Positions 1 through 64,000 of a stretch of 64,000 nt of DNA are shown here, in pieces. Position 1 is the stretch's first letter. Every line of letters begins with the position of its first letter. The notes below the pieces were generated by a model. That model ran no database searches. It saw nothing but the letters and a program-made list of their open reading frames with translations, and was not told where the DNA came from. The position numbers were made by a program, and so were the translations under genes. The stretch spans positions 496,001-560,000 of the forward strand of contig NZ_FXWG01000002.1 in the NCBI RefSeq assembly GCF_900177715.1. The letters are read 5' to 3'. The stretch comes from Altererythrobacter xiamenensis (lineage in GTDB: Bacteria > Pseudomonadota > Alphaproteobacteria > Sphingomonadales > Sphingomonadaceae).

Positions 1-711
<711 letters not shown>

Positions 712-775
712 CGGCGGAGGGCTTCTCGCCCCCGCCAACTCCGCCTGCAAGATTCACCCGTAAGGGAATACGAAA

Positions 776-5080
<4,305 letters not shown>

Positions 5081-5114
5081 TCGCTCGCAGCCTTGCCCGG
5101 CTGAAAGGAAAGAG

Positions 5115-5149
5115 CCCCGCTGGAAGTGCAAGCTTCCGGCGGGGTTTTT
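5115..5149 (+). terminator. Rho-independent terminator of the rpoBC operon
   Basis: A 12-bp stem (CCCCGCTGGAAG against CTTCCGGCGGGG, with one G-T pair) with a six-base loop is followed directly by TTTTTCTTT. It begins 34 bases after the rpoC stop codon, so it is in the right place to end the operon. Confidence 0.9.
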
Positions 5150-5230
5150 CTTTGCCAAACTTATAAAGATGCTATTGCGAAGCACTCGCAACAAGGATAC
5201 TCATTGCCTCGTCATTTGAAAGGAGCGGGC

Positions 5231-5674
5231 ATGAGGAAGCGTAGCGATTCGCAAACGGAACGATTTGCGGAGCAGATCTCCGCCTTGCAGGAAGCACCCA
5301 GGATCACCGACCTGCATCCGGTCGCTGCGCGCTTCATCTATTCGTTGAGGCTGGTCGCGGCCTACAAACGGGCGAAGCGTGATCCGGCGGCCGAGCTCGC
5401 CAATCGGCTTGGCAGCATCCAGACCGCGATCAAGGCGCTCCAACTCGTGGAGACGATCGGCCATTCATGGCCCGAACCGGTACTGGTGCAGCGCTTTTGC
5501 TGCGGCTGTCTCAGCCATGATGAACGCACGCTCGGCGCGATGCTCGATGCTGCGTGGCATAATGATCGCGCGTCGTTTAACGATCAGCTGGCCGGCCTGG
5601 TGCGAAGCGAGCGGATCGACCGCGTCTGGGATGACGCCCTGCAGCTCGTCATGGCCGAAGCTGCGTCCTGCTGA
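5231..5674 (+). CDS. Conserved hypothetical protein with a CCGC cysteine cluster
   Basis: The 147-residue product is not recognised with confidence. The start at the ATG at 5231 is preferred over an in-frame upstream one at 5126, which would overlap the rpoC terminator; GAAAGGAGC precedes the chosen start. The protein has a charged N-terminus, no signal peptide, and a central RFCCGCLSHDE segment whose three close cysteines could bind a metal or iron-sulphur centre. The rest looks helical. It stands alone between the rpoBC terminator and a frameshifted gene. No function is proposed. Confidence 0.75.
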   Translation: MRKRSDSQTERFAEQISALQEAPRITDLHPVAARFIYSLRLVAAYKRAKRDPAAELANRLGSIQTAIKALQLVETIGHSWPEPVLVQRFCCGCLSHDERTLGAMLDAAWHNDRASFNDQLAGLVRSERIDRVWDDALQLVMAEAASC

Positions 5675-5756
5675 GCTCTCACGTCGAGACGTTTGCGGCG
5701 ACCTTGCGCTATCTCTCCGCCGTGATAGCCTTTCCTCCGATCGGGGGCCCGCCGCG

Positions 5757-6484
5757 ATGGATGACAACGCTGAAAACGAAGAGCCCGGCAAACTCGGCGA
5801 GTTCGAGCGCATGCTGTTCGAAGGTCCGCCACCGCCACCCCCGCATTTGTCTTCTATCGGACGTGAACTGGTCGAGCGGGCGACGCTACGCTTCAAGAAC
5901 CTCCGGCAGGATCAGGACCGGGTTGAAGACAGCGCGCTCAAACTGGCCAAAGCTGGCGAGATCGCAATCCACGATGCGAAGCTGCTGTGGCTCGATAGCG
6001 GTGACGTGATCACCCACCCGCTGGTCGAAGCCTATCTCGACGAAGGCAAGTTCGGGCTCGTCGCGAAATATCTCAAATATCGGATCATGTATCACCCGGT
6101 TGGATGGCTGACCGAGCGGAATCGCATGGCGCTCGACCGGATGATCGAGGCGGGTGAAGCGCCGCTGGCGATGACCCTGCTGCGCGAGTTCCTCAAGAAA
6201 CTGTTCCAGCACACGCAGGAGCAATGGCGCGCTGCCGGCGCAAGGTGTCGAACCACGCCATCGATACCGGACAGGTCGAGGCGCACAAACGGGCGGCCGC
6301 GAAAGCGTTGGCCGAGCTTCCCGCGCACCTCGAGATTGCCGAACAGGAACTGGCCGAGATCGAGGCCTATATCGTGCCGCATGGGTCCGACGCCGACCGC
6401 GCTGCGATCGCGGATTTCCATGCGCAGATCGCCAAGACCCGCAAGCGCTTCGATCTCGGCGGAGACGCTGCCGGTCAGGCGTAA
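5757..6484 (+). pseudogene. Hypothetical protein interrupted by an apparent frameshift
   Basis: The frame starting at the ATG at 5757 reads as a plausible soluble, charged protein (MDDNAENEEPG..., a run of six prolines, then helical segments) up to about QHTQEQWRAA near 6236. Coding-like sequence then continues in the -1 frame (RRKVSNHAIDTGQVEAHK...) to the stop at 6484. One missing base around 6232-6240 would join the two into a single protein of about 242 residues. The tail overlaps the convergent beta-lactamase-family gene by 10 bases. The break may be a real mutation, programmed slippage (no obvious slippery heptamer is seen) or a sequencing error. The function is unknown. Confidence 0.6.
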
Positions 6485-7602
6485 GCCATGCGTTCCAGTG
6501 CGGCGAAGGCCTCGAACGCGCCCGGATCGCCGAACGGCGACATCTGCGAAATGAACACGCCCGCCACGCCTTCGCTCGGGTCGATCCAGTAGAAGGAATT
6601 GAAGATGCCTGCCCAGGCTAGGCTACCCGGCGACCGGCCTGCGGGGCCGCGCTCAGGGTTGATCAGGAAGCCGAGGCCCCAGCCGGTGTGCTGATCGGGA
6701 AAGTTGTCGAAGGGCGCGGCAAGATCGGGCATGGAGGAACCCATGTAGCCTGCGCGAATATCGCCGATCTGGTTGCGGCTCATCTCGGCCACCGATTCCT
6801 CCGACAGGATGCGCGCGCCGTCTAGCTCGCCGCCGCGCAGGATCATGCGAAGGAAGCGTCCATAATCGGGCGCGGTCGAGATCAGCCCGCCACCACCGCT
6901 GTCGAACTCGCCGCCACCGAGGAACATATCGGCCTTGACGAAGCCATCACCCTCGCGCCGATGAACAGCGGCTCCTCCGGGAAGCGGGGCATCGTGAAAT
7001 CCGGTGTCGCTCATGCCGAGCGGCTGGAAGATGTGCTCGCTGAGATAGTCGCGCAGCTTCCGGTTCGTGACAGCTTCGATCGCGAGGCCCGCCCAGTCGG
7101 TCGCGACACTGTATTCCCACCTTTCGCCAGGCTCGAACATCAGCGGCATCTTGAGGCTCGCCTTCGATCCCGGCACCGGCATCCCCGCATGCGCGAAATA
7201 GCGCAGCACTTCGGGCTGAACGAAGAAATAGCCGAGGCCCGCGGTGTGCGTCAGCAGGTGCCGCAAGGTGACGGGTTTTTCCGCGGCGCGCAGTTTCGGC
7301 GTGCCGTCCTCCTCGAAACCGTCGAGCACCTGAGGCTCGGCAAGTTCAGGCAGGACCGATCCGATCGGCGCGTCCAGCTCCAGCTTGCCCTGTTCGACCA
7401 GTTGCATCGCCGCGACCGACACGACTGCCTTGGTCATCGACGCGATCTGGCACGGCGTATCGAGCGCCATCGGCTCGTGCTCCACCGCATCGCGCTCTCC
7501 GCTCGCGTGCGAATAGCGGATGCCGTCGCGGTCCACGATCATGGCGCTCGCGCCGGGCAGGTTGGCCTGTGCCAGAGTGTCGCGAAAAGCTGTGTCGTCC
7601 AT
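6475..7602 (-). CDS. Class C beta-lactamase-family serine hydrolase
   Basis: The 375-residue protein belongs to the beta-lactamase/esterase family VIII fold. The nucleophile motif SMTK is at residues 55-58, in the expected place. The second motif reads YSV near residue 164 instead of the classical YxN, which is common in family VIII esterases, and a KTG-like triad is not clear. There is no signal peptide, which favours a cytoplasmic esterase or peptidase-like enzyme over a periplasmic antibiotic hydrolase. GGGAGAG precedes the start. The gene is divergent from gltX, 59 bases away, and its end overlaps the frameshifted gene. Confidence 0.9.
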   Translation of the reverse strand: MDDTAFRDTLAQANLPGASAMIVDRDGIRYSHASGERDAVEHEPMALDTPCQIASMTKAVVSVAAMQLVEQGKLELDAPIGSVLPELAEPQVLDGFEEDGTPKLRAAEKPVTLRHLLTHTAGLGYFFVQPEVLRYFAHAGMPVPGSKASLKMPLMFEPGERWEYSVATDWAGLAIEAVTNRKLRDYLSEHIFQPLGMSDTGFHDAPLPGGAAVHRREGDGFVKADMFLGGGEFDSGGGGLISTAPDYGRFLRMILRGGELDGARILSEESVAEMSRNQIGDIRAGYMGSSMPDLAAPFDNFPDQHTGWGLGFLINPERGPAGRSPGSLAWAGIFNSFYWIDPSEGVAGVFISQMSPFGDPGAFEAFAALERMAYA

Positions 7603-7661
7603 GTGTTGATCTCTCCCTTTGGCGCTAGGACTGCGCGGATTTTCCCGCTAGCGCAACCGCC

Positions 7662-9005
7662 ATGACCACCACTCGTTTCGCACCGTCTCCGACCGGCCGC
7701 CTCCATGTCGGCAATATCCGTACCGCGCTCCACAACTGGATGCTCGCCAAGAAGGGCGGTGCCAAAGAGCAAGGGCGCTTCATGCTGCGCATCGACGATA
7801 CCGACGCGGAGCGGTCGAAAGAGGAATATGTCGAGGCGATCCGCACGGACCTCGCATGGCTTGGCATTTCGCCCGATGGTGAAGAGCGCCAGTCGGCGCG
7901 CATGGCTCTCTACGAGGCGGCCTTCGAAAAGCTGCGCGAGGCAGGGCGGGTCTATCCGGCTTACGAGACCGCGCAGGAGCTCGAGGTAAAGCGCAAGATC
8001 CTCCTCTCCCGCGGGCTGCCGCCGATCTACGACCGCGGTGCGCTTGAGATGAGCGAAGCCGATCGCGCGGCGAAAGAGGCCGAGGGCATCGCTCCGCACT
8101 GGCGCTTCAAGCTCGACCATGACGAACCGATCACCTGGGAAGATGGTGTTCGCGGATCGCAGAAGTTCGATCCGGCACAGCTCTCCGATCCCGTGATCAG
8201 GCGTGCCGATGGCTCGTGGCTCTACATGCTGCCCTCCGCCGTCGACGATATCGACATGGGCGTGACCGACGTGCTGCGCGGAGAGGACCATGTGTCGAAC
8301 ACTGCCGTGCAGATCCAGATGTTCACGGCCCTGGGCGCGCAGCCGCCCAGTTTCGCGCATGAGGCGCTGCTGGTGGGCAAGGAAGGCAAGCTGTCGAAGC
8401 GGCTCGGCTCGCTCGGATGCGATGCCTTTCGCGAGCAAGGCTATGAGCCTGAAGCCATCGTCGCGCTGTTGGCGCGGCTTGGTACCTCGCTGCCGGTGGA
8501 GCCGATCGCCGAGCGTGAAAAACTGCTCGAGACATTCGACCTTTCGACCTTCGGCCGCGCGCCGGCGAAGTTCGACGACAACGAATTGCACCGGATCAAT
8601 GCGGCGATCGTCCACCAGATGCCGTTCGAGAAGGTGCGCGGTTTCGTGCCGGACGATTTCACCGAAGCGGCATGGCACGCCATCAGGCCAAACCTCGAGA
8701 AGGCGAGCGAAGTCGTCGAATGGTGGCAGATCGTCACCGGTCCGATCGAACAGCCCGAGTTTTCCGAGGATGACCGCGAGTATCTGGGAGAGGCTGCCAG
8801 GCAGCTCGACTTCGACGCCGATGATCCCTGGCATGCGCTGACCGGCGCGCTGAAGGAGAGCACCGGCCGCAAGGGCAAAGCGCTGTTCCTGCCGCTGCGC
8901 CAGGCACTTACCGGTATGAATCACGGGCCCGATATGGGCGAACTGCTGCCCTTGATCGGCGAAGACGAGGCGCGCGAGAGACTGACCCGCGCGGCTAACG
9001 GGTAA
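7662..9005 (+). CDS. gltX: Glutamyl-tRNA synthetase (GluRS)
   Basis: The 447-residue class I aminoacyl-tRNA synthetase charges glutamate onto tRNA-Glu. The HIGH-type motif appears as HVGN at residues 15-18 after RFAPSPTGRL. The KMSKS loop appears as KLSKR near residue 243. The IDDTD motif of the GluRS/GlnRS family is present. Many alphaproteobacteria carry two gltX copies, one of which mis-charges tRNA-Gln for GatCAB. The sequence alone does not show which copy this is or whether a second exists. It starts at an ATG 59 bases from a divergent hydrolase gene. Confidence 0.96.
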   Translation: MTTTRFAPSPTGRLHVGNIRTALHNWMLAKKGGAKEQGRFMLRIDDTDAERSKEEYVEAIRTDLAWLGISPDGEERQSARMALYEAAFEKLREAGRVYPAYETAQELEVKRKILLSRGLPPIYDRGALEMSEADRAAKEAEGIAPHWRFKLDHDEPITWEDGVRGSQKFDPAQLSDPVIRRADGSWLYMLPSAVDDIDMGVTDVLRGEDHVSNTAVQIQMFTALGAQPPSFAHEALLVGKEGKLSKRLGSLGCDAFREQGYEPEAIVALLARLGTSLPVEPIAEREKLLETFDLSTFGRAPAKFDDNELHRINAAIVHQMPFEKVRGFVPDDFTEAAWHAIRPNLEKASEVVEWWQIVTGPIEQPEFSEDDREYLGEAARQLDFDADDPWHALTGALKESTGRKGKALFLPLRQALTGMNHGPDMGELLPLIGEDEARERLTRAANG

Positions 9006-9066
9006 GCCCAATCCATGGGCGCAGTCGCCGCGGCAACCCGGCCTTAACCAACCGCATTAACCGAAT

Positions 9067-9444
9067 ATGCGCCTTGATCGTAACATGGATGGCAAGTCTG
9101 CCGCGATACTCGTTGGCAAGCAAAACAAACGGGTTAGCAGGAGTCGGCCAATGCAGACCGAACGCAGAAAAAACGAGCGCAAGGTCGCAGGCTATGACGC
9201 CGAAGTGCGCTATCGTTCGGGCAACAAGATGCAATTGCCGGTGCTCGACATCAGCCTTGGCGGATGCATGGTCGATGCACGATCATGGGCGGTGAAGCCC
9301 GAAGAGAGCGTCTCGATCAAGCTGCCAGGTCTCAACTACCAGCCCGCCAAGGTGGTGTGGATCGAGGATGGTCGGGCCGGGATCGTATTCGAGGAATTGC
9401 TCTACGAGCCGACGCTGGAGCATCTCAGCCGCCTCGCAGCCTGA
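9067..9444 (+). CDS. Stand-alone PilZ domain protein
   Basis: The 125-residue protein is essentially one PilZ domain, a cyclic-di-GMP receptor fold. The two ligand-binding signatures are both present: RxxxR (RKNER, near residue 33) and DxSxxG (DISLGG, near residue 59). An in-frame later ATG at 9151 would still keep the domain, so the exact start is uncertain. It follows gltX by 61 bases on the same strand but is unlikely to be functionally tied to it. Two other genes of the same signalling theme lie at 18927-20759. Confidence 0.85.
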   Translation: MRLDRNMDGKSAAILVGKQNKRVSRSRPMQTERRKNERKVAGYDAEVRYRSGNKMQLPVLDISLGGCMVDARSWAVKPEESVSIKLPGLNYQPAKVVWIEDGRAGIVFEELLYEPTLEHLSRLAA

Positions 9445-9607
9445 TTCTCCGCAATCGCGAAATCTGCCGCAAGTTTCTGAATTACCGATTCTTTTTCGGT
9501 TGGTCTGACAGGAAGTCCACTTCACCGCACTTAAGCGCGGTGCCCGGAACGCCCCTGCCGCCTCGCCCCTTGATTGACTGACCCCCCAGCAATCGAAAGG
9601 GCGCAGA

Positions 9608-9838
9608 ATGAAATTGAGAACTATTGCCATGGCCGGCGCGGCAGCATCCCTTGCCGCGACCCCGATCGCCATCAACGCAGCTACCGCCGACCGCGCAAGC
9701 GCGCCGGTGGCAGGCGAAAGCGAATTGGGCGGTAACGGGTTTGGCGCCGGACTGATCATTGCCGCTATCGCTGCGGCAGGCATGATCGCGCTGATCGTGG
9801 CCGAAGACGATGACGATGATGTTCCCGTCAGCCCGTAA
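9608..9838 (+). CDS. Small secreted or membrane protein with an acidic tail
   Basis: This is a 76-residue product of unknown function. It has an N-terminal signal-like segment (MKLRTIAMAGAAASLAATPIAINA), a short Gly/Ser-rich linker, a second hydrophobic stretch (LIIAAIAAAGMIALIVA) and a terminal EDDDDD run. The layout suggests a single-pass membrane protein with its acidic end facing one side. GAAAGGGCGCAG precedes the ATG. A hairpin terminator follows 26 bases after the stop. Confidence 0.7.
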   Translation: MKLRTIAMAGAAASLAATPIAINAATADRASAPVAGESELGGNGFGAGLIIAAIAAAGMIALIVAEDDDDDVPVSP

Positions 9839-9863
9839 GCGGTTGACCGCAAATCGGAACAAG

Positions 9864-9897
9864 AAGGGCGCTCCTGATCGGGGCGCCCTTTTCGTTT
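9864..9897. terminator. Bidirectional hairpin terminator
   Basis: An 8-bp stem (AAGGGCGC with GCGCCCTT) is followed by TTCGTTTC on the plus strand and by TTCTTGTTCC on the minus strand. It lies between the convergent ends of the small membrane protein gene and pyk, and could serve both. Confidence 0.75.
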
Positions 9898-9912
9898 CAG
9901 GCGGAAAATGCG

Positions 9913-11382
9913 TCAGCCACTGTGACGTGTAAGCTCGTTACCTGTGAGGGTCACGACATGCAGAAGGTTGGTCGCGCCCGGCGTTCCGAACGGCACGCCG
10001 GCGAGCGCAATGAGCTTGCTCCCCGCCTTGCCGAAGCCATGGCGCAACGCCATCCGCTTGCCCTTGGCGATCATCTCTTCGAAGCTGCCGATATCCTTGG
10101 TCGCCACGGCATGCGCGCCCCATAGCAGGGCGACGCGGCGGGCCGTGCCCATCGAAGGCGTGAGCACGAGCATGGGCGTGTCCGGGCGTTCGCGCGCCAC
10201 GCGCCTCGCGGTCGAACCCGAAGCGGTGAAGACGGTGATGGCGCTGATCGCGACCGTGTCGGCGATGGTCATGCAGGCATGGGCGAGGGCGTCGGACGTT
10301 GTCGCATCGGGCGGCGTGTCGAGGAAGCGCACGCGCTCCTTGTACCCTTCGTCGCGCTCCACCTGGCTCGCGATCCGGTCCATGATCGTGACCGCTTCCT
10401 CGGGCCAGTCGCCCGCTGCCGTTTCGGCCGAAAGCATCACCGCGTCGGCGCCGTCGTACACCGCGTTGGCAACGTCCGAGACTTCGGCGCGCGTAGGCGT
10501 CGGGCTTTCGATCATCGATTCGAGCATCTGCGTCGCCACGATAACCGGCTTGCCTGCGGTGCGCGCAGCATTGACGATTCTTTTCTGCAGTGGCGGCACT
10601 TCCTGCGGCTCGAGTTCGACACCGAGGTCGCCGCGCGCGACCATGATCCCGTCCGACAGCTCGATGATTTCGTCGAGCTTGCGCACCGCCATCGGCTTCT
10701 CGATCTTGGCGCAAAGCGCGCCATAACCGCCCATCAATTTGCGCGCCTCGGCAATGTCTTCGGGCCGCTGGACGAAGCTGAGGCCGATCCAGTCGACCCC
10801 GTACTGGACTGCGAAGGCGAGATCCTTGCGGTCCTTTTCGGTCAACGCCGGAATCGGAACTTCGGCGTCGGGCACATTCACGCCCTTGCGATCCGAGATC
10901 ACGCCGCCGACTTCGGCCGAGCAGAGGATTTCGTCCTCGTCGGCCCGGATCACGCGCAGGCGGATCTTGCCGTCGTTGATCAGCAGGCGCTGACCCTTTT
11001 CGAGGATGCCGAACAGCTCGGGGTGCGGCAGCTGGACGCGGGTTTCGTCGCCGGGTTCGGGATTGCGGTCGAGCGTGAAATGGCCCGAGTGGCGGATCAC
11101 CGCCTCGCCGTTCTTGAACTTGCCGACGCGCAGCTTGGGCCCCTGAAGGTCGGCTAGGATTGCAACCGGCCTTGCGAACTCCTTCTCGAGCGCACGGATC
11201 GCCTTGATCGACGCCTCGTGGTCGGAATGCTCGCCATGGCTCATGTTGACGCGGAACGCGTCCGCGCCTGCCTTGAACAGCTTTCTCAGCATTTCGGGAG
11301 AACGGCTCGCCGGACCGATGGTGGCGAGGATCTTGACCTTGCGGCTGCGCGGATCGAGCCGGTTGAGTGGGGGCTTTGCCAT
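9913..11382 (-). CDS. pyk: Pyruvate kinase
   Basis: The 489-residue enzyme converts phosphoenolpyruvate and ADP to pyruvate and ATP in the last step of glycolysis. The N-terminal KILATIGPASRS and FRVNMSHGEH segments, the active-site AKIEKPMAV block and the MVARGDLGVELEPQEVP and ATQMLESM motifs are all intact. The C-terminal allosteric domain is present (TASGSTARRVARERP). The length is normal. It is transcribed away from the DUF1244 gene, whose start lies 46 bases upstream. Confidence 0.97.
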   Translation of the reverse strand: MAKPPLNRLDPRSRKVKILATIGPASRSPEMLRKLFKAGADAFRVNMSHGEHSDHEASIKAIRALEKEFARPVAILADLQGPKLRVGKFKNGEAVIRHSGHFTLDRNPEPGDETRVQLPHPELFGILEKGQRLLINDGKIRLRVIRADEDEILCSAEVGGVISDRKGVNVPDAEVPIPALTEKDRKDLAFAVQYGVDWIGLSFVQRPEDIAEARKLMGGYGALCAKIEKPMAVRKLDEIIELSDGIMVARGDLGVELEPQEVPPLQKRIVNAARTAGKPVIVATQMLESMIESPTPTRAEVSDVANAVYDGADAVMLSAETAAGDWPEEAVTIMDRIASQVERDEGYKERVRFLDTPPDATTSDALAHACMTIADTVAISAITVFTASGSTARRVARERPDTPMLVLTPSMGTARRVALLWGAHAVATKDIGSFEEMIAKGKRMALRHGFGKAGSKLIALAGVPFGTPGATNLLHVVTLTGNELTRHSG

Positions 11383-11428
11383 GGGTTAGTGCTATGGCAC
11401 AGCTTCATTGCAACTCAAGGAAACAGTT

Positions 11429-11776
11429 ATGAATACGACTGCTGAGGGCACGAATGCCCCGAAACCCGGTGACGACGCGCTCGATCAGTTGGACGATGCG
11501 GTGGCGGCTGCGGCTTTCCGCCGGCTGGTGCGCCACTTGCGGCATCGCCACGATGCGCAGAATATCGAGCTGATGGGGCTTGCCGGCTTCTGCCGTAACT
11601 GTCTCGCCGACTGGATCCGCGATGCGGGTTACAAGGGCGACAAGGCAGCGGCGCGCGAACTGATCCACGGCATGCCGATGGACGAATGGAAGGCGACCCG
11701 CCAGCAGCCCGCAACCGAAGAGCAGATCGCCGCGATGGAAAAGAGCCTGACCCGCAACAAGGCGGATTTGCGCTGA
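11429..11776 (+). CDS. DUF1244 family protein
   Basis: The 115-residue protein shows the DUF1244 signature: [11 protein letters not shown], then [22 protein letters not shown], then [10 protein letters not shown]. Two conserved cysteines in FCRNC are present. The family is common in proteobacteria and its role is not established. The ATG at 11429 is chosen over an in-frame TTG at 11408 because AAGGAAA sits at the right distance before it. Confidence 0.9.
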
Positions 11777-11894
11777 AGCAGTCGCGCTTGCGGAAAACCC
11801 GGCGATTGCCCTGTTTCGCTTCGACGCGCGCGCCGCTATCGAATGCCCGAGCCGATTCTCTCGGCACATCTCACAAGACTGGAGCAATTACCCA

Positions 11895-12131
11895 ATGGCT
11901 GAAGCCACCGACGACCGCCTGCGCCTTCTGATCGAGCGCATCGAACGCCTCGAGGAAGAGAAGAAGGGCATCGCCGACGATATTCGTGACGTCTATGCCG
12001 AGGCCAAGGCAGTCGGTTACGACACCAAGATCATGCGCCAGATCGTGCGCCTGCGTAAGATGAAGCCCGACGATCGCAGCGAACAGGAAATGATCCTCGA
12101 CACTTACAAGGCCGCGCTCGGAATGGGCTGA
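11895..12131 (+). CDS. DUF2312 (GapR-like) nucleoid-associated protein
   Basis: The 78-residue coiled-coil protein matches the alphaproteobacterial DUF2312 family, whose Caulobacter member GapR binds overtwisted, AT-rich DNA ahead of forks and polymerases. The characteristic [22 protein letters not shown] helix, the [23 protein letters not shown] segment and the short C-terminal [17 protein letters not shown] helix are all present. GGAGCAATTACCC precedes the start. The DNA-binding role is inferred from the family. Confidence 0.9.
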
Positions 12132-12213
12132 CAGGGCGGCCTGATTTCCTTGCTATTTCAGCTGTATTATATTAGTAATACGGCAATCGAATTCAAACTA
12201 GGAGAAACAGTTC

Positions 12214-12561
12214 ATGGCAGGTCCCTGGAAAGACGCGCGCGGCGTCATCGTCACCACCACCCCCACGGTCGAAGGCCGTCCGGTTCAGGAATATTGCGGG
12301 ATCGTGGTGGGCGAAGTGATCGTCGGTGCGAACCTGTTCCGCGATCTGTTCGCCAATATCCGCGACATCGTGGGCGGTCGCTCGGGCAGCTATGAACGTA
12401 TCCTCGCCGATGCGCGCAACCAGGCGATCGAGGAACTGCAGGCCGAAGCGGCAAGCCGCGGCGGCAATGCCGTGGTCGGCGTCGATCTCGATTACGAGGT
12501 GATCGGCGATACCGGCTCGATGCTGATGGTCTCGGCCAGCGGGACCGCTGTCAAAGTCTAG
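12214..12561 (+). CDS. YbjQ/UPF0145 family protein
   Basis: The 115-residue product matches the YbjQ (UPF0145) heavy-metal-binding-domain-like family: an N-terminal [21 protein letters not shown] segment, [21 protein letters not shown], and the C-terminal [16 protein letters not shown] block. These proteins are small, probably form pentamers, and have no firmly assigned function. AGGAGAAAC lies upstream of the ATG. The convergent CPBP protease gene ends 10 bases away. Confidence 0.88.
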
Positions 12562-12571
12562 GGGTTAAGGT

Positions 12572-13321
12572 CTAGGCCGCGTTTTCGGCCGCGGTCACCA
12601 CCACCGCCACTATCAATCCGTTATGCAGCATGTGGAGCGCAATCGCGCTCCACAGCCCGTAATGCACGCGGACGTATCCAAGGATCGATCCGAGCACGAA
12701 TTGCGGGATGACGAGCGGTAGCAGGATCGCCAGCGCGCCTTCGGTATAATTGGCGAGGTGAATTAGCGCGAAACTGACCGTGCTGAGCCAGAAGAACACG
12801 GGAAAGAGGCGCGCGAACCGGGCCATCGGTGCGCGCTTCCGCAGCAGGAACAGCGCCACAAGAGCGAGCAGCCCCGCCCCCAACACGATCAACGCGACGG
12901 CCATGTCCGCCGCGTCGCCGGTGCGCGTTTCCGCCAGCATGGCCGATACCAGCACGCCCCCGAAGAGGATGACGATCGCGAGCACATGCCCCGGCTTGCC
13001 CGAGAGCCAGCTGCGAAAGGCGATTTCCTCCATCAGCGGCGCGACCAGAACAAGCAGCGCAATCGTGCCCGCAGTCAGCTCGAGGCTGTTGAGCGCATTG
13101 TCAGGCAGTTCGAGGCCGAAAGCGGTCGCAGCCCCGATCAGGCCGATCAGCACGATCATTACCATCAGGTCGAGGCTGAGCATGCGCGCCATGCCCAGTG
13201 CCGACCGCCCGAATGGAGCGGGTTCACCGGGCAGGCTCGGCCGTCGCAGGAACGCCAGCCATTGGCGCCATTCCGCGCGCGCCGAATTCGGCAGCGCAAG
13301 GCTTGTGGATTCACCTGTCAT
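12572..13321 (-). CDS. CPBP family intramembrane metalloprotease
   Basis: The 249-residue polytopic membrane protein has the CPBP/Rce1-like glutamate pair EExxxR (EEIAFR, Glu98-Glu99 and Arg103). A second motif with a histidine (FWLSTVSFALIHL) and a C-terminal histidine-asparagine motif (LHMLHNG) follow. Several hydrophobic segments span the protein. Family members cut or process proteins inside the membrane, often after prenylation or in bacteriocin immunity. The substrate here is unknown. It is divergent from yebC, with starts 52 bases apart. Confidence 0.88.
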   Translation of the reverse strand: MTGESTSLALPNSARAEWRQWLAFLRRPSLPGEPAPFGRSALGMARMLSLDLMVMIVLIGLIGAATAFGLELPDNALNSLELTAGTIALLVLVAPLMEEIAFRSWLSGKPGHVLAIVILFGGVLVSAMLAETRTGDAADMAVALIVLGAGLLALVALFLLRKRAPMARFARLFPVFFWLSTVSFALIHLANYTEGALAILLPLVIPQFVLGSILGYVRVHYGLWSAIALHMLHNGLIVAVVVTAAENAA

Positions 13322-13373
13322 GCGGCTAATGCGGCCCCCGAGAAATTCAAACTAGCGGATTACAAGATCAGCC

Positions 13374-14117
13374 ATGGCAGGCCATTCCAAATTCAAGAAC
13401 ATCATGCACCGCAAGGGCGCTCAGGACAAGAAGCGCTCCAACCTCTTTTCCAAGCTCAGCCGCGAAATCACCGTGGCGGCGAAGATGGGCATGCCCGATC
13501 CCGACATGAACCCGCGCCTGCGGCTCGCGGTCAATGCGGCCAAGGCGCAGTCGATGCCCAAGGACAATATCCAGCGTGCGATCGACAAGGCTTCTGGCGG
13601 GGATGACGAGAACTACGAGGAAGTGCGCTACGAAGGCTATGGCCCGGGCGGCAGCGCGATCATCGTCGAAGCGCTGACCGATAACCGCAACCGCACCGCG
13701 ACCGCTGTCCGTACGGCGTTTTCGAAGAACGGCGGCAACCTCGGCACCGAAGGCAGCGTGGCCCACGGTTTCGAGCGGGTCGGCTACATCGAATATGGCC
13801 CCGAGGCGGGCGACGAAGAAAAAGTCCTCGAAGCCGCGCTGGAAGCGGGTGCCGAAGACATCCAGTCGTCCGAAGATGGCCACGAGATCTGGACGGCTGC
13901 CGAAGACCTTCACGAAGTCTCATCGAACCTCGAGAAAGCGCTGGGCGAAGCCAAGGAAGTCAAGCTCGCGTGGAAGCCCAACATCACGGTCGAGATGGAT
14001 GAAAAGGGTGCCGCCACGCTGCTCAAGCTGATCGACATGCTCGACGATGATGACGATGTGCAGACCGTCTGGGGTAATTACGAGATCCCCGACGAGATCA
14101 TGGAGAAGCTGGATTGA
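13374..14117 (+). CDS. yebC: YebC/PmpR family regulator
   Basis: The 247-residue protein shows the strongly conserved N-terminus [20 protein letters not shown] and the [12 protein letters not shown] motif of the YebC/TACO1 family. Members act as translation factors at difficult peptide motifs or as DNA-binding regulators. It precedes ruvC, an arrangement frequent in bacteria. A palindromic repeat of about 90 bases separates the two genes. Confidence 0.95.
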
Positions 14118-14214
14118 TAGAGCTCCCCTCCCGCTTGCGGGAGGGGTTAGGGGTGGGCCCGGTCCGACCTCTCGCCCACCCCCCGGCCCCCTCCTGCAAG
14201 CGGGAGGGGGAGCG
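14118..14214. repeat. Palindromic intergenic element between yebC and ruvC
   Basis: Two nested inverted arms fill the gap. The left arm (14121-14157) contains CTCCCCTCCCGCTTGCGGGAG and then GGTTAGGGGTGGGC. The right arm (14172-14211) contains CGCCCACCCCCCGGCCCC and then TCCTGCAAGCGGGAGGGGGA. Each arm can also form its own short hairpin. The layout is that of a REP- or RUP-like dispersed palindrome. The right arm ends in GGGAGGGGGAGCG directly before the ruvC ATG, so it also supplies that gene's ribosome binding site. Confidence 0.8.
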
Positions 14215-14697
14215 ATGCTGATCTTAGGCCTCGACCCTTCGCTGACCTGCACCGGTTGGGGCGTGATCCGGTCCGAAGGCTCGCGCATTTCGCATATCGC
14301 CAATGGTGAGGTTAAGACCGATCCCAAGGCTCCGATCGCCGAGCGGCTGCATCATTTGCATGACGCGATCCGCGCAGTGATCGGCGCTCACGCCCCCGAT
14401 CGCGCGGCAGCAGAAGAGGTTTTCGCCAACAAGAACCCGCAGACGACGCTCAAGCTGGCGCAGGCGCGCGGCGCGGTGCTGGCGGCCTGTGCTGCAGGCG
14501 GGCTGTCGGTGAACGAGCATGCCGCGCGGCTGGTCAAGAAATCGGTCGTCGGCACGGGCGGGGCGGAAAAGACCCAGATTCAGGCCATGCTCAAGGTCTT
14601 GTTGCCAGGCGCGCAGATTGCAGGCGCCGATGCGGCGGACGCTCTGGCGGTCGCCATTGCCGATGCGCATCTGTCCTACTCGCCGACGGCACGCTAG
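14215..14697 (+). CDS. ruvC: Holliday junction resolvase RuvC
   Basis: The 160-residue endonuclease cuts Holliday junctions with the RuvAB motor. The first catalytic Asp is in ILGLDPS (Asp7), a Glu lies in AAAEEVFANKNPQ, and the final acidic pair lies in GADAADALAVA. The length is typical. The ATG at 14215 is chosen because the protein then begins exactly at the conserved first strand and GGGAGGGGGAG lies just upstream. A longer frame into the palindrome is not credible. Confidence 0.95.
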   Translation: MLILGLDPSLTCTGWGVIRSEGSRISHIANGEVKTDPKAPIAERLHHLHDAIRAVIGAHAPDRAAAEEVFANKNPQTTLKLAQARGAVLAACAAGGLSVNEHAARLVKKSVVGTGGAEKTQIQAMLKVLLPGAQIAGADAADALAVAIADAHLSYSPTAR

Positions 14698-14829
14698 GCG
14701 GGCGTTCATGGCGATGACACATCAGCGCGGTATTGCTTTGATCCCAGGCCGATCGCGCCCCCGCGATTTGGCCTGCAGGACCGTGTCCCACGTGTTCCAT
14801 CCAGCAGGATTTCCCACCAAGGAGCCCCA

Positions 14830-15180
14830 ATGATTCACTTCTATGGCATCCCCAATTGCGACACCGTGAAAAAGGCTCGCAAGTGGCTCGACGGCGAAGG
14901 GATCGACTACACCTTTCATGACTACAAGAAGGAAGGCGCGGACGCGGAGAACCTCGCACGCTGGGCCGACCGCGTCGGCTGGGAAGTCCTCTTGAACCGT
15001 CGCGGGACGACCTTCCGCAAGCTCTCCGACGAGGAAAAGGCGGATATCGATCGCGAGAAGGCGATTGCGCTGATGGTCGAACATCCCAGCATGATCAAAC
15101 GTCCGGTGGTCGAGACTGATGACGGCAACCGCGTGCTGGTCGGCTTCAGCCAGAGCGAATGGGAGAACGCGTTTTGCTGA
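14830..15180 (+). CDS. ArsC/Spx-family (YffB-like) protein
   Basis: The 116-residue thioredoxin-fold protein starts with FYGIPNCDTVKKARKWL, matching the YffB branch of the ArsC/Spx family, with a single N-terminal cysteine (Cys10). The C-terminal HPSMIKRPVVE segment is the usual family signature. YffB-type proteins are glutathione-linked and are not proven arsenate reductases, so arsenate reduction is not claimed. Its end overlaps the start of the next gene by 22 bases, suggesting translational coupling. Confidence 0.9.
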   Translation: MIHFYGIPNCDTVKKARKWLDGEGIDYTFHDYKKEGADAENLARWADRVGWEVLLNRRGTTFRKLSDEEKADIDREKAIALMVEHPSMIKRPVVETDDGNRVLVGFSQSEWENAFC

Positions 15181-16190
15181 AGGCCTTCCTCGCTGCGCTG
15201 TTCCTGTGCGCGCCGACATTGGCTGCTGCCGATGACATGCTCATCATCGCGCATCGCGGGGCGAGCGCGGAGCGACCCGAGCACACGCTGGCGGCCTATG
15301 AGCGCGCCATCGACAAGGGGGCGGACTATATCGAACCCGACCTTGTCGTGACCAAGGATCTGGTGCTGATTTCGCGGCACGAGAACAACCTTGCCGATAC
15401 GACCGATGTCGCGAGCCGCGAGGAGTTCGAGAGCCGCCGCCGCGACAAGGAGATCGACGGGCAGCGCATCGCCGGCTGGTTTGCCGAGGACTTCACCCTG
15501 GAAGAACTGCGCACCTTGCGCGCCAGGGAGCGCATCCCCGCGATCCGACCGGCCAACGCGCGCTTCAACGGGCTCTACCAGGTACCAACGCTGGAAGAGA
15601 TCGTGATGCTGGTGCGCGCCAAGGAAGCGGAGACCGGCCGCACGATCGGCCTCTATCCCGAGCTCAAGCACCCGACCTTCTTCCTTCAGGCCGAGGGGAT
15701 CGACATGGTCGATCTGCTCCTTGCGGAACTGCGCCGCCTGAACATCAATCCGGACGATTCAATCTATATCCAGAGCTTCGAACCGTCGGCGCTCGGGCGC
15801 CTCAATCAGCGCAGCGACTTCAAGCTGGTGCAACTGGTGAAGCCCGATGGAGGGCCGGTGGACGAGCCGGATTTGCGCTATGCGGAGATGGTGACGCCGA
15901 CCGGACTGGCGGAGGTCGCAACTTTCGCAGACGCGGTGGGCGCGACGATCCCGATGGTCCTCAATCCCGACGGCTCGCCGACGTCGCTGGTTGGCGACGC
16001 GAAGGCGGCGGGGCTGGAGGTGCATGCCTGGACTGTGAGACCCGAAAATGCGTTTTTGCCCGCGCCGTTAAAGGGGCAGGGCGGTGACGCAGCGCGCGGC
16101 AATTCGGCTGCCTTGATGGACATGCTGGAGGTCGCGGGTGTCACCGGCGTTTTCACGGACGAACCGGCAGGACCGGACAGCGGGAACTGA
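15159..16190 (+). CDS. Glycerophosphodiester phosphodiesterase, periplasmic
   Basis: The 343-residue enzyme of the GlpQ/GDPD family hydrolyses glycerophosphodiesters to glycerol-3-phosphate and an alcohol. An N-terminal signal peptide (LLKAFLAALFLCAPTLAAA) is followed by the active-site IIAHRGASAERPEHTLAAYERAI block, DYIEPDLVVTKD and LYPELKHP. The C-terminal HAWTVRPEN segment and the GVTGVFTDEP end are also typical. The start may be the ATG at 15159 or the in-frame TTG at 15174; both fall inside the upstream YffB-like gene. Confidence 0.93.
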   Translation: MGERVLLKAFLAALFLCAPTLAAADDMLIIAHRGASAERPEHTLAAYERAIDKGADYIEPDLVVTKDLVLISRHENNLADTTDVASREEFESRRRDKEIDGQRIAGWFAEDFTLEELRTLRARERIPAIRPANARFNGLYQVPTLEEIVMLVRAKEAETGRTIGLYPELKHPTFFLQAEGIDMVDLLLAELRRLNINPDDSIYIQSFEPSALGRLNQRSDFKLVQLVKPDGGPVDEPDLRYAEMVTPTGLAEVATFADAVGATIPMVLNPDGSPTSLVGDAKAAGLEVHAWTVRPENAFLPAPLKGQGGDAARGNSAALMDMLEVAGVTGVFTDEPAGPDSGN

Positions 16191-16216
16191 TTGCCCGCCT
16201 CGCTCGCTCTGTCCGG

Positions 16217-16714
16217 ATGAACGAGACGAGCGACGAACACTGGATGCGCTTGGCGATGGAACATGCCATCGCGGAAAAGGGCACCGATCCTGCCAATACG
16301 CCGATCGGCGCGCTGATCGTGCTCGATGGCGAAGAGATCGCGCGCTCAGTCAACCACACCGCACGCGATTGCGATCCCACCGCCCATGCCGAGATCGAGA
16401 CAATCCGGAACGCGGGCGAGAAGCTGCAGGAAATGCGCCTTGAAAGCGCAACGCTCTATTCGACCTTGCAGCCTTGCGGCATGTGCACCTTCGCGAGCAT
16501 CTGGGCGGGGGTCAGCCGCATCGTTTATGGCGCGGGGCGCGATGACGTGCACGAAATGTATTTCGAGGATCGCCACCTCTCGACGCTCGACTACGTGTCG
16601 GATGCCTACAAGGAAGATCTGGAGCTTGTCGGTGGGGTGCTCGCAGAAGAGTGCGCGCAGCTCTATTATCGCCCCGGCGACGATGTCCCGGAGGATGAGC
16701 AAGCCAACGACTAG
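16217..16714 (+). CDS. Nucleoside/cytidine deaminase family protein
   Basis: The 165-residue zinc deaminase has HAE (in PTAHAEIE) and PCxxC (QPCGMC) motifs of the cytidine deaminase superfamily. The layout resembles guanine or cytosine deaminases and TadA relatives. The C-terminus has family-atypical EDRHLSTLDYVSD and acidic tail segments. Because TadA is normally shorter and more basic, a free-base or nucleoside substrate is more likely than tRNA. It follows the phosphodiesterase gene by 26 bases on the same strand. Confidence 0.88.
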   Translation: MNETSDEHWMRLAMEHAIAEKGTDPANTPIGALIVLDGEEIARSVNHTARDCDPTAHAEIETIRNAGEKLQEMRLESATLYSTLQPCGMCTFASIWAGVSRIVYGAGRDDVHEMYFEDRHLSTLDYVSDAYKEDLELVGGVLAEECAQLYYRPGDDVPEDEQAND

Positions 16715-16733
16715 CGCAGTTTCGGAATCGCCG

Positions 16734-17471
16734 TCAGGCTTTACGCGCGGTGACGATGTAGTTGAGGCTGAGATCGTCGGACAGGTGCAGCCCCTTGCCC
16801 GGACGCCAGGTGATGCCGCGCGGTTCGCCCATCGCAAGGCCTGCGTCGGCGAGCAGTTCGGATAGCTCGTCGGGCGTTACGAAATCGTGCCAGTCGTGCG
16901 TGCCGCGCGGAACATAGCCGATCCGCTCCGCCCCCTCGACCAGCAGCAGCCTGCTCGCCGCTGTGCGGTTGGGAGTGGAGAGCACCAGCAGCCCCTCCGG
17001 CTTCAGCTTGGCCGCGAGATCGCGCAGGAAGGCCTGCTTGTCGGCGACATGCTCGACCACTTCGAGGCTGGTCACGAGATCGAAGCGCCCGATGTCGAGG
17101 CTGGCAAGCTCGCCGGTCATGTAGCGAATGTCGAGCCCCGCTGCTTCGGCGTGTGCGCTCGCCACACCGACGTTCTCCGCGCTCGCATCGACCCCGGTCA
17201 CTTCGGCGCCGAGCCGTGCGAGCGGTTCGCAGACGAGCCCCGCGCCGCAGCCGACGTCGAGCGCCGACATTCCGTCGATTGGCTTTGCCGCGCGAATGTC
17301 GCCCGCCCAATGGACGTCCACCGCCTCGCGAATGAATGCGAGACGTACGGGGTTGACCTGGTGAAGCGAGGCCATCGGCCCTTTCGCATTCCACCATTCA
17401 CGAGCGAGTGTGCCGAAATGTTCGGCTTCCTCTGGGCGGATGGTTACATTTGTGACATTTGCCTTTGTCAT
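16734..17471 (-). CDS. ubiG: UbiG, ubiquinone biosynthesis O-methyltransferase
   Basis: The 245-residue SAM-dependent methyltransferase performs both O-methylation steps of ubiquinone synthesis. The EHFGTLAREWWNAKGPMASLHQVNPVRL opening is diagnostic, and motif I appears as ALDVGCGAGLVCEPLARLGA. Motif II (VTGVDAS) and the GTHDWHDFVTPDEL segment are also present. It is divergent from lysC, with starts 53 bases apart. Confidence 0.95.
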   Translation of the reverse strand: MTKANVTNVTIRPEEAEHFGTLAREWWNAKGPMASLHQVNPVRLAFIREAVDVHWAGDIRAAKPIDGMSALDVGCGAGLVCEPLARLGAEVTGVDASAENVGVASAHAEAAGLDIRYMTGELASLDIGRFDLVTSLEVVEHVADKQAFLRDLAAKLKPEGLLVLSTPNRTAASRLLLVEGAERIGYVPRGTHDWHDFVTPDELSELLADAGLAMGEPRGITWRPGKGLHLSDDLSLNYIVTARKA

Positions 17472-17523
17472 GAGGCATCCCTAACAGCGCGCGGGGATTC
17501 GAACCAGCGGGAGGTGAACAGCC

Positions 17524-18804
17524 TTGGCACGTATCGTGATGAAATTCGGCGGCACCTCGATGGCGGGGACCGAGCGCATTCGTCGCGTGGCGAATATCGT
17601 GCGCAAGCAGCAGGCCGCCGGGCACGAGGTCGCGGTCGTGGTTTCGGCCATGGCCGGCGAGACGGACCGGCTGGTGAACTTCTGCCGCGAGGCCAACGCG
17701 CTTTACGATCCGGCCGAATATGACGTGGTCGTCGCGAGCGGCGAGCAGGTTACCGCCGGCCTGCTGGCGCTGACGCTGCAATCGCTGGGCTGCAAGGCGC
17801 GCAGCTGGCTCGGCTGGCAGCTGCCGGTCAAGACGGTCGAGGCGCATGCCAAGGCTCGGGTCGATACGATCGACGCGCCGGAACTCATCGCCTCGCTCGA
17901 ACGCGGCGAGATTGCGGTCATTCCGGGCTTCCAGGGCATATCCGAGGAAGGGCGCATCACGACGATGGGCCGCGGCGGATCGGATACTTCGGCGGTGGCA
18001 GTGGCCGCCGCGATCAAGGCGGACCGCTGTGACATCTATACCGATGTCGACGGGGTTTATACGACCGACCCGCGTATCGTCGCCAAGGCGCGCAAGCTGA
18101 AGGCGGTGACCTACGAGGAAATGCTCGAGCTCGCCTCGGTCGGGGCGAAGGTGCTTCAGACCCGTTCCGTCGGCCTCGCGATGAAGGAGAACGTCCGGGT
18201 GCAGGTGCTTTCGAGCTTCATCGGCGACGACGCCGTACCTGCAGACGATTTGCCCGGCACGATGATCGTGTCGGACGAGGAAATGAACGCATTAGTGGAG
18301 AAGGGCGATATGGAACGCCAACTCGTAACCGGCATTGCGCACGACAAGAACGAGGCCAAGATCATCCTGACCCGCGTTCCCGACGAACCGGGCGCGGTCG
18401 CGCATATCTTCGAGCCGCTTGCCGACGCTTCGATCAATGTCGACATGATCATCCAGAACGTCGGCCGCGACAAGGGCGAGACCGACGTTACCTTTACCGT
18501 GCCGCAGGCCGACCTCGCGCGCGCTCAGGCGCTGCTCGAGGACAAGCGCAGTGAAATCGGCTTCAACCGGATCATCACCGACAGCAAGATCGCCAAGATC
18601 AGCGTCGTGGGCGTTGGCATGAAGAGCCATGCGGGTGTGGCCAGCACCATGTTCCGCGCGCTGTCCGATCGCGGCATCAACATCCAGGCAATCTCGACGT
18701 CGGAGATCAAGGTTTCGGTCATGATCGACGAGGACGAAACCGAACTCGCGGTGCGCGTTTTGCACACCGCCTATGGCCTCGACGCGAGTGACGAAGCGGC
18801 CTGA
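17524..18804 (+). CDS. lysC: Aspartate kinase
   Basis: The 426-residue enzyme phosphorylates aspartate, the first step to lysine, threonine, methionine and diaminopimelate. The catalytic N-terminus MKFGGTSMAG and the GRGGSDTSAVA and YTDVDGVYTTDPRI motifs are intact. Two C-terminal ACT domains follow (from about residue 265), which in this family bind the feedback inhibitors. The start is a TTG at 17524, supported by GGGAGGTGAAC upstream. The next ATG is inside the conserved kinase core. Confidence 0.95.
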   Translation: MARIVMKFGGTSMAGTERIRRVANIVRKQQAAGHEVAVVVSAMAGETDRLVNFCREANALYDPAEYDVVVASGEQVTAGLLALTLQSLGCKARSWLGWQLPVKTVEAHAKARVDTIDAPELIASLERGEIAVIPGFQGISEEGRITTMGRGGSDTSAVAVAAAIKADRCDIYTDVDGVYTTDPRIVAKARKLKAVTYEEMLELASVGAKVLQTRSVGLAMKENVRVQVLSSFIGDDAVPADDLPGTMIVSDEEMNALVEKGDMERQLVTGIAHDKNEAKIILTRVPDEPGAVAHIFEPLADASINVDMIIQNVGRDKGETDVTFTVPQADLARAQALLEDKRSEIGFNRIITDSKIAKISVVGVGMKSHAGVASTMFRALSDRGINIQAISTSEIKVSVMIDEDETELAVRVLHTAYGLDASDEAA

Positions 18805-18926
18805 GGCGAACCGTTCGTCGAAAGTCGCGCAACGCCGGTCGCACAGCGACCCCGTTATAGCCCTCTCCTAACTCTTCCTTAACTTTCCGGGCCTCTGCTG
18901 CCGATAAGAAATCGGGAGCACATTTC

Positions 18927-19598
18927 ATGGCGGTTAAGGGCCATCTGGATAACAATACGCAATCCATCGAGCAGCGCGAGGGCGTACGTCGCCGCCTGCT
19001 GCTGGAGACGAGCGGTAGCCTGCCTTCGGGCGAAGCGAGCAACGTCGTCATCCACAATGTCTCGGCGACAGGCATGCTCATCGAGACGACGCTGGACCTT
19101 GCCGAAGGCGAGGTGATCGAAGTCGAGCTTCTCGAGGCTGGTCCCGTGCCGGCCCGGATCGTCTGGGCGAGCGGTATCCTCTTCGGTTGTGCATTCCGCG
19201 ATGTCCTGAGCGATCCCGCGCTGAGCGCGATCGCACTGAAGGCGTCCGCCCCGCTGCCGCCCGAGCTCGGCCGCCCCGCATCGCAGCGCAAGGCGACAGG
19301 CGAATTGTTCGGCCAGCGGATCGAGAAGCTGCGCAAGGGTCGGAGCATGACGCTTGCTCAGGTCGCCGACCAGCTCGGTGTCAGCAAGCCGACCGTCTGG
19401 GCCTGGGAGAAGGGCAAGGCGCGGCCTGTTGCCGACCGTATCCCCGCCCTCGCCGAAGCCCTCGGCGTCGCGGAAAAGGAGCTTTCGTCCTTCAGCGAAC
19501 CACCGGGAATTGGCGATCTGATCGAGTCGAGCAGACAGCGCATTGCCGAGGCTTACGGAACCACCCCAGACAAGGTCCGCATAATGATCGAGGTATAA
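18927..19598 (+). CDS. PilZ domain fused to an XRE-type helix-turn-helix
   Basis: The 223-residue protein has two domains. Residues about 15-105 look like PilZ, with RxxxR (REGVR) and NxSxxG (NVSATG) ligand motifs. Residues about 125-185 are an XRE/Cro helix-turn-helix (LAQVADQLGVSKPTVWAWEKGKARP). A short basic C-terminal extension follows. The combination suggests a transcription factor whose DNA binding responds to cyclic-di-GMP; this is inference. It lies next to a degenerate GGDEF protein, with an AT-rich palindrome in the gap, fitting local regulation. Confidence 0.85.
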   Translation: MAVKGHLDNNTQSIEQREGVRRRLLLETSGSLPSGEASNVVIHNVSATGMLIETTLDLAEGEVIEVELLEAGPVPARIVWASGILFGCAFRDVLSDPALSAIALKASAPLPPELGRPASQRKATGELFGQRIEKLRKGRSMTLAQVADQLGVSKPTVWAWEKGKARPVADRIPALAEALGVAEKELSSFSEPPGIGDLIESSRQRIAEAYGTTPDKVRIMIEV

Positions 19599-19675
19599 AT
19601 ACTTAAGCGCTCATACGTAAATGCAGGACCGGTTATTGCGATTATGGTAAACACGTCCATGAGTTGATTCGTTTT

Positions 19676-19701
19676 TTAGTTGGGTAAGTTTACCTAACTA
19701 A
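19676..19701. promoter_or_regulatory. AT-rich palindrome upstream of the GGDEF gene
   Basis: TTAGTTGGGTAA and TTACCTAACTAA face each other across GT, giving 12-bp arms with one mismatch. It lies in a 234-base gap that is much richer in A and T than its surroundings, between the PilZ-HTH gene and the GGDEF gene. It is most simply an operator, possibly for the adjacent HTH protein. The rest of the gap shows no gene. Confidence 0.55.
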
Positions 19702-19832
19702 CGCGAAGTATAAGTATTGCGGTCTGGTTTGTTTTTCAAGGCCGAAATACTGACGATGTGTTAGTTAAATACTTTCTCCTTCTGGGCTGCGGATCATCTG
19801 GGGCAGGTCGCAAAAGCCGGGGGGCAAACGGC

Positions 19833-20759
19833 ATGATCAGGGGGTTTTCCGTTGACGACGGGACAGTTTTGTTTGGTCTTCTGGCCGAAGGGTCGGGAGA
19901 CATACTGCTGAAGACCGATGGGCGTGGCTTCATAGTCGAAGCATCGCCATCGCTCGAACAACTCAATATCCGCCTGTCCGAATATCTGGTGGCGCCTCAT
20001 ATCGCCGATCTTGCAAAAGACAGTCATACCCGGAAGCTGCGCGCGCATAGTGACGAAGCGCTGCGAGATGCGGTCGCCTTCGGCCAGTTCGAGTTTCCCG
20101 CTCGCGAATGCGGGCAGGAGCCCTTTACGGAGCGCTGGTTTTCTCTGACCCTGCGCCCCATCGCAGGGGCCGATGGAGAAACGGACGGGGCAATCGCCAT
20201 CATGCGAGCGATCGAGCGGCGCCACGCACTCGAGGATGAACTTCTCGCCGCGTCCATGACCGATCCGCTGACAGGATTGGCCAACCGTCAGGCCTTCAAT
20301 GCCCTGTTGTCACCCTATCTCGATAGCGGAGCGGAAGGTTCGATAATCCTGTTCGGTATCGACCGGTTTCGCGCCATAAACCTGCGCTACGGCCAGACGA
20401 GAGCGGACGAGGTCCTGTGGGCCTTCGCCCAGTTCCTGAGGGCCGTGCTGGGCGAAAACGCAATCATCTCGCGCATGGAAGGCGAACGCTTTGCCGTGAT
20501 CCTGCCGGACTGCGATCCCGCTACATCGCTGGAGATCGCTCAGGAGGCTGTGACGACCTTTGGCGAGCTGTCGAAGGACAGCGGATGCGAGCAGCTTCCG
20601 GTGACGGCCAGCGCCGGCGTCTCCGCTATTCAGGAATGCCACGACACTATTCTGCGCGATGCGGAATTCTCCCTTACGCTTGCCCAAGCTGGTGGCGGTG
20701 GCAGGGCGGACCTGGGCGGCGAAGTCCCGATCTTGATCGATCGCCGTCGCATAGCCTGA
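19833..20759 (+). CDS. GGDEF-domain protein with a degenerate active site
   Basis: The 308-residue protein has an N-terminal PAS-like sensing region and a C-terminal GGDEF domain opening with MTDPLTGLANRQAFN. The signature loop reads EGERF (residues 216-220) instead of GGDEF or GGEEF, replacing the first glycine and the metal-binding fourth residue. The usual NDxxGH segment is also altered (NLRYGQTRADEVL). It may therefore be a non-catalytic receptor or a much-changed cyclase. An in-frame GTG at 19758 could add 25 residues; the ATG at 19833 after GGGGGGC is preferred. Confidence 0.82.
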   Translation: MIRGFSVDDGTVLFGLLAEGSGDILLKTDGRGFIVEASPSLEQLNIRLSEYLVAPHIADLAKDSHTRKLRAHSDEALRDAVAFGQFEFPARECGQEPFTERWFSLTLRPIAGADGETDGAIAIMRAIERRHALEDELLAASMTDPLTGLANRQAFNALLSPYLDSGAEGSIILFGIDRFRAINLRYGQTRADEVLWAFAQFLRAVLGENAIISRMEGERFAVILPDCDPATSLEIAQEAVTTFGELSKDSGCEQLPVTASAGVSAIQECHDTILRDAEFSLTLAQAGGGGRADLGGEVPILIDRRRIA

Positions 20760-20828
20760 AGCGCAGCGGGTAGCGCCCATTCGCCAGCGGCTTGCCCGAA
20801 ATCGCCTTCGCGCCTAAGCGCGCAAACC

Positions 20829-21848
20829 ATGAGCACTTTCACCAAGACCAGCCGCCTGATGGAGCGCGGCACAGAGTTTCTCGGCTGCGACTACGCCATA
20901 ATGTGCGGAGCAATGAGTTGGGTCTCGGAGCGCAATCTCGTCTCCGCCATTTCCAATGCCGGCGGTTTCGGAGTGATTGCCTGCGGAGCGATGACGCCCG
21001 AATTGCTCGACACCGAAATCGCAGAGACGAGAAAGCTGACCGACAAGCCTTTCGGCGTGAACCTCATCACCATGCACCCGCAGCTGTTCGAACTGATCGA
21101 GGTCTGCCGCAAACACGATGTCGGGCATATCGTGCTGGCCGGCGGCATTCCGCCCAAGGGCAGCGTCGAGGCGATCAAGGGCGAAAACGGCAATGGCGCC
21201 AAGGTCATCTGTTTTGCTCCCACGCTCGCGCTCGCGAAGAAGCTGTTGCGCTCGGGCGCGGACGCTCTCGTGATCGAGGGCATGGAAGCAGGCGGGCATA
21301 TCGGCCCCGTTTCGACCAGCGTTCTCGCACAGGAAATGCTCCCCGAACTGAGCGCCGACCATATCATCTTCGTCGCGGGCGGCATCGGAAAAGGCCAGGC
21401 GATCGCCGGCTATCTGGAAATGGGCGCAGCGGGCGTCCAGCTCGGCACGCGCTTCGCTTGCGCGACTGAAAGCATCGCCCATCCCGACTTCAAGAAGGCC
21501 TTTTTCCGCGCCAGCGCCCGCGATGCCATCGCCAGCGTCCAGGTCGACCCGCGCCTGCCGGTGATCCCGGTCCGCGCGCTCAAGAACAAGGGCACGGAAG
21601 AGTTCACCGCGAAGCAGCGCGAAGTCGCGGGATCGCTTGACCGCGAGGAAATTGCGATGGCCGAAGCGCAGCTCCAGATCGAACATTACTGGGCGGGCGC
21701 GCTGCGCCGCGCGGTGATCGACGGCGATGTCGAAGGCGGGTCACTGATGGCTGGCCAGTCGGTTGGCATGGTCAAGGCCGAGGAACCGGTCGCCGAGATA
21801 ATCGCTACATTGATGGCGGAAAGCGAAGATGCGCTGACGCGGCGCTAG
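20829..21848 (+). CDS. Nitronate monooxygenase family flavoprotein
   Basis: The 339-residue TIM-barrel protein belongs to the 2-nitropropane dioxygenase/nitronate monooxygenase family, also related to FabK. It has the conserved N-terminal PIMCGAMSWVSERNLVSAISNAGGFG-like segment (here YAIMCGAMSWVSE), the VIEGMEAGGHIGP flavin phosphate loop, and VAGGIGKGQAIAGYLEMGAAGVQLGTRF. FMN is the expected cofactor. The true substrate cannot be read from sequence. It is followed by a dienelactone-hydrolase-like gene on the same strand. Confidence 0.9.
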   Translation: MSTFTKTSRLMERGTEFLGCDYAIMCGAMSWVSERNLVSAISNAGGFGVIACGAMTPELLDTEIAETRKLTDKPFGVNLITMHPQLFELIEVCRKHDVGHIVLAGGIPPKGSVEAIKGENGNGAKVICFAPTLALAKKLLRSGADALVIEGMEAGGHIGPVSTSVLAQEMLPELSADHIIFVAGGIGKGQAIAGYLEMGAAGVQLGTRFACATESIAHPDFKKAFFRASARDAIASVQVDPRLPVIPVRALKNKGTEEFTAKQREVAGSLDREEIAMAEAQLQIEHYWAGALRRAVIDGDVEGGSLMAGQSVGMVKAEEPVAEIIATLMAESEDALTRR

Positions 21849-21931
21849 TTCAGCGCCGATCGGGCCAGATCGGCCCGGCATCGTCGTCGCGCAGTGAAAT
21901 CCAGGCCCCGTCCTGCAAGAGGAGATGTGCG

Positions 21932-22834
21932 ATGTGCGATGAGGAAAAGCTGAAGCGTTGGGCGAGGGAAGGCCTGAGCCGCCGCCAGTTCGGCACTGTT
22001 GCGGGGGCCGCGACGCTAGCAGCCTGCACCCCGATGGGCGCGGAGCCCGGCAATGGCGAGACCACGCAAACCGCATCGCCCGGAGGCTTCCCGGCGTGGA
22101 CGGAAGAGGCCGTCTCCTTCGCCACTGCCGATGGAACCATGGATGGCTGGCTTGTGCTCTCGACGGCAGCACCGCGTCCCGGCGTCATCCTCTGGCCCGA
22201 CATCGCTGGCCTGCGCGAAAGCAAGAAAGCAATGGCTCGCCGCCTGGCGGGTCGCGGCTATTCGACGCTGGTCGTCAACCAGTATTACCGCGATACCAGG
22301 GCGCCGATCTGGGAGGATTTCGCGGATTTTGCAGGCAATGGCGGTTGGGACCGTGCCCGCGAAATGCGCGGCAAGCTCGATGCCGAGGCGATCATGCGCG
22401 ATGCGACAGCGGCAGTGGCCTATCTCGACGGCCGTAAGGAAATCGACAGCACGAAAGGTATCGGGACGCAGGGCTATTGCATGGGCGGACCTTTCGCCAT
22501 GTGGACTGCGGCGGCCGTGCCCTCTCGGGTCAAGGCCGCGGCGAGCTTCCACGGCGGCGGTCTCGTGCGTGACGACAACCCGATGAGCCCGCACCGCCTG
22601 TTCGACCAGATGGAAGCAGCGCTCCTGATCGCTATCGCGCAGGACGACGATGCCGAAGCGCCGGACCACAAGCGCATCCTTCGCGAGGCAGCTGCCGAAG
22701 CGGACCTCAAGGCCAAAATCGAAGTCTATGCAGGCGATCACGGCTGGACCGTTCCCGATAGCCCGGCCTATGCCGAAGCTGCGGCGGAGAAAGCCTGGTC
22801 GGCGCTTATGGAGCTATACGGCGAGGCGCTATAG
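21932..22834 (+). CDS. Dienelactone hydrolase family protein, Tat-type lipoprotein
   Basis: The 300-residue alpha/beta hydrolase has an N-terminal twin-arginine and lipobox-like signal (SRRQFGTVAGAATLAAC). It should therefore be exported folded and anchored to a membrane. The catalytic triad is probably cysteine-based: GYCMGG carries the nucleophile. Asp and His are expected near IAQDDDAEAPDH and YAGDHGW. The family hydrolyses dienelactone and related esters, but the substrate is unknown. Confidence 0.87.
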   Translation: MCDEEKLKRWAREGLSRRQFGTVAGAATLAACTPMGAEPGNGETTQTASPGGFPAWTEEAVSFATADGTMDGWLVLSTAAPRPGVILWPDIAGLRESKKAMARRLAGRGYSTLVVNQYYRDTRAPIWEDFADFAGNGGWDRAREMRGKLDAEAIMRDATAAVAYLDGRKEIDSTKGIGTQGYCMGGPFAMWTAAAVPSRVKAAASFHGGGLVRDDNPMSPHRLFDQMEAALLIAIAQDDDAEAPDHKRILREAAAEADLKAKIEVYAGDHGWTVPDSPAYAEAAAEKAWSALMELYGEAL

Positions 22835-22855
22835 CGCGCGCTCCCGGGGCGAGCT

Positions 22856-23254
22856 TCAGCGCACGCCCTTGGTGATATAGACCGGATTGGGAATGCAGGG
22901 CCGCCCGTTTACGGCGCTGTCAAACGCTGTTCCATACGGCGCGATCTGGCCGCTGGTGTAATAGGTGCTGAGGTATCCATTGCCGTTGTTTGCAAACATC
23001 GGACAGGTGTAGGATCCACCGTTGAAGCCGCTGAAGCTGTTTGCCAAATCGCGGGTCCGCTGGCGTTCGAAGCGGCGCAGCGCCGCGCGTTTCCGCTCGA
23101 GGCACACGCTGTCATGGCCGGCGAAATTACCGTCGCGATCGTATACGGAACACTGCTCGTAGTCGCCGCTGCCGAGCGACTGGGCTTGCAACTGTGAAGG
23201 AAGCGCGAGGATGCACGCAATGGCTCCTGCGGTGGCGAGCGCGATCAGTTTCAT
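22856..23254 (-). CDS. Secreted hypothetical protein
   Basis: The 132-residue product starts with a clear Sec signal ([25 protein letters not shown]) when the ATG at 23254 is used, and GGGGGAGAAC lies upstream. The mature part has four cysteines, an Arg-rich helix ([18 protein letters not shown]) and a Gly/Asn/Tyr-rich tail. No family is recognised. It is convergent with the hydrolase gene and lies downstream of the PQQ dehydrogenase on the same strand. Confidence 0.75.
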
Positions 23255-23376
23255 TGCAGTTCTCCCCCTTGCCTCGATGACCAAGGGGTAGCTCTGCGAA
23301 AATGTAATCCGGCTGAACGGCGCGATCGTCTCGCGCCGCTCAACTGGTCGTTGCCGGCAAACCTGCGGGCTGGCGG

Positions 23377-25491
23377 TCAGGTGCCGCCAGCCTCCAGCGC
23401 CTTGTCCTCATTGGCGCGGTTCAGCACGTAGAGCCGGATCGCCTCGATCTCCTCGCGGCTGAACTCCTCGTTCCAGGCGACCATGCCGTTCTCCGCCAGC
23501 AGCCCGTCATGTACGACCTGTTGCCACAAGTCCCGCTTGCCGAGAGTGGAGGAGTGACGCAGGTCCGGGTTGAGCGCGCCGGCCACCGCCGAAACGCCGT
23601 GGCAAACGCTGCAGCTGTTGGCGTAGAACTTGGCACCGAGCGCGATTTGTTCGGGAGTGCCAGCCGGGGCCGGAGGATCAAGCACCAGCGCAGGCGTAGG
23701 CTTGAGCGGCGGCAACTCGCCCTTTGCGCCAAGCTTGAACACCAGCAGACGGCTGACATTGGGCGTGATCCCGCCACCGAGGCCGCCTGCGGACACGTCC
23801 CACACGCCGCCCCAGCCGGCCAGCACGGCGATATATTGCTCCCCGTCGATCGAATAGGTCATCGGGGCAGCCAGCACGCCGGTCTGGGTCGCGAAGGACC
23901 ACAGCTCGTCGCCGGTGTCGGCGGTGTATGCCTTGAACGCGCCGGTCGATGTGCCCTGGAAGACAAGGTTGCCCGCCGTTGCCAGCGTGCCCCCGTTGGT
24001 TGGGCTCGACTGTGGAACCTTCCAGCGCACTTCACCCGCGATCGGATCGAATGCGACCAGCGCACCGTTCAGCGTAGACTTGATCTCTTCGCGAACGGCC
24101 TTGTCCGCAGGGAAGGCACCGCCACTGACGTCGATGCCGAGCTGGAAGCCGGTTTCGCCCGGCTCCCAGTCGGGATCATGGGCATAATATTGCGGCGTGT
24201 TGTTGGTCGGGATGTAAACGAGGCCCGTGGTCGGGCTGTAGCTCATCGGCGACCAGCTATGAGCGCCGACAGCGCCCGGGACGCCGACGAATGGCTTGCC
24301 AGTCCGTTCGTATTCGGCCTCCGGATTGACGAAGGGCTTGCCGGTGACCGGATCGAGGCCGCTCGCCCAGTTGATCCCGTCGACGAATGGCTTGCCCGAA
24401 ATGAACTCCCCGGTCTCCGCGTCGAGGACGTAGAAGAAGCCGTTTTTCGGCGCGTGCATCACAACGTGGCGGATCTCGCCATCGATGTTGAGGTCGGTGA
24501 CGGTGATCTGCTGGTTGGAATCGAAGTCCCAGCGATCTTCGGGGGTTTCCTGGAAATGCCAGACATATTCGCCCGTGTCCGGCTTCACCGCCACGATCGA
24601 CGCGGTATAGAGGCTGTCGCCTGCGCCGTCGGTATTGCGGTAGGCCGGGTTCCACGGTTCAGCATTGGCCGTGCCGAAATAGATGAGATCGGTGGCGGGA
24701 TCATAGGTGATCGCATCCCACACGGTGCCGCCGCCACCCAGCTTCCACCATTCGCCGCTCCAGGTCTCGGCAGCTCTTTCCATCGCCTCGTTCTCGAAAC
24801 CGTCCGCCGGATTGCCCGGCACGGTGTAGAAGCGCCAGCGTTCGTTACCGGTTTGCGCATCGAAGGCGGCAATATAGCCGCGCGTGAAATATTCCGCGCC
24901 TGCAGAGCCGATGACTACCATGCCCTTCACGATACGCGGGGCGCCGGTTATCGCCATCTTGGAGCCTTCGGGGATCGTCACCTTGTCCCAGACAACGTCG
25001 CCGGTTTCCTGGTCGAGCGCGACCAGACGTCCGTCGAGCGTCGCGACATAAACCTTGTCGCCATAGAGGGCGACACCGCGATTGACTGCGTCGCAGCAAA
25101 CTTCGACCAGTTTGGAGCGCGGCACCTCGGGATCGTACTCCCATTTAACCTGGCCGGTCTGGGCGTCGTAGGCCTTCACCATGCTCCACGCGGTTGTGAT
25201 GTAGAGCGTGCCGTCATGCATCAGCGGGGTCGCTTCCTGCCCGCGCGCCGTGTCGAGATCGGCAGACCAAGCCAAACCCAGCTCGCCCACGTTATCCGCA
25301 TTGATCTGGTCGAGCGGTGAGAAGCGGCGCTCGTCATAATCGCCGCCGTAGGTCAGCCATTCCTCGCCATTACCGGCGGCGATCATGGCATCGGTGACGC
25401 CTTCTGTGGCGAGAACAGGGCCTGCGTCTTCCTGCTTGCCACAAGCGGCCAAAGCCAGCGTTGCCGCCAGCACGAACCCGATCCTTTTCAT
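23377..25491 (-). CDS. PQQ-dependent quinohaemoprotein dehydrogenase, lipoprotein
   Basis: The 704-residue periplasmic dehydrogenase oxidises alcohols and passes electrons through a fused cytochrome c. A lipobox follows the signal (ALAAC). The eight-bladed propeller has the conserved vicinal cysteines (VCCDAVNRG) that contact PQQ. The C-terminal haem-binding motif CSVCH lies in [11 protein letters not shown]. The start at 25491 is chosen over one 75 bases upstream because GGGGAGAG precedes it and the signal peptide begins there. Methanol, ethanol or another alcohol could be the substrate. Confidence 0.93.
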
Positions 25492-25655
25492 ATTCTTCTC
25501 TCCCCTACCGCGCCTCTCCCGCGGTTCCACGAACCTTATCTGCCGCGAGAACGTGCTCAAGTCCATTGCTGGATTTGTGAGCGTTCCGCTTTCACTTGGC
25601 GCTGGGGGTCAGGCGCGGTAAGCAGTGCTCTCCATATATAGGGGAGACTTCTTCG

Positions 25656-26645
25656 ATGGGTTTCGTGCTGATTGCGCTGCTGTTCCTGCTGGTCGTGTTC
25701 CTGCTGATGGCGGTGCGCGTGGTGAAGCAGGGTTATGTTTACACCATCGAACGTTTCGGCAAGTTCACCATGGCGGCCGATCCGGGCCTCCACCTCATCA
25801 TGCCCTTCATCGACCGTGTCGGGCAGAAGGTGAACATGATGGAGCAGGTGCTCGATATCCCCGGGCAGGAAATCATCACCAAGGATAACGCCATGGTCGG
25901 CGTGGATGCGGTGGTCTTCTTCCAGGTCCTCGATGCGGGCAAGGCAGCGTATGAGGTCGCCAGTCTTTACAATGCGATCATGGCGCTCACGACCACGAAC
26001 CTGCGCACCGTAATGGGGTCGATGGACCTCGACGAGACGCTGTCGAAGCGTGACGAGATCAACGCACGCCTGCTCGCCGTCGTCGACCACGCGACCTCGC
26101 CCTGGGGGGTCAAGATTACCCGCGTCGAGATCAAGGACATCCGCCCGCCGCTCGACATTTCCGAAGCGATGGCGCGCCAGATGAAGGCGGAGCGTTTGAA
26201 GCGTGCCGAAATCCTCGAGGCGGAGGGTGACAAGACCAGCGCGATCCTGCGCGCCGAAGGCTCAAAACAGAGCGCCATTCTCGAGGCAGAGGGCAAGCGC
26301 GAGTCTGCCTTTCGGGATGCCGAGGCACGCGAACGCGCCGCAGAAGCAGAGGCGCGCGCCACGCAGATGGTCTCCGACGCGATAGCCGCATCGGGCAATC
26401 AGGCGATCAACTACTTCATAGCGCAGGAATACACCAAGGCTGTCGGCAAGTTCGCCGAGAGCCCCAATGCCAAGACAATCCTGTTCCCGGTCGAGGCGAC
26501 CCAGCTGATCGGCTCGCTCGGCGGGATCGGTGAACTGGTCCGCGACGCGGTGACACCGCAGCAAGGCGATGTGACCACGCGCTCCGGCCAGCAGATCCCG
26601 CCTTCGCGTCAGAGGGCCAGTGTCCCGCGGTCGGGCGATAGCTGA
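25656..26645 (+). CDS. SPFH/Band 7 protein (QmcA-like)
   Basis: The 329-residue protein has one N-terminal membrane helix ([20 protein letters not shown]). An SPFH domain follows ([13 protein letters not shown]..., [17 protein letters not shown]), then a long charged coiled coil with repeated EAEG motifs. The C-terminal [11 protein letters not shown] is typical of QmcA/stomatin types. The ATG at 25656 is used because the transmembrane segment begins there. Its stop codon overlaps the start of the NfeD gene by one base, the classical SPFH-NfeD pair. Confidence 0.92.
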
Positions 26646-27136
26646 TGGACGGATTCGACAATTTCGACCCGCATTGGGTCTGGATCGTCATCGGCCTTGT
26701 CCTGGCCGCGCTCGAGATGCTGGTCCCGGGCGTCTACCTGATCTGGCTCGCAATCGCCGCGATCCTGACCGGGATCTTGACGTTCGGACTGGACCTCGGA
26801 CTGCCTTCGCAGGTCATCATTTTCGTTTCGCTGTCGCTGATTGCGGCTTTCAGCGCAAAGCGTTTCCTGCGGGACTCGCCCATCGTGTCATCGGACCCGC
26901 TGCTCAATCAGCGCGGCTCGCGCCTTGTCGGCGAAACGGGAATGCTGACCGTGGCGATCGATGGCGGCACGGGGCGCGTCAAGCACGGCGATAGCGAGTG
27001 GTTGGCGCGCGGACCGGATATGGATGCGGGTACCCGCGTGCGCATCACGGGTAGCGACGGTGCGATCCTGCTGGTCGAGCCGGTTAATCTTCTGGGCTCG
27101 AACGAAGAGCCCGAAGACGCGCCGAAAGACGCTTAG
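26645..27136 (+). CDS. NfeD family membrane protein
   Basis: The 163-residue protein has about three hydrophobic helices (residues about 12-70) and a C-terminal OB-fold region (RLVGETGMLTVAIDGGTGRVKHGDSEWLARG), the short NfeD1b type. It overlaps the SPFH gene by one base, so the two are almost certainly translated together. The pair is linked in many bacteria to membrane microdomain organisation or proteostasis. The gene ends 4 bases into the convergent NDUFA9-like gene. Confidence 0.92.
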   Translation: MDGFDNFDPHWVWIVIGLVLAALEMLVPGVYLIWLAIAAILTGILTFGLDLGLPSQVIIFVSLSLIAAFSAKRFLRDSPIVSSDPLLNQRGSRLVGETGMLTVAIDGGTGRVKHGDSEWLARGPDMDAGTRVRITGSDGAILLVEPVNLLGSNEEPEDAPKDA

Positions 27137-28086
27137 CTTGCTGCGCCCAGCGGGCTGGCGCCGAAGCGGCCATGCTTGCGATAGCGCACCATCCACTTGT
27201 CCAGGAACAGGCCGAGTGGCTTGGGGTCGATGCCGAACTTTTCGAAGCCCGGATAATCGCCTGAAGCCACACTTCCCTGCTTCAGCAGCGACCACTGGTC
27301 GGTGCTCATCGGCGTCAGCGGTAGCGCGGCAAAGGTTGAAGAGGCCGCGTCTGGCATCGGGATGAAACGGCGCTTGCGTCCCTGCGCATCGGCAATGCGG
27401 CGGTTGATGTCCATCATCGTCAGCGTTTCGGGGCCGCCCAGTTCATAGGTTTTGCCGCCGTGGCTTTCGGGCTCGGCCGCGGCCCGGGCAATCGCTTCGG
27501 CGACATCGTCGACGAAAACGCACTGCAGCCTGGCATCGGGCCCGAAGACCGGAAGCACCGGGAACAGCTGGATCAGCTGGGCGAACATGTTGAGGAAATT
27601 GTCGTCCTTGCCGAAAATGATCGAAGGCCGGATGATGGTCGCCTTGGGAAAGGCCTCGCGCACGAGATTTTCGCCCAGCGCCTTGGCACTCGCATATCCT
27701 GTTTCGGATTCGATATCGGCACCGATCGCGCTGACCTGCACGAAAGCGTCGGCCCCTTCTTCGCTCGCGAGCCGTGCCATTGTACCGGCCGCCTCTCCCA
27801 TGATCTTCTTCAGGTTGCCTTCGAAGCTGCCGACGAGGTTAACTACTACATCGGCACCGGAAATCGCCGCCGCGACGCTGCGCTCGTTCGTGATGTCGCA
27901 GCGCGCAAATTGCAGTTGGCCAAGGTTGGCGAGCGGCTTCAACGAGAAGCTCTTTTCGGGATTGCGGCTGGCGATCCGCAAGCGCGCTCCTCGCTCGAGC
28001 AAGGCTTGCGCGACGTAATTTCCAAGGAATCCGCTGCCACCGAACACGGTGACCAGCTTTTCGTTCAAAGGGTGCTTGCGAGCCAT
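27133..28086 (-). CDS. NAD(P)-binding complex-I NDUFA9-like protein
   Basis: The 317-residue protein has an extended SDR/NmrA-like Rossmann fold with an N-terminal VFGGSGFLGNYVAQALLERGARLRI nucleotide-binding motif. A YAxxK-type segment is seen (YASAKALGE). The family includes the NDUFA9 accessory subunit of respiratory complex I and related bacterial epimerase-like proteins. Its exact role in bacteria is uncertain. It is divergent from the tRNA-Leu gene. Confidence 0.87.
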   Translation of the reverse strand: MARKHPLNEKLVTVFGGSGFLGNYVAQALLERGARLRIASRNPEKSFSLKPLANLGQLQFARCDITNERSVAAAISGADVVVNLVGSFEGNLKKIMGEAAGTMARLASEEGADAFVQVSAIGADIESETGYASAKALGENLVREAFPKATIIRPSIIFGKDDNFLNMFAQLIQLFPVLPVFGPDARLQCVFVDDVAEAIARAAAEPESHGGKTYELGGPETLTMMDINRRIADAQGRKRRFIPMPDAASSTFAALPLTPMSTDQWSLLKQGSVASGDYPGFEKFGIDPKPLGLFLDKWMVRYRKHGRFGASPLGAAS

Positions 28087-28207
28087 GATCGGTTATCTTC
28101 CAGGCGAGTTCGTTTCGGGTGCGCATTGCCGCAACGCGGGCAGGATCGCAACTGTTCCGTCGCCTGGTAAATTGAGAGAAACGAGTGCGAAGCGTTGCAA
28201 TGAGCCG

Positions 28208-28237
28208 TTGACAGCAGACGTGCCGCTTCGCTATCGG
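28208..28237 (+). promoter_or_regulatory. Probable sigma-70 promoter of tRNA-Leu
   Basis: TTGACA at 28208-28213 is followed after 17 bases by CTATCG (28231-28236), or TATCGG one base later, about 50 bases before the tRNA. The -35 box is perfect, the -10 is weak, and the downstream sequence to the tRNA is GC-rich. Confidence 0.45.
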
Positions 28238-28284
28238 CGCGCTCCTACCTGCGAGACGGCATCGGAAGACCGACTCGCCTGTGT

Positions 28285-28371
28285 GCCCAGATGGCGGAAT
28301 TGGTAGACGCACCGTCTTCAGGTGGCGGCGCTCGCAAGGGCGTGGAGGTTCGAGTCCTCTTCTGGGCACCA
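28285..28371 (+). tRNA. tRNA-Leu (anticodon CAG), integration site
   Basis: The 87-base gene includes an encoded CCA. The acceptor stem GCCCAGA pairs with TCTGGGC. The anticodon loop is TTCAGGT within stem CCGTC/GGCGG, giving CAG. The D-loop reads AATTGGTAGA, and a long variable arm (CGCTCGCAAGGGCG) identifies a class II tRNA. The T-arm is GAGGTTCGAGTCCTC. Its last 25 bases form part of the attachment core of two tandem elements; the gene itself is intact. Confidence 0.97.
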
Positions 28372-28379
28372 TTTGTTCT
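28347..28379. repeat. attL core of element 1 (33-bp direct repeat, copy 1)
   Basis: The 33 bases from the tRNA T-arm through CCA plus ATTTGTTCT are identical to 59212-59244. The repeat ends where the two copies diverge (C versus T at the next base). This is the expected core left by a tyrosine integrase inserting at a tRNA 3' end. Confidence 0.93.
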
Positions 28380-28483
28380 CATCAGAACGTTCCAAAACAT
28401 TGCAGAAATGGCGGAATTCTGCCATTCTTGACCTCTAGCGCAGAAAGCGAGGTCTTGTTTTGTTCCGCTTTGTTCCAACGTCT

Positions 28484-28549
28484 CTGGGGGCCTCGGCTGG
28501 GGGCTCCAGCTCAAAAGCCCCCAAATCGCACGAAAGTGAGGCCCCCAAA
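28484..28549. promoter_or_regulatory. Probable integrase arm-binding repeats upstream of int1
   Basis: Four short G/C blocks with the core GGGGGC occur just before the integrase start: CTGGGGGCCTC (28484), CTGGGGGCTCC (28497), its inverse AGCCCCC (28516) and GTGAGGCCCCCAA (28536). Two copies of the same core lie near the other end of the element at 59139-59162. Tyrosine integrases bind such arm sites; assignment is inference. Confidence 0.45.
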
Positions 28550-29751
28550 TGAGCCTCAACGTGCAGGAAATCAAAGGCTTCCGGGCTGCCGACAAGTCGT
28601 ACAAGAAATACGACTCGCGGGGGTTGCTGCTTCTGGTGAAGCCCAACGGCTCCAAGCTCTGGTATTTCAAGTACCGCTTCGGCGGGAAGGAAAAGAAGCT
28701 GCCTATCGGCGCATTTCCAGAGGTCAGCTTGTCGCAAGCGCGTCAGCTTCGCGACCGGGCTCGGCTCAAGGTTTCCGATGGCATCGATCCGATGCTGGAG
28801 CGTAAGCGCAAGAAGGCGAGGATTAAGCTAGGTGCGGAGAACACCTTCGAGGTCATCGCCAACAAGTACATTGATGAGAAGATGGTGCCCGAAGGCAGGG
28901 CGGAAGCCACGCTGCGCAAGGCGCGCTGGTTCCTCGAACTGCTCAAGCCCGCAATCGGCAATATGCCAATCAACGACGTCGATCCGCAGTTGATGCTGGC
29001 GGCGCTCAAGAAACTCGAAGCCAAAGGCAATCTCGAAACCGCCAAGAAATGCCGATCCTTTGCAAGCCGCGTGTTCCGGTATGGAGCCGCGCTTGGCCAG
29101 TGCCAAACCGATCCAACATCGATCCTGCAGGGCGCACTGGTCACGCCAAGGGCACGGCACTACGCGGCGATCCTCGAACCAGAGAAGTTGGGCGGGCTAC
29201 TGCGCGCGATCGATGATTTTGAGTGCTATCCGGCTACGAAATTCGCGTTGAAGATCGCACCCCATGTGTTTGTGCGCCCCGGTGAGCTTCGCCACGGCGA
29301 GTGGAACGAGATCGACTGGGACAAGGCCATCTGGACAATTCCGGAAGGCAAGATGAAGGCGCGCCGGACCCATGTGGTGCCGCTCTCACGCCAGGTTTTG
29401 GAACTGTTTCGAGAGCTGAGATCGATCACCGGCGGCAAGGGCTACATCTTCCCGGCGTTCCATACGCGACAGCGCCCGATGAGCGAGAATACGATCAACG
29501 CGGCATTTCGTCGCATGGGTTTCACCAAGGACGAAGTGACGGCGCACGGGCTGCGATCTACGGCCTCAACAATGCTCAACGAAAGCGGGCTCTGGCATCC
29601 CGACGCTATCGAACGTGCTCTCGCCCATGGTGACAGCAACGCCATTCGCGGTGTCTACAATCGCGGAAACTACTGGGATGAGCGCGTGAAAATGGCGCAA
29701 TGGTGGAGCGACTATCTTGATGAGCTTCGACAACGCGAAGCGAGCCGCTGA
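28549..29751 (+). CDS. Tyrosine-type integrase of element 1
   Basis: The 400-residue P4-type integrase has an N-terminal DUF4102 arm-binding domain (YKKYDSRGLLLLVKPNGSKLW). A SAM-like core-binding domain and a catalytic domain follow. The catalytic Arg is in VRPGE, the HxxR in HGLRST, the second His in LAHGDSN and the Tyr in GVYNR. It lies 177 bases after the tRNA-Leu and is closely similar to the integrase at 59402. It should carry out insertion and excision of element 1 at the tRNA. Confidence 0.95.
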   Translation: MSLNVQEIKGFRAADKSYKKYDSRGLLLLVKPNGSKLWYFKYRFGGKEKKLPIGAFPEVSLSQARQLRDRARLKVSDGIDPMLERKRKKARIKLGAENTFEVIANKYIDEKMVPEGRAEATLRKARWFLELLKPAIGNMPINDVDPQLMLAALKKLEAKGNLETAKKCRSFASRVFRYGAALGQCQTDPTSILQGALVTPRARHYAAILEPEKLGGLLRAIDDFECYPATKFALKIAPHVFVRPGELRHGEWNEIDWDKAIWTIPEGKMKARRTHVVPLSRQVLELFRELRSITGGKGYIFPAFHTRQRPMSENTINAAFRRMGFTKDEVTAHGLRSTASTMLNESGLWHPDAIERALAHGDSNAIRGVYNRGNYWDERVKMAQWWSDYLDELRQREASR

Positions 29752-29890
29752 CGGCAAAGCGATATTGGGCAATTTTGCGCCCTCATTTCGGCCGTTCGAG
29801 GGGCGTGTCCGTGGTACCCGAAAGCTGACATTCTGCATCCGGGCGGAGGTTGAACAGTAGCAACTGGAGAAAGAAGGCAAGTTTGTGGCG

Positions 29891-30829
29891 TTATGCACCC
29901 TTAGTGGTTTCTCTCATTAAGAAACCGACTTGGGGAAACGTGATTGTCACCGTGCCAGTAGCAGAATCAGTGCGCCTGATTACCGTTCTTTGATGATCGC
30001 ACGCGATTAGTTCTCCCGCGATGGGATCTCGGCCATAATCATCTGCTGAAACGATCACCTTTTCGCCGATCATCCCGAGGCCAGCTTCGGGCTCTGCCTG
30101 GCCGGGCGTCGTTTCCGCTGGCTCAGCTTCCGCGGCGACCATGATCGCGTCGGCACCGCTGATCTCCTGCCGTTCGCCCTGTCCGATTTGCTCGATTGAA
30201 GCACGCCACCCGTTTAATTGATCAAAGCCTTTCAGCAAGTCACTCGCCATGTCGGGAAAAACCGAGGCGAGAAACCAGATATTCATGTAGGCGGCGAGAT
30301 CGGCGATGGTAGCAGTCGCTCCGCAGAGAAAATCGGTTTTGGACGAAGTCAGCGCGCTTTCAATCCAGCCTGCCTGCGCACGCCATTGCGCCTTGGCCGG
30401 CTCGGCCGCGGCGGCCATCGCCTTCACATCGAAGGGCCGCCCCGAAAGCTTTTCCCGGTCCTCTATGAAAGCCGGATCAACCTTGTCGCCCAGCGAACCG
30501 AATATGATTGCGACGGAATGCTGGAACCAGATCCGGTCGGCCCACAGATTGATTGGCCAGCTGGGTCCCACATCGGCCAACGGTTCCGGGAAACGACGCT
30601 CGATTTCGGCCATGATGACCTGGCTGTCGCAGTAGATGTCGGCCCCGATCTGCATGACCGGCGCGCGGCGATAGCCGCCGGTGAGCGAAACGAGATCGGG
30701 CTTGGGCATCATGTTGGGCGTCACGACCGATTGCCAGGCCAGGCCCTTTAGGCCCAGGAGCATGCGGACCTTGTTCGAGAAAGGCGATGCATCGTAATGG
30801 TGCAGGATGATGTCGTCGGAACGCGGCAT
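29891..30829 (-). CDS. Glutathione S-transferase family protein (first of two)
   Basis: The 312-residue protein begins with a thioredoxin-like GST domain (LHHYDASPFSNKVRMLLGLKG) whose Ser/Cys-position residue lies in SPFSNK. A helical C-terminal domain follows, then a long extra tail of about 85 residues (EAEPAETTPGQAEPEAGLG... to FLMRETTKGA) that is unusual for a plain GST. It is the last gene of an MpaB-GST-GST run with gaps of about 22 bases. In sphingomonads some GSTs cleave beta-aryl ethers of lignin, but that role is not shown here. The start at 30829 is set by the domain and by GGGAGAGCCC. Confidence 0.85.
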   Translation of the reverse strand: MPRSDDIILHHYDASPFSNKVRMLLGLKGLAWQSVVTPNMMPKPDLVSLTGGYRRAPVMQIGADIYCDSQVIMAEIERRFPEPLADVGPSWPINLWADRIWFQHSVAIIFGSLGDKVDPAFIEDREKLSGRPFDVKAMAAAAEPAKAQWRAQAGWIESALTSSKTDFLCGATATIADLAAYMNIWFLASVFPDMASDLLKGFDQLNGWRASIEQIGQGERQEISGADAIMVAAEAEPAETTPGQAEPEAGLGMIGEKVIVSADDYGRDPIAGELIACDHQRTVIRRTDSATGTVTITFPQVGFLMRETTKGA

Positions 30830-30851
30830 GGGCTCTCCCAGTGGGGAATGG

Positions 30852-31637
30852 TCAGGCGGGTGGCGGGGTAAAACGGATATTGTCCTTTTGCAGGCCCGCT
30901 TCGACGATGGCCAGCCCGCCAGATTTGACGATCCATTCGAGGCGGTGGTCGCGATACTCGCGTTTGAACATCCCTGCATCGACCGCACCCGCGATACTTT
31001 CCATGCCGCTCATGGCCGCAACCGCTGCCGCATTGGCCGAGGCGACGGAGGCGCGCTCGTTCGCCCGCCCGAGCCAGTCGGAGAGCCGCGAGCCTTGCGG
31101 CGGTTCATAACCGAAACCGGCGGCGCCATTGATGTAAGGCGCGGTGCTGAGATCGCCCCAGCCGAACCGGTCACCGGCGAACCATTCGGCATTGCCGATC
31201 TGTTGTTCGAGCCAGCGGTGGTAGGCCGCGATTTGCTCCTTCGCCGCGCGCTCCATCTTTCCTGCAAGGTCGCCCTTGCCACGCTTGAACCAGTGCAGTT
31301 CGCCGAGTCCCCAGATAATGGCTTCGAAATGCGTATCGAGCATGTCTTCGATCAGGCGCTGCCGCGCGCGCTCGGCCGGGTCGATGGGCAGCAGTGCAGG
31401 ATCGGGCCACTTGTCCTCGAAATACTCCAAAATGATTGTCGAATCGAACAGCGTGGTTTCGCCGTCGATTAAGGCCGGGACTTCCAGTCGCGGGCTGGCG
31501 GCAGCGAACTCGCCCTGTGCGCCCCCCACGCCGATTCCGTCGGGCACGCGCGTTTCGTAGCCGATGCCCTTCTCGTCGAGCGCGATTTTCACTTTCTGCG
31601 CATAGGGCGAAAGCGGGTGTTCGTAGAGCAGGATCAT
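30852..31637 (-). CDS. Glutathione S-transferase family protein (second)
   Basis: The 261-residue protein has an N-terminal GST fold (LLYEHPLSPYAQKVKIALDEKG) with a conserved PALIDGE (VPALIDG) cis-proline region and DSTIILEYFED. An all-helical C-terminal domain with WFAGDRFGWGDLSTAPYI follows. It lies between the other GST and the MpaB-like gene in a minus-strand operon. The cluster as a whole points to glutathione-linked conversion of an aromatic or lipid substrate, which is inference. Confidence 0.88.
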   Translation of the reverse strand: MILLYEHPLSPYAQKVKIALDEKGIGYETRVPDGIGVGGAQGEFAAASPRLEVPALIDGETTLFDSTIILEYFEDKWPDPALLPIDPAERARQRLIEDMLDTHFEAIIWGLGELHWFKRGKGDLAGKMERAAKEQIAAYHRWLEQQIGNAEWFAGDRFGWGDLSTAPYINGAAGFGYEPPQGSRLSDWLGRANERASVASANAAAVAAMSGMESIAGAVDAGMFKREYRDHRLEWIVKSGGLAIVEAGLQKDNIRFTPPPA

Positions 31638-31662
31638 GGCGTCTTCCGGTTCGGAGGTCTTG

Positions 31663-32556
31663 TCAGCGACGCCAAGCGGTATCGCCCGGAAGGCCGAGCC
31701 GAAGCGCTGCCTGATACGCGGGGTGTTCCGGTTCGACCTTCTTGTCTGACTGCCGCCCGACGAAGCGCACGAGTTGCCGTTCTAACCAGGACAGGTCCCA
31801 TTCGGGGCCAAGTTCAAGCTTCTCGCGCACGATCGGCGGCAGAATGTCCACCGCAGCACGGGCCAAGGCTTTGTGGATGAATTTGGGAATTTCGGGACGC
31901 GCCTTGCCCGAAGACACGATCTCGAGGAAATCGCTGTTGATCTGGTGCGGTTCAAAGCGAGGTACCAGCCGGATCATCATGGCGAGAAACTCGCTCTCGG
32001 AATGCGGGATTTCGGTCACGCCATAGAGCTTGGCCACCTCGTCGCCCCCGGTCCAATACGCATGCTTTTCCTCCGCGCTCAGCGAATACACGAACCGATC
32101 GTAGGCGGTGAGGAAACCGTATTGCGCGGTTGCGGAGACCCAATCGAGCAATTCCGGATCGAGCGCGGTATAGGCCTCTCCGCTGGGAGTTTCGCCGGAG
32201 ACCTTGGCGTGCATCCGTCCCACACCTGCGATCACTTTTCGCGCCATATTCTGCGGGCCATAAACGCCCAGCATCGCGGCCATACCGGTACGCTGCGACC
32301 GACCGATCGGATCGACAGGATAGACCGAGTGATCCCACACGCCCGAGCGGATGCGGGCATCGGCGAATTCCAGCAGCACGGCGGCTACGCCACCTATCGC
32401 CATGGCGATGCCGTTTTTGAATATCCGCCAATGGACGGAGCCCGGCAAATGGAAGGCGGGTTCGCCGGCTGGTTTGGTGAAATCGAATTTCGTCGGCGTC
32501 GTGCTCTTCTGGTAAGTCTTGTCTGCCGTCTTGGTGATCGAAGCGTGTTCGTTCAT
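31663..32556 (-). CDS. MpaB/DUF2236 family protein
   Basis: The 297-residue protein belongs to the DUF2236 (ER-bound oxygenase MpaB / latex-clearing) family. It has the conserved histidine-containing helix MHAKVSGETPSGEAYTALDPELLDWVSA and a late RLVPRF region. Related enzymes are haem oxygenases that cleave or oxidise lipids and polyisoprenes, but the family also includes uncharacterised members. The ATG at 32556 is used because the sequence before it is not protein-like. It starts the MpaB-GST-GST operon, divergent from an acyl-CoA dehydrogenase, with a palindromic operator between. Confidence 0.85.
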   Translation of the reverse strand: MNEHASITKTADKTYQKSTTPTKFDFTKPAGEPAFHLPGSVHWRIFKNGIAMAIGGVAAVLLEFADARIRSGVWDHSVYPVDPIGRSQRTGMAAMLGVYGPQNMARKVIAGVGRMHAKVSGETPSGEAYTALDPELLDWVSATAQYGFLTAYDRFVYSLSAEEKHAYWTGGDEVAKLYGVTEIPHSESEFLAMMIRLVPRFEPHQINSDFLEIVSSGKARPEIPKFIHKALARAAVDILPPIVREKLELGPEWDLSWLERQLVRFVGRQSDKKVEPEHPAYQAALRLGLPGDTAWRR

Positions 32557-32608
32557 GACTTCCCCGTTCCACATTCTCCGCGCACATTTGACCTGCGCAC
32601 CAAGCATG

Positions 32609-32624
32609 TTATCAGACCTGATAA
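32609..32624. promoter_or_regulatory. TetR-type operator 1 (TTATCA-N4-TGATAA)
   Basis: A perfect palindrome TTATCA GACC TGATAA lies between the divergent MpaB-like gene (start 32556) and acyl-CoA dehydrogenase (start 32646). The same motif occurs at 34995 and 35704, always in the control gaps of this cluster and adjacent to a TetR gene. Confidence 0.8.
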
Positions 32625-32645
32625 TCTTCGGCAAACGGATATCCC

Positions 32646-33875
32646 ATGAACCTCGACTGGTCCCCGCAAGACACAGCTTTCGCCTCCGAAATCGCAGAAT
32701 TGCTCGAGCGCGAGTTGACCGACGACATCCGCGACGCGGGTCACAATGCGACCAGTGTCTATCCCGACCATGAAGCATCGATGGCCTGGCAGGAAAAACT
32801 GTATGCAGCCGGCCTTGCTGCGCCACACTGGCCGGTCGAACATGGCGGCAAGGACTGGAGCGTCGCGCAGCATTATCTTTATGCGAACGAGAAAGCGAAA
32901 GCCGGCGCGCCCTCGCTTTCGCCGATGGGTATCCACATGGTCGCCCATGTCATCGCGGCGTTCGGCACGCCGGAGCAGAAGGACTATTTTCTCCCCCGCA
33001 TCCTGACCGGCGAGGTGTTCTTCTGCCAGGGCTACTCCGAACCCAACGCGGGATCGGACCTCGCCGCACTCCAGATGAGCGCAGTCCCGGAAGGCGACGA
33101 CTTCATCCTCAATGGCTCGAAAATCTGGACCACGCACGCGCAGGAAGCCAACTGGATCTTCTGCCTCGTGCGTACCAGCAGCGAGGGGCGCAAGCAGCAG
33201 GGCATCACCTTCATCCTCGTCCCGATGGATCAGGACGGCGTCACGGTACGGCCGCTCACCATGCTGTCGGGCGAGACGGTGCAGAACCAGGTATTTTTCG
33301 ATGATGTCCGCGTATCGAAATCAAACGTGATCGGCGAGGTCGACCATGGCTGGAGCGTGGCGAAATATCTGCTCGAGTTCGAACGCGGAGGCTCGGCCTA
33401 TTCGGCTGGGCTCAAGATCAGGGCGAAGGAAATCGAAGCCCATGCAAGGTCGGAGGAGGCAGGCAGACAAAGCCTGCTGGAACGCGGCGACTTCGGCCAG
33501 CGCCTTGCTCGCGCGATGATCCGCATCGACGTTCTCGAAGTGCTGGAATTGAAGCTGCTTTCGTCGGCCGGACGCGGCGAGAGCGTGGGCCCGATGTCGT
33601 CTCTGATGAAGATCATGGGCACCGAACTGGCACAGCATCTGACCGAACTGGCCCTCGAGGCGGCAGGGGCGAGCGGCACCGTGTTCCAGCCCCATCCCAC
33701 GCGGCCGGGTGCGGAGATACCCGGCTACGAGCCTCCCGCCGACGGTTATGTGTCGGGCGGAAGCTGGCAGGCGATCGCGCCGCTGCGCTACCTCAACGAA
33801 AGGGCCGGCTCGATTTACGCCGGCTCCAACGAGGTCCAGCGCAACATCCTCGCCAAGGCGGTACTAGGACTTTAG
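32646..33875 (+). CDS. Acyl-CoA dehydrogenase, first of a pair
   Basis: The 409-residue flavoenzyme shows the ACAD FAD- and substrate-binding motif CQGYSEPNAGSDLAAL, then IWTTHAQEANW. The C-terminal YAGSNEVQRNILAK segment is typical of FAD-contacting subunits. The reaction would be alpha,beta-dehydrogenation of an acyl-CoA. Its stop overlaps by four bases the stop of a second, unlike dehydrogenase on the other strand. Such unlike pairs form heterotetramers in steroid and some branched-chain pathways, so a joint enzyme is possible. Confidence 0.9.
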   Translation: MNLDWSPQDTAFASEIAELLERELTDDIRDAGHNATSVYPDHEASMAWQEKLYAAGLAAPHWPVEHGGKDWSVAQHYLYANEKAKAGAPSLSPMGIHMVAHVIAAFGTPEQKDYFLPRILTGEVFFCQGYSEPNAGSDLAALQMSAVPEGDDFILNGSKIWTTHAQEANWIFCLVRTSSEGRKQQGITFILVPMDQDGVTVRPLTMLSGETVQNQVFFDDVRVSKSNVIGEVDHGWSVAKYLLEFERGGSAYSAGLKIRAKEIEAHARSEEAGRQSLLERGDFGQRLARAMIRIDVLEVLELKLLSSAGRGESVGPMSSLMKIMGTELAQHLTELALEAAGASGTVFQPHPTRPGAEIPGYEPPADGYVSGGSWQAIAPLRYLNERAGSIYAGSNEVQRNILAKAVLGL

Positions 33876-34966
33876 CCGATCTGCCGCAGCGTGCGGTATC
33901 GCTCGACGTGGTCCGCCGCCGTGCCGAGCCGGTTTTCGATCACCGTCGCGCGCTTGAAATAATGGCCCACGCGCAGTTCTTCGGTCAGCCCCATCGCCCC
34001 ATGCAGCTGGACCGCCTCCTGACCGATCAGTCGTAATGCGTCGCCCACAGTCGTCTTGGCAGCCGAAATCGCGGCTGGATCGTCGACCTTGAGCGCGGCC
34101 AGCAGCGACGCCGCCTTGATCTCCTCCGCTTTAGACCACATATCGACCATGCGGTGCTGCAGCGCCTGAAAGGACGAGATCGGCACGCCGAACTGTTCGC
34201 GTTCCTTGGTATACTGCACCGTGTCGCCGACCATTACCGACGCAATGCCCCAGGCTTCGGCACAGATGGCGGCGAGCGCACGGGCCACCGCCGCCTCCAG
34301 CGCCGGCAGGACCGCATCGCCAGTCGCCAGACACGCGTCTTCAGCCAGTTCGAAGCCTTGGCAGACAATGTCTGCAGAGGGCGTGTCGTCGATCAGAGCG
34401 AAGGGCTTGAGCGCATTGCCGAGGGTCGCCGGATCGACCGCGAACAGCGCGAACTCTCCGCCGTCCGCTCTTGCAGGCAGAAGGACAAGGTCAGCCTCCG
34501 CGGTAAAGTCGACGACCAGCTTGGTCCCGGTTAGCCGCCAAGTCGTTCCATCGCGCTCGGCACCCATGCGGATATGTCTCACGTCGCCGCGCGTTTGTGG
34601 TTCCTCAATTGCGGTCGTAACAAGCAGCTCACCAGCGGCGATCCGTAGGGCCAGCTCATGTTCTCCGAGCGAGTCGAGAAGGTTCGCCGACAGGACCTGG
34701 CAGGTGATGTAGGGCGTAACCGCAAGAGCGCGGCCTAGCGCGGCGGAAATTATCATTTCGCTTTCGGCGCCGCCACCGAAGCCTCCTGACCGCTCGGCTA
34801 TTCCGGCCGCTGCGACACCCAGCTCGGCTTCGAGCCGTTTCCAGAAAGCCACGAAGCCCCCCTGCGCCTTCTGTTCGCGGCGCAAATCGAAAGGCAGCGT
34901 CTTTTCGAGGTAGCGGTCGAGCGACTGCTTGAGCAGTTCCTGTTGCTCGTCGAGTTTAAGATCCAT
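33872..34966 (-). CDS. Acyl-CoA dehydrogenase-like protein, second of a pair
   Basis: The 364-residue protein has the ACAD N-terminal helical domain (GVAAAGIAERSGGFGGGAESEMI) and C-terminal QEAVQLHGAMGLTEELRVGHYFKR. The usual central QG(Y/F)SEP..GSD substrate motif is poorly preserved, being replaced by AIEEPQTRGD. The protein is shorter than its partner. It may be the less catalytic half of a heteromeric enzyme with the opposing gene, which is inference. Operator 2 lies 28 bases upstream of its start. Confidence 0.85.
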   Translation of the reverse strand: MDLKLDEQQELLKQSLDRYLEKTLPFDLRREQKAQGGFVAFWKRLEAELGVAAAGIAERSGGFGGGAESEMIISAALGRALAVTPYITCQVLSANLLDSLGEHELALRIAAGELLVTTAIEEPQTRGDVRHIRMGAERDGTTWRLTGTKLVVDFTAEADLVLLPARADGGEFALFAVDPATLGNALKPFALIDDTPSADIVCQGFELAEDACLATGDAVLPALEAAVARALAAICAEAWGIASVMVGDTVQYTKEREQFGVPISSFQALQHRMVDMWSKAEEIKAASLLAALKVDDPAAISAAKTTVGDALRLIGQEAVQLHGAMGLTEELRVGHYFKRATVIENRLGTAADHVERYRTLRQIG

Positions 34967-34992
34967 GCGCGTACCTATGCCGCCCGTCGCGG

Positions 34993-35012
34993 AATTATCA
35001 AGTCTGATAATT
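34993..35012. promoter_or_regulatory. TetR-type operator 2
   Basis: AATTATCA AGTC TGATAATT extends the TTATCA-N4-TGATAA motif to 8-bp arms. It lies upstream of the second acyl-CoA dehydrogenase gene (start 34966) and its last two bases overlap the stop codon of the TetR gene. Confidence 0.8.
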
Positions 35013-35664
35013 AAATGAGAAGCCCTGCCATCAGCGTCTCCACGGTCTGCCGCTTGTAGCGCTCGTGCAGCGCATCATCTGCCGCGGCGATCCCGCCGAA
35101 CACGGCCGAGAGCGTGAAGCGATTGGCGTAGAGGCCGTCCGCCGAACCGATCGTGTTGAAATAGAACAGCTTGGGATCGACGTTGCGGAATTCGTCGGCA
35201 GCGATCCCTTCCGTGATGATGCGCTGCTGCGCGTTCGCAATGGGTTTGAGCAGCTCTTCGGCAATATGATGGACACGTTCGGGCGTGGCATCGCGCACCA
35301 TCAGCTGGATCAGGCGATTGAGGTACGGGATCTGGTAATAGGTATCGAGTATCCCCTCGAGGTGGATGCGCATGCGCTCGGTCGGCGTGACATTCAGCCG
35401 GAACAAAGCCGCCAGCTGCCTGATCCGCACCCCGACGTCGCGATCCAGCAGGGCGAGCAGCATGCCTTCCTTGCTGCCGAAATAATAGCGGATCATCCCG
35501 TGATTGACCTGCGCGCGCGCCGCGATGTCGAGGATGCCGATATCCACCGTGTCCTGCTCTCGCATCAGCGAACTCGCCGCTTCGAGCAACGTATCGCGAA
35601 TGGCGCCCTTCGGCATCTGCTTTGCCGCAGTGTTCGATCCCGATCGGTTCATCACCGCGTTCAT
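35011..35664 (-). CDS. TetR family transcriptional regulator
   Basis: The 217-residue protein has an N-terminal TetR helix-turn-helix (VDIGILDIAARAQVNHGMIRYYFGSKEGMLLAL) and a helical ligand-binding domain. GGGGAAAGTCCC precedes the ATG at 35664; a later ATG at 35652 is also possible. It sits inside the catabolic cluster with copies of a shared palindrome in the gaps on both sides, so it probably represses these genes until a pathway acyl-CoA or substrate binds. Confidence 0.9.
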   Translation of the reverse strand: MNAVMNRSGSNTAAKQMPKGAIRDTLLEAASSLMREQDTVDIGILDIAARAQVNHGMIRYYFGSKEGMLLALLDRDVGVRIRQLAALFRLNVTPTERMRIHLEGILDTYYQIPYLNRLIQLMVRDATPERVHHIAEELLKPIANAQQRIITEGIAADEFRNVDPKLFYFNTIGSADGLYANRFTLSAVFGGIAAADDALHERYKRQTVETLMAGLLI

Positions 35665-35703
35665 GGGACTTTCCCCGGCGCAAGGCAATTGCGCTTGCCA
35701 ATA

Positions 35704-35719
35704 TTATCAGCAATGATAA
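35704..35719. promoter_or_regulatory. TetR-type operator 3
   Basis: TTATCA GCAA TGATAA is a third copy of the cluster palindrome. It lies between the TetR gene (start 35664) and the TonB receptor gene (start 35752), so it could control both, including autoregulation. Confidence 0.8.
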
Positions 35720-35751
35720 AGACCCGGACGAGGTCATAGTGGAGAGGATCG

Positions 35752-38256
35752 ATGAAGAGGATGACGAAGGGCTTTCTGGCCTGTGGCGTGGCGGGATTCG
35801 CGGTCGGGATGCCGAACCTTGCATGGGCGCAGTCCGCCGGTGACGAAGCCGCCGCAGCGGAAACAAGTGCCGATCGCAATGTGATCATCGTCACGGCCAA
35901 TCGCCGCGAAGAGGCGATCACCGACGTCGGCGTATCGATCCAGGCGTTCTCGGGCGAACAGCTCGACAACCTCCAGGTCAACTCTACCGAAGACCTTCAG
36001 GTCGTCGTCCCCAGTCTCAACGTGTCGCGCGGCTATCAGGGCATTCCGATCTACACGCTACGCGGAATCGGCTTCAACACGATCAACCTTTCGGCGACGT
36101 CGACCGTCGGCACCTATCAGGACGAGGTCGCACTCGCCTATCCCTTCATGAACAGTGGGCCGGTTTTCGACCTCAACCGCGTCGAGGTTCTGAAGGGTCC
36201 GCAGGGTACCCTCTACGGGCGCAACACCACCGGCGGCCTCGTGAACTTCATCTCCGCCAAGCCCGAATTCGGCGATTTGAACGGTAGCGTCGCCGTGGAA
36301 CTGGGCACCGAAGAAACGCTCAACACCGAAGGCCATTTGAACATCCCGGTGGGCGATGCAGTCGCGGTTCGCGCCGCATGGCGCACCGAACGCAGCTGGG
36401 ACGGCTGGCAGAAAAGCATCAGTCGCGACGAGACGCAAGGTGAGGTCGAACGCTATGGCGGACGCTTGACCATCGCCGCCGAACCGGTGCCGGACATGCG
36501 GATCGAGCTGGCCGGCAATTTCTGGGTCAACAAATCCGATACGCTGGCGGCGCAAGCGGTTGGTTTCACCCCGAACACCGACCCGGCCAACGGCACGCTT
36601 TTCAGCCTGTTCAATGCGCCAGGCCTTGCGGACTACGTCGCCGCGAATGCCGACAACTGGACCAGCGATACGGCCGACTGGCAGCCGCTCGATGCGCGGG
36701 CGCAGGACATCGGGCGGGGGGCCGGGATCGACCGGCCCAATGCCGAAGACAGCAATTTCGTCGGGCTACGCGGGATGCTGCAGTTCGATTTCGCGCCCGA
36801 TATCAGCTTCATCTCGCTGACCGGCTACAACCGGGTCAAACGCGACGCCGCCTATGACTGGAGCGGTGCGCCATATGAAATCCTCAGCCAGCATGCAGAG
36901 GGCGAAGTCGAGTCGCTATCGCAGGAAATCCGGTTCCAGGGCACGACTGGTCCCGCCGAATGGGTGGTCGGCGGCTACTACGCCAACGACAAGGTGATCG
37001 ATACCAACCAGACATTGCTCGGCCAGAACGCTAATGTCGGCGCAATCCGGGCTCTGATCCTCGCGCCGCAGGACGCCCTCGGCGGTGCCAGCATCTACCA
37101 TTTCTTCGCCGCGCAAGGGTATGCGCCTTACTCGATAAACGATGTTCTCACCTCCTTCCGCACCTATCGGGACGAAGCGGAATTCGATGTTGAGACCATG
37201 AGTGTCTTTGCCAGCGCCGATTGGGAGTTGTCGCCCGCGCTCACGCTGACAACCGGCGTTCGCTACACCAAGGACACGCAGGATTACGAGGGCTGCTCGC
37301 GCGATCTCAATGGTTCGATGCTGCCCAACGTGAACCTGTTCAACCGCTTCTTTTTCTTCGTGAACTATGGCGCAATCGTTCCACCTATCTCGGAGAACGA
37401 GTGCAATACCTTTGATGTCGACACGCTTTCGTTCGGACCCGTTACGTCGAAGCTCGATGAAGACAATGTTGCCTGGCGCGGCGCCCTGACATGGGAGCCG
37501 AATGACGACACGCTGCTTTATGCGTCGGTCTCACGCGGTTTCAAATCGGGGTCGACACCGGTCAATGCGGCAAATATCGCGACGCAGAACCGTCCTGCGC
37601 GGCAGGAGCAGTTGACCGCCTACGAAGTCGGGACGAAGCTGGCGCTGGCCAACAACTCATTCAACCTGAATCTAGCCGGCTTCTATTATGATTATGTCGA
37701 CAAGCAGCTCGCGGTCTACTTCGCCGACCCGATCTACACGACGCTCTTGCGTCTCGACAACATCCCGGAATCGCGCGCCTACGGGATCGATGGCGATCTG
37801 ACCTGGTTCGCAACCGACGAACTGACTTTCGCATTGGCTGGCACTTGGCTGCAGACGGAAATCGTTGGCTACCAGGGTATCAACGCCGCGGGCCAGCCGC
37901 TCGATTACGATGGCTTCGAATTCCCCTACAGTCCGGAATTCTCGGGCGCGGCGACGATCACCTATGATACGCCGATCACGGCAGGGCTTGGCCTGAGGGC
38001 AATCGCCAACGGGCGCTATCAGTCATCGACATCCAGCTCGATCGAGGATTTCGCTCCGCTCGCCATCGACAGCTACGGTATCCTGAATGCAAGTCTGGCG
38101 GTCTATGACCTGGACGGTGCGTGGGAAGCTTCGCTGTGGGGGCGCAATGTCACCGACACCTACTACTGGGCTTCGGCCGCCACCAACTCGAACACCGCGG
38201 TCCGTTTCCCGGGCCGCAGCGCGAGTTACGGCGCGACAGTTCGCTTCCGCTTCTGA
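35752..38256 (+). CDS. TonB-dependent outer-membrane receptor
   Basis: The 834-residue protein has a signal peptide ending near AWAQ and a TonB box-like VIIVTANRREE. It continues with a plug domain (VPSLNVSRGYQGIPIYTLRGIG, VEVLKGPQGTLYGRNTTGGLVN) and a beta-barrel ending in RFRF with the terminal phenylalanine. It would import a substrate too large or scarce for porins, using TonB energy. Its place beside a CoA ligase and dehydrogenases suggests an aromatic or terpenoid-like nutrient rather than iron, which is inference. GTGGAGAGG precedes the ATG. Confidence 0.93.
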   Translation: MKRMTKGFLACGVAGFAVGMPNLAWAQSAGDEAAAAETSADRNVIIVTANRREEAITDVGVSIQAFSGEQLDNLQVNSTEDLQVVVPSLNVSRGYQGIPIYTLRGIGFNTINLSATSTVGTYQDEVALAYPFMNSGPVFDLNRVEVLKGPQGTLYGRNTTGGLVNFISAKPEFGDLNGSVAVELGTEETLNTEGHLNIPVGDAVAVRAAWRTERSWDGWQKSISRDETQGEVERYGGRLTIAAEPVPDMRIELAGNFWVNKSDTLAAQAVGFTPNTDPANGTLFSLFNAPGLADYVAANADNWTSDTADWQPLDARAQDIGRGAGIDRPNAEDSNFVGLRGMLQFDFAPDISFISLTGYNRVKRDAAYDWSGAPYEILSQHAEGEVESLSQEIRFQGTTGPAEWVVGGYYANDKVIDTNQTLLGQNANVGAIRALILAPQDALGGASIYHFFAAQGYAPYSINDVLTSFRTYRDEAEFDVETMSVFASADWELSPALTLTTGVRYTKDTQDYEGCSRDLNGSMLPNVNLFNRFFFFVNYGAIVPPISENECNTFDVDTLSFGPVTSKLDEDNVAWRGALTWEPNDDTLLYASVSRGFKSGSTPVNAANIATQNRPARQEQLTAYEVGTKLALANNSFNLNLAGFYYDYVDKQLAVYFADPIYTTLLRLDNIPESRAYGIDGDLTWFATDELTFALAGTWLQTEIVGYQGINAAGQPLDYDGFEFPYSPEFSGAATITYDTPITAGLGLRAIANGRYQSSTSSSIEDFAPLAIDSYGILNASLAVYDLDGAWEASLWGRNVTDTYYWASAATNSNTAVRFPGRSASYGATVRFRF

Positions 38257-38311
38257 AAAGGAATGGTTTCCGGCACCGTATTTGCTCATCCGCGGTGCCG
38301 GGAGCGACTTT

Positions 38312-40150
38312 ATGACTGAGACCAAGCCGCCCTTCAGCCCGCTTCCTCAGAAGCCACCTGCAACCGATGTGGAGCGCCGCGATGACGGATCGATTCTGAT
38401 CTGGTCCCGCCACAATCCAGCGGACGTTCCTGACAACCTCGCAGCGATCTTCCGCGAACGGAGCGAGGCGCATCCCGACCGATCGTTCCTCCTTCAACGC
38501 CAGCCGGGTCATGGACCATGGACCGGTGTCACTTGGGCAGAAGCGAGAACCTCCGCGGACTCTATTGCGCAGTGGCTGATCGATCACGGTTTCGGGGCCG
38601 ATGATCCGGTCATGGTTATTTCGGGCAATTCGCTCGAACACGGACTGCTGATGCTCGGTTGTTATACCGCAGGCGTCCCCATCGCTCCTGTCAGCGCGGC
38701 TTATTCGCTGATGTCGCAGGACCACGAAAAGCTTCTGCATTGCTTTCGCAAAATCGGCGCGAAGGCAGTGTTCGCCAAGGAGGGTGAATTGCACTCCGCT
38801 GCTCTGGCTCGGCTTCGGGAAGCAGCGCCCGATCTTGTGGTGGTGACCTGCGACGGCAGACCTGAAGGGACAGTCGATTTCACCGAACTTTGCCGGCTCG
38901 AGCCAACCTCGCAAGTCGATCGACGTGTCACGGCGATCGGCGCCGATACAGTTGGCAAATATCTGTTCACCTCGGGCTCTACCGGAATGCCGAAGTGCGT
39001 GCCGCAAACGCACGGCATGATGACGACGGTGATCGCAGGGCAGGAAGGTCTCGCGGAAGAGAGCCGCGACGAGCGCGATCCCCCCGTCACGCTGGAATGG
39101 ATGCCATGGAGCCACATCAGCGGCGGCAACATCTTCTTCAACGGCTGCATGTGGTCGGGGGGAACCATGTATCTCGACGAGGGTAAGCCGGTTCCGGGCA
39201 TGTTCGAGACGACGATCAAGAACCTTTACGAGATCTCGCCAACCGTCTTTGGCTCTGCGCCTGTGGCTTTCGCCATGCTCGCCGATGCCATGGAACAGGA
39301 CGAAAAATTGCGGGGCGCCTTCTTCGAGGATGTCATATCGCTCGGTTACGGCGGGGCTACACTGTCGGACGACCTCTATGACCGGCTGCAGGCACTCGCC
39401 ATTGCAGAAACCGGCAAGCGGATCCCGATCACGACGATGTACGGCGCGACGGAAACGCAAGGCATCACCATGGTGCATTGGGAAGTAGATCGCGTGGGCC
39501 TGATCGGCCTACCGATGCCCGGTATCACGCTGAAGCTCGTTCCGAATGGCGAAAAGATGGAGGTGCGAGTGAAGGGCGCCTCGGTCACGCCGGGCTACAA
39601 GGACGACGCAGAGAAGAATGCGCAAGCGTTCGACGAGGAAGGTTTCTACAAACTGGGAGATGCGGCCGACTTCCTCGACGAGGGTGATCCCGATCGCGGG
39701 CTGGTTTTCGACGGCCGTGTGACCGAAGATTTCAAGCTTTCGACCGGGACATGGGTTTCGGTCGGCACGCTCAGGCCGGAACTGGTGACTGCATGCAGTC
39801 CGCTCATGCATGATTGCGTAATTGCCGGTCAGGACCGGGAGCATATCGGCTTGTTAGTCTGGCCCAACCCTGCAGCTGCCCAGAAATACGTGACCGAAAG
39901 CGGCCCTGCCGGCCTCTCAATTCTCGCAAACGCCATCGCTGCGAGACTTGCGGCCTTCAACGCACAGTCCGGCGGCCATTCGCGGACAGTCAAAAGCATG
40001 GTGCTCTTGACGGAGCCGCCCTCGCTCGATGCCGGTGAGATCACCGACAAAGGCTACATCAACCAAGGCGCGGTTCTCTCCCAACGTGCAGAGGCGGTCG
40101 ATGCGCTGTACTCGGATGAAGGTTCGCCTCTTGTCCTGAAAATATCCTGA
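38312..40150 (+). CDS. Feruloyl-CoA synthase-like AMP-forming acyl-CoA ligase
   Basis: The 612-residue ANL-family enzyme adenylates a carboxylic acid and couples it to CoA. The P-loop YLFTSGSTGMPKCVPQTH, the YGATETQG motif, and a late TDKGYINQGAVL with the catalytic lysine are present. The overall resemblance, including VTPGYKDDAEKNAQAFDEEGFYKLGDAA, is to sphingomonad feruloyl-CoA synthases, which activate ferulate and other hydroxycinnamates. The ATG at 38312 follows GGGAGCG. It is 55 bases after the TonB receptor gene, probably in one operon. The substrate is inferred. Confidence 0.87.
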   Translation: MTETKPPFSPLPQKPPATDVERRDDGSILIWSRHNPADVPDNLAAIFRERSEAHPDRSFLLQRQPGHGPWTGVTWAEARTSADSIAQWLIDHGFGADDPVMVISGNSLEHGLLMLGCYTAGVPIAPVSAAYSLMSQDHEKLLHCFRKIGAKAVFAKEGELHSAALARLREAAPDLVVVTCDGRPEGTVDFTELCRLEPTSQVDRRVTAIGADTVGKYLFTSGSTGMPKCVPQTHGMMTTVIAGQEGLAEESRDERDPPVTLEWMPWSHISGGNIFFNGCMWSGGTMYLDEGKPVPGMFETTIKNLYEISPTVFGSAPVAFAMLADAMEQDEKLRGAFFEDVISLGYGGATLSDDLYDRLQALAIAETGKRIPITTMYGATETQGITMVHWEVDRVGLIGLPMPGITLKLVPNGEKMEVRVKGASVTPGYKDDAEKNAQAFDEEGFYKLGDAADFLDEGDPDRGLVFDGRVTEDFKLSTGTWVSVGTLRPELVTACSPLMHDCVIAGQDREHIGLLVWPNPAAAQKYVTESGPAGLSILANAIAARLAAFNAQSGGHSRTVKSMVLLTEPPSLDAGEITDKGYINQGAVLSQRAEAVDALYSDEGSPLVLKIS

Positions 40151-40313
40151 TCTTCGGCCGCAAGACTCAAGCTCGCGAACGAAATGGTTTGCATTTGTCG
40201 ATTTCCAGAAATGATCCAGAACGCGGTCGCTAATCGTTCGACAGCTTTCTGTATTTTAAGACCAATTGCAGACTGTCTGCTAACGGCCCAGTTCCTGTCG
40301 CTCCGCCCGAAGG

Positions 40314-40341
40314 CCGGGCGCTAGGCGCCCGGTTCCTTTTT
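40314..40341 (+). terminator. Hairpin terminator after the ligase gene
   Basis: CCGGGCGC and GCGCCCGG pair around TAG, and TTCCTTTTTC follows on the plus strand. It lies 164 bases after the ligase stop and overlaps the last codons of the convergent 74-residue gene. The 160 bases between show no gene. Confidence 0.65.
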
Positions 40342-40545
40342 CTCGTCGTCCAGCGGCGTGCGCAGGACGATCCGGCCATTGATCGGCACAACTTCAAGTT
40401 GAAGCGAGATTCCCTTGCGGTCGCGATGGAACCACGCGGCTCCGATCCGAGTCCAGAACCCTTTCTCGCCCTTGTTGGCGACATGCCAGGCGAGGAAGTC
40501 CGGTGGATTGGTCTCCTGCGCGGGTGCGGTGTTGCTGCGTGCCAT
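40321..40545 (-). CDS. Small conserved hypothetical protein
   Basis: The 74-residue product starts MARSNTAPAQ... and contains FLAWHVANKGEKGFWTRIGAAWFHRDRKG, then a strand-rich end ending in EKKEPGA. Proteins of this type are often found near mobilisation genes in sphingomonads, but no function is known to me. AAGGAAATCATC precedes the ATG at 40545. It marks the start of the mobile backbone after the catabolic cargo. Confidence 0.7.
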   Translation of the reverse strand: MARSNTAPAQETNPPDFLAWHVANKGEKGFWTRIGAAWFHRDRKGISLQLEVVPINGRIVLRTPLDDEKKEPGA

Positions 40546-40784
40546 GATGATTTCCTTTCGTGTCTGGTGGCTCGTTGCACCAACAGGAAGGCCGCACGGC
40601 CAAGGGCAGGATTCATGTCCAACACGGGTGAGCGGAGCGAACCGGCGCGGGCCGGACATTGAAGGCTGACCGAGTGCGGCCAATTGGGGTGCTCACAAAC
40701 GAAACCGCCTGATCGAAAAGGCATCCAAACAGATGGCAAACAGTCACACTTGCGCGCTGGATCTCTCTCGCCCAAACCTTCGCC

Positions 40785-41600
40785 ATGGCAAACGAGGGCA
40801 GTTCACGGAAACGCTGGAGCGAGGAGGAGACGGTGCTCGCGCTGTATCTCTACTTCCAGCTGCCGTTCGGAAAGCTGCACTCGGGCAATCCGGAAATCCA
40901 GGAGCTTGCCGCCGCGCTGGGGCGCACGAACAGCTCGGTCGCGATGAAGCTGTGCAATTTCGCCAGCCTCGATCCCAAGATTACCGACAGCGGGCGCAAG
41001 GGCCTGGACGGCGCCTCCAAGCTGGATCGCGCGACCTATTCCGAGTTCGGGCAGGATTGGACCGGTCTCGTATCGCGGGCGGAAGACTTGTGGACTGCCC
41101 AGGTCGGCCATTTTGAGCCAACACCCATTCCGTCACGCCTCAATGAGAAGCGCAGTGAATTCCGGTTCGAACCCTATCAAGGCGAGTCCACTACACAGGC
41201 ACTCGTGACCCAGCGCGTCGGCCAGGACTTCTTCCGCCGGGCAGTGCTCGCCAATTACGAAGAGACTTGCTGCATCACCGGTATCGCCGATCCGCGCCTG
41301 CTCACGGCGAGCCATATCAAGCCATGGGGGAAGGACAGCGACAACCGGCACAACCCCGCAAATGGTCTGCTGCTTTCAGCGACACTCGACCGCGCCTTCG
41401 ATCGCGGGCTCATTACGGTAGATCGCCAACGGCGCATCCGCGTCTCAAGGCAATTGCGCGAAAGCCAGAGCCGCGAGACGCGCGACTATTTCCGGCAATT
41501 CGAGAACGCAACGTTGCGGTCGGCAATCCGGTTCGATCCTGAACCCGCCTTTCTCGATTGGCACAACGAACACTGCTTCGTCGATCAACGCGCCGCCTGA
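40785..41600 (+). CDS. HNH endonuclease domain protein
   Basis: The 271-residue protein has an N-terminal region of about 130 residues with an R/K-rich helix start, and a C-terminal HNH nuclease. The nuclease part includes CCITGIADPRLLTASHIKPW and NRHNPANGLLLSATLDRAFDRGLI, with the His-Asn-His type residues. The fold resembles restriction-associated HNH enzymes. It lies alone at the left of the defence region and could be a restriction-like nuclease without a partner methylase. No strong ribosome site is seen at the ATG. Confidence 0.85.
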   Translation: MANEGSSRKRWSEEETVLALYLYFQLPFGKLHSGNPEIQELAAALGRTNSSVAMKLCNFASLDPKITDSGRKGLDGASKLDRATYSEFGQDWTGLVSRAEDLWTAQVGHFEPTPIPSRLNEKRSEFRFEPYQGESTTQALVTQRVGQDFFRRAVLANYEETCCITGIADPRLLTASHIKPWGKDSDNRHNPANGLLLSATLDRAFDRGLITVDRQRRIRVSRQLRESQSRETRDYFRQFENATLRSAIRFDPEPAFLDWHNEHCFVDQRAA

Positions 41601-41616
41601 CGTGTCAGGCGGCGCG
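41589..41616. terminator. Perfect hairpin at the convergent HNH/DUF3768 junction
   Basis: Two 13-bp arms (CGCGCCGCCTGAC and its exact complement) flank GT. The left arm covers the HNH stop codon. There is no T-tract, so it is either a Rho-assisted terminator or a structural element; it could stop both convergent genes. Confidence 0.5.
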
Positions 41617-41630
41617 CGGACTGCCTCCCC

Positions 41631-42014
41631 TCAATATTCAGAAGCCAGCATGATGGTGAGCACCCGCCGCGTAATAGCAGGATTGGCGGGGTCCTCGCTG
41701 CCGAACCGCAATTCTTGGTCGTAGGCATCGATCTTCCAGAACACGGTCTCGGCAGGTCGCGCCGGTCGCGTGGTCGTCCAGCGACCATCGATGTCCTTAT
41801 AGATCGCCCCGAAATCGCGCTCGCCATAAGGATCATTGTCCTGTGTGAAGGCGTCGAAGGTTTCGACCAGTTCGCGCACCCGCGACTGATCTTCTTCGGG
41901 CAAGGTTCGGAAGCCTTCGGTTGCAACCGCAACACAGGCAAGGCCCATCGCCTGCCGCGCCCTATCATTGAGCTGGGCAATCCTCTCGCTGCGGGAAAGG
42001 GTGTCAGCGGTCAC
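41631..42014 (-). CDS. DUF3768 family protein
   Basis: The 127-residue product matches DUF3768: IAQLNDRARQAM, then FDAFTQDNDPYGERDFGAIY, FWKIDAYDQELRFGSEDPANP and RVLTIMLASEY. The family is common on plasmids and mobile elements of alphaproteobacteria and has no assigned role. It overlaps the upstream 62-residue gene by four bases (ATGA type), so the two are translationally linked. Confidence 0.88.
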   Translation of the reverse strand: MTADTLSRSERIAQLNDRARQAMGLACVAVATEGFRTLPEEDQSRVRELVETFDAFTQDNDPYGERDFGAIYKDIDGRWTTTRPARPAETVFWKIDAYDQELRFGSEDPANPAITRRVLTIMLASEY

Positions 42015-42199
42015 TGCACCGCCCTCCCGCCATACTCACAAATATCGACCAGCTCGCCGAAATCCTCACGCTCACCCAGTTCCTCGGCAAGGCGCTGCAC
42101 CGTTCCGAACGGCAAGCCGTTCTCGTTGGCCAGCATCCGCAACCAGTCTTCGCGGCACTCGGCCCCGCAAGCACGGTAGTTCAAGATTGGATCACCCAT
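42011..42199 (-). CDS. Small hypothetical protein upstream of DUF3768
   Basis: The 62-residue product begins [28 protein letters not shown] and ends in a Glu/Asp-rich helix. Two cysteines near the N-terminus could bind metal. GGAGGGCAG lies upstream of the ATG at 42199, which is better than extending into the GC-rich leader. It overlaps the DUF3768 gene by four bases. Confidence 0.72.
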
Positions 42200-42825
42200 T
42201 TTCTGCCCTCCTTCGGCTGAAAGCCGCATCCGACACGCGGCATGCGGCCTGCCTTCCGGCGAGGATGGGAGGGGGAGGGAAAACCGGAATCGATGCCCTG
42301 GCGCGGGCCAGCGGGCGAAGCCCGCCACAACGGGGACGTCTATTTCCGGTTTCGGGAACGAGAGGGCAAAGCCCTTGGTGTTCCCGCCAGGGATCGCCCA
42401 GCGATCCAGCAGGAACGGCACCCTTGCAACGGCGCGAAGCCGACGGAGGCCCTGCGCGCGCGATCAGTGCGCCAGCGGGACTACGGCAATGAGAGAGGCA
42501 AGAGTGCCTGCGGGTTAGCTCAAAGATGCCGCGCCCTCAGGAGCGCAGAATGCGCGGGACAGAGCGCGTCCACCAGGAATTCCCGCTCCGCTTCAAACTG
42601 CTCCTGATCGTCACCCGGATGGGCCGGGACTAAAGGCCCGGTCTGCGCCAGCGGATAGAGCAGGTTGCCCGGCAGGGCAGCCCTTTGTGTTCCTCCTCAA
42701 AGAACGGCTATCATTGCCGCAACGAGATCCAAGACGAATACTCTATGGATTCCGAATTGTTTAGGCGTATTGGTAGCTTAAGCGAATGGCCGTAGGCCAA
42801 ATAAGGCGATCCGCGAGGGGGACAA
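42200..42825. other. Long gap before the defence genes
   Basis: The gap is 626 bases. The left two-thirds is GC-rich and holds several short inverted repeats (for example GGGATCGCCCAGCGATCC near 42394) but no convincing plus-strand gene. The minus strand at 42520-42696 is coding-like but lacks an ATG, and is listed separately. The right 100 bases are AT-richer and lead to GAGGGGGACAA, the ribosome site of the ATPase gene. Confidence 0.5.
42520..42696 (-). pseudogene. Coding-like stretch without an AUG start
   Basis: The frame reads (from 42675) LPGNLLYPLAQTGPLVPAHP, then an acidic EQFEAEREFLVDALCP region, and ends ALLRARHL before TGA at 42520-42522. The composition is protein-like, but the frame has no ATG, GTG or TTG at a sensible place before an upstream TGA (42697-42699). 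GGAGGAAC sits before a CTG at 42675. It is either a gene with a rare CTG start or a 5'-truncated remnant. Confidence 0.35.
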
Positions 42826-44169
42826 ATGGCCGGCGTAGAACCTCATATCAATGCCATGCCTACCAAGGCGTTCTTTGTAGATATGTTGGTGAAGGACATA
42901 CCTCTCGAGCGAGCTATACTCGATCTTGTCGACAACTGCATAGACGGAGCGAAGCGCCTTCGCCCGGCCGATGAACCGGACTTCACGGGACTACAGGTAG
43001 CCCTAAGCCTCAACGGTGAGGAGTTTGTAATCGAAGATAACTGTGGCGGTTTCGACGTGGCGACTGCCCAGAATTATGCCTTCAGATTCGGCAGGCCATC
43101 CGAGGCGAAATCGACTGACTACTCAATCGGTCAGTTTGGCGTTGGAATGAAGCGGGCCCTGTTCAAATTCGGTCGATACTTCGAAGTCCATTCAACGACA
43201 CGAAATCAGAAGTGGTCGATGACAGTAAATGTCAATGAATGGGAGGAGGCTCCGGAATGGGTTTTCGACTTCGACGAAATTATCGAAGATCAGGAATTCC
43301 CAATGGAGGACTGTGGGACAAGAATCATCGTCCGAGAACTGAGGCCGGAGGTCTCGTCGCGGTTTGGCGGAGAGTATTTTAGGCGCCAACTTTCTGAGAT
43401 GATACGCTCTCATCAAAGACAATTTTTAGCCTCCGGTCTCGCCATAGAGTTCGATGGGACCCACCTCACAAATACCGAATTGAAGATTAGAACGGGCGGT
43501 AAATTCAATCCGGCGATTGAGGAGTTTTCCTACGACGAAGAGACTGAAGCCCCAATTCTCGTCCGAATCGTTGCCGGACTATCTGAATCGATCCCATCAG
43601 AGGCAGGATGGTACATCGTCTGCAACGGTCGCGTGATCCTATCGGCTGATCGCTCGGACCAGACTGGTTGGGGTTCGGTGGCGGATCAAAAGGTCGGCAT
43701 TCCAAAATATCACAATCAATACGCTCGCTTTCGCGGCGTTGTCTTCTTCAACTGTAGATCGTCCAGCAAGCTTCCTTGGAACACAACGAAGACGGGTCTC
43801 GATGCATCGTCGGCTGTCTGGCAGGCCACATTCCCAAAAATGTTGGATCACACTCGAACGGTTATCAAGTTCCTCAATTCTCTAGATGAAGAAATTGAGG
43901 AGTACGGACGATCTGCAGCGCCATTGCTTTCAGCATTGAGCCGTGAAACGCAGGCACAGGAGGTAGAGAAATTCAAAGGGTCGCGGTCATTCTCCTGGAA
44001 TACTTCACCTCGTGCTCCAGGCCCGAAAATGACGAAGATCCAGTATTCGCGCGAGGCGAGTAAGATTCGCACCCTTATGACGGCCTTGGGCGTCGGAAGT
44101 GCAAAGGCAGTGGGCGAATCGACCTTTGACATAATCTACAAAGAGCAAGCCGAAGGCGAAGAAGAGTAA
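42826..44169 (+). CDS. GHKL-type ATPase (candidate defence protein)
   Basis: The 447-residue protein has a GHKL ATPase domain. The N-box is ERAILDLVDNCIDGA (28-42), the G1 motif EDNCGG (70-75) and the G2 motif GQFGVGMKR (102-110), as in MORC, MutL, Hsp90 and histidine kinases. The rest has no recognised domain. Its stop overlaps by one base the start of a methyltransferase-like gene. Base composition is less GC-rich than the core genes, suggesting transfer. Together with the next two genes it forms a candidate antiphage module; this is inference from position in a defence island. Confidence 0.85.
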   Translation: MAGVEPHINAMPTKAFFVDMLVKDIPLERAILDLVDNCIDGAKRLRPADEPDFTGLQVALSLNGEEFVIEDNCGGFDVATAQNYAFRFGRPSEAKSTDYSIGQFGVGMKRALFKFGRYFEVHSTTRNQKWSMTVNVNEWEEAPEWVFDFDEIIEDQEFPMEDCGTRIIVRELRPEVSSRFGGEYFRRQLSEMIRSHQRQFLASGLAIEFDGTHLTNTELKIRTGGKFNPAIEEFSYDEETEAPILVRIVAGLSESIPSEAGWYIVCNGRVILSADRSDQTGWGSVADQKVGIPKYHNQYARFRGVVFFNCRSSSKLPWNTTKTGLDASSAVWQATFPKMLDHTRTVIKFLNSLDEEIEEYGRSAAPLLSALSRETQAQEVEKFKGSRSFSWNTSPRAPGPKMTKIQYSREASKIRTLMTALGVGSAKAVGESTFDIIYKEQAEGEEE

Positions 44170-45137
44170 TGACGGCTAGCTATCAGCTCATTGATTATTC
44201 TGTGAGGCCGGCGAAGTTCGCCGAGCGCAAGATGCTCAGCGAAATGCTTGGTCGACTGAAGGTATTCGGTTCGCTCGAGACATACCGATATATTGGCTTC
44301 GGTTCGATCTGGTTCTCAGATTGTGTGCTTTTCCATCGCGCGCTCGGTATTGAGCATATGGTGTCGATTGAGCGCGAACTCGAGCACGAGGCTCGTTTCG
44401 AATTCAACAACCCATACCGTGGTATCGAACTCAGAATGGGCGAGTCCACAGATGTGTTGCCTGGACTCGATTGGAACCAAAGGTCAATCGTCTGGCTCGA
44501 CTATGACGACCCTCTTTCCCCTGCGATCCTCGACGATGTTCGAACTGTCGCAACAAGGGCGAGTCCAGGAACGGCGCTTATTGTTTCAGTGCAATCCCAT
44601 AAGCTTTTCGACAATCAAGACCCCGACGAGCAACCTATTCACATCGACGACCGCGCCAAGTTTCAGCAGTTTTTCGGCGATGCGCGCACACCTCCAGAAA
44701 TGGAGCCGGTCGATCTTCGAGGTTGGACATTATCGAGCACTTCTCGTCGCATTATCCGTTTGGAAATCGAAGAGGGATTACGCCAAGTGAACGCCGCGCG
44801 TGGGCAGGGGCAGAGGCTGCAATTCCGTCAAATTGCTGCCTTCGAATATGCCGACGGCGCGAAAATGACTACCATTGCCGGTGTCTTCACGGATGAAGGG
44901 CAGAATGGGTTGTTCGAAGGTGCAGGCTTCAGGGAGCTAGCGTTCTTCCGAGAGGGTGATGAGGCTCTTCGCATCAACGTTCCGATGCTTACACCCCGCG
45001 AAATGAGGCATTTGGACCGAAGCCTCCCTTGCCCCGACGGTGCCGAAATTGATCGAGGCCCAATTCCTCAAAGGGAGACAAATCATTACGCGAAGCTCTA
45101 TCGCTATCTCCCGAATTTCGCATCTTATGAACTCTAA
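44169..45137 (+). CDS. Methyltransferase-like partner of the GHKL ATPase
   Basis: The 322-residue protein is not firmly classified. It reads like a Rossmann methyltransferase: YRYIGFGSIWFSD (39-51) as motif I, MVSIERE with Glu68 as the acidic end of strand 2, RMGESTDVLPGL, VWLDYDDPL (Asp111) as motif IV and PGTALIVSVQSH. A C-terminal extension of about 120 residues follows. There is no signal or membrane segment. Overlap with the ATPase gene implies coupled translation and probably a complex. A role as a modification enzyme or NAD/SAM-binding sensor is possible; neither is shown. Confidence 0.75.
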   Translation: MTASYQLIDYSVRPAKFAERKMLSEMLGRLKVFGSLETYRYIGFGSIWFSDCVLFHRALGIEHMVSIERELEHEARFEFNNPYRGIELRMGESTDVLPGLDWNQRSIVWLDYDDPLSPAILDDVRTVATRASPGTALIVSVQSHKLFDNQDPDEQPIHIDDRAKFQQFFGDARTPPEMEPVDLRGWTLSSTSRRIIRLEIEEGLRQVNAARGQGQRLQFRQIAAFEYADGAKMTTIAGVFTDEGQNGLFEGAGFRELAFFREGDEALRINVPMLTPREMRHLDRSLPCPDGAEIDRGPIPQRETNHYAKLYRYLPNFASYEL

Positions 45138-45183
45138 TGCTGTTGGGGAACTCGGGTGCATGCCTTCAGATTGCAGCCTTGCA

Positions 45184-45303
45184 ACTGAGACTCAGTAATG
45201 TCTCTGTAGGTTACACTCCTGACAGAGTGGAAAGGCCGTGATTGGGGCCGAAGCCCGGCAGAGCAAGAAGGCATATTCTGAAACCCCTTTCAATTTGAAG
45301 GGG
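45184..45303. other. Intergenic hairpins before the DUF6119 gene
   Basis: The 235-base gap contains a perfect 13-base palindrome ACTGAGACTCAGT (45184-45196) and a second imperfect hairpin CCCCTTTCAA/TTTGAAGGGG (45284-45303). They may act as terminator or promoter elements separating the ATPase pair from the DUF6119 gene. No gene is seen in the gap. Confidence 0.4.
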
Positions 45304-45372
45304 GGCAACTTCATTTCAATTCGTTTCTCTTTACACTTCTATGGGTTAGGTTCCATCGAATAGGAAAGCAGA

Positions 45373-47001
45373 ATGGCCCAAGAGCCCGAAAAAAAGATCA
45401 AATATTCGATTCACCTCGCGTCGGAGTCCGTGAAGGACCTCGCCGATTTCCTCACAGAAAATGCAAGAGCTAAATCGATTCAGATTGAATTGCGCAAGGC
45501 CTTTCCGTTTGAGTGCGCCTTGTATCACAAGCCGACTATCAACTCGGTGCCCGGTTGGGCGACGAAGCTCGATGATTTCTTCGAAATTGACGGGAAGATT
45601 CGGTCGGCTTCATCGGCCGCTGTGGTGCTGTTCAAATGCAAGAACAGGGTATTCGCCTGCTCGTACGGACATGGCCATACCATGCTCAATAGCGATAGGC
45701 GGGAGAATGATTTCGGGTTGTTGGTGGCGGCCAATTCACTTTCAGACGAGAATGTAAAACTGGTCGAGAAAGCCAACCTCGGTAGTGTCATCCGCGATGC
45801 AACTCAGGCGGCGGGTATTACGAGGCTTCAGGAGTTCAATGTCGATAGAGCGCTGAGCCTTGTTCGGAAACTTAGCGGCAACGCGAAGGACGGTAACTCC
45901 GCGCTTAGTGGAGCCAGTTCGATTACACTGATATCCGACAAAGATGTCGGCGAGCTCCATGAGCTCGGAGAAGCGCTCCTAGATTTATACAGCGCGACCA
46001 GCTACAAAAAGACGGCGTTTGGGATTATCGACAAGATCAAACCCGTTCTTGATGTGATGCTCGTAAAAAAGCTCGACCAGGCGCTTCTGGACGATTTGAA
46101 TTCCGAAGATCCGTCCTTCGAGCTTGGGGCACCAGAAATCGATACCGAGCCAATCGGCTACATGACGATATCGGGAGCAAAGTCTCGGGCACAATACCCC
46201 GACATCTCGCTAGCTACGTTTCTTGATGTGGTTGGCGATCTGGAAACGACGGACGATCTTCACGCGTACTGCGTCGTGACCCACAACATCGATGGAACGC
46301 ATCGCTTGAAGGAATGGACGCTTTACAGGGGGCTTGTTGGTTCAATCGTCGATGGGACGAAAAGATATGCTCTGAATGAGGGGAAATGGTACCGGATCGA
46401 TGAGGCTCTACAAAAGTCGGCCAACGACGCGTTCGCGAAGGCATCGAAGGGTTGGGACAAGGCATACTTGCCGTGGCCAATCATTACGCGCGGGAAAAAG
46501 GGTAAGACCTCTGTTTATGAACCAGAGGGCGACTTCAACAAGCGTGTAGCGAACGCCGATCCTAACTTGTTGCTATTTGACGCGGACCTCGTTCCAATTC
46601 CCAACACGCCGGGGCCGGGTGTCGAAATTTGCGACCTATTCGAGGTGAAGCAAAAAAGGCTCATCCACGTCAAGAAGAGCGGTCGGCGATCAAGCGTGAT
46701 CAGCCACTTCCTCACTCAGGGCATGAACTCAGCCAAATTTTTGCGAACATATGACCAGATACGGAATGAGTTTTTCAACCGCTTGGAGAAGCTCGTCGAC
46801 CCAGCGACACTCGCTGATCTTCAGAACTCATTCCCATACGATTGGACTGTCGAATTCAAATTTGGGGATTTCCCCAATCAGTCAGGTGACTACACGATCC
46901 CCTTCTTTTCGCGTGTGACGCTCGATGAAACAAAGCGCGAAATCGAAGCCCTTGGGTACAAGGCTGTCGAGGTGTCTTTCATCAAGCTATCTAACCCGTA
47001 A
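45373..47001 (+). CDS. DUF6119 / TIGR04141 family protein
   Basis: The 542-residue protein resembles the sporadically distributed TIGR04141 (DUF6119) family. Recognisable parts are FACSYGHGHTML near residue 95, the GKWYRID segment, and CDLFEVKQKRLIHVKKSGRRSSVISHFLTQGMNSA in the C-terminal third. Such proteins occur in defence islands beside restriction systems; the biochemical role is unknown. The lysine/arginine pattern of VKKSGRRSS is compatible with nucleic-acid contact or nuclease activity, which is speculative. It is convergent with the restriction genes, whose end is 15 bases away. Confidence 0.8.
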   Translation: MAQEPEKKIKYSIHLASESVKDLADFLTENARAKSIQIELRKAFPFECALYHKPTINSVPGWATKLDDFFEIDGKIRSASSAAVVLFKCKNRVFACSYGHGHTMLNSDRRENDFGLLVAANSLSDENVKLVEKANLGSVIRDATQAAGITRLQEFNVDRALSLVRKLSGNAKDGNSALSGASSITLISDKDVGELHELGEALLDLYSATSYKKTAFGIIDKIKPVLDVMLVKKLDQALLDDLNSEDPSFELGAPEIDTEPIGYMTISGAKSRAQYPDISLATFLDVVGDLETTDDLHAYCVVTHNIDGTHRLKEWTLYRGLVGSIVDGTKRYALNEGKWYRIDEALQKSANDAFAKASKGWDKAYLPWPIITRGKKGKTSVYEPEGDFNKRVANADPNLLLFDADLVPIPNTPGPGVEICDLFEVKQKRLIHVKKSGRRSSVISHFLTQGMNSAKFLRTYDQIRNEFFNRLEKLVDPATLADLQNSFPYDWTVEFKFGDFPNQSGDYTIPFFSRVTLDETKREIEALGYKAVEVSFIKLSNP

Positions 47002-47016
47002 TCGAACGATGACCGG

Positions 47017-47808
47017 TCAATCGCGATAGTCCCGTATCGCGTTCTGATCGAGTTTCTTTGCCGGTACGAGTTTGTAGTGCCGCTCTTCGACGACTTTGAT
47101 TTCCTCGTTCTGTATCGTCAACTCGAAGAGCGCGACGATATCGTCGTCCATGAATTGCGCCGCAATCGCCTTGCACCGCATGCCTGGGAATTTCTGCTCA
47201 ACGAACCTGATATCTTGCGTCGCCTGCACGATGCCGATCTGGTCCTTCCCGCCTTTGGCCTGGACAGGAATGATGTAGTGGCAGCCGCGCTTGTCGATCC
47301 CGACGTAGAGCTCATCGATCTCGATCTGGCCGATCCCTTTGACGGTCGTGCGTAGATGGTTTTGCAGGCTGTAGGTGGTGAGGCTAAGAAAGGTGTCTAT
47401 CAAGCGATTATACCGGACAATCGCCAAGAGCGCTTGCTCGTCGTCGAGCGCGTAGGCGCGAATGACCTCGGGCGTGGCATCGGGGATATCGATGCGAGCA
47501 AGATCATCGCGCGGAATGACGCGGCTGATCTTGACGAGTGAAAAGCGGTAACGTGATCGCCCTGCAAGCTCGATAATCCATTCCATCCCTTCAGGCTGGG
47601 TCGCGACGATCTGGGCGGGCAGATCGTTCCTGAACCGGAAGGAATAGATCACATCCCCAACATTGTCCGGAAGTGCGATATCCAATGTCACGGCAGCGTC
47701 TTTGATTTCCTGCCGGGTGAAATCCAACGCGGTTGCCCCAGGGCTATAGTGATCTAAGAAAATCTTCTCGATCAGCGCCTCGTAGCGGTTTGGACTCTTC
47801 TTAGGCAT
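47017..47808 (-). CDS. Probable type II restriction endonuclease
   Basis: The 263-residue protein has a PD-(D/E)xK-like core in its second half: EIDE (163-166) and, after a strand, VQAKGG with Gln183 and Lys185. Q-x-K instead of E-x-K is seen in some restriction and repair nucleases. It overlaps by eight bases the C5-cytosine methylase gene, so the two are translated together, as expected for a restriction-modification pair. The recognised sequence cannot be told from the sequence. Confidence 0.75.
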   Translation of the reverse strand: MPKKSPNRYEALIEKIFLDHYSPGATALDFTRQEIKDAAVTLDIALPDNVGDVIYSFRFRNDLPAQIVATQPEGMEWIIELAGRSRYRFSLVKISRVIPRDDLARIDIPDATPEVIRAYALDDEQALLAIVRYNRLIDTFLSLTTYSLQNHLRTTVKGIGQIEIDELYVGIDKRGCHYIIPVQAKGGKDQIGIVQATQDIRFVEQKFPGMRCKAIAAQFMDDDIVALFELTIQNEEIKVVEERHYKLVPAKKLDQNAIRDYRD

Positions 47809-49132
47809 ATGCAGTCTGCTCAGCCATGCGTTCGCGTTCGATATCGACCTGCTTGCGCTTAGTGGCTCCGCTTTTGCGGTCGCGGCGGCTAGGTAGCGGT
47901 TCGACGCCGAAATAATCGGATGCGCCAGTCAGATCGAAAGACAGCAACTCTTCCTCGCCAAGTGGCAAGACTTGCTCCGGCCTGAGCGGCTTGGCGCCGA
48001 GCGCCTTCATCACTTGTGCCGCAACGGCCCTGGCGAGAGGCGGGGGCACAGCATTTCCGATCTGCCGCGCGCCATGCCACTTGGTGATATTGAAACGAAA
48101 CCAGTCGGGAAAGCCGTGCAAGCGCGCCATTTCTCGTACAGTTACGCAACGATCATAGCGGTAGTGGATCGGCCTCGGGCTCGTGAAGGCTCCTCGTGCG
48201 CCGTCCGTACCGGCGCGCAGCGTATTCGATACGCCGTCATGCGCGAGCTTGTAAAAGCGGCTGATCGGTTCAACCGATCCGGGTTCGGTTTCGGCAAAGC
48301 GATTACGGGAAATGTCAGTATGCTGCGTGCGGTAGCTCGATGTCAGGCTGGTCGGGTCCCAATCTCGAACATATCCGAAGTGCCACGCATCGTTTGTTAA
48401 ACAACGCAACTCAGCGGCGTAATCCGAAGGAGGGCCGAATGAGGTTGTCCGGACAGAATCGGTATTGGCCAGCGTTTGGAACCGGTCGGCATCAGGAAGA
48501 TCGTCAAGCGCGTCCTCGGCAGTCGGGCCGTCCGGAAGGCCTGCAATTGCCTTGTTGCGTCCAGCAAGATTGGTGAATGGCGCAGGATAATCCGGCAATT
48601 TCTCTCCCTTGCGGCACCCGAAGAGAATGAGGCGCTCGCGGAACTGCGGCGTGCCATAATGACCGGCATTAAGCACCTTCCAGGGCAGGCGCACCTCGTA
48701 TCCGACATCATCGAAGGCCTCGACCAGCTCCTTTAGGAAGGCTTTATGTTTTCCCACCGTCAATCCTTTGACGTTTTCGAAAACGAACGTGCGGGCGCGA
48801 AGCTCAGAAACGATCCGCACAAAATCCAGCACAAGCTTGTTACGTGGATCGGCAAGGACACGGTGACCGATGAGCGAAAACCCTTGGCACGGCGCGCCGC
48901 CAAACACGCAATCGACAGTCGTGTTGCCGATCCCGGCGAACTTGCGGATGTCATCGCCGCTAAGGCCAGCGACAGATTGCGGAATGACAGTTGTGTCGGG
49001 GAAATTGTATTTATGGACTGCGCAATGAACGGGATCGATTTCGACCGCTGCGGCAATATCGAATCCGGCCTGCTCGAAACCGAGGCTCAAGCCTCCCGCC
49101 CCTGCAAATAAGTCTATCCCCACCGGTCTCAT
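47801..49132 (-). CDS. DNA (cytosine-5) methyltransferase
   Basis: The 443-residue enzyme has C5-methylase motif I (DLFAGAGGLSLGFEQAGF) and the catalytic motif IV GGAPCQGFS with Cys82. Motif VI ENV lies at 119-121, motif VIII appears as QFRERLILFG and motif X as QIGNAVPPPLA. The target-recognition region lies between about residues 190 and 340. It protects the host from the adjacent endonuclease. A Vsr gene upstream, in the same direction, would repair T-G mismatches from deaminated 5-methylcytosine. Confidence 0.95.
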   Translation of the reverse strand: MRPVGIDLFAGAGGLSLGFEQAGFDIAAAVEIDPVHCAVHKYNFPDTTVIPQSVAGLSGDDIRKFAGIGNTTVDCVFGGAPCQGFSLIGHRVLADPRNKLVLDFVRIVSELRARTFVFENVKGLTVGKHKAFLKELVEAFDDVGYEVRLPWKVLNAGHYGTPQFRERLILFGCRKGEKLPDYPAPFTNLAGRNKAIAGLPDGPTAEDALDDLPDADRFQTLANTDSVRTTSFGPPSDYAAELRCLTNDAWHFGYVRDWDPTSLTSSYRTQHTDISRNRFAETEPGSVEPISRFYKLAHDGVSNTLRAGTDGARGAFTSPRPIHYRYDRCVTVREMARLHGFPDWFRFNITKWHGARQIGNAVPPPLARAVAAQVMKALGAKPLRPEQVLPLGEEELLSFDLTGASDYFGVEPLPSRRDRKSGATKRKQVDIERERMAEQTAYA

Positions 49133-49210
49133 GCACTGCTGTCCTTCAATTTGGTTCTCGTCGATTCATCATTCAGTCTATCGTGGGCTGCCCGGCCTGT
49201 CGATCGAAAT

Positions 49211-49618
49211 TTAGGATTCATCCACAAAGGCTTGTAGGCGCGCTGCGAGCTGTTCGGATTCTTTGATTTCGCATTGCCAAAGGACGAGCACTTGCCACCC
49301 CAACGACTCAAGTTGTTCTTTTTTTGTTCTATCACGTTCCACGTTACGTGCAAGTTTGGGAAGCCAATAATCTGGTCGGGATTTGGGCGGTTGGCCTTTG
49401 GCGCATCCATGGGCATGCCAAAAGCAACCATGAACGAAGATTACCTTCCGGTGGCGGGGTAGGACGATATCAGGTTTGCCAGGTAAGTCTTTGCGGTGAA
49501 GTCGGAAGCGAAGGCCCAAGGCGTGCAGTATCTGCCTAACCTTCATTTCCGGCCCGGTGTTCTTGGTGCCAACGGCTTGCATGATGCGCCGGCGCTGTTC
49601 GGGGCTGCGCGTATCCAC
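49211..49618 (-). CDS. vsr: Very short patch repair endonuclease
   Basis: The 135-residue protein matches Vsr: RRIMQAVGTKNTGPEMKVRQILHALGLRFRLH, then DLPGKPDIVLPRHRKVIFVHGCFWHAHGC with the catalytic Asp and zinc-binding Cys/His residues, and LQRNVERD-like LARNVERDR. It nicks 5' of T in T-G mismatches formed at methylated cytosines. The start is GTG at 49618. It precedes the C5-methylase on the same strand by 78 bases, a common partnership. Confidence 0.93.
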   Translation of the reverse strand: MDTRSPEQRRRIMQAVGTKNTGPEMKVRQILHALGLRFRLHRKDLPGKPDIVLPRHRKVIFVHGCFWHAHGCAKGQPPKSRPDYWLPKLARNVERDRTKKEQLESLGWQVLVLWQCEIKESEQLAARLQAFVDES

Positions 49619-49667
49619 CGGAGCAATCTACCTTCCGGCTGATGCCAAATGAAAGTAGATTTCTAAT

Positions 49668-50546
49668 TCAGTCCGAACGCAAGAACTCAGCAGCTTTGGC
49701 CGCCGCGCTCGCGGCAGTGAAGATCGCCCGGTTGTCGGCCCTAAGCACCTTCAGCCAGCTCGCCAGGTAGCTGGCGTGATCCGGGCGCGGGCTGGCGGAA
49801 AGGCCAAGGTCGCCGCAGAGGAATGCTGAACCAAGCTCGGCCACCAGTTCTTCCATGGCGTAGGCATCGTCGCCGAACCGCTTGCCGAATGTCCGGGCAA
49901 GGCGGTGGTCAGCGCCAGACCAATGGATGAGCTCGTGCATCAAGGTTGCGTACCAGTTCTGCGCCGCGCTGCCGCTGGCCGTTGCGAAGAACCGCTCGCG
50001 GTCTGGCATGGTGATCGTGTCGGTAGAAGGGGTGTAGTGAGCGCTATCGCCATGGATGCGCACGCTGGCACCTGTGCCCGCAACGAAGCTGTCCGCCTGC
50101 GGGATAGGGTCGAAGTCTTCGCCGTCCGGCACTTCGGGCAGAGCGTAGCCCTCGACCTGGCTGGCGTTAAACACGTGCGAGGCCTGCGCGAAGATGCGGG
50201 TCGAGCTGTCTCTTTCCTCGGCTTGATCGTCATTGCGCTTATCAAAGACCTTGTAGAACACGATGGGCGAAGCCTTCTCGCCCTTGCGAACCTGAGCACC
50301 GAGTGACTGCCACTGGCGATAGGTCGCCCAAAGACCGTGCCCGAAGTCTTGCGCTTCGGCGCTCGCCCAAAGGGCAAGTACGTTGACGCCGCGATAGGCT
50401 TTCCCGGTCGCTGCATTTTTGGGTCGCGAAAGCGGCGCGGTGCTGCGATGCCAAGGGAGCGAAAACTTGTCGGTGCCGCGTTCAAGGGCGGCGATGATCT
50501 GGTTGGTGATCGTGTCGTAAATGCTGGCGGTTGTGGTGCTAGCCAT
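49668..50546 (-). CDS. ArdC-like antirestriction zincin protein
   Basis: The 292-residue protein has the ArdC N-terminal ssDNA-binding domain (IITNQIIAALERGTDKFSLPWHR, KGEKASPIVFYK) and a zincin-like metalloprotease domain with HELIH (in LMHELIHWSGADHR). ArdC protects incoming single-stranded element DNA from restriction during conjugation. GAAGGATC precedes the ATG. It is the first gene of the mobilisation block; the relaxase is downstream on the same strand. Confidence 0.92.
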   Translation of the reverse strand: MASTTTASIYDTITNQIIAALERGTDKFSLPWHRSTAPLSRPKNAATGKAYRGVNVLALWASAEAQDFGHGLWATYRQWQSLGAQVRKGEKASPIVFYKVFDKRNDDQAEERDSSTRIFAQASHVFNASQVEGYALPEVPDGEDFDPIPQADSFVAGTGASVRIHGDSAHYTPSTDTITMPDRERFFATASGSAAQNWYATLMHELIHWSGADHRLARTFGKRFGDDAYAMEELVAELGSAFLCGDLGLSASPRPDHASYLASWLKVLRADNRAIFTAASAAAKAAEFLRSD

Positions 50547-50770
50547 GGTGAAGATCCTTCGTCCAATCGTTGGGAACGCGGATGAAGGGACGGGCCGGAT
50601 TGGCCGGGCGGGTCAGCGGTTACGCGGAGCAGGCAACACGGGAGGGCTTCAGCCCGAATGGAGCGGGCAGGCTGTTGATCCGCCCGGTACGGCCTGTCGA
50701 AGAGGAGCAGTTCATTCCAACGGCAGGGCGAAGGACGCCATGGCCTGCCACCGCCGGGGCTATTCGATCA
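50547..50770. other. Gap between ArdC and relaxase genes
   Basis: The 224 bases are GC-rich. An open frame on the plus strand is not protein-like and no ribosome site precedes it. Nothing else is seen. Confidence 0.4.
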
Positions 50771-53518
50771 TCATCCCATCCCAGCACCCATTGCCTTTGA
50801 CTTTCCGGCTTCGGGAGTGCTCGCGGTCATGGCCGTCTGCTTCTCGCCTGCGCGCTCGTAGATCGCGCGGACAAGCCGGTCCTTGTCGTCGGTGACAACC
50901 ACCGCCTCGGCCTTTGCGCGCGATAGCGCGACATAGAGCATCTTCTGATCAACCAGATTGGTGGATCGGCTGTCTGCATGGATCAGGACGCGTTCGGCGG
51001 TCTGGCCCTGCGCGGCGTGGGCAGTCTGGACATAGGCGTGGCGCAAATGGGCGTCGCGAGGATCGGAGAGATCGAGCGTCTGCTCGCGTCCGTTGGCGAG
51101 CTTCACCGTTGCCCGGTCACGGGCGGGATCGATGCGTGTGACGGTCCCACCAAGGCCATTGACCCGCCCCGCCTCGCGGTCGTTGCGAGTGAACTGCACC
51201 CGGTCGCCTGTGCGCAGCTCCATCGGTTTCGGCTCGAAGGCTTCGGCTTTGCCAGCGCCCCACTGCCGGGGATGCCAGTCAAGCGACTGTCCATCGCGGC
51301 CTTCGAGGGCAATGCGCCCGCGCTCGGGATCGATGGCGGCAATCGCAAAGCTCTCGCCCCGGCGCACGTCTTTGGCGGCATAGTCGCGGCTGAACCGGAC
51401 GACATCGCCGATGGCATAGCTTGCCGCCTCGCGCGCTTCGGCACGGGTCAGACCTTTCGCTTCAAGAGCGTGGAACCGGACCACATCAGCAGACAGCTCG
51501 CCGCGTCCGGTCAGCTTTGCTCGGATCATGTCGGTGAGCCGGTCGCGGCCTTCGCGCGATGGTTCGATAACCAGCGTCCGGGCGCGCTCTGTTGGTGCCA
51601 TGGCCAGATAATGCCGGGCCATCGCCCCAAGGCGCTCATCGGGCATTGCGCCTTCGATCACCTTGCCGCCGCCACGTTCAAGCGCGGCCAGGGCTTTGCC
51701 CGCATGGCCCTCTATCGAGGCCATGACGGCTTCGCGGGTCGCGGCATTGGTCTGTCGGACCACGTCGGCAAGTTTCACGGTCGCCATGCCTGCCTCCTGC
51801 ATCTGGGCAAAGGCTGCACCCGCTCCGACCGAGCCCAGCTGCTTGACATCGCCGACCAGAACAAGCCGGGCTCCGGCCTTGTCGGCGCGGGTCATGAGTT
51901 TCGCCATATCGTGGGCCGAAAGCATTGAGGCTTCATCGACGATCCAGACGGCGTCCTTCCCCGCTGTTTTCGCCTCGGGCGCGAGCAAATGCCGCGCCAC
52001 GGTATCTCCGCGCAGACCTAGCGCCTCGCCAAGCACGGTTGCTGCCGATGCGGTTGGCGCGAGCGCAGTTACGGCAAGCCCATGTCGCCGGGCCTCGCGT
52101 GCATAGGTTGCGAGCACTGTCGTGGTCTTGGCCGTCCCGGCATAGCCCTGTACGGCGGCGATCCGGTTACGCGAAGTGAGCAGGTCTGCGGTCGCCCGCT
52201 TCTGGTCCTCGCTCCAGGCGTAGCCGGATCGGGCTGATTGCCGCGCGGCGCGTTCGATGGTCCGTGCTGCTGCCACCGGCGTGGCAAGCGATTGCGCCAT
52301 GCCACGCCCGGCTTGCTCAAGTCGCAACATGGTGCGCTCGGTCTCGATGGCCTGCGGCGTCGTGAAACCGAAAAAATCCGCCCCGCGTCTGTCCAGGCAA
52401 GTGCGCGGGACTAGCTCGCCACTCTCTCCGGCCTCGGCGATCGCAGCAGTGATGGCGCCGTGCCCGGCCCTGCCGAATGCGAAGTCCCCGGCCTCGCGCG
52501 CCAGCGTGCTGGAAGAAAACACCGCCTCGCGTTCGGACAGCTTGGCAGCAGCCCAAGCCACGGCCTGCCTAGCCAGCAATTCCGGGCTGACCGTTGCTTC
52601 GCTGCTCTTGGCCCGCTCTCTCGCTTGACTGATCAGCCTGTCTCGCGCTGCATTGTCGAACCCGTTGGTATCGGCAGTCGCCCGCCAGTCGGCCCGCAAG
52701 GTGCGATGATCCGTGCTGGTCTTGGCCTCGCGCGTATCGAGCGCGGCAATCTGCTTTTCGGCGGCACTGGCTTCCGCGCGGCTCGTGCCGCGCTCGACAA
52801 GCCGGGCATCGATCGCTGCGGTGCGCTGGCTCAGCGCATCGATGGCCTTCTCCGGAACACCTGCGATCTCGAAGAGCGAGTCTTTGGCCACTTCGATCTT
52901 GTATCCCAGCGCGGCAACGCCGTGCGCCAGTTCCTGCCGGTAGATCGCACCGATCTCCTTTTGCAGCTGGTAAAAGGCGCGTGGCTCCAGACTGCGCCAG
53001 TTGCCATCCTTGTCCTGCGTGGCGTGGATCACGACGGCATGGGTATGCAACTGCGGGTCCTGCGCCCGGCTTGTGGCATGGCGGAAGGTGGCGATGGCGA
53101 GATTGCCGGTCGCTTCGCGCCGGACCTCGCCGCCCTGCCTGATCCGTGTTGCCGCCATGTGCTTTTCGACATGGGCGAGAGCCACTTTCACCGCCGCTCT
53201 ATGCGCCTTGATCAGCCGCTTGTCTCCGGCAACCTCGGCCATGATCGAGACCGACTTGGGTGCGGACAAGGTGATATCCCAGCCAGGCCGGTGCTCGACC
53301 TTGCCATCGCGGGTTGTGCCGAGTTGCTGTCCGGCAATCCGGCCTTCGAGCAATTCGGCAAACTTGTCGCGATCGACCTCGCCTGACAGGCCCAGCTTCT
53401 CCGCTGCCTCACCAAACCATTCGGACGGAGCCCTGCCGCCTTCGGCATAGTAATCGTCGGCCTCGTAGTAGCTCGCGGCCTGACCGGCGCTCGACAGGGC
53501 AGAGACCGAAGCAACCAT
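50771..53518 (-). CDS. MobF-family conjugative relaxase (TrwC/TraI type)
   Basis: The 915-residue protein has an N-terminal relaxase domain with the active tyrosine pairs YY at 17-18 and 23-24, and the HUH histidines in FRHATSRAQDPQLHTHAVV (about 145-165). A C-terminal RecD-like helicase follows, with Walker A GYAGTAKTTT (about 460-468) and a late VALSRAK motif. It nicks at oriT and unwinds the transferred strand. The start at 53518 overlaps the TraD stop (TGATG). A longer frame upstream would lie inside TraD and is rejected. Confidence 0.95.
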   Translation of the reverse strand: MVASVSALSSAGQAASYYEADDYYAEGGRAPSEWFGEAAEKLGLSGEVDRDKFAELLEGRIAGQQLGTTRDGKVEHRPGWDITLSAPKSVSIMAEVAGDKRLIKAHRAAVKVALAHVEKHMAATRIRQGGEVRREATGNLAIATFRHATSRAQDPQLHTHAVVIHATQDKDGNWRSLEPRAFYQLQKEIGAIYRQELAHGVAALGYKIEVAKDSLFEIAGVPEKAIDALSQRTAAIDARLVERGTSRAEASAAEKQIAALDTREAKTSTDHRTLRADWRATADTNGFDNAARDRLISQARERAKSSEATVSPELLARQAVAWAAAKLSEREAVFSSSTLAREAGDFAFGRAGHGAITAAIAEAGESGELVPRTCLDRRGADFFGFTTPQAIETERTMLRLEQAGRGMAQSLATPVAAARTIERAARQSARSGYAWSEDQKRATADLLTSRNRIAAVQGYAGTAKTTTVLATYAREARRHGLAVTALAPTASAATVLGEALGLRGDTVARHLLAPEAKTAGKDAVWIVDEASMLSAHDMAKLMTRADKAGARLVLVGDVKQLGSVGAGAAFAQMQEAGMATVKLADVVRQTNAATREAVMASIEGHAGKALAALERGGGKVIEGAMPDERLGAMARHYLAMAPTERARTLVIEPSREGRDRLTDMIRAKLTGRGELSADVVRFHALEAKGLTRAEAREAASYAIGDVVRFSRDYAAKDVRRGESFAIAAIDPERGRIALEGRDGQSLDWHPRQWGAGKAEAFEPKPMELRTGDRVQFTRNDREAGRVNGLGGTVTRIDPARDRATVKLANGREQTLDLSDPRDAHLRHAYVQTAHAAQGQTAERVLIHADSRSTNLVDQKMLYVALSRAKAEAVVVTDDKDRLVRAIYERAGEKQTAMTASTPEAGKSKAMGAGMG

Positions 53519-55338
53519 CAGACCGGTCCCGGTTTTGCGTCGGGCTCGGCGCCTTTCGCGATCTCGCTGACCCGGCTCCACAGCGTGCCTGCCGGATCGC
53601 CTGGCACGTAGGCAGGCTGACGAGGGTCGCCACGCCGGGTGATGTGATCTGCGGTAAGGCCGATGCGGGCTACCGGCAGACCATCGGGAAGAAGCAGATA
53701 GCCCTGATGTGGGACAAGCCGCAGTTCGCTTTCGAGTACGGCAGGACGGAACTGGCGCTGGGTAGCAATAGTCGTGCGCGGCACTTCGCTGCCAATCGAG
53801 AGTGTGTCGGTGGCAACGCGCAATTCCACCTCGCACTGGCCGATGGTCTCGCTCGCCCATTTGCGGGTTTCCTGGTCGACGGTTTGCAGGAACAGCTTGG
53901 TGTTGCAGCAGGCGAGCATGGCCTCGGCGATGTTGGCACCGTAGCGATTGCGCATCTGCCCGAGCGCCTGGAAGGTCAGCACAATCGCCGCGCCGAACTT
54001 GCGTCCTTCTGGCAGAAGGCGAGCCAGGTTCTCGACGCGCGGCAGGTCGGCCAGTTCGTCGAGCACGAACCAGATGCGGCGTTTGGGCGATGGCGACAGG
54101 CCCAGCACCGCGCTTGCCGCGCATTCTAGCCAGCACGCCATGAGCGGCTTGGACGCTTCAAAATAATCCTCTTTGCGAGGGACGAAGATCCAGGGCTTTG
54201 CGCCCTCGCACTCATCCAGCTTGGCGATGAAGTCGCGGAAGGCGAAGTGGTCCTCTCCCTCATCTTCGACCTTCAGGAACTGGATCAGGTTTGCGGCCTT
54301 GGCGAGCATGAACAGCACGCTGCCCGTCGCGCGGTCGGCGTCATTGGCAAAGGTGCGGGCGGATGACGTATGCCCCAGCCACTCCTTCAACTGCTCCTTG
54401 TCCTTCACCTGCAAGGCTTCGAGCAAGGCTTCGAGGCTGCAGTTCTTTTCCGCCCAAAGCGAGCGGATCATGTTGGCGACAAGAATGCGGCTTGTTTCGA
54501 GCCAGACGTCGTCATCCTGGCTGCTGGTTTCCGAGACCAGCTGGCGGGCTATCCGGTCGGCGTCGGCGGGGTGCGATATCTCGTCGAAGGGCGTCCAGAA
54601 GGCGCAGCGCGCATCGAAGGGATTGAGGATGATGTCCCCGCGCGCGGGGTTGTAATAGTGGGCGATGAACTCGCCCGATGTGTCATAGACCAGCGCCGCT
54701 TCTCCACGCCTCTCGATGCCGTCGAGCATCTGGCGCAAGGCAGTGGTCTTGCCGCTGCCGGTGGTGCCGAGAAAGGCGAAGTGACGGGTCTCGATGCGGC
54801 GCGGAACGGGAACCGGTCCTATGCGCAGGGCGTCCCTGCCACAGAGCAAAGTGGTCTGTGCAGCGACATCCTCTTCATCTGCCACGCGGGTGCCGCCAAT
54901 GACCCGGTCAGCCAGCGTATCCTTGCCTTGTGCTGACATGGTGCGTTGGATCAGCCAGGCCGCGAGAACGCCAATGACGAGACCGAGGAACGCTCCTCCG
55001 CTCGATACCTTCAAGGCTTTCCAGAGCGCGCCTTCAATGAACGGATCGCTAGCAAAGCCGGAAGCGGAAACGGTCCAGTGTTTGCCCTCCATCGAGACGT
55101 TCATCATCATGTCCTTGCCCGCCATTTCACCAAGCATGGCGAGCAGTTTTGCACCGAGGCACTGGCCTGCAACCTTGAGCTCTGCGGGGAGCATCATGAA
55201 CTGCGGCGCGATGATCGCCCCGGCTCCGGTTGAGACAAGGATCAGCTTCGAAAAGAAGCCGAAGCGCTGCTGCCATTGCGCCATGCGCACACGCCAGAGG
55301 GCATGTGCGCGGGTGACAAAATCTACTCCCATGGTCAT
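53518..55338 (-). CDS. TraD/TrwB-like type IV coupling protein
   Basis: The 606-residue coupling ATPase links the relaxosome to a secretion channel. N-terminal membrane segments are followed by Walker A GTTGSGKTTA (about 190-198) and Walker B-like IWFVLDELADLP. Its end overlaps the relaxase start and its own start overlaps the accessory gene by four bases, so the three are one operon. No VirB/Trb genes lie in this element, so a helper channel would be needed. Confidence 0.93.
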   Translation of the reverse strand: MTMGVDFVTRAHALWRVRMAQWQQRFGFFSKLILVSTGAGAIIAPQFMMLPAELKVAGQCLGAKLLAMLGEMAGKDMMMNVSMEGKHWTVSASGFASDPFIEGALWKALKVSSGGAFLGLVIGVLAAWLIQRTMSAQGKDTLADRVIGGTRVADEEDVAAQTTLLCGRDALRIGPVPVPRRIETRHFAFLGTTGSGKTTALRQMLDGIERRGEAALVYDTSGEFIAHYYNPARGDIILNPFDARCAFWTPFDEISHPADADRIARQLVSETSSQDDDVWLETSRILVANMIRSLWAEKNCSLEALLEALQVKDKEQLKEWLGHTSSARTFANDADRATGSVLFMLAKAANLIQFLKVEDEGEDHFAFRDFIAKLDECEGAKPWIFVPRKEDYFEASKPLMACWLECAASAVLGLSPSPKRRIWFVLDELADLPRVENLARLLPEGRKFGAAIVLTFQALGQMRNRYGANIAEAMLACCNTKLFLQTVDQETRKWASETIGQCEVELRVATDTLSIGSEVPRTTIATQRQFRPAVLESELRLVPHQGYLLLPDGLPVARIGLTADHITRRGDPRQPAYVPGDPAGTLWSRVSEIAKGAEPDAKPGPV

Positions 55339-55709
55339 GGCTTAATCTCCAGAGCGAGCGAGCGCTGGCGCTCGAATGCGGCGCGCGCTTCGGCTGCAAT
55401 TGTCTCGTCGGATTTCTTCGTGCCCAGCGCGGCATGGCGGGCGTAAGCGTAGGCCGCACAGGCGGTGAACAGGGTGCGGTCGAGCACCCGTTCGGCTTCG
55501 GCGAGGCGCTCCGATATCGCCCCGATCTCGCGCGCCATTTCGGCGAGATCGGTTTCCTTGTCGGTGCCGTGCAGGACCGAAAGAAAGCCCGCGTCGATCA
55601 CTTTCAGGAGCATCGCATACTCCGACAATCCGCGCCGGTCGGCGATGCCGGACAGCGACCGTGCCTGCGAAGGATTGAGGCGGATGGTGCGCTTTATGTG
55701 GCTCGCCAT
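55335..55709 (-). CDS. Relaxosome accessory protein, probable ribbon-helix-helix
   Basis: The 124-residue protein has an N-terminal basic strand and helix (ASHIKRTIRLNPSQARSLSGIADRRGLSEYAMLL), as in ribbon-helix-helix DNA-binding proteins of mobilisation systems, then a long helix. The ATG at 55709 starts the recognisable part. Its last four bases overlap the TraD start. It probably binds oriT and aids the relaxase, which is inference from position and fold. Confidence 0.78.
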   Translation of the reverse strand: MASHIKRTIRLNPSQARSLSGIADRRGLSEYAMLLKVIDAGFLSVLHGTDKETDLAEMAREIGAISERLAEAERVLDRTLFTACAAYAYARHAALGTKKSDETIAAEARAAFERQRSLALEIKP

Positions 55710-55910
55710 CACCACCTCCCGCGCGCGCTCGAAGCGCGCTCCAGGAACGGCAGAATTGCGAGGGTCTGAACGCTTCGTTTCAGGGAGCGCGCTATCCGCG
55801 CGCTCCAGAAACCGCAGAAATCCTCGATGCACACGTGCGTGGGGTGTGTATGGAAATTACGGGTCCGATACGCAGTATCGTGGCCCCTTCTGTCGCCAGT
55901 CTTTCTCCGG
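55710..55910. promoter_or_regulatory. Candidate oriT and promoter region of the mobilisation operon
   Basis: The 201-base gap upstream of the accessory-TraD-relaxase operon is repeat-rich. GCGCGCTC occurs twice in tandem (55731 and 55743, GAAG between), and GGAGCGCG/CGCGCTCC form an inverted repeat (55784-55806). In MobF elements oriT commonly lies here. No nic site is identified, so this is a candidate only. Confidence 0.45.
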
Positions 55911-56426
55911 TCAATTGGCATGGGCGTCTTGCTCCATGCTTGCCGTTGGAGGCGTCGCAGACAGGATCAGATTACGGGCGACTTCGTCGTCGAAGTAGCG
56001 GTCGCGCGACTGGCGGGACAGCAATTGGCGGTCTGCCATATCGGGACGCGTGAACCAGCGAAGCAGGGTCAGATCGATTGCGGACCGAACCTCATCTGCG
56101 ATCGAGTTGGTCTCTTCTGGCGTGAGGTCGAGCCACCCGAATTCGGTGCGAAGCTGGCTGCCAAGCGGATACCCGGTTCCGTCTCGGCTCCGGTAAATTG
56201 GCCCCTCGACAGTGAGGCAACAATCTTGCCCTTCAAACCGCTCGCGGACCGGGCGCTCGTACCAGAGCCAGGGTTGTAGTGTGTACCGACGGGCGCGCCC
56301 GTCGGCAGTGTCTTCAACGAGCAATTCGACGAGCTGGGCTGCGCGCTCTTCTTGGTCGCTCGGAAGGCGAGTGAACAGCCAGCCATGCTTCTGCAGGGCT
56401 GCGTTGATCAGGGAAAGGATAGACAT
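55911..56426 (-). CDS. Hypothetical protein
   Basis: The 171-residue product has no recognised family. It has an N-terminal helix (SILSLINAALQKHGWLF), an acidic middle, an RFEGQDCCLTVEGPIYRSRDGTGYPLGSQL strand region and an Asn/Asp-rich C-terminus. There is no signal peptide. It lies between the mobilisation operon and the AlpA-like gene on the same strand, consistent with a backbone gene of the element. Confidence 0.72.
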   Translation of the reverse strand: MSILSLINAALQKHGWLFTRLPSDQEERAAQLVELLVEDTADGRARRYTLQPWLWYERPVRERFEGQDCCLTVEGPIYRSRDGTGYPLGSQLRTEFGWLDLTPEETNSIADEVRSAIDLTLLRWFTRPDMADRQLLSRQSRDRYFDDEVARNLILSATPPTASMEQDAHAN

Positions 56427-56468
56427 GGGGGAGATGCTTTCTGCGGGCCATTGCCCGCCTTGGAGGGG

Positions 56469-56660
56469 TCAATAGCTGCGCTGGGGGAGGGCCTCGATCC
56501 ACTCCTCGATGTCAGTGGAACGCCAGCGGATACGCCCGCCGCCAATGTCTATCGGATGTGGAAAGGCACCGCGTCGGATGCGTCGCCAGATCGTTGTCCG
56601 GCTGCGGATGCCGGTGAGGCGCATGACCTCATGGCAGGTGAGTAGTTCGATATTCGACAT
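56469..56660 (-). CDS. AlpA/excisionase-type helix-turn-helix protein
   Basis: The 63-residue product is a compact MerR-like AlpA domain: LLTCHEVMRLTGIRSRTTIWRRIRRGAFPHPIDIGGGRIRWRSTDIEEWI. AlpA proteins activate the neighbouring integrase or serve as excisionases. Here it is about 28 kb from int1, at the other side of the element, so a transfer or excision switch role is possible. Confidence 0.85.
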   Translation of the reverse strand: MSNIELLTCHEVMRLTGIRSRTTIWRRIRRGAFPHPIDIGGGRIRWRSTDIEEWIEALPQRSY

Positions 56661-56845
56661 GACAGACTCCTTCGCTTCAGGGTTCTGTCACCGTTGCCGC
56701 ACTCCCCTGCGACGATGGGTTGGTTCTCAAATTGCCGTTGCGGACCGTGCGATCAGATGTTCAACTCAGCGCCACCCTTGGCTTAGGTGACGCTGGCCAA
56801 GCTATGCGAATCGCAAGGCTGTAGGAAAGAACAAGAAGAGAACTA
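56661..56845. other. Divergent gap between AlpA and the small-gene pair
   Basis: The 185-base gap would hold promoters for the AlpA gene (minus) and the two-gene unit (plus). No strong boxes or repeats are recognised. AAGAAGAG just before 56846 is the ribosome site for the next gene. Confidence 0.4.
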
Positions 56846-57013
56846 ATGCCGTTCCGCAATGGCGGGTGGACGCTGTTGGATCGCTATGGACAGTCCGGGA
56901 CTGAAAGAAATTTTCCCGCTGGTGTCCGTTTCGGGCCAATGCAGGTCCGAATCTACGGTTCTGGTGCAGCGAAAGACCGGTTGCCGCGCAAATCGCATCC
57001 TGAGCCTATATGA
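56846..57013 (+). CDS. Small 55-residue hypothetical protein
   Basis: The product begins MPFRNGGWTLLDRYGQ, has no membrane segment, and contains a Gly/Arg-rich middle. AAGAAGAGAACTA precedes the ATG, and its TGA overlaps the ATG of the next gene by ATGA. This coupling supports a real gene despite the small size. No family is recognised. Confidence 0.55.
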   Translation: MPFRNGGWTLLDRYGQSGTERNFPAGVRFGPMQVRIYGSGAAKDRLPRKSHPEPI

Positions 57014-57591
57014 CAAGCAAACGCGCTTTCGCTTTGCACGTTGCTGCGGACATGCAAAGAAAACGCGAGAATCTTTACAAGTTAGTGGGATTGCGGATGC
57101 AGCAACTTGGGCCGGACAATGCCATCTGGGATGATGGCGAATGGATCAGCTGGGACGAAATCAACGAGCAAATCCAGTACAAGGAATGGCGGGCAAAATA
57201 TCCCAATGCCGATCTGTCGCTGGTCTCGATTTTCGAGAACCTGATCGCCACGGCTGAAGGTTATCACCTTCACACAGGCAAGCACCTTCAGGTGTATGGC
57301 GATATCGGAGAACTCTACGGGGCGATCACGCACGGCATCAAGCTGCACCGCAACTACGCTCAAGGATCGGACGGACGGCTCGGAAATGACCTGGTCGAGG
57401 TCAAGACAATCACGCCATTCAAAAGCAATGACCGGGTCACCCTAAACCTCAAACGGAACTTCAGCATGGTCTTTCTGGTCAAGATCACATCTGACTTCGA
57501 AGTGCGCGGGAAGCTCATTCCACGCAAGTCCTTGCCCCGTGTAAAAGGTGACAAGCTGGTTCTTGAATGGGCTGATATTGGGACTGAGTGA
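57010..57591 (+). CDS. Nuclease-fold-like hypothetical protein
   Basis: The 193-residue product is not recognised as a whole. The second half shows an order compatible with a PD-(D/E)xK core: Glu101 (in GELYG), Asp127 (GNDLVE), then Glu130-x-Lys132 (VEVKT) on the next strand, followed by a basic strand. A nuclease role is therefore an inference. The N-terminal helix is basic (MTSKRAFALHVAADMQRKR). It is coupled to the 55-residue gene by an ATGA overlap. Confidence 0.65.
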   Translation: MTSKRAFALHVAADMQRKRENLYKLVGLRMQQLGPDNAIWDDGEWISWDEINEQIQYKEWRAKYPNADLSLVSIFENLIATAEGYHLHTGKHLQVYGDIGELYGAITHGIKLHRNYAQGSDGRLGNDLVEVKTITPFKSNDRVTLNLKRNFSMVFLVKITSDFEVRGKLIPRKSLPRVKGDKLVLEWADIGTE

Positions 57592-57617
57592 ATCCCGAAT
57601 TCAGCTGCCCTTGGCCT

Positions 57618-57881
57618 TCAAGGTGCCAGAGGCAACGGGTACCCGGCCATGCCCGCAAATTGACGTGCGACTGCCTTCACCTTGGCCTCATCGACATCCA
57701 TTTCTGCCATGAAGGCCAATTGGACTGCCGGTGCAATCTCCGAGAAGAAAGCGAAAGCAGCGGCATTGTGTGTCTGCGCGCTCAAAGGGTCTGCGATTAG
57801 CGCTGCGAGCTGCTGAGCGGATCGCTTAGTCCGATAGGGACCGTTCACTGTTGCCAGCACTTGTGCGGCTAGTTTGCTCAT
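57618..57881 (-). CDS. Small hypothetical protein
   Basis: The 87-residue product is mainly helical and Ala-rich (MSKLAAQVLATVNGPYRTKRSAQQLAALIADPLSA...). No family is recognised. The ATG at 57881 follows GGTGAGAG. A GTG at 57893 could add four residues. It is convergent with the nuclease-like gene, 26 bases away. Confidence 0.65.
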   Translation of the reverse strand: MSKLAAQVLATVNGPYRTKRSAQQLAALIADPLSAQTHNAAAFAFFSEIAPAVQLAFMAEMDVDEAKVKAVARQFAGMAGYPLPLAP

Positions 57882-57976
57882 CGCAACTCTCACCCAATTA
57901 ATTCCATAAAGGAAGATGCATCCGGTTGGACCGTCAAGGCAAGGATGGGCTGCGGGGAATGTGATGCCAAAAAGGC

Positions 57977-58020
57977 ATTTATCCCGCGTTTATTGAAAAT
58001 TGGACATTTGTGGGATAAAT
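57977..58020. promoter_or_regulatory. Long-spaced inverted repeat upstream of the nucleotidyltransferase gene
   Basis: ATTTATCCC (57977-57985) and GGGATAAAT (58012-58020) are exact inverted copies 26 bases apart, ending 7 bases before the ATG at 58028. The spacer is AT-rich. It would fit an operator pair, or a hairpin covering the start. Confidence 0.5.
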
Positions 58021-58027
58021 CGCAGCG

Positions 58028-59008
58028 ATGGCTGTGATCCAACCATTCTCTGCCGAACAGGAACGCGCGCTCATCAACATGCGCCAGCGCTATGACGCAT
58101 GGATCGAGGCCGAGCGCGAACTCTATGCGATGCCATACGACTTGAGGCGTAAGAAGGTCGGCGAATACGAGTATCTATATGAGATATTCGATCGCAGCGG
58201 GAACGGGAAAAGTCTCGGTGCCTGGGACGACGAAAAGCAATCTCAGCTGGAGGACTACAAGGCTGCAAAGGCTGCTTTGAAGGAGCGCCGTGACGGAGCG
58301 CGGGATGCCCTTGGCGAGAGCAGCCGGATTGCCCGCGCGTTGCGCTTGCCGCTCCTTTCGGCGGACGCAGGCCCTATCCTTCGAGAGGCAGACAGGCGCT
58401 CGCTTCTTGGTAGCCACCTGCTTGTCGTCGGCACCAACGCGATGGCAGCCTATGCCATCGAATCTGCTGGCACGTTCCGCGATGTGCCCGATGAAACCGA
58501 AGACTTTGATCTCGCCTGGACGGCTGACGAACCGGAAGACGGAACGCAGCTTTGGGACATGCTTAAAGCGGTCGATCCGACGTTCACGATTAATACCGAG
58601 CGGGAATTCCAGGCGCGCAACGCGAAGGCCTATGAGGTCGAATTGCTGGTCGCGCCATCGCGGGTTGCGACGCTTGCCGGGAAGGATCGGCCAAGACCAG
58701 TTCCGCTACCCGAACAGGAATGGCTCTTGCCGGGTCGACGGGTAAACCAGGTCGTCCCGTGCCGTGATGGTAGCCCGGCGCGCATCGTCGCACCTGACCC
58801 CCGCTGGTTCGCACTCCACAAACTGTGGTTGGGCGCTCAGGCAAAGCGGGACCCGCTCAAGCGGCGTAAGGACACGGTGCAGGGAGCTGCGCTGCTCGAC
58901 GCGGTTGCCGAGGCGATGCCTCATTATTCATTGGGCCACGCGTTTGTGAAAAGCCTGCCTGATGAGCTAGTGCCCCATTGGGAAGAGTGGGCAAAGGCGC
59001 GCGGATAG
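58028..59008 (+). CDS. GSU2403-type nucleotidyltransferase-fold protein
   Basis: The 326-residue protein resembles the GSU2403 nucleotidyltransferase family. The motif LLVVGTNAMAAYAIESAG is followed by DETEDFDLAW, giving the G-(S/T)-x-A-x-x-x-Y and DxD-like arrangement of the fold. The N-terminal 120 residues are helical and charged. The family is often on mobile elements and may be an AbiEii-like toxin or an NMP-transferase; the exact target is unknown. It is the last gene of element 1 before the right attachment core. Confidence 0.82.
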   Translation: MAVIQPFSAEQERALINMRQRYDAWIEAERELYAMPYDLRRKKVGEYEYLYEIFDRSGNGKSLGAWDDEKQSQLEDYKAAKAALKERRDGARDALGESSRIARALRLPLLSADAGPILREADRRSLLGSHLLVVGTNAMAAYAIESAGTFRDVPDETEDFDLAWTADEPEDGTQLWDMLKAVDPTFTINTEREFQARNAKAYEVELLVAPSRVATLAGKDRPRPVPLPEQEWLLPGRRVNQVVPCRDGSPARIVAPDPRWFALHKLWLGAQAKRDPLKRRKDTVQGAALLDAVAEAMPHYSLGHAFVKSLPDELVPHWEEWAKARG

Positions 59009-59211
59009 CCCCTGCATTCAGTCACTCGGTTGGGACAAAATGGCTGGTCTTTCCCGCAAATTTGCTGTAAAGAACGGGCATTGAAATCATTAGACTTTTT
59101 TGAGGATGGGACCCAAATCCTCTGGTAAAATTGCAATCTGGGGGCACCGACGGGGGCCTCACTTAAGTAACCAAGGTCAAGATTCTCGCAGTTTTGCGAC
59201 ATTCTGAGAGC
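59009..59211. other. Right end of element 1
   Basis: The 203-base gap contains GAGGAT...ATCCTC as a hairpin near 59101-59122, and two GGGGGC blocks (CTGGGGGCACC at 59139 and CGGGGGCCTCAC at 59151) of the same type as those before int1. They are candidate integrase arm sites. No gene is seen. Confidence 0.45.
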
Positions 59212-59244
59212 GGTTCGAGTCCTCTTCTGGGCACCATTTGTTCT
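59212..59244. repeat. attR of element 1 / attL of element 2 (33-bp repeat, copy 2)
   Basis: This is an exact copy of 28347-28379, including the 3' end of tRNA-Leu and its CCA. The upstream part of the tRNA is absent here, so it is a junction, not a gene. It separates the two tandem elements. Confidence 0.93.
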
Positions 59245-59401
59245 TCTCACGTTCTCCCAAATAATCTATAAAACCCGCAGAAATCCTAGGGATTTGGCCC
59301 TTGGATCGTTCCGGATCGTCCCGCCTGTTCTCGGGGGTTCCAGACACTTTTGTGGGCCTTTTGAGGCCGTTTCGCAAAGGCCCAGATGAAAAGGCCCCCA
59401 C

Positions 59402-60625
59402 ATGCCGCTGACAGATACTCGCCTCCGCGCACTCAAGCGCAAAGATAAGCCGTACAAGGTCACCGATGAGCGCGGCCTATATGTTGAGGTCACGCCGACC
59501 GGTAGCAAGCTTTGGCGATTCCGATACCGGATCGGCGGTGCGCAAAAGAAGCTCTGCATCGGCAGCTATCCCGAAATCAGCCTCAAGCAAGCGCGAGACG
59601 CGGCCTACGAAGCACGACGAGCTGTTGCTTCTGGCGGCGACCCGGCCTTTGAGAAGCGGAAGCGGAAAATCCGCGCGGAGTTTCTTTCTGCGCAGACGTT
59701 CGAGGCAGTCGCACGTGAGTATATTGAACAGATGATGGTCCAGAATGGCCGTGCCGATGGCACGATCGTCAAGGCCAACTATTTCCTCGACAAGCTTGCC
59801 CCTGCCATCGGGAACCGACCCATCCACGAGATCGAGCCGTTCGAAGTCCTGGCTCCCCTCAAACGGCTGGAAGCCACTGGCAAGCACGAGACCGCGAAGA
59901 AATGCCGCTCGTTCGCAGGCCGAGTGTTTCGCTACGGTGTCGCAACGACCCGTTGCAAATCCGATCCGACCAGTATGCTGAAGGGTGCTCTCGTAACGCC
60001 GAGAGCCACGCATTATGCAGCAATCCTTGAGCCCACCGAGCTAGGAGGGCTGCTGCGCGCAATCGACGACTTCACTGGCTACATGGTGACGAAGTTAGCT
60101 TTGCAGATCGCGCCGCATGTGTTCGTGCGCCCCGGTGAACTTCGGCACGCCGAATGGCATGAGATCGACCTCGTCGATGGGGTCTGGAAGATTCCTGCCG
60201 GTAAGATGAAGGCACGCCGAGCGCATGCCGTCCCGCTTTCCAAGCAGGTTAGAGGCTATCTCACTGATCTGGCCGAGATGCTCGGCCGCGAAGGATATGT
60301 TTTCCCCTCTGCGCGCAGTGCCAGGCGTCCAATGAGTGAAAACACGCTCAATGCCGCATTCCGTCGCATGGGATACTCGAAGGAAGAAGTCACCGCGCAC
60401 GGACTCCGGGCGACAGCATCGACATTCCTGAACGAGTCGGGACTTTGGAATCCGGATGCAATCGAGCGTGCCTTGGCACATGGCGACAGCAATGTTGTGC
60501 GAGGCATCTACCATCGCGGTAAGCACTGGGACGAGCGCGTGCGCATGGCTCAATGGTGGAGCGACTACCTCGATGAGCTCCGGACAGGAGGAAGGGTCAT
60601 CCAGGGCAAGTTTGCGAAGGGTTGA
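59402..60625 (+). CDS. Tyrosine-type integrase of element 2
   Basis: The 407-residue P4-type integrase has the DUF4102 arm domain (YKVTDERGLYVEVTPTGSKLWRF) and the same catalytic residues as int1: Arg in VRPGE, HxxR in HGLRAT, His in LAHGDSN and Tyr in GIYHR. The two integrases are visibly homologous over their whole length, explaining the shared tRNA target. It starts 157 bases after the core. Its element extends beyond the window. Confidence 0.95.
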   Translation: MPLTDTRLRALKRKDKPYKVTDERGLYVEVTPTGSKLWRFRYRIGGAQKKLCIGSYPEISLKQARDAAYEARRAVASGGDPAFEKRKRKIRAEFLSAQTFEAVAREYIEQMMVQNGRADGTIVKANYFLDKLAPAIGNRPIHEIEPFEVLAPLKRLEATGKHETAKKCRSFAGRVFRYGVATTRCKSDPTSMLKGALVTPRATHYAAILEPTELGGLLRAIDDFTGYMVTKLALQIAPHVFVRPGELRHAEWHEIDLVDGVWKIPAGKMKARRAHAVPLSKQVRGYLTDLAEMLGREGYVFPSARSARRPMSENTLNAAFRRMGYSKEEVTAHGLRATASTFLNESGLWNPDAIERALAHGDSNVVRGIYHRGKHWDERVRMAQWWSDYLDELRTGGRVIQGKFAKG

Positions 60626-60645
60626 TCGGGAGAACGAATTTCTTC

Positions 60646-60750
60646 TCAGCCAGTGCAGGACTGAATGCTCAGGATCAGCCCCGCCACGGACACTGACGCC
60701 AGCAAGGCGAACTCAATTCTGATGCCCCAGATTCGAAGCCAATTCCGCAT
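60646..60750 (-). CDS. Possible 34-residue membrane protein
   Basis: The frame reads MRNWLRIWGIRIEF, then the hydrophobic LALLASVSVAGLILSI-like stretch (FALLASVSVAGLILSI), then QSCTG. It begins 11 bases after the stop of the 64-residue gene on the same strand. GAGG lies nine bases upstream. The small size makes it uncertain. Confidence 0.35.
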   Translation of the reverse strand: MRNWLRIWGIRIEFALLASVSVAGLILSIQSCTG

Positions 60751-60761
60751 CGTGCCCAGCC

Positions 60762-60956
60762 TCAGTTCGTAGAGCTTTGGCAGCCAAGCTGATCGAAGCG
60801 CTCAGCAACAGTTTTCCACGTTGCTATGCCTGCCTCGTCCCCTTCGTGGGATAGCCGCTGGATTTGCTGCGCGATATATGCAGGTCCCTCTTCGCCATGG
60901 TTCTTTTCGACCCAGAGCGCGACCGCCCACAATTCATGATCGCGGCTCAGCACCAT
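60762..60956 (-). CDS. Small conserved hypothetical protein
   Basis: The 64-residue product (MVLSRDHELWAVALWVEKNHGEEG..., WKTVAERFDQL) resembles short proteins seen on sphingomonad mobile elements, possibly DUF6961, but that assignment is uncertain. Its start overlaps the thermonuclease end by 10 bases, so it belongs to the same operon. Confidence 0.68.
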   Translation of the reverse strand: MVLSRDHELWAVALWVEKNHGEEGPAYIAQQIQRLSHEGDEAGIATWKTVAERFDQLGCQSSTN

Positions 60957-61498
60957 GGTTCACGTCTCCCGGTCCAGGTTCGCGCCATGCCTTCGCTAAC
61001 CAGCTGATCGCCAAGCGAGCGGCCGCCGCGCGTTACAACCCGCAGCTTGCGGCCGTACTGATCCTCGTCTCTGCTACCGATGGTCCTCAGTTCAAAGGGC
61101 CCGCCATTCAGCAATTCGACAAGGCGGTGCGTCGCGCGCATGCCGAGCTGGTATTCATAGTCGCAACGAGGCTCGCTGATCTCGGGAGTGTCGATGTCGG
61201 CAATCCGGATCTTCACGCCATCAAGCCAGAAAGTATCTCCATCCACGACGCATGTGCGCCGGATGGATCCGCAGATGTCGAATTGTGGGGAGCTTGCTTG
61301 CTGCAATAAAGCCTGAGGCTGCTGATCGTCGTTAGCAAGGCTGGCATCATCGACTGGCCAGTTGAGTGCCAGCATCCCTCCAGCAAATACGATCGCGAAT
61401 GCTCCCAAACCCAACGCGATCTCCTTTCTCAGCTTCCGGCGCTTCTGTGCCTTCAACGCCTTGCGAAAGTCGAACGGCTCACCTGGGGTCTCATTCAC
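60947..61498 (-). CDS. Thermonuclease (SNase-like) family protein
   Basis: The 183-residue protein has a short cytoplasmic basic part, one membrane helix (ALGLGAFAIVFAGGMLALNW) and a staphylococcal-nuclease-like domain (CVVDGDTFWLDGVKIRIADIDTPE, with GMRATHRLVELLNGG and DQYGRKL). The Arg/Asp/Glu catalytic set appears present (RIADID, EISEP, QYGRKLR). Such proteins are frequent in conjugative elements and may process DNA or help entry. It overlaps the downstream 64-residue gene. Confidence 0.9.
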   Translation of the reverse strand: MNETPGEPFDFRKALKAQKRRKLRKEIALGLGAFAIVFAGGMLALNWPVDDASLANDDQQPQALLQQASSPQFDICGSIRRTCVVDGDTFWLDGVKIRIADIDTPEISEPRCDYEYQLGMRATHRLVELLNGGPFELRTIGSRDEDQYGRKLRVVTRGGRSLGDQLVSEGMARTWTGRREPWC

Positions 61499-61562
61499 TG
61501 GCGTTGTCCGTCTTCATTCCGGCACATGATTTCAGACAATAGCCGGAAATCAGGTAGTTTCG

Positions 61563-62147
61563 TCAATTGTACGTACCAATTGCTTGCCAACGTCCCAACA
61601 CAGACCGGACATATTGCGGCGTTTCACCATTGTTGGGAATGCCGCGTGATCGGGAGACGGCACCGGGGCCAGCATTGTAAGCAGCCAAGGCCAGGTGGAC
61701 TGCGTCGAACCGGTCCAACATATCGCGAAGGTACCTGGCGCCACCGTCGATCGATGCAAGAGGGTCATGACGGTTCCGGACGCCCAGTTCTCTCGCCGTG
61801 GCCGGCATAAGCTGAGCCAGCCCGGCAGCACCGGCTGGACTAACAGCCATCGGATTGAAGCGGGACTCAGCCCAGATAAGAGCACGAAGCAGGTTGGTCG
61901 GTAGCCCGTAACGGCGTTCAGCCTCGGCTATCGCCGCCATATACAAGCCTTCCCGGTAGGATACGTTTGCTGGCTCGGCCTGGTAGATTGCAGGAAGATA
62001 TTCCCTTGCCGGCTGCTGTTCCGTCTTCGGCGGAACGATCGCGTGCTCGAACAAGGTGAAATCCTGGGCGCGTACTTGCTGTGAGGAGGTCGCGATCATC
62101 CCCAGACAGGAGACCGCTAGCGCGGTCAGACAATTGAGGCAGTTCAT
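61563..62147 (-). CDS. Lytic transglycosylase, exported
   Basis: The 194-residue protein has a signal peptide (CLTALAVSCLGMIATSSQQVRAQ) and an SLT domain: YGLPTNLLRALIWAESRFNP with the catalytic Glu, GAAGLAQLMPATARELG, and LALAAYNAGPGAV. It opens peptidoglycan, a standard job of conjugation VirB1-like proteins, consistent with an element-2 transfer system beyond the window. Its promoter gap has a GTTC-N7-GTTC box. Confidence 0.92.
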   Translation of the reverse strand: MNCLNCLTALAVSCLGMIATSSQQVRAQDFTLFEHAIVPPKTEQQPAREYLPAIYQAEPANVSYREGLYMAAIAEAERRYGLPTNLLRALIWAESRFNPMAVSPAGAAGLAQLMPATARELGVRNRHDPLASIDGGARYLRDMLDRFDAVHLALAAYNAGPGAVSRSRGIPNNGETPQYVRSVLGRWQAIGTYN

Positions 62148-62493
62148 CTCGACTTGTGCTCCATTGATTCGAATTTAAAGAGAACATAAAAAGAACATGT
62201 ACCTGTAGGAAATCGGGAACTGGAAATTGGGGCCGTCGACCAAGCAAAAAGCGACATCGGAAGGTGCGATGGACGGGATTCGCGCGGGCTGATCGCGCAG
62301 CAGCGCTGACTGTGCCAGCTTCTGAGCGAAGAGAGCCGCGATACGCGCGAACGCGGCCGAAATTCGCGCGAATCATGGAAGGAAGCCGATTCGTTCCTTC
62401 CTCTATGTTCTCTTATTGTTCTTTTCGTTTTCCTACAGTCTTCCTTTGAGGTTAGCCGGGGAGTCGATAACTTCTAGAGATAAGGATTCGTCG
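62148..62493. promoter_or_regulatory. Divergent control region with two LexA-type boxes
   Basis: The 346-base gap separates the lytic transglycosylase gene (minus) from an HTH gene (plus). It holds GAAC-N7-GAAC (62182-62196) and GTTC-N7-GTTC (62407-62421), the direct-repeat form of the alphaproteobacterial SOS box in opposite directions. CTGTAGGAAA (62203-62212) and its complement (62429-62438) lie next to each. GGAAGGAA/TTCCTTCC form a hairpin (62377-62401). The middle is GC-rich with two CGCGCGAA blocks. No gene is seen. Confidence 0.65.
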
Positions 62494-62985
62494 ATGACCA
62501 ACATGGCTCTCTTTGCCGAACAACAGGTTCGCGCCGACCTCGCCCGGCTGCTCTTGGCGGCCGTCGAAGCCAGCGGTCGTGCCCGCTGCGACATCGCGCG
62601 CGATGCGCAGATCCATAAGGATGCCCTGCGCCGCGTCCTTGCCGGCGAACGCTCGGCCAGCCTCGGTGAAGCCTTGCGTATTCTTGCCGCGAGCGGCGTC
62701 GCGCCGCACGCACACCTGCTTTTGTTCCTCGTCAGCAGCGGCGATCACGCGATCGAATGGCTGCAATCGGACCTCGCGCAATTCTTCGAGGACTTTTCCG
62801 GCGAACTGCCTTCGGCGCTCGAGCGTGTCCTCGGCAACCAGGTTCACGATGTGAAGCCGCGCTGGGCCAAGGGTACGGCACATCGTGTCGCCCGCCTGCT
62901 CTCCGACCATATCGATGAGCTCGAACGCAAGGACGCCTTGCTTGGCGACATCTTTACCGGGTCCGAGGGAGACCATCGTGGGTGA
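62494..62985 (+). CDS. HTH-type hypothetical protein of element 2
   Basis: The 163-residue protein has a phage-repressor-like helix-turn-helix early on (ARCDIARDAQIHKDALRRVLAGERSASLGEALRILAASG) and a longer helical C-terminal part with FLVSSGDHAIEWLQSDLAQFFEDF. ATG at 62494 follows AAGGATTC. Its last eight bases overlap the next gene, suggesting translational coupling. The role may be a regulator of transfer genes. A LexA-like box lies 73 bases before its start. Confidence 0.78.
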   Translation: MTNMALFAEQQVRADLARLLLAAVEASGRARCDIARDAQIHKDALRRVLAGERSASLGEALRILAASGVAPHAHLLLFLVSSGDHAIEWLQSDLAQFFEDFSGELPSALERVLGNQVHDVKPRWAKGTAHRVARLLSDHIDELERKDALLGDIFTGSEGDHRG

Positions 62986-63208
62986 GGAGGTAGACAAAGG
63001 AGCGACCGAGACCCGCCGGGTGACGCGGCTCATTCGCCTGCCGGAAGTGCAACACCGTGTCGGCCTAGGCCGTTCGACGATCTATCGCTGGATGAGCGAG
63101 GGTAAGTTTCTGAAACCGGTGCAGCTGGGGGGGTACTCGGTCGCTTGGGCCGAAGACGAGGTCGAAGAGTGGATATCAGGCAGGCTCGGTGAGCCTCAAC
63201 AGGCCTGA
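62978..63208 (+). CDS. AlpA-type transcriptional regulator of element 2
   Basis: The 76-residue protein has the compact AlpA domain: LIRLPEVQHRVGLGRSTIYRWMSEGKFLKPVQLGGYSVAWAEDEVEEWISG. The GTG at 62978 is used because it overlaps the HTH gene's stop and GAGGGAG is upstream. In related elements AlpA triggers excision or transfer genes. Confidence 0.85.
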   Translation: MGEEVDKGATETRRVTRLIRLPEVQHRVGLGRSTIYRWMSEGKFLKPVQLGGYSVAWAEDEVEEWISGRLGEPQQA

Positions 63209-63210
63209 AT

Positions 63211-63684
63211 TCAATCGAAGGTAAGCTCTTGCCTCGCCTTGATGAGGCAGCGACCGTTGTAGGAGACGAAGGGGTCATAGAACGGGTAATCCTTCACACC
63301 CTCGGTCTCCTGTTGCTCAACCCCTTCCCAAAATTCATCTTCGTCGTCTACGCCTACATCGTCGATGTGCGATTCCACCTCTGTATTGATGCTACCGACC
63401 CTGCGGATCGAGTTTGGAAGGTGCACAACCGAGTCGAGATAGAGCCTTATGCTTTCGACCGTTTCGACGCCTTCCGGAAGTTCGACGTATCCGTCGTAGG
63501 AGGCATCCAAGGTTCCGACCGTTCGTAAGCTGGCGGGCAATTTCACGACAGGATGATCGGCGACATCGATTTCGCCGATCTCTGTAACTCCATCCGAAAT
63601 CTCGATCCCGGCGTTGCATTCCAGATGAAGTCTCCCGATCTTCCTGAGCCCGGTCGGATAGGCAGCGATGGTCGGCCACTGCAT
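63211..63684 (-). CDS. Leucine-rich-repeat-like hypothetical protein
   Basis: The 157-residue protein has about four irregular repeats of 22-24 residues with a strand-turn pattern (GLRKIGRLHLECNAGIEI, GVTEIGEIDVADHPVVKL, SLRTVGTLDASYDGYVEL, GVETVESIRLYLDSVVHL). An acidic C-terminus follows. The ATG at 63684 is preceded by CAGGAG. No secretion signal is visible. No function is proposed. Confidence 0.72.
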   Translation of the reverse strand: MQWPTIAAYPTGLRKIGRLHLECNAGIEISDGVTEIGEIDVADHPVVKLPASLRTVGTLDASYDGYVELPEGVETVESIRLYLDSVVHLPNSIRRVGSINTEVESHIDDVGVDDEDEFWEGVEQQETEGVKDYPFYDPFVSYNGRCLIKARQELTFD

Positions 63685-63739
63685 GTAATACTCCTGAACG
63701 AATTCAGCTTCGCAAATTGATTGCGGGTCAATCCCTCGT

Positions 63740-64000
63740 TGTAACATCGGGTGACTGGCGAGACACGGTTGGACTTGTACTATAGCTTCTCGCGCAGAGC
63801 TTCGTAAGGCGTTTTGCCGTTGAAGGCGCCATGCGTTCTGTGGAAGTTGTAGAAGCGCTCCCATTCGTCGAGGCGTTCTTCGAGATCGACATCACCCTTG
63901 TAGGTGAGCAGCTGATAAAACTCCTGACTGTCTGAGCGATGCGATCTTTCGACCTTGCCATTCAGCTGAGGCGAGCTTGGTTTGATATAGGCGTGGCGGA
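63740..64000. mobile_element. IS481-family element, right part
   Basis: The sequence from TGTAACATCGGGTGACTGGC (63740) to the window end looks like one end of an IS481-type insertion: a likely terminal repeat followed 20-40 bases later by the transposase stop. The other end lies beyond the window. The exact boundary is inferred from one end only. Confidence 0.7.
63780..64000 (-). CDS. IS481-type transposase, C-terminal fragment
   Basis: The last 73 codons of a DDE transposase are present, starting outside the window. The readable part is AYIKPSSPQLNGKVERSH, where the last catalytic Glu lies in KVERSH. It continues with FYQLLTYKGDVDLEERLDEWERFYNFHRTHGAFNGKTPYEALREKL, as typical for the rve C-terminus of IS481. 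It is the only part of this transposase visible. Confidence 0.9.
   Translation of the reverse strand, partial: RHAYIKPSSPQLNGKVERSHRSDSQEFYQLLTYKGDVDLEERLDEWERFYNFHRTHGAFNGKTPYEALREKL

Follow-up and report, generated by a model that had tools for sequence, protein, structure and literature searches.

To our knowledge, classical type II restriction-modification systems need neither an ATPase nor a second methyltransferase-fold protein. DISARM systems mark self by methylation and make use of ATPase effectors. The main text of Iyer, Abhiman and Aravind (2008; PMC2292703) places MORC ATPases in prokaryotic restriction loci, a prediction made from gene neighbourhoods rather than by experimental test; these laterally mobile loci combine a GHKL ATPase bearing the motif GhXhhpXXRhl with cytosine DNA methylases, Vsr and restriction nucleases, about 70% of them with an SF2 helicase, and a helicase-less minority is also described. 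Another GHKL pair, HEF_HK and Response_reg_2, is found beside m5C methyltransferases, and the sections of PMC8011034 devoted to it propose a signalling system. The locus considered here shares most of these traits, but its obligate companion is a PF20553 protein, whereas the MORC loci mostly have a helicase (PMC2292703). Like the HEF_HK pair (in those sections of PMC8011034), it has a GHKL-domain protein, a linked second gene and an adjoining m5C methyltransferase and Vsr, but it lacks HEF_HK (PF19191) and Response_reg_2 (PF19192) in Pfam searches at E up to 1. It resembles type II systems with Vsr in its minus-strand REase-like, m5C methyltransferase and Vsr genes, and differs from them in the addition of an ATPase and a methyltransferase-fold protein.

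The following features were located in the window, i.e. the whole 64,000-nucleotide stretch of Altererythrobacter xiamenensis DNA that was analysed:

28347..59236, no strand: genomic island in tRNA-Leu (tRNA 28285-28371), with a 25-bp direct repeat at 28347-28371 and 59212-59236
28549-29751: phage-type integrase, island gene near tRNA-Leu
40785..41600, + strand: HNH endonuclease, possible further part (PF13391, E 2.2e-15; PDLC04132, E 5.4e-92)
42826..44169, + strand: predicted MORC-type GHKL ATPase, 447 aa (Pfam HATPase_c_3 PF13589, E 4.7e-13)
44169..45137, + strand: Methyltransf_35 (PF20553) partner, 322 aa (Pfam, E 2.3e-105)
45373..47001, + strand: DUF6119/TIGR04141 protein, 542 aa (Pfam PF19614, E 6.1e-119), apparent passenger outside the pair
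47017..47808, - strand: type II REase-like protein, family B (PADLOC PDLC03404, E 4.6e-133)
47801..49132, - strand: m5C DNA methyltransferase, Dcm-type (PF00145, E 3.8e-63; PDLC03326 type II methyltransferase, E 1.3e-174)
49211..49618, - strand: Vsr endonuclease (PF03852, E 6.6e-31; TIGR00632, E 3.7e-48)
49668..50546, - strand: ArdC-like antirestriction protein, same island (PF08401 and PF18818)
50771-54136: TrwC-type relaxase, island gene
53518-55338: type IV coupling protein, island gene

A sequence-only reading of this DNA had proposed the ATPase, the methyltransferase-like protein and the DUF6119 protein as a new defence module. Its three open reading frames were recovered with exact coordinates on the plus strand, the first two sharing one base (TAATG at 44167-44171), and the adjoining restriction-modification set is present, with all three genes on the minus strand. 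The mobile element that it invoked is borne out by the integrase, relaxase and coupling protein and by the repeat at 59212-59236, a directly oriented copy of the tRNA-Leu 3' end. The trio, described as AT-richer than its surroundings, has a GC content of 0.505-0.534 (over 43001-47000), as against 0.57-0.66 over 1-43000 and 0.60-0.66 over 50001-57000, but this low GC is not unique to the three genes, because values of 0.53-0.60 recur beyond 57000; the restriction genes (47001-50000) have 0.56-0.58. The DNA methyltransferase with its adjacent REase-like gene (PF00145, PDLC03404) forms a type II gene arrangement, and the methyltransferase also gives weaker PADLOC matches to the DruM and DrmMII models. 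The REase-like protein has no Pfam family above the cut-off and only weak matches, apparently by chance, to PDB sequences; E163-I-D165-E, P181 and K185, invariant among seven family B members including this one, are read by us as a putative PD-(D/E)xK site.

The ATPase has an N-box (D33/N37/D40), D71-C-G-G (D71xCGG), IGQFGVGMK and G164, and the published MORC motif appears as GWYIVCNGRVI at residue 261. This motif is carried by 49/49 ATPases beside Methyltransf_35 and by 32/32 in A2, against a background of 6/980 shuffles and 3/482 other genes, and by 11/12 viral-contig, plasmid and phage copies (L096 being without it); it is absent from both ATPases found without Methyltransf_35 (L089, L090). 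D33, N37 and D71 are kept in all 48 aligned ATPases, K322 is invariant (49/49), and position 33 is an invariant Asp. MutL and Hsp90 have Glu at the equivalent position. In its motif, its GHKL ATP-binding motifs and its restriction-modification neighbourhood, the predicted protein conforms to the prokaryotic MORC definition of Iyer et al. (2008). A Pfam search (E up to 1) gave HATPase_c_3 and sub-threshold HATPase_c only, with neither HEF_HK nor any further kinase helper domain, and no PDB sequence relative was found at E up to 0.1. Neither PADLOC nor NCBIfam supplied a system name for the ATPase or the PF20553 gene, and MzaB and sacsin-type identities for the pair were rejected, their matches lying below any cut-off in these collections. 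CapK/CapS, as outlined in PMC13373217, was discarded as a match, since Pfam finds no STAS or HTH domain in the ATPase.

The PF20553 partner is predicted to have a SAM-methyltransferase fold with class I features: this fold was obtained in a single-chain predicted structure, and the SAM-binding residues (GxG, acidic motif II E68 and WLD) are kept. Base-modifying RNA methyltransferases are among its top fold matches, and no PDB sequence relative was detected at E up to 1. DNA amino-methyltransferases are characterized by a motif IV of the form (D/N/S)PP(Y/F). No such motif was found in the partner, in which the residues after WLD vary among family members (the window's protein has WLDYDDP; divergent members have lost DDP and show WLDYANAN, WLDFTSPG and other versions).

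A same-strand ATPase gene precedes the PF20553 gene in 49/52 loci, the remaining three being at contig edges; the 52 do not count L049 and L050, which have an ATPase but whose partner gene is truncated where the contig stops, and L025 and L054, apparently the same record, were counted twice in the 52 and stand outside the 42 loci used below. The two genes overlap by 4 or 1 nt in 39 loci and are separated by more than 200 nt in one; the ATPase of L051 lies 1438 nt from its partner, in a seemingly interrupted locus similar to viral contig L093. The distance matrices of the two families correlate at r=0.935 (0.84 and 0.98 inside two clades), and the upstream ORFs differ between loci. Sequence comparison thus indicates a strict pair with joint descent, in keeping with the partnership that had been proposed from the overlap. 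No account of the PF20553 partner, or of a cassette of m5C methyltransferase, ATPase and partner, was found. The presence of GHKL/MORC ATPases in loci of this type has been described before (PMC2292703). The main text of that paper mentions neither a second methyltransferase-fold partner nor a three-gene phage cassette, although an unnamed gene in its figures or additional file could be the PF20553 partner.

Relatives of the window's m5C methyltransferase lie within 5 kb of the pair in 39/42 loci (the window included) and Vsr does so in 28/42, these counts being of relatives by profile, not each confirmed by Pfam; neither gene occurs in the control loci, which were 10 DUF6119 loci only (0/10; Fisher p 1.8e-8). 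The pair's placement in defence-type loci is supported. Its standing as a module apart from the restriction genes is not, since a relative of their methyltransferase accompanies it in those 39 loci. Two of the three loci without a nearby m5C methyltransferase have SF2 helicase genes. The distance matrices of the pair and the m5C methyltransferase correlate at 0.20-0.23 overall and 0.36-0.50 inside clades, and those of Vsr at 0.70 with the methyltransferase and 0.21-0.22 with the pair; the pair's correlations with methyltransferase and Vsr, matched by 0, 8, 0 and 1 of 2000 shuffles, are weak but still above shuffles, and some dependence between the blocks therefore remains. Swaps between pair and methyltransferase run in both directions: the pair proteins of the window and of the island L007 of Erythrobacter sp. 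HI0063 are 98% identical and their methyltransferases 70%, whereas L026 and L027 share 90% identity in the methyltransferase and 55% in the partner. HNH relatives occur within 5 kb in 8/42 loci, including the window, and REase-B or HNH relatives in 15/42; together with a recurrent family A (8/42), this suggests that the pair may be auxiliary. A first guess that family A is an REase was abandoned, given no match in Pfam (one member) or PADLOC (five members). Neighbour clustering, from which L034, L049 and L050 fell out, recovered the pair, the methyltransferase, Vsr, A, B and HNH as recurrent; the other clusters in at least three loci were labelled by eye as recombinase-like, terminase-like, small membrane-type and a likely spurious ORF. 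About 25 other neighbours scanned by Pfam/PADLOC belong mostly to ordinary families or to none.

The m5C methyltransferase, ATPase and partner occur together in 7/9 viral contigs and in the Pf phage PfAC20, where the Vsr, family A, REase B and HNH profiles have no match, a result that does not equate to the lack of a nuclease. L048, counted as nuclease-free, has a weak HNH_5 match (E 0.0079) adjoining Vsr, the sequence of L093 ends at its methyltransferase, and PfAC20 has a further ORF4 of 105 aa with no assigned identity. In L096, a TIR-effector-like gene directly follows the pair. L095 provides an example of the three-gene cassette in a tailed prophage. In one case, on the Microvirga terrae plasmid pR24_2, the pair lies within a DISARM operon, between an MmeI-like gene and drmA; drm genes were sought as such in the window only, and no drmA, drmB or drmC was found among the genes near the pair (Pfam, PADLOC, NCBIfam) or the larger island genes (Pfam).

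Taken together, these comparisons show strict pairing, joint descent, linkage to m5C methyltransferases and intact ATP- and SAM-binding residues. Judging from sequence, we put at about even the chance that the MORC-type ATPase and its obligate SAM-methyltransferase-fold partner form a transferable two-protein unit with an accessory or effector role in restriction based on DNA methylation. The set served by the pair in the window would be the minus-strand REase, m5C methyltransferase and Vsr genes. ATP would close a MORC dimer clamp on DNA (clamp and DNA contact by homology), with the SAM-bound partner reading or modifying the substrate; together they would act on DNA without the host m5C mark, which may be passed to a local nuclease or, in three-gene cassettes, blocked without one. 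The pair is possibly self-sufficient, as the viral and PfAC20 cassettes have no nuclease profile match. A bolder reading, which we hold only tentatively and as clearly the less probable, is that m5C methyltransferase, MORC ATPase and Methyltransf_35, even in filamentous phages, constitute a full restriction system that has no dedicated endonuclease: m5C would mark self, the ATP-driven clamp and SAM-bound partner would recognise and block or destroy unmarked DNA, and the whole would be a bacterial forerunner of eukaryotic MORC silencing at methylated DNA. The pair gives one helicase-less MORC branch a constant partner, and the compact size of the three-gene cassettes in phages lends them to direct cloning; if the pair does restrict DNA with m5C as the self-mark, it would embody a way of restricting DNA that needs no classical endonuclease, and would serve as a model of the original role of MORC.

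The modelled SAM fold, the conserved SAM-contact residues and the base-modifying RNA methyltransferases among the fold matches could also point to the modification side, the m5C methyltransferase being the commonest neighbour: the partner would add a second methyl mark or aid the m5C methyltransferase in bringing methylation to completion, with the ATPase as motor, and the phage cassette would protect phage DNA from host enzymes. We consider this unlikely, given the missing DNA amino-methyltransferase motif IV, the loss of DDP after WLDY in divergent members and the weak co-variation of pair and methyltransferase. m5C methyltransferases also normally work without an ATPase. The same fold would suit a control device, in which the partner would act as a sensor of SAM or of the methylation state of DNA and the ATPase would permit or shut down the restriction set, so that a cell short of SAM does not cut its own DNA. 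The pair's presence beside differing neighbours and inside a DISARM operon agrees with this, as does the signalling proposed for the other GHKL pair (in the relevant sections of PMC8011034), but the phage cassettes have no profile match to any nuclease to control and the ATPase has no kinase helper domain by Pfam, leaving such a device rather more doubtful still.

The kinship of GHKL ATPases with MutL, the frequency of Vsr near the pair and a functional MutL-Vsr interaction in E. coli, among the works cited by PMC2292703, are compatible with a MutL-like repair helper for Vsr, acting on T:G mismatches from deaminated 5-methylcytosine. Such a role appears improbable, as no Vsr profile match was found in 14/42 loci or 7/9 viral contigs and Vsr co-varies with the m5C methyltransferase, and only weakly with the pair. 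Least probable by far is the original proposal of a three-gene module including DUF6119 and independent of the adjoining restriction set. The common strand, close spacing and low GC of the three genes in the window speak for it, but the window is the only one of the 42 loci in which DUF6119 accompanies the pair, and DUF6119 is missing from L007 despite 92% DNA identity across the pair region. The pair and DUF6119 families share a genome in 2/398 cases (the window's own and G302, in the latter on different contigs), and the 10 other DUF6119 loci contain no pair, m5C methyltransferase or Vsr. DUF6119 therefore appears, from these co-occurrences, to be separate cargo outside the pair's unit. When 10 proteins neighbouring DUF6119 were scanned (at 6/10 other loci), type I restriction-modification subunits were found beside it at L072, L074 and L075, and viperin-like matches at L078.

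The three open reading frames that the sequence-only reading grouped into a candidate defence module lie exactly where it placed them, and are assigned to HATPase_c_3, Methyltransf_35 (PF20553) and DUF6119 in Pfam:

42826-44169, + strand: MORC-type GHKL ATPase
44169-45137, + strand: Methyltransf_35 partner, its gene overlapping the ATPase gene by one base
45373-47001, + strand: DUF6119 protein

The opposite strand encodes, in order, a type II REase-like protein, an m5C DNA methyltransferase, Vsr and an ArdC-like protein. The mobile element proposed in the same reading was borne out as a tRNA-Leu island, which also carries a TrwC-type relaxase and a type IV coupling protein:

28347-59236: genomic island in tRNA-Leu, 30.9 kb, bounded by a 25-bp direct repeat
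28347-28371, copy at 59212-59236: the repeat, formed by the last 25 bp of the tRNA-Leu gene
28549-29751: phage-type integrase, on the island
59402-60625: second integrase gene, beyond the 59212-59236 repeat

The second integrase suggests tandem islands. The ArdC-like antirestriction gene (49668-50546) adjoins Vsr; in the Erythrobacter sp. HI0063 locus (L007), a 936-aa ORF directly follows Vsr instead. An HNH endonuclease gene (40785-41600) lies upstream of the ATPase, within a stretch whose DNA is about 92% identical in loci L006 and L007. Because an HNH relative immediately adjoins the ATPase in L020 and L067, the HNH enzyme may be an additional component.

By co-occurrence and joint descent, the ATPase and its PF20553 partner form a strict pair; from their overlap, the first reading had proposed that they are likely partners. 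When one genome per species was scanned, 46 loci were found to encode a relative of PF20553; most are from Proteobacteria and a few from Acidobacteriota, Bacteroidota and Actinomycetota (phyla as read from record titles). Adding loci from random genome samples and the window gave 52 in which the partner gene was usable; L049 and L050, in which the contig ends within the partner gene, were left out, and the ATPase is present in both. A gene for an ATPase of this kind lies upstream on the same strand in 49 of the 52 loci, the other three (L025, L037 and L054) all starting at a contig edge, and the two genes overlap by 4 or 1 nt in 39. ATPase and partner distance matrices are correlated at 0.935 (49 loci; 0 of 2000 permutations as high), and at 0.84 and 0.98 inside two clades. 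PF20553 occurs in 5 of 398 genomes sampled from the window's phylum and in 5 of 385 from its class (two already in the phylum sample); in the same 398 genomes, the ATPase profile (E up to 1e-10) found those five and two others. In one of these two, G309, the ATPase adjoins an m5C methyltransferase, without PF20553 (L089).

Judging by its neighbours, the pair belongs to methylation-based restriction. Neighbours within 5 kb were counted in the 42 loci whose flanking sequence exceeds 4 kb upstream and 2.5 kb downstream. Relatives of the window's m5C methyltransferase were found in 39 and Vsr in 28 (methyltransferase or Vsr in 0 of 10 DUF6119 control loci; Fisher p = 1.8e-8). Relatives of the window's REase (family B) were present in nine loci, HNH relatives in eight and family A in eight; 15 loci have REase B or HNH, and 22 once family A is counted too. 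Eighteen loci have the methyltransferase without A, B or HNH, seven of them also without Vsr; in one of the 18 (L048), a weak HNH_5 match adjoins Vsr. The methyltransferase is lacking in L010, L020 and L069, and SF2 helicase genes are present in L010 and L069. The recurrent family A (280-310 aa), represented by L008 11088-11960 and by its relatives in L009, L024, L027, L028, L035, L040 and L046, lies beside the methyltransferase. It has no match in Pfam or PADLOC, and a reading by eye as a nuclease is not upheld. A second, longer GHKL ATPase with a MORC motif is placed between the methyltransferase and the pair in L021 (6230-8047; 605 aa) and L022 (6745-8499; 584 aa). In L031, L036 and L043, the ATPase is immediately preceded by a protein of 166-173 aa, homologous among the three loci, that by eye seems to have a membrane segment at its N terminus.

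The pair and its commonest neighbours form two largely exchangeable blocks, the ATPase with its partner and the methyltransferase with Vsr, because methyltransferase and Vsr co-vary (0.70, distance matrices) whereas the pair co-varies weakly with both (0.20-0.23 overall, still above most shuffles; 0.18-0.50 within clades). Exchange is apparent in both directions: between the window and L007 the pair is 98% identical and the methyltransferase 70%, whereas between L026 and L027 the partner is 55% and the ATPase 68% identical, the methyltransferase 90% and Vsr 94%.

The DUF6119 gene is a passenger, and the proposed trio did not hold: the gene is near the pair in one of the 42 loci, that of the window. 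It is absent from L007, which has a similar island, 92% identical in DNA over window positions 40306-45202 (HNH gene, ATPase, partner) and 67-72% in REase, methyltransferase and Vsr over aligned stretches. DUF6119 occurs in 11 of the 398 genomes and is accompanied by PF20553 in two: that of the window, and G302, where the two families lie on separate contigs. None of the 10 other DUF6119 loci has the pair, the m5C methyltransferase or Vsr, and some lie among type I R-M genes (L072 and L075, with L074 close by; 10 proteins scanned, 6 of 10 loci). At L075 4597-10812, the DUF6119 gene sits on one strand between type I restriction and specificity genes, overlapping the former by 4 nt.

The pair is also found on nine viral contigs. 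In seven (L091-L096 and L099) an m5C methyltransferase lies beside it, and the profiles for Vsr, family A, REase B and HNH give no match; Vsr and family A are both present in L097 and L098. The cassette has entered unrelated phages, since its neighbours vary from Zot-like genes of the filamentous-phage kind (L091, L093 and L094) to tail, lysis or integrase genes (L092, L095, L096 and L099). In Pseudomonas phage PfAC20, the genes for ATPase, partner and cytosine methyltransferase stand in a row with an ORF of 105 aa, for which PADLOC gives no match; the phage's authors count the methyltransferase within an incomplete system (PMC11878078).

MORC and MutL proteins are known for ATP-driven dimerisation and clamp action. 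DNA-methylation state is the likeliest input of the pair, because its commonest neighbour is an m5C methyltransferase; the ATPase-partner complex would load on DNA without the m5C mark and would either hand it to a local nuclease or block it. That phage cassettes match no nuclease profile suggests that the pair itself can be the effector, but the L093 sequence stops after its methyltransferase, and the gene directly after the pair in L096 matches a TIR-effector (E 9.9e-8), which argue against self-sufficiency. Alternatively, the pair may act on the methylation side, or may sense SAM/methylation; a Vsr-type repair role is the least favoured of the three, because Vsr is unmatched in 14 of the 42 loci.

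R-M loci in which GHKL/MORC ATPases accompany cytosine methylases and Vsr have already been described (PMC2292703, main text), and other papers report R-M loci with GHKL-paraMORC fusions (PMC3710099), a GHKL-Shedu defence protein (PMC12137116) and a pair, HEF_HK/Response_reg_2, that parallels the one described here (PMC8011034). A literature search found no relevant paper on DUF6119, TIGR04141 or Methyltransf_35, and among the matches listed, most subscription journals lying outside the search, no title was recognised as an earlier account of the PF20553 partner or the three-gene cassette.

In plasmid and phage collections, the window's partner was matched by two plasmid records and one phage record. 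On Microvirga terrae plasmid pR24_2 (L100 6564-8978), the pair, with PF20553 and HATPase_c_3 confirmed, lies inside a DISARM operon, between an MmeI-like gene and drmA (order drmD, MmeI-like, ATPase, Methyltransf_35, drmA, DUF1998 gene, drmC); GHKL, HATPase and MORC do not occur in a YprA/DISARM preprint (PMC12458937). On psymA of S. meliloti KH46 (L101 3671-8816), other ORFs split the ATPase from a shortened Methyltransf_35 ORF, and this copy of the pair looks broken.
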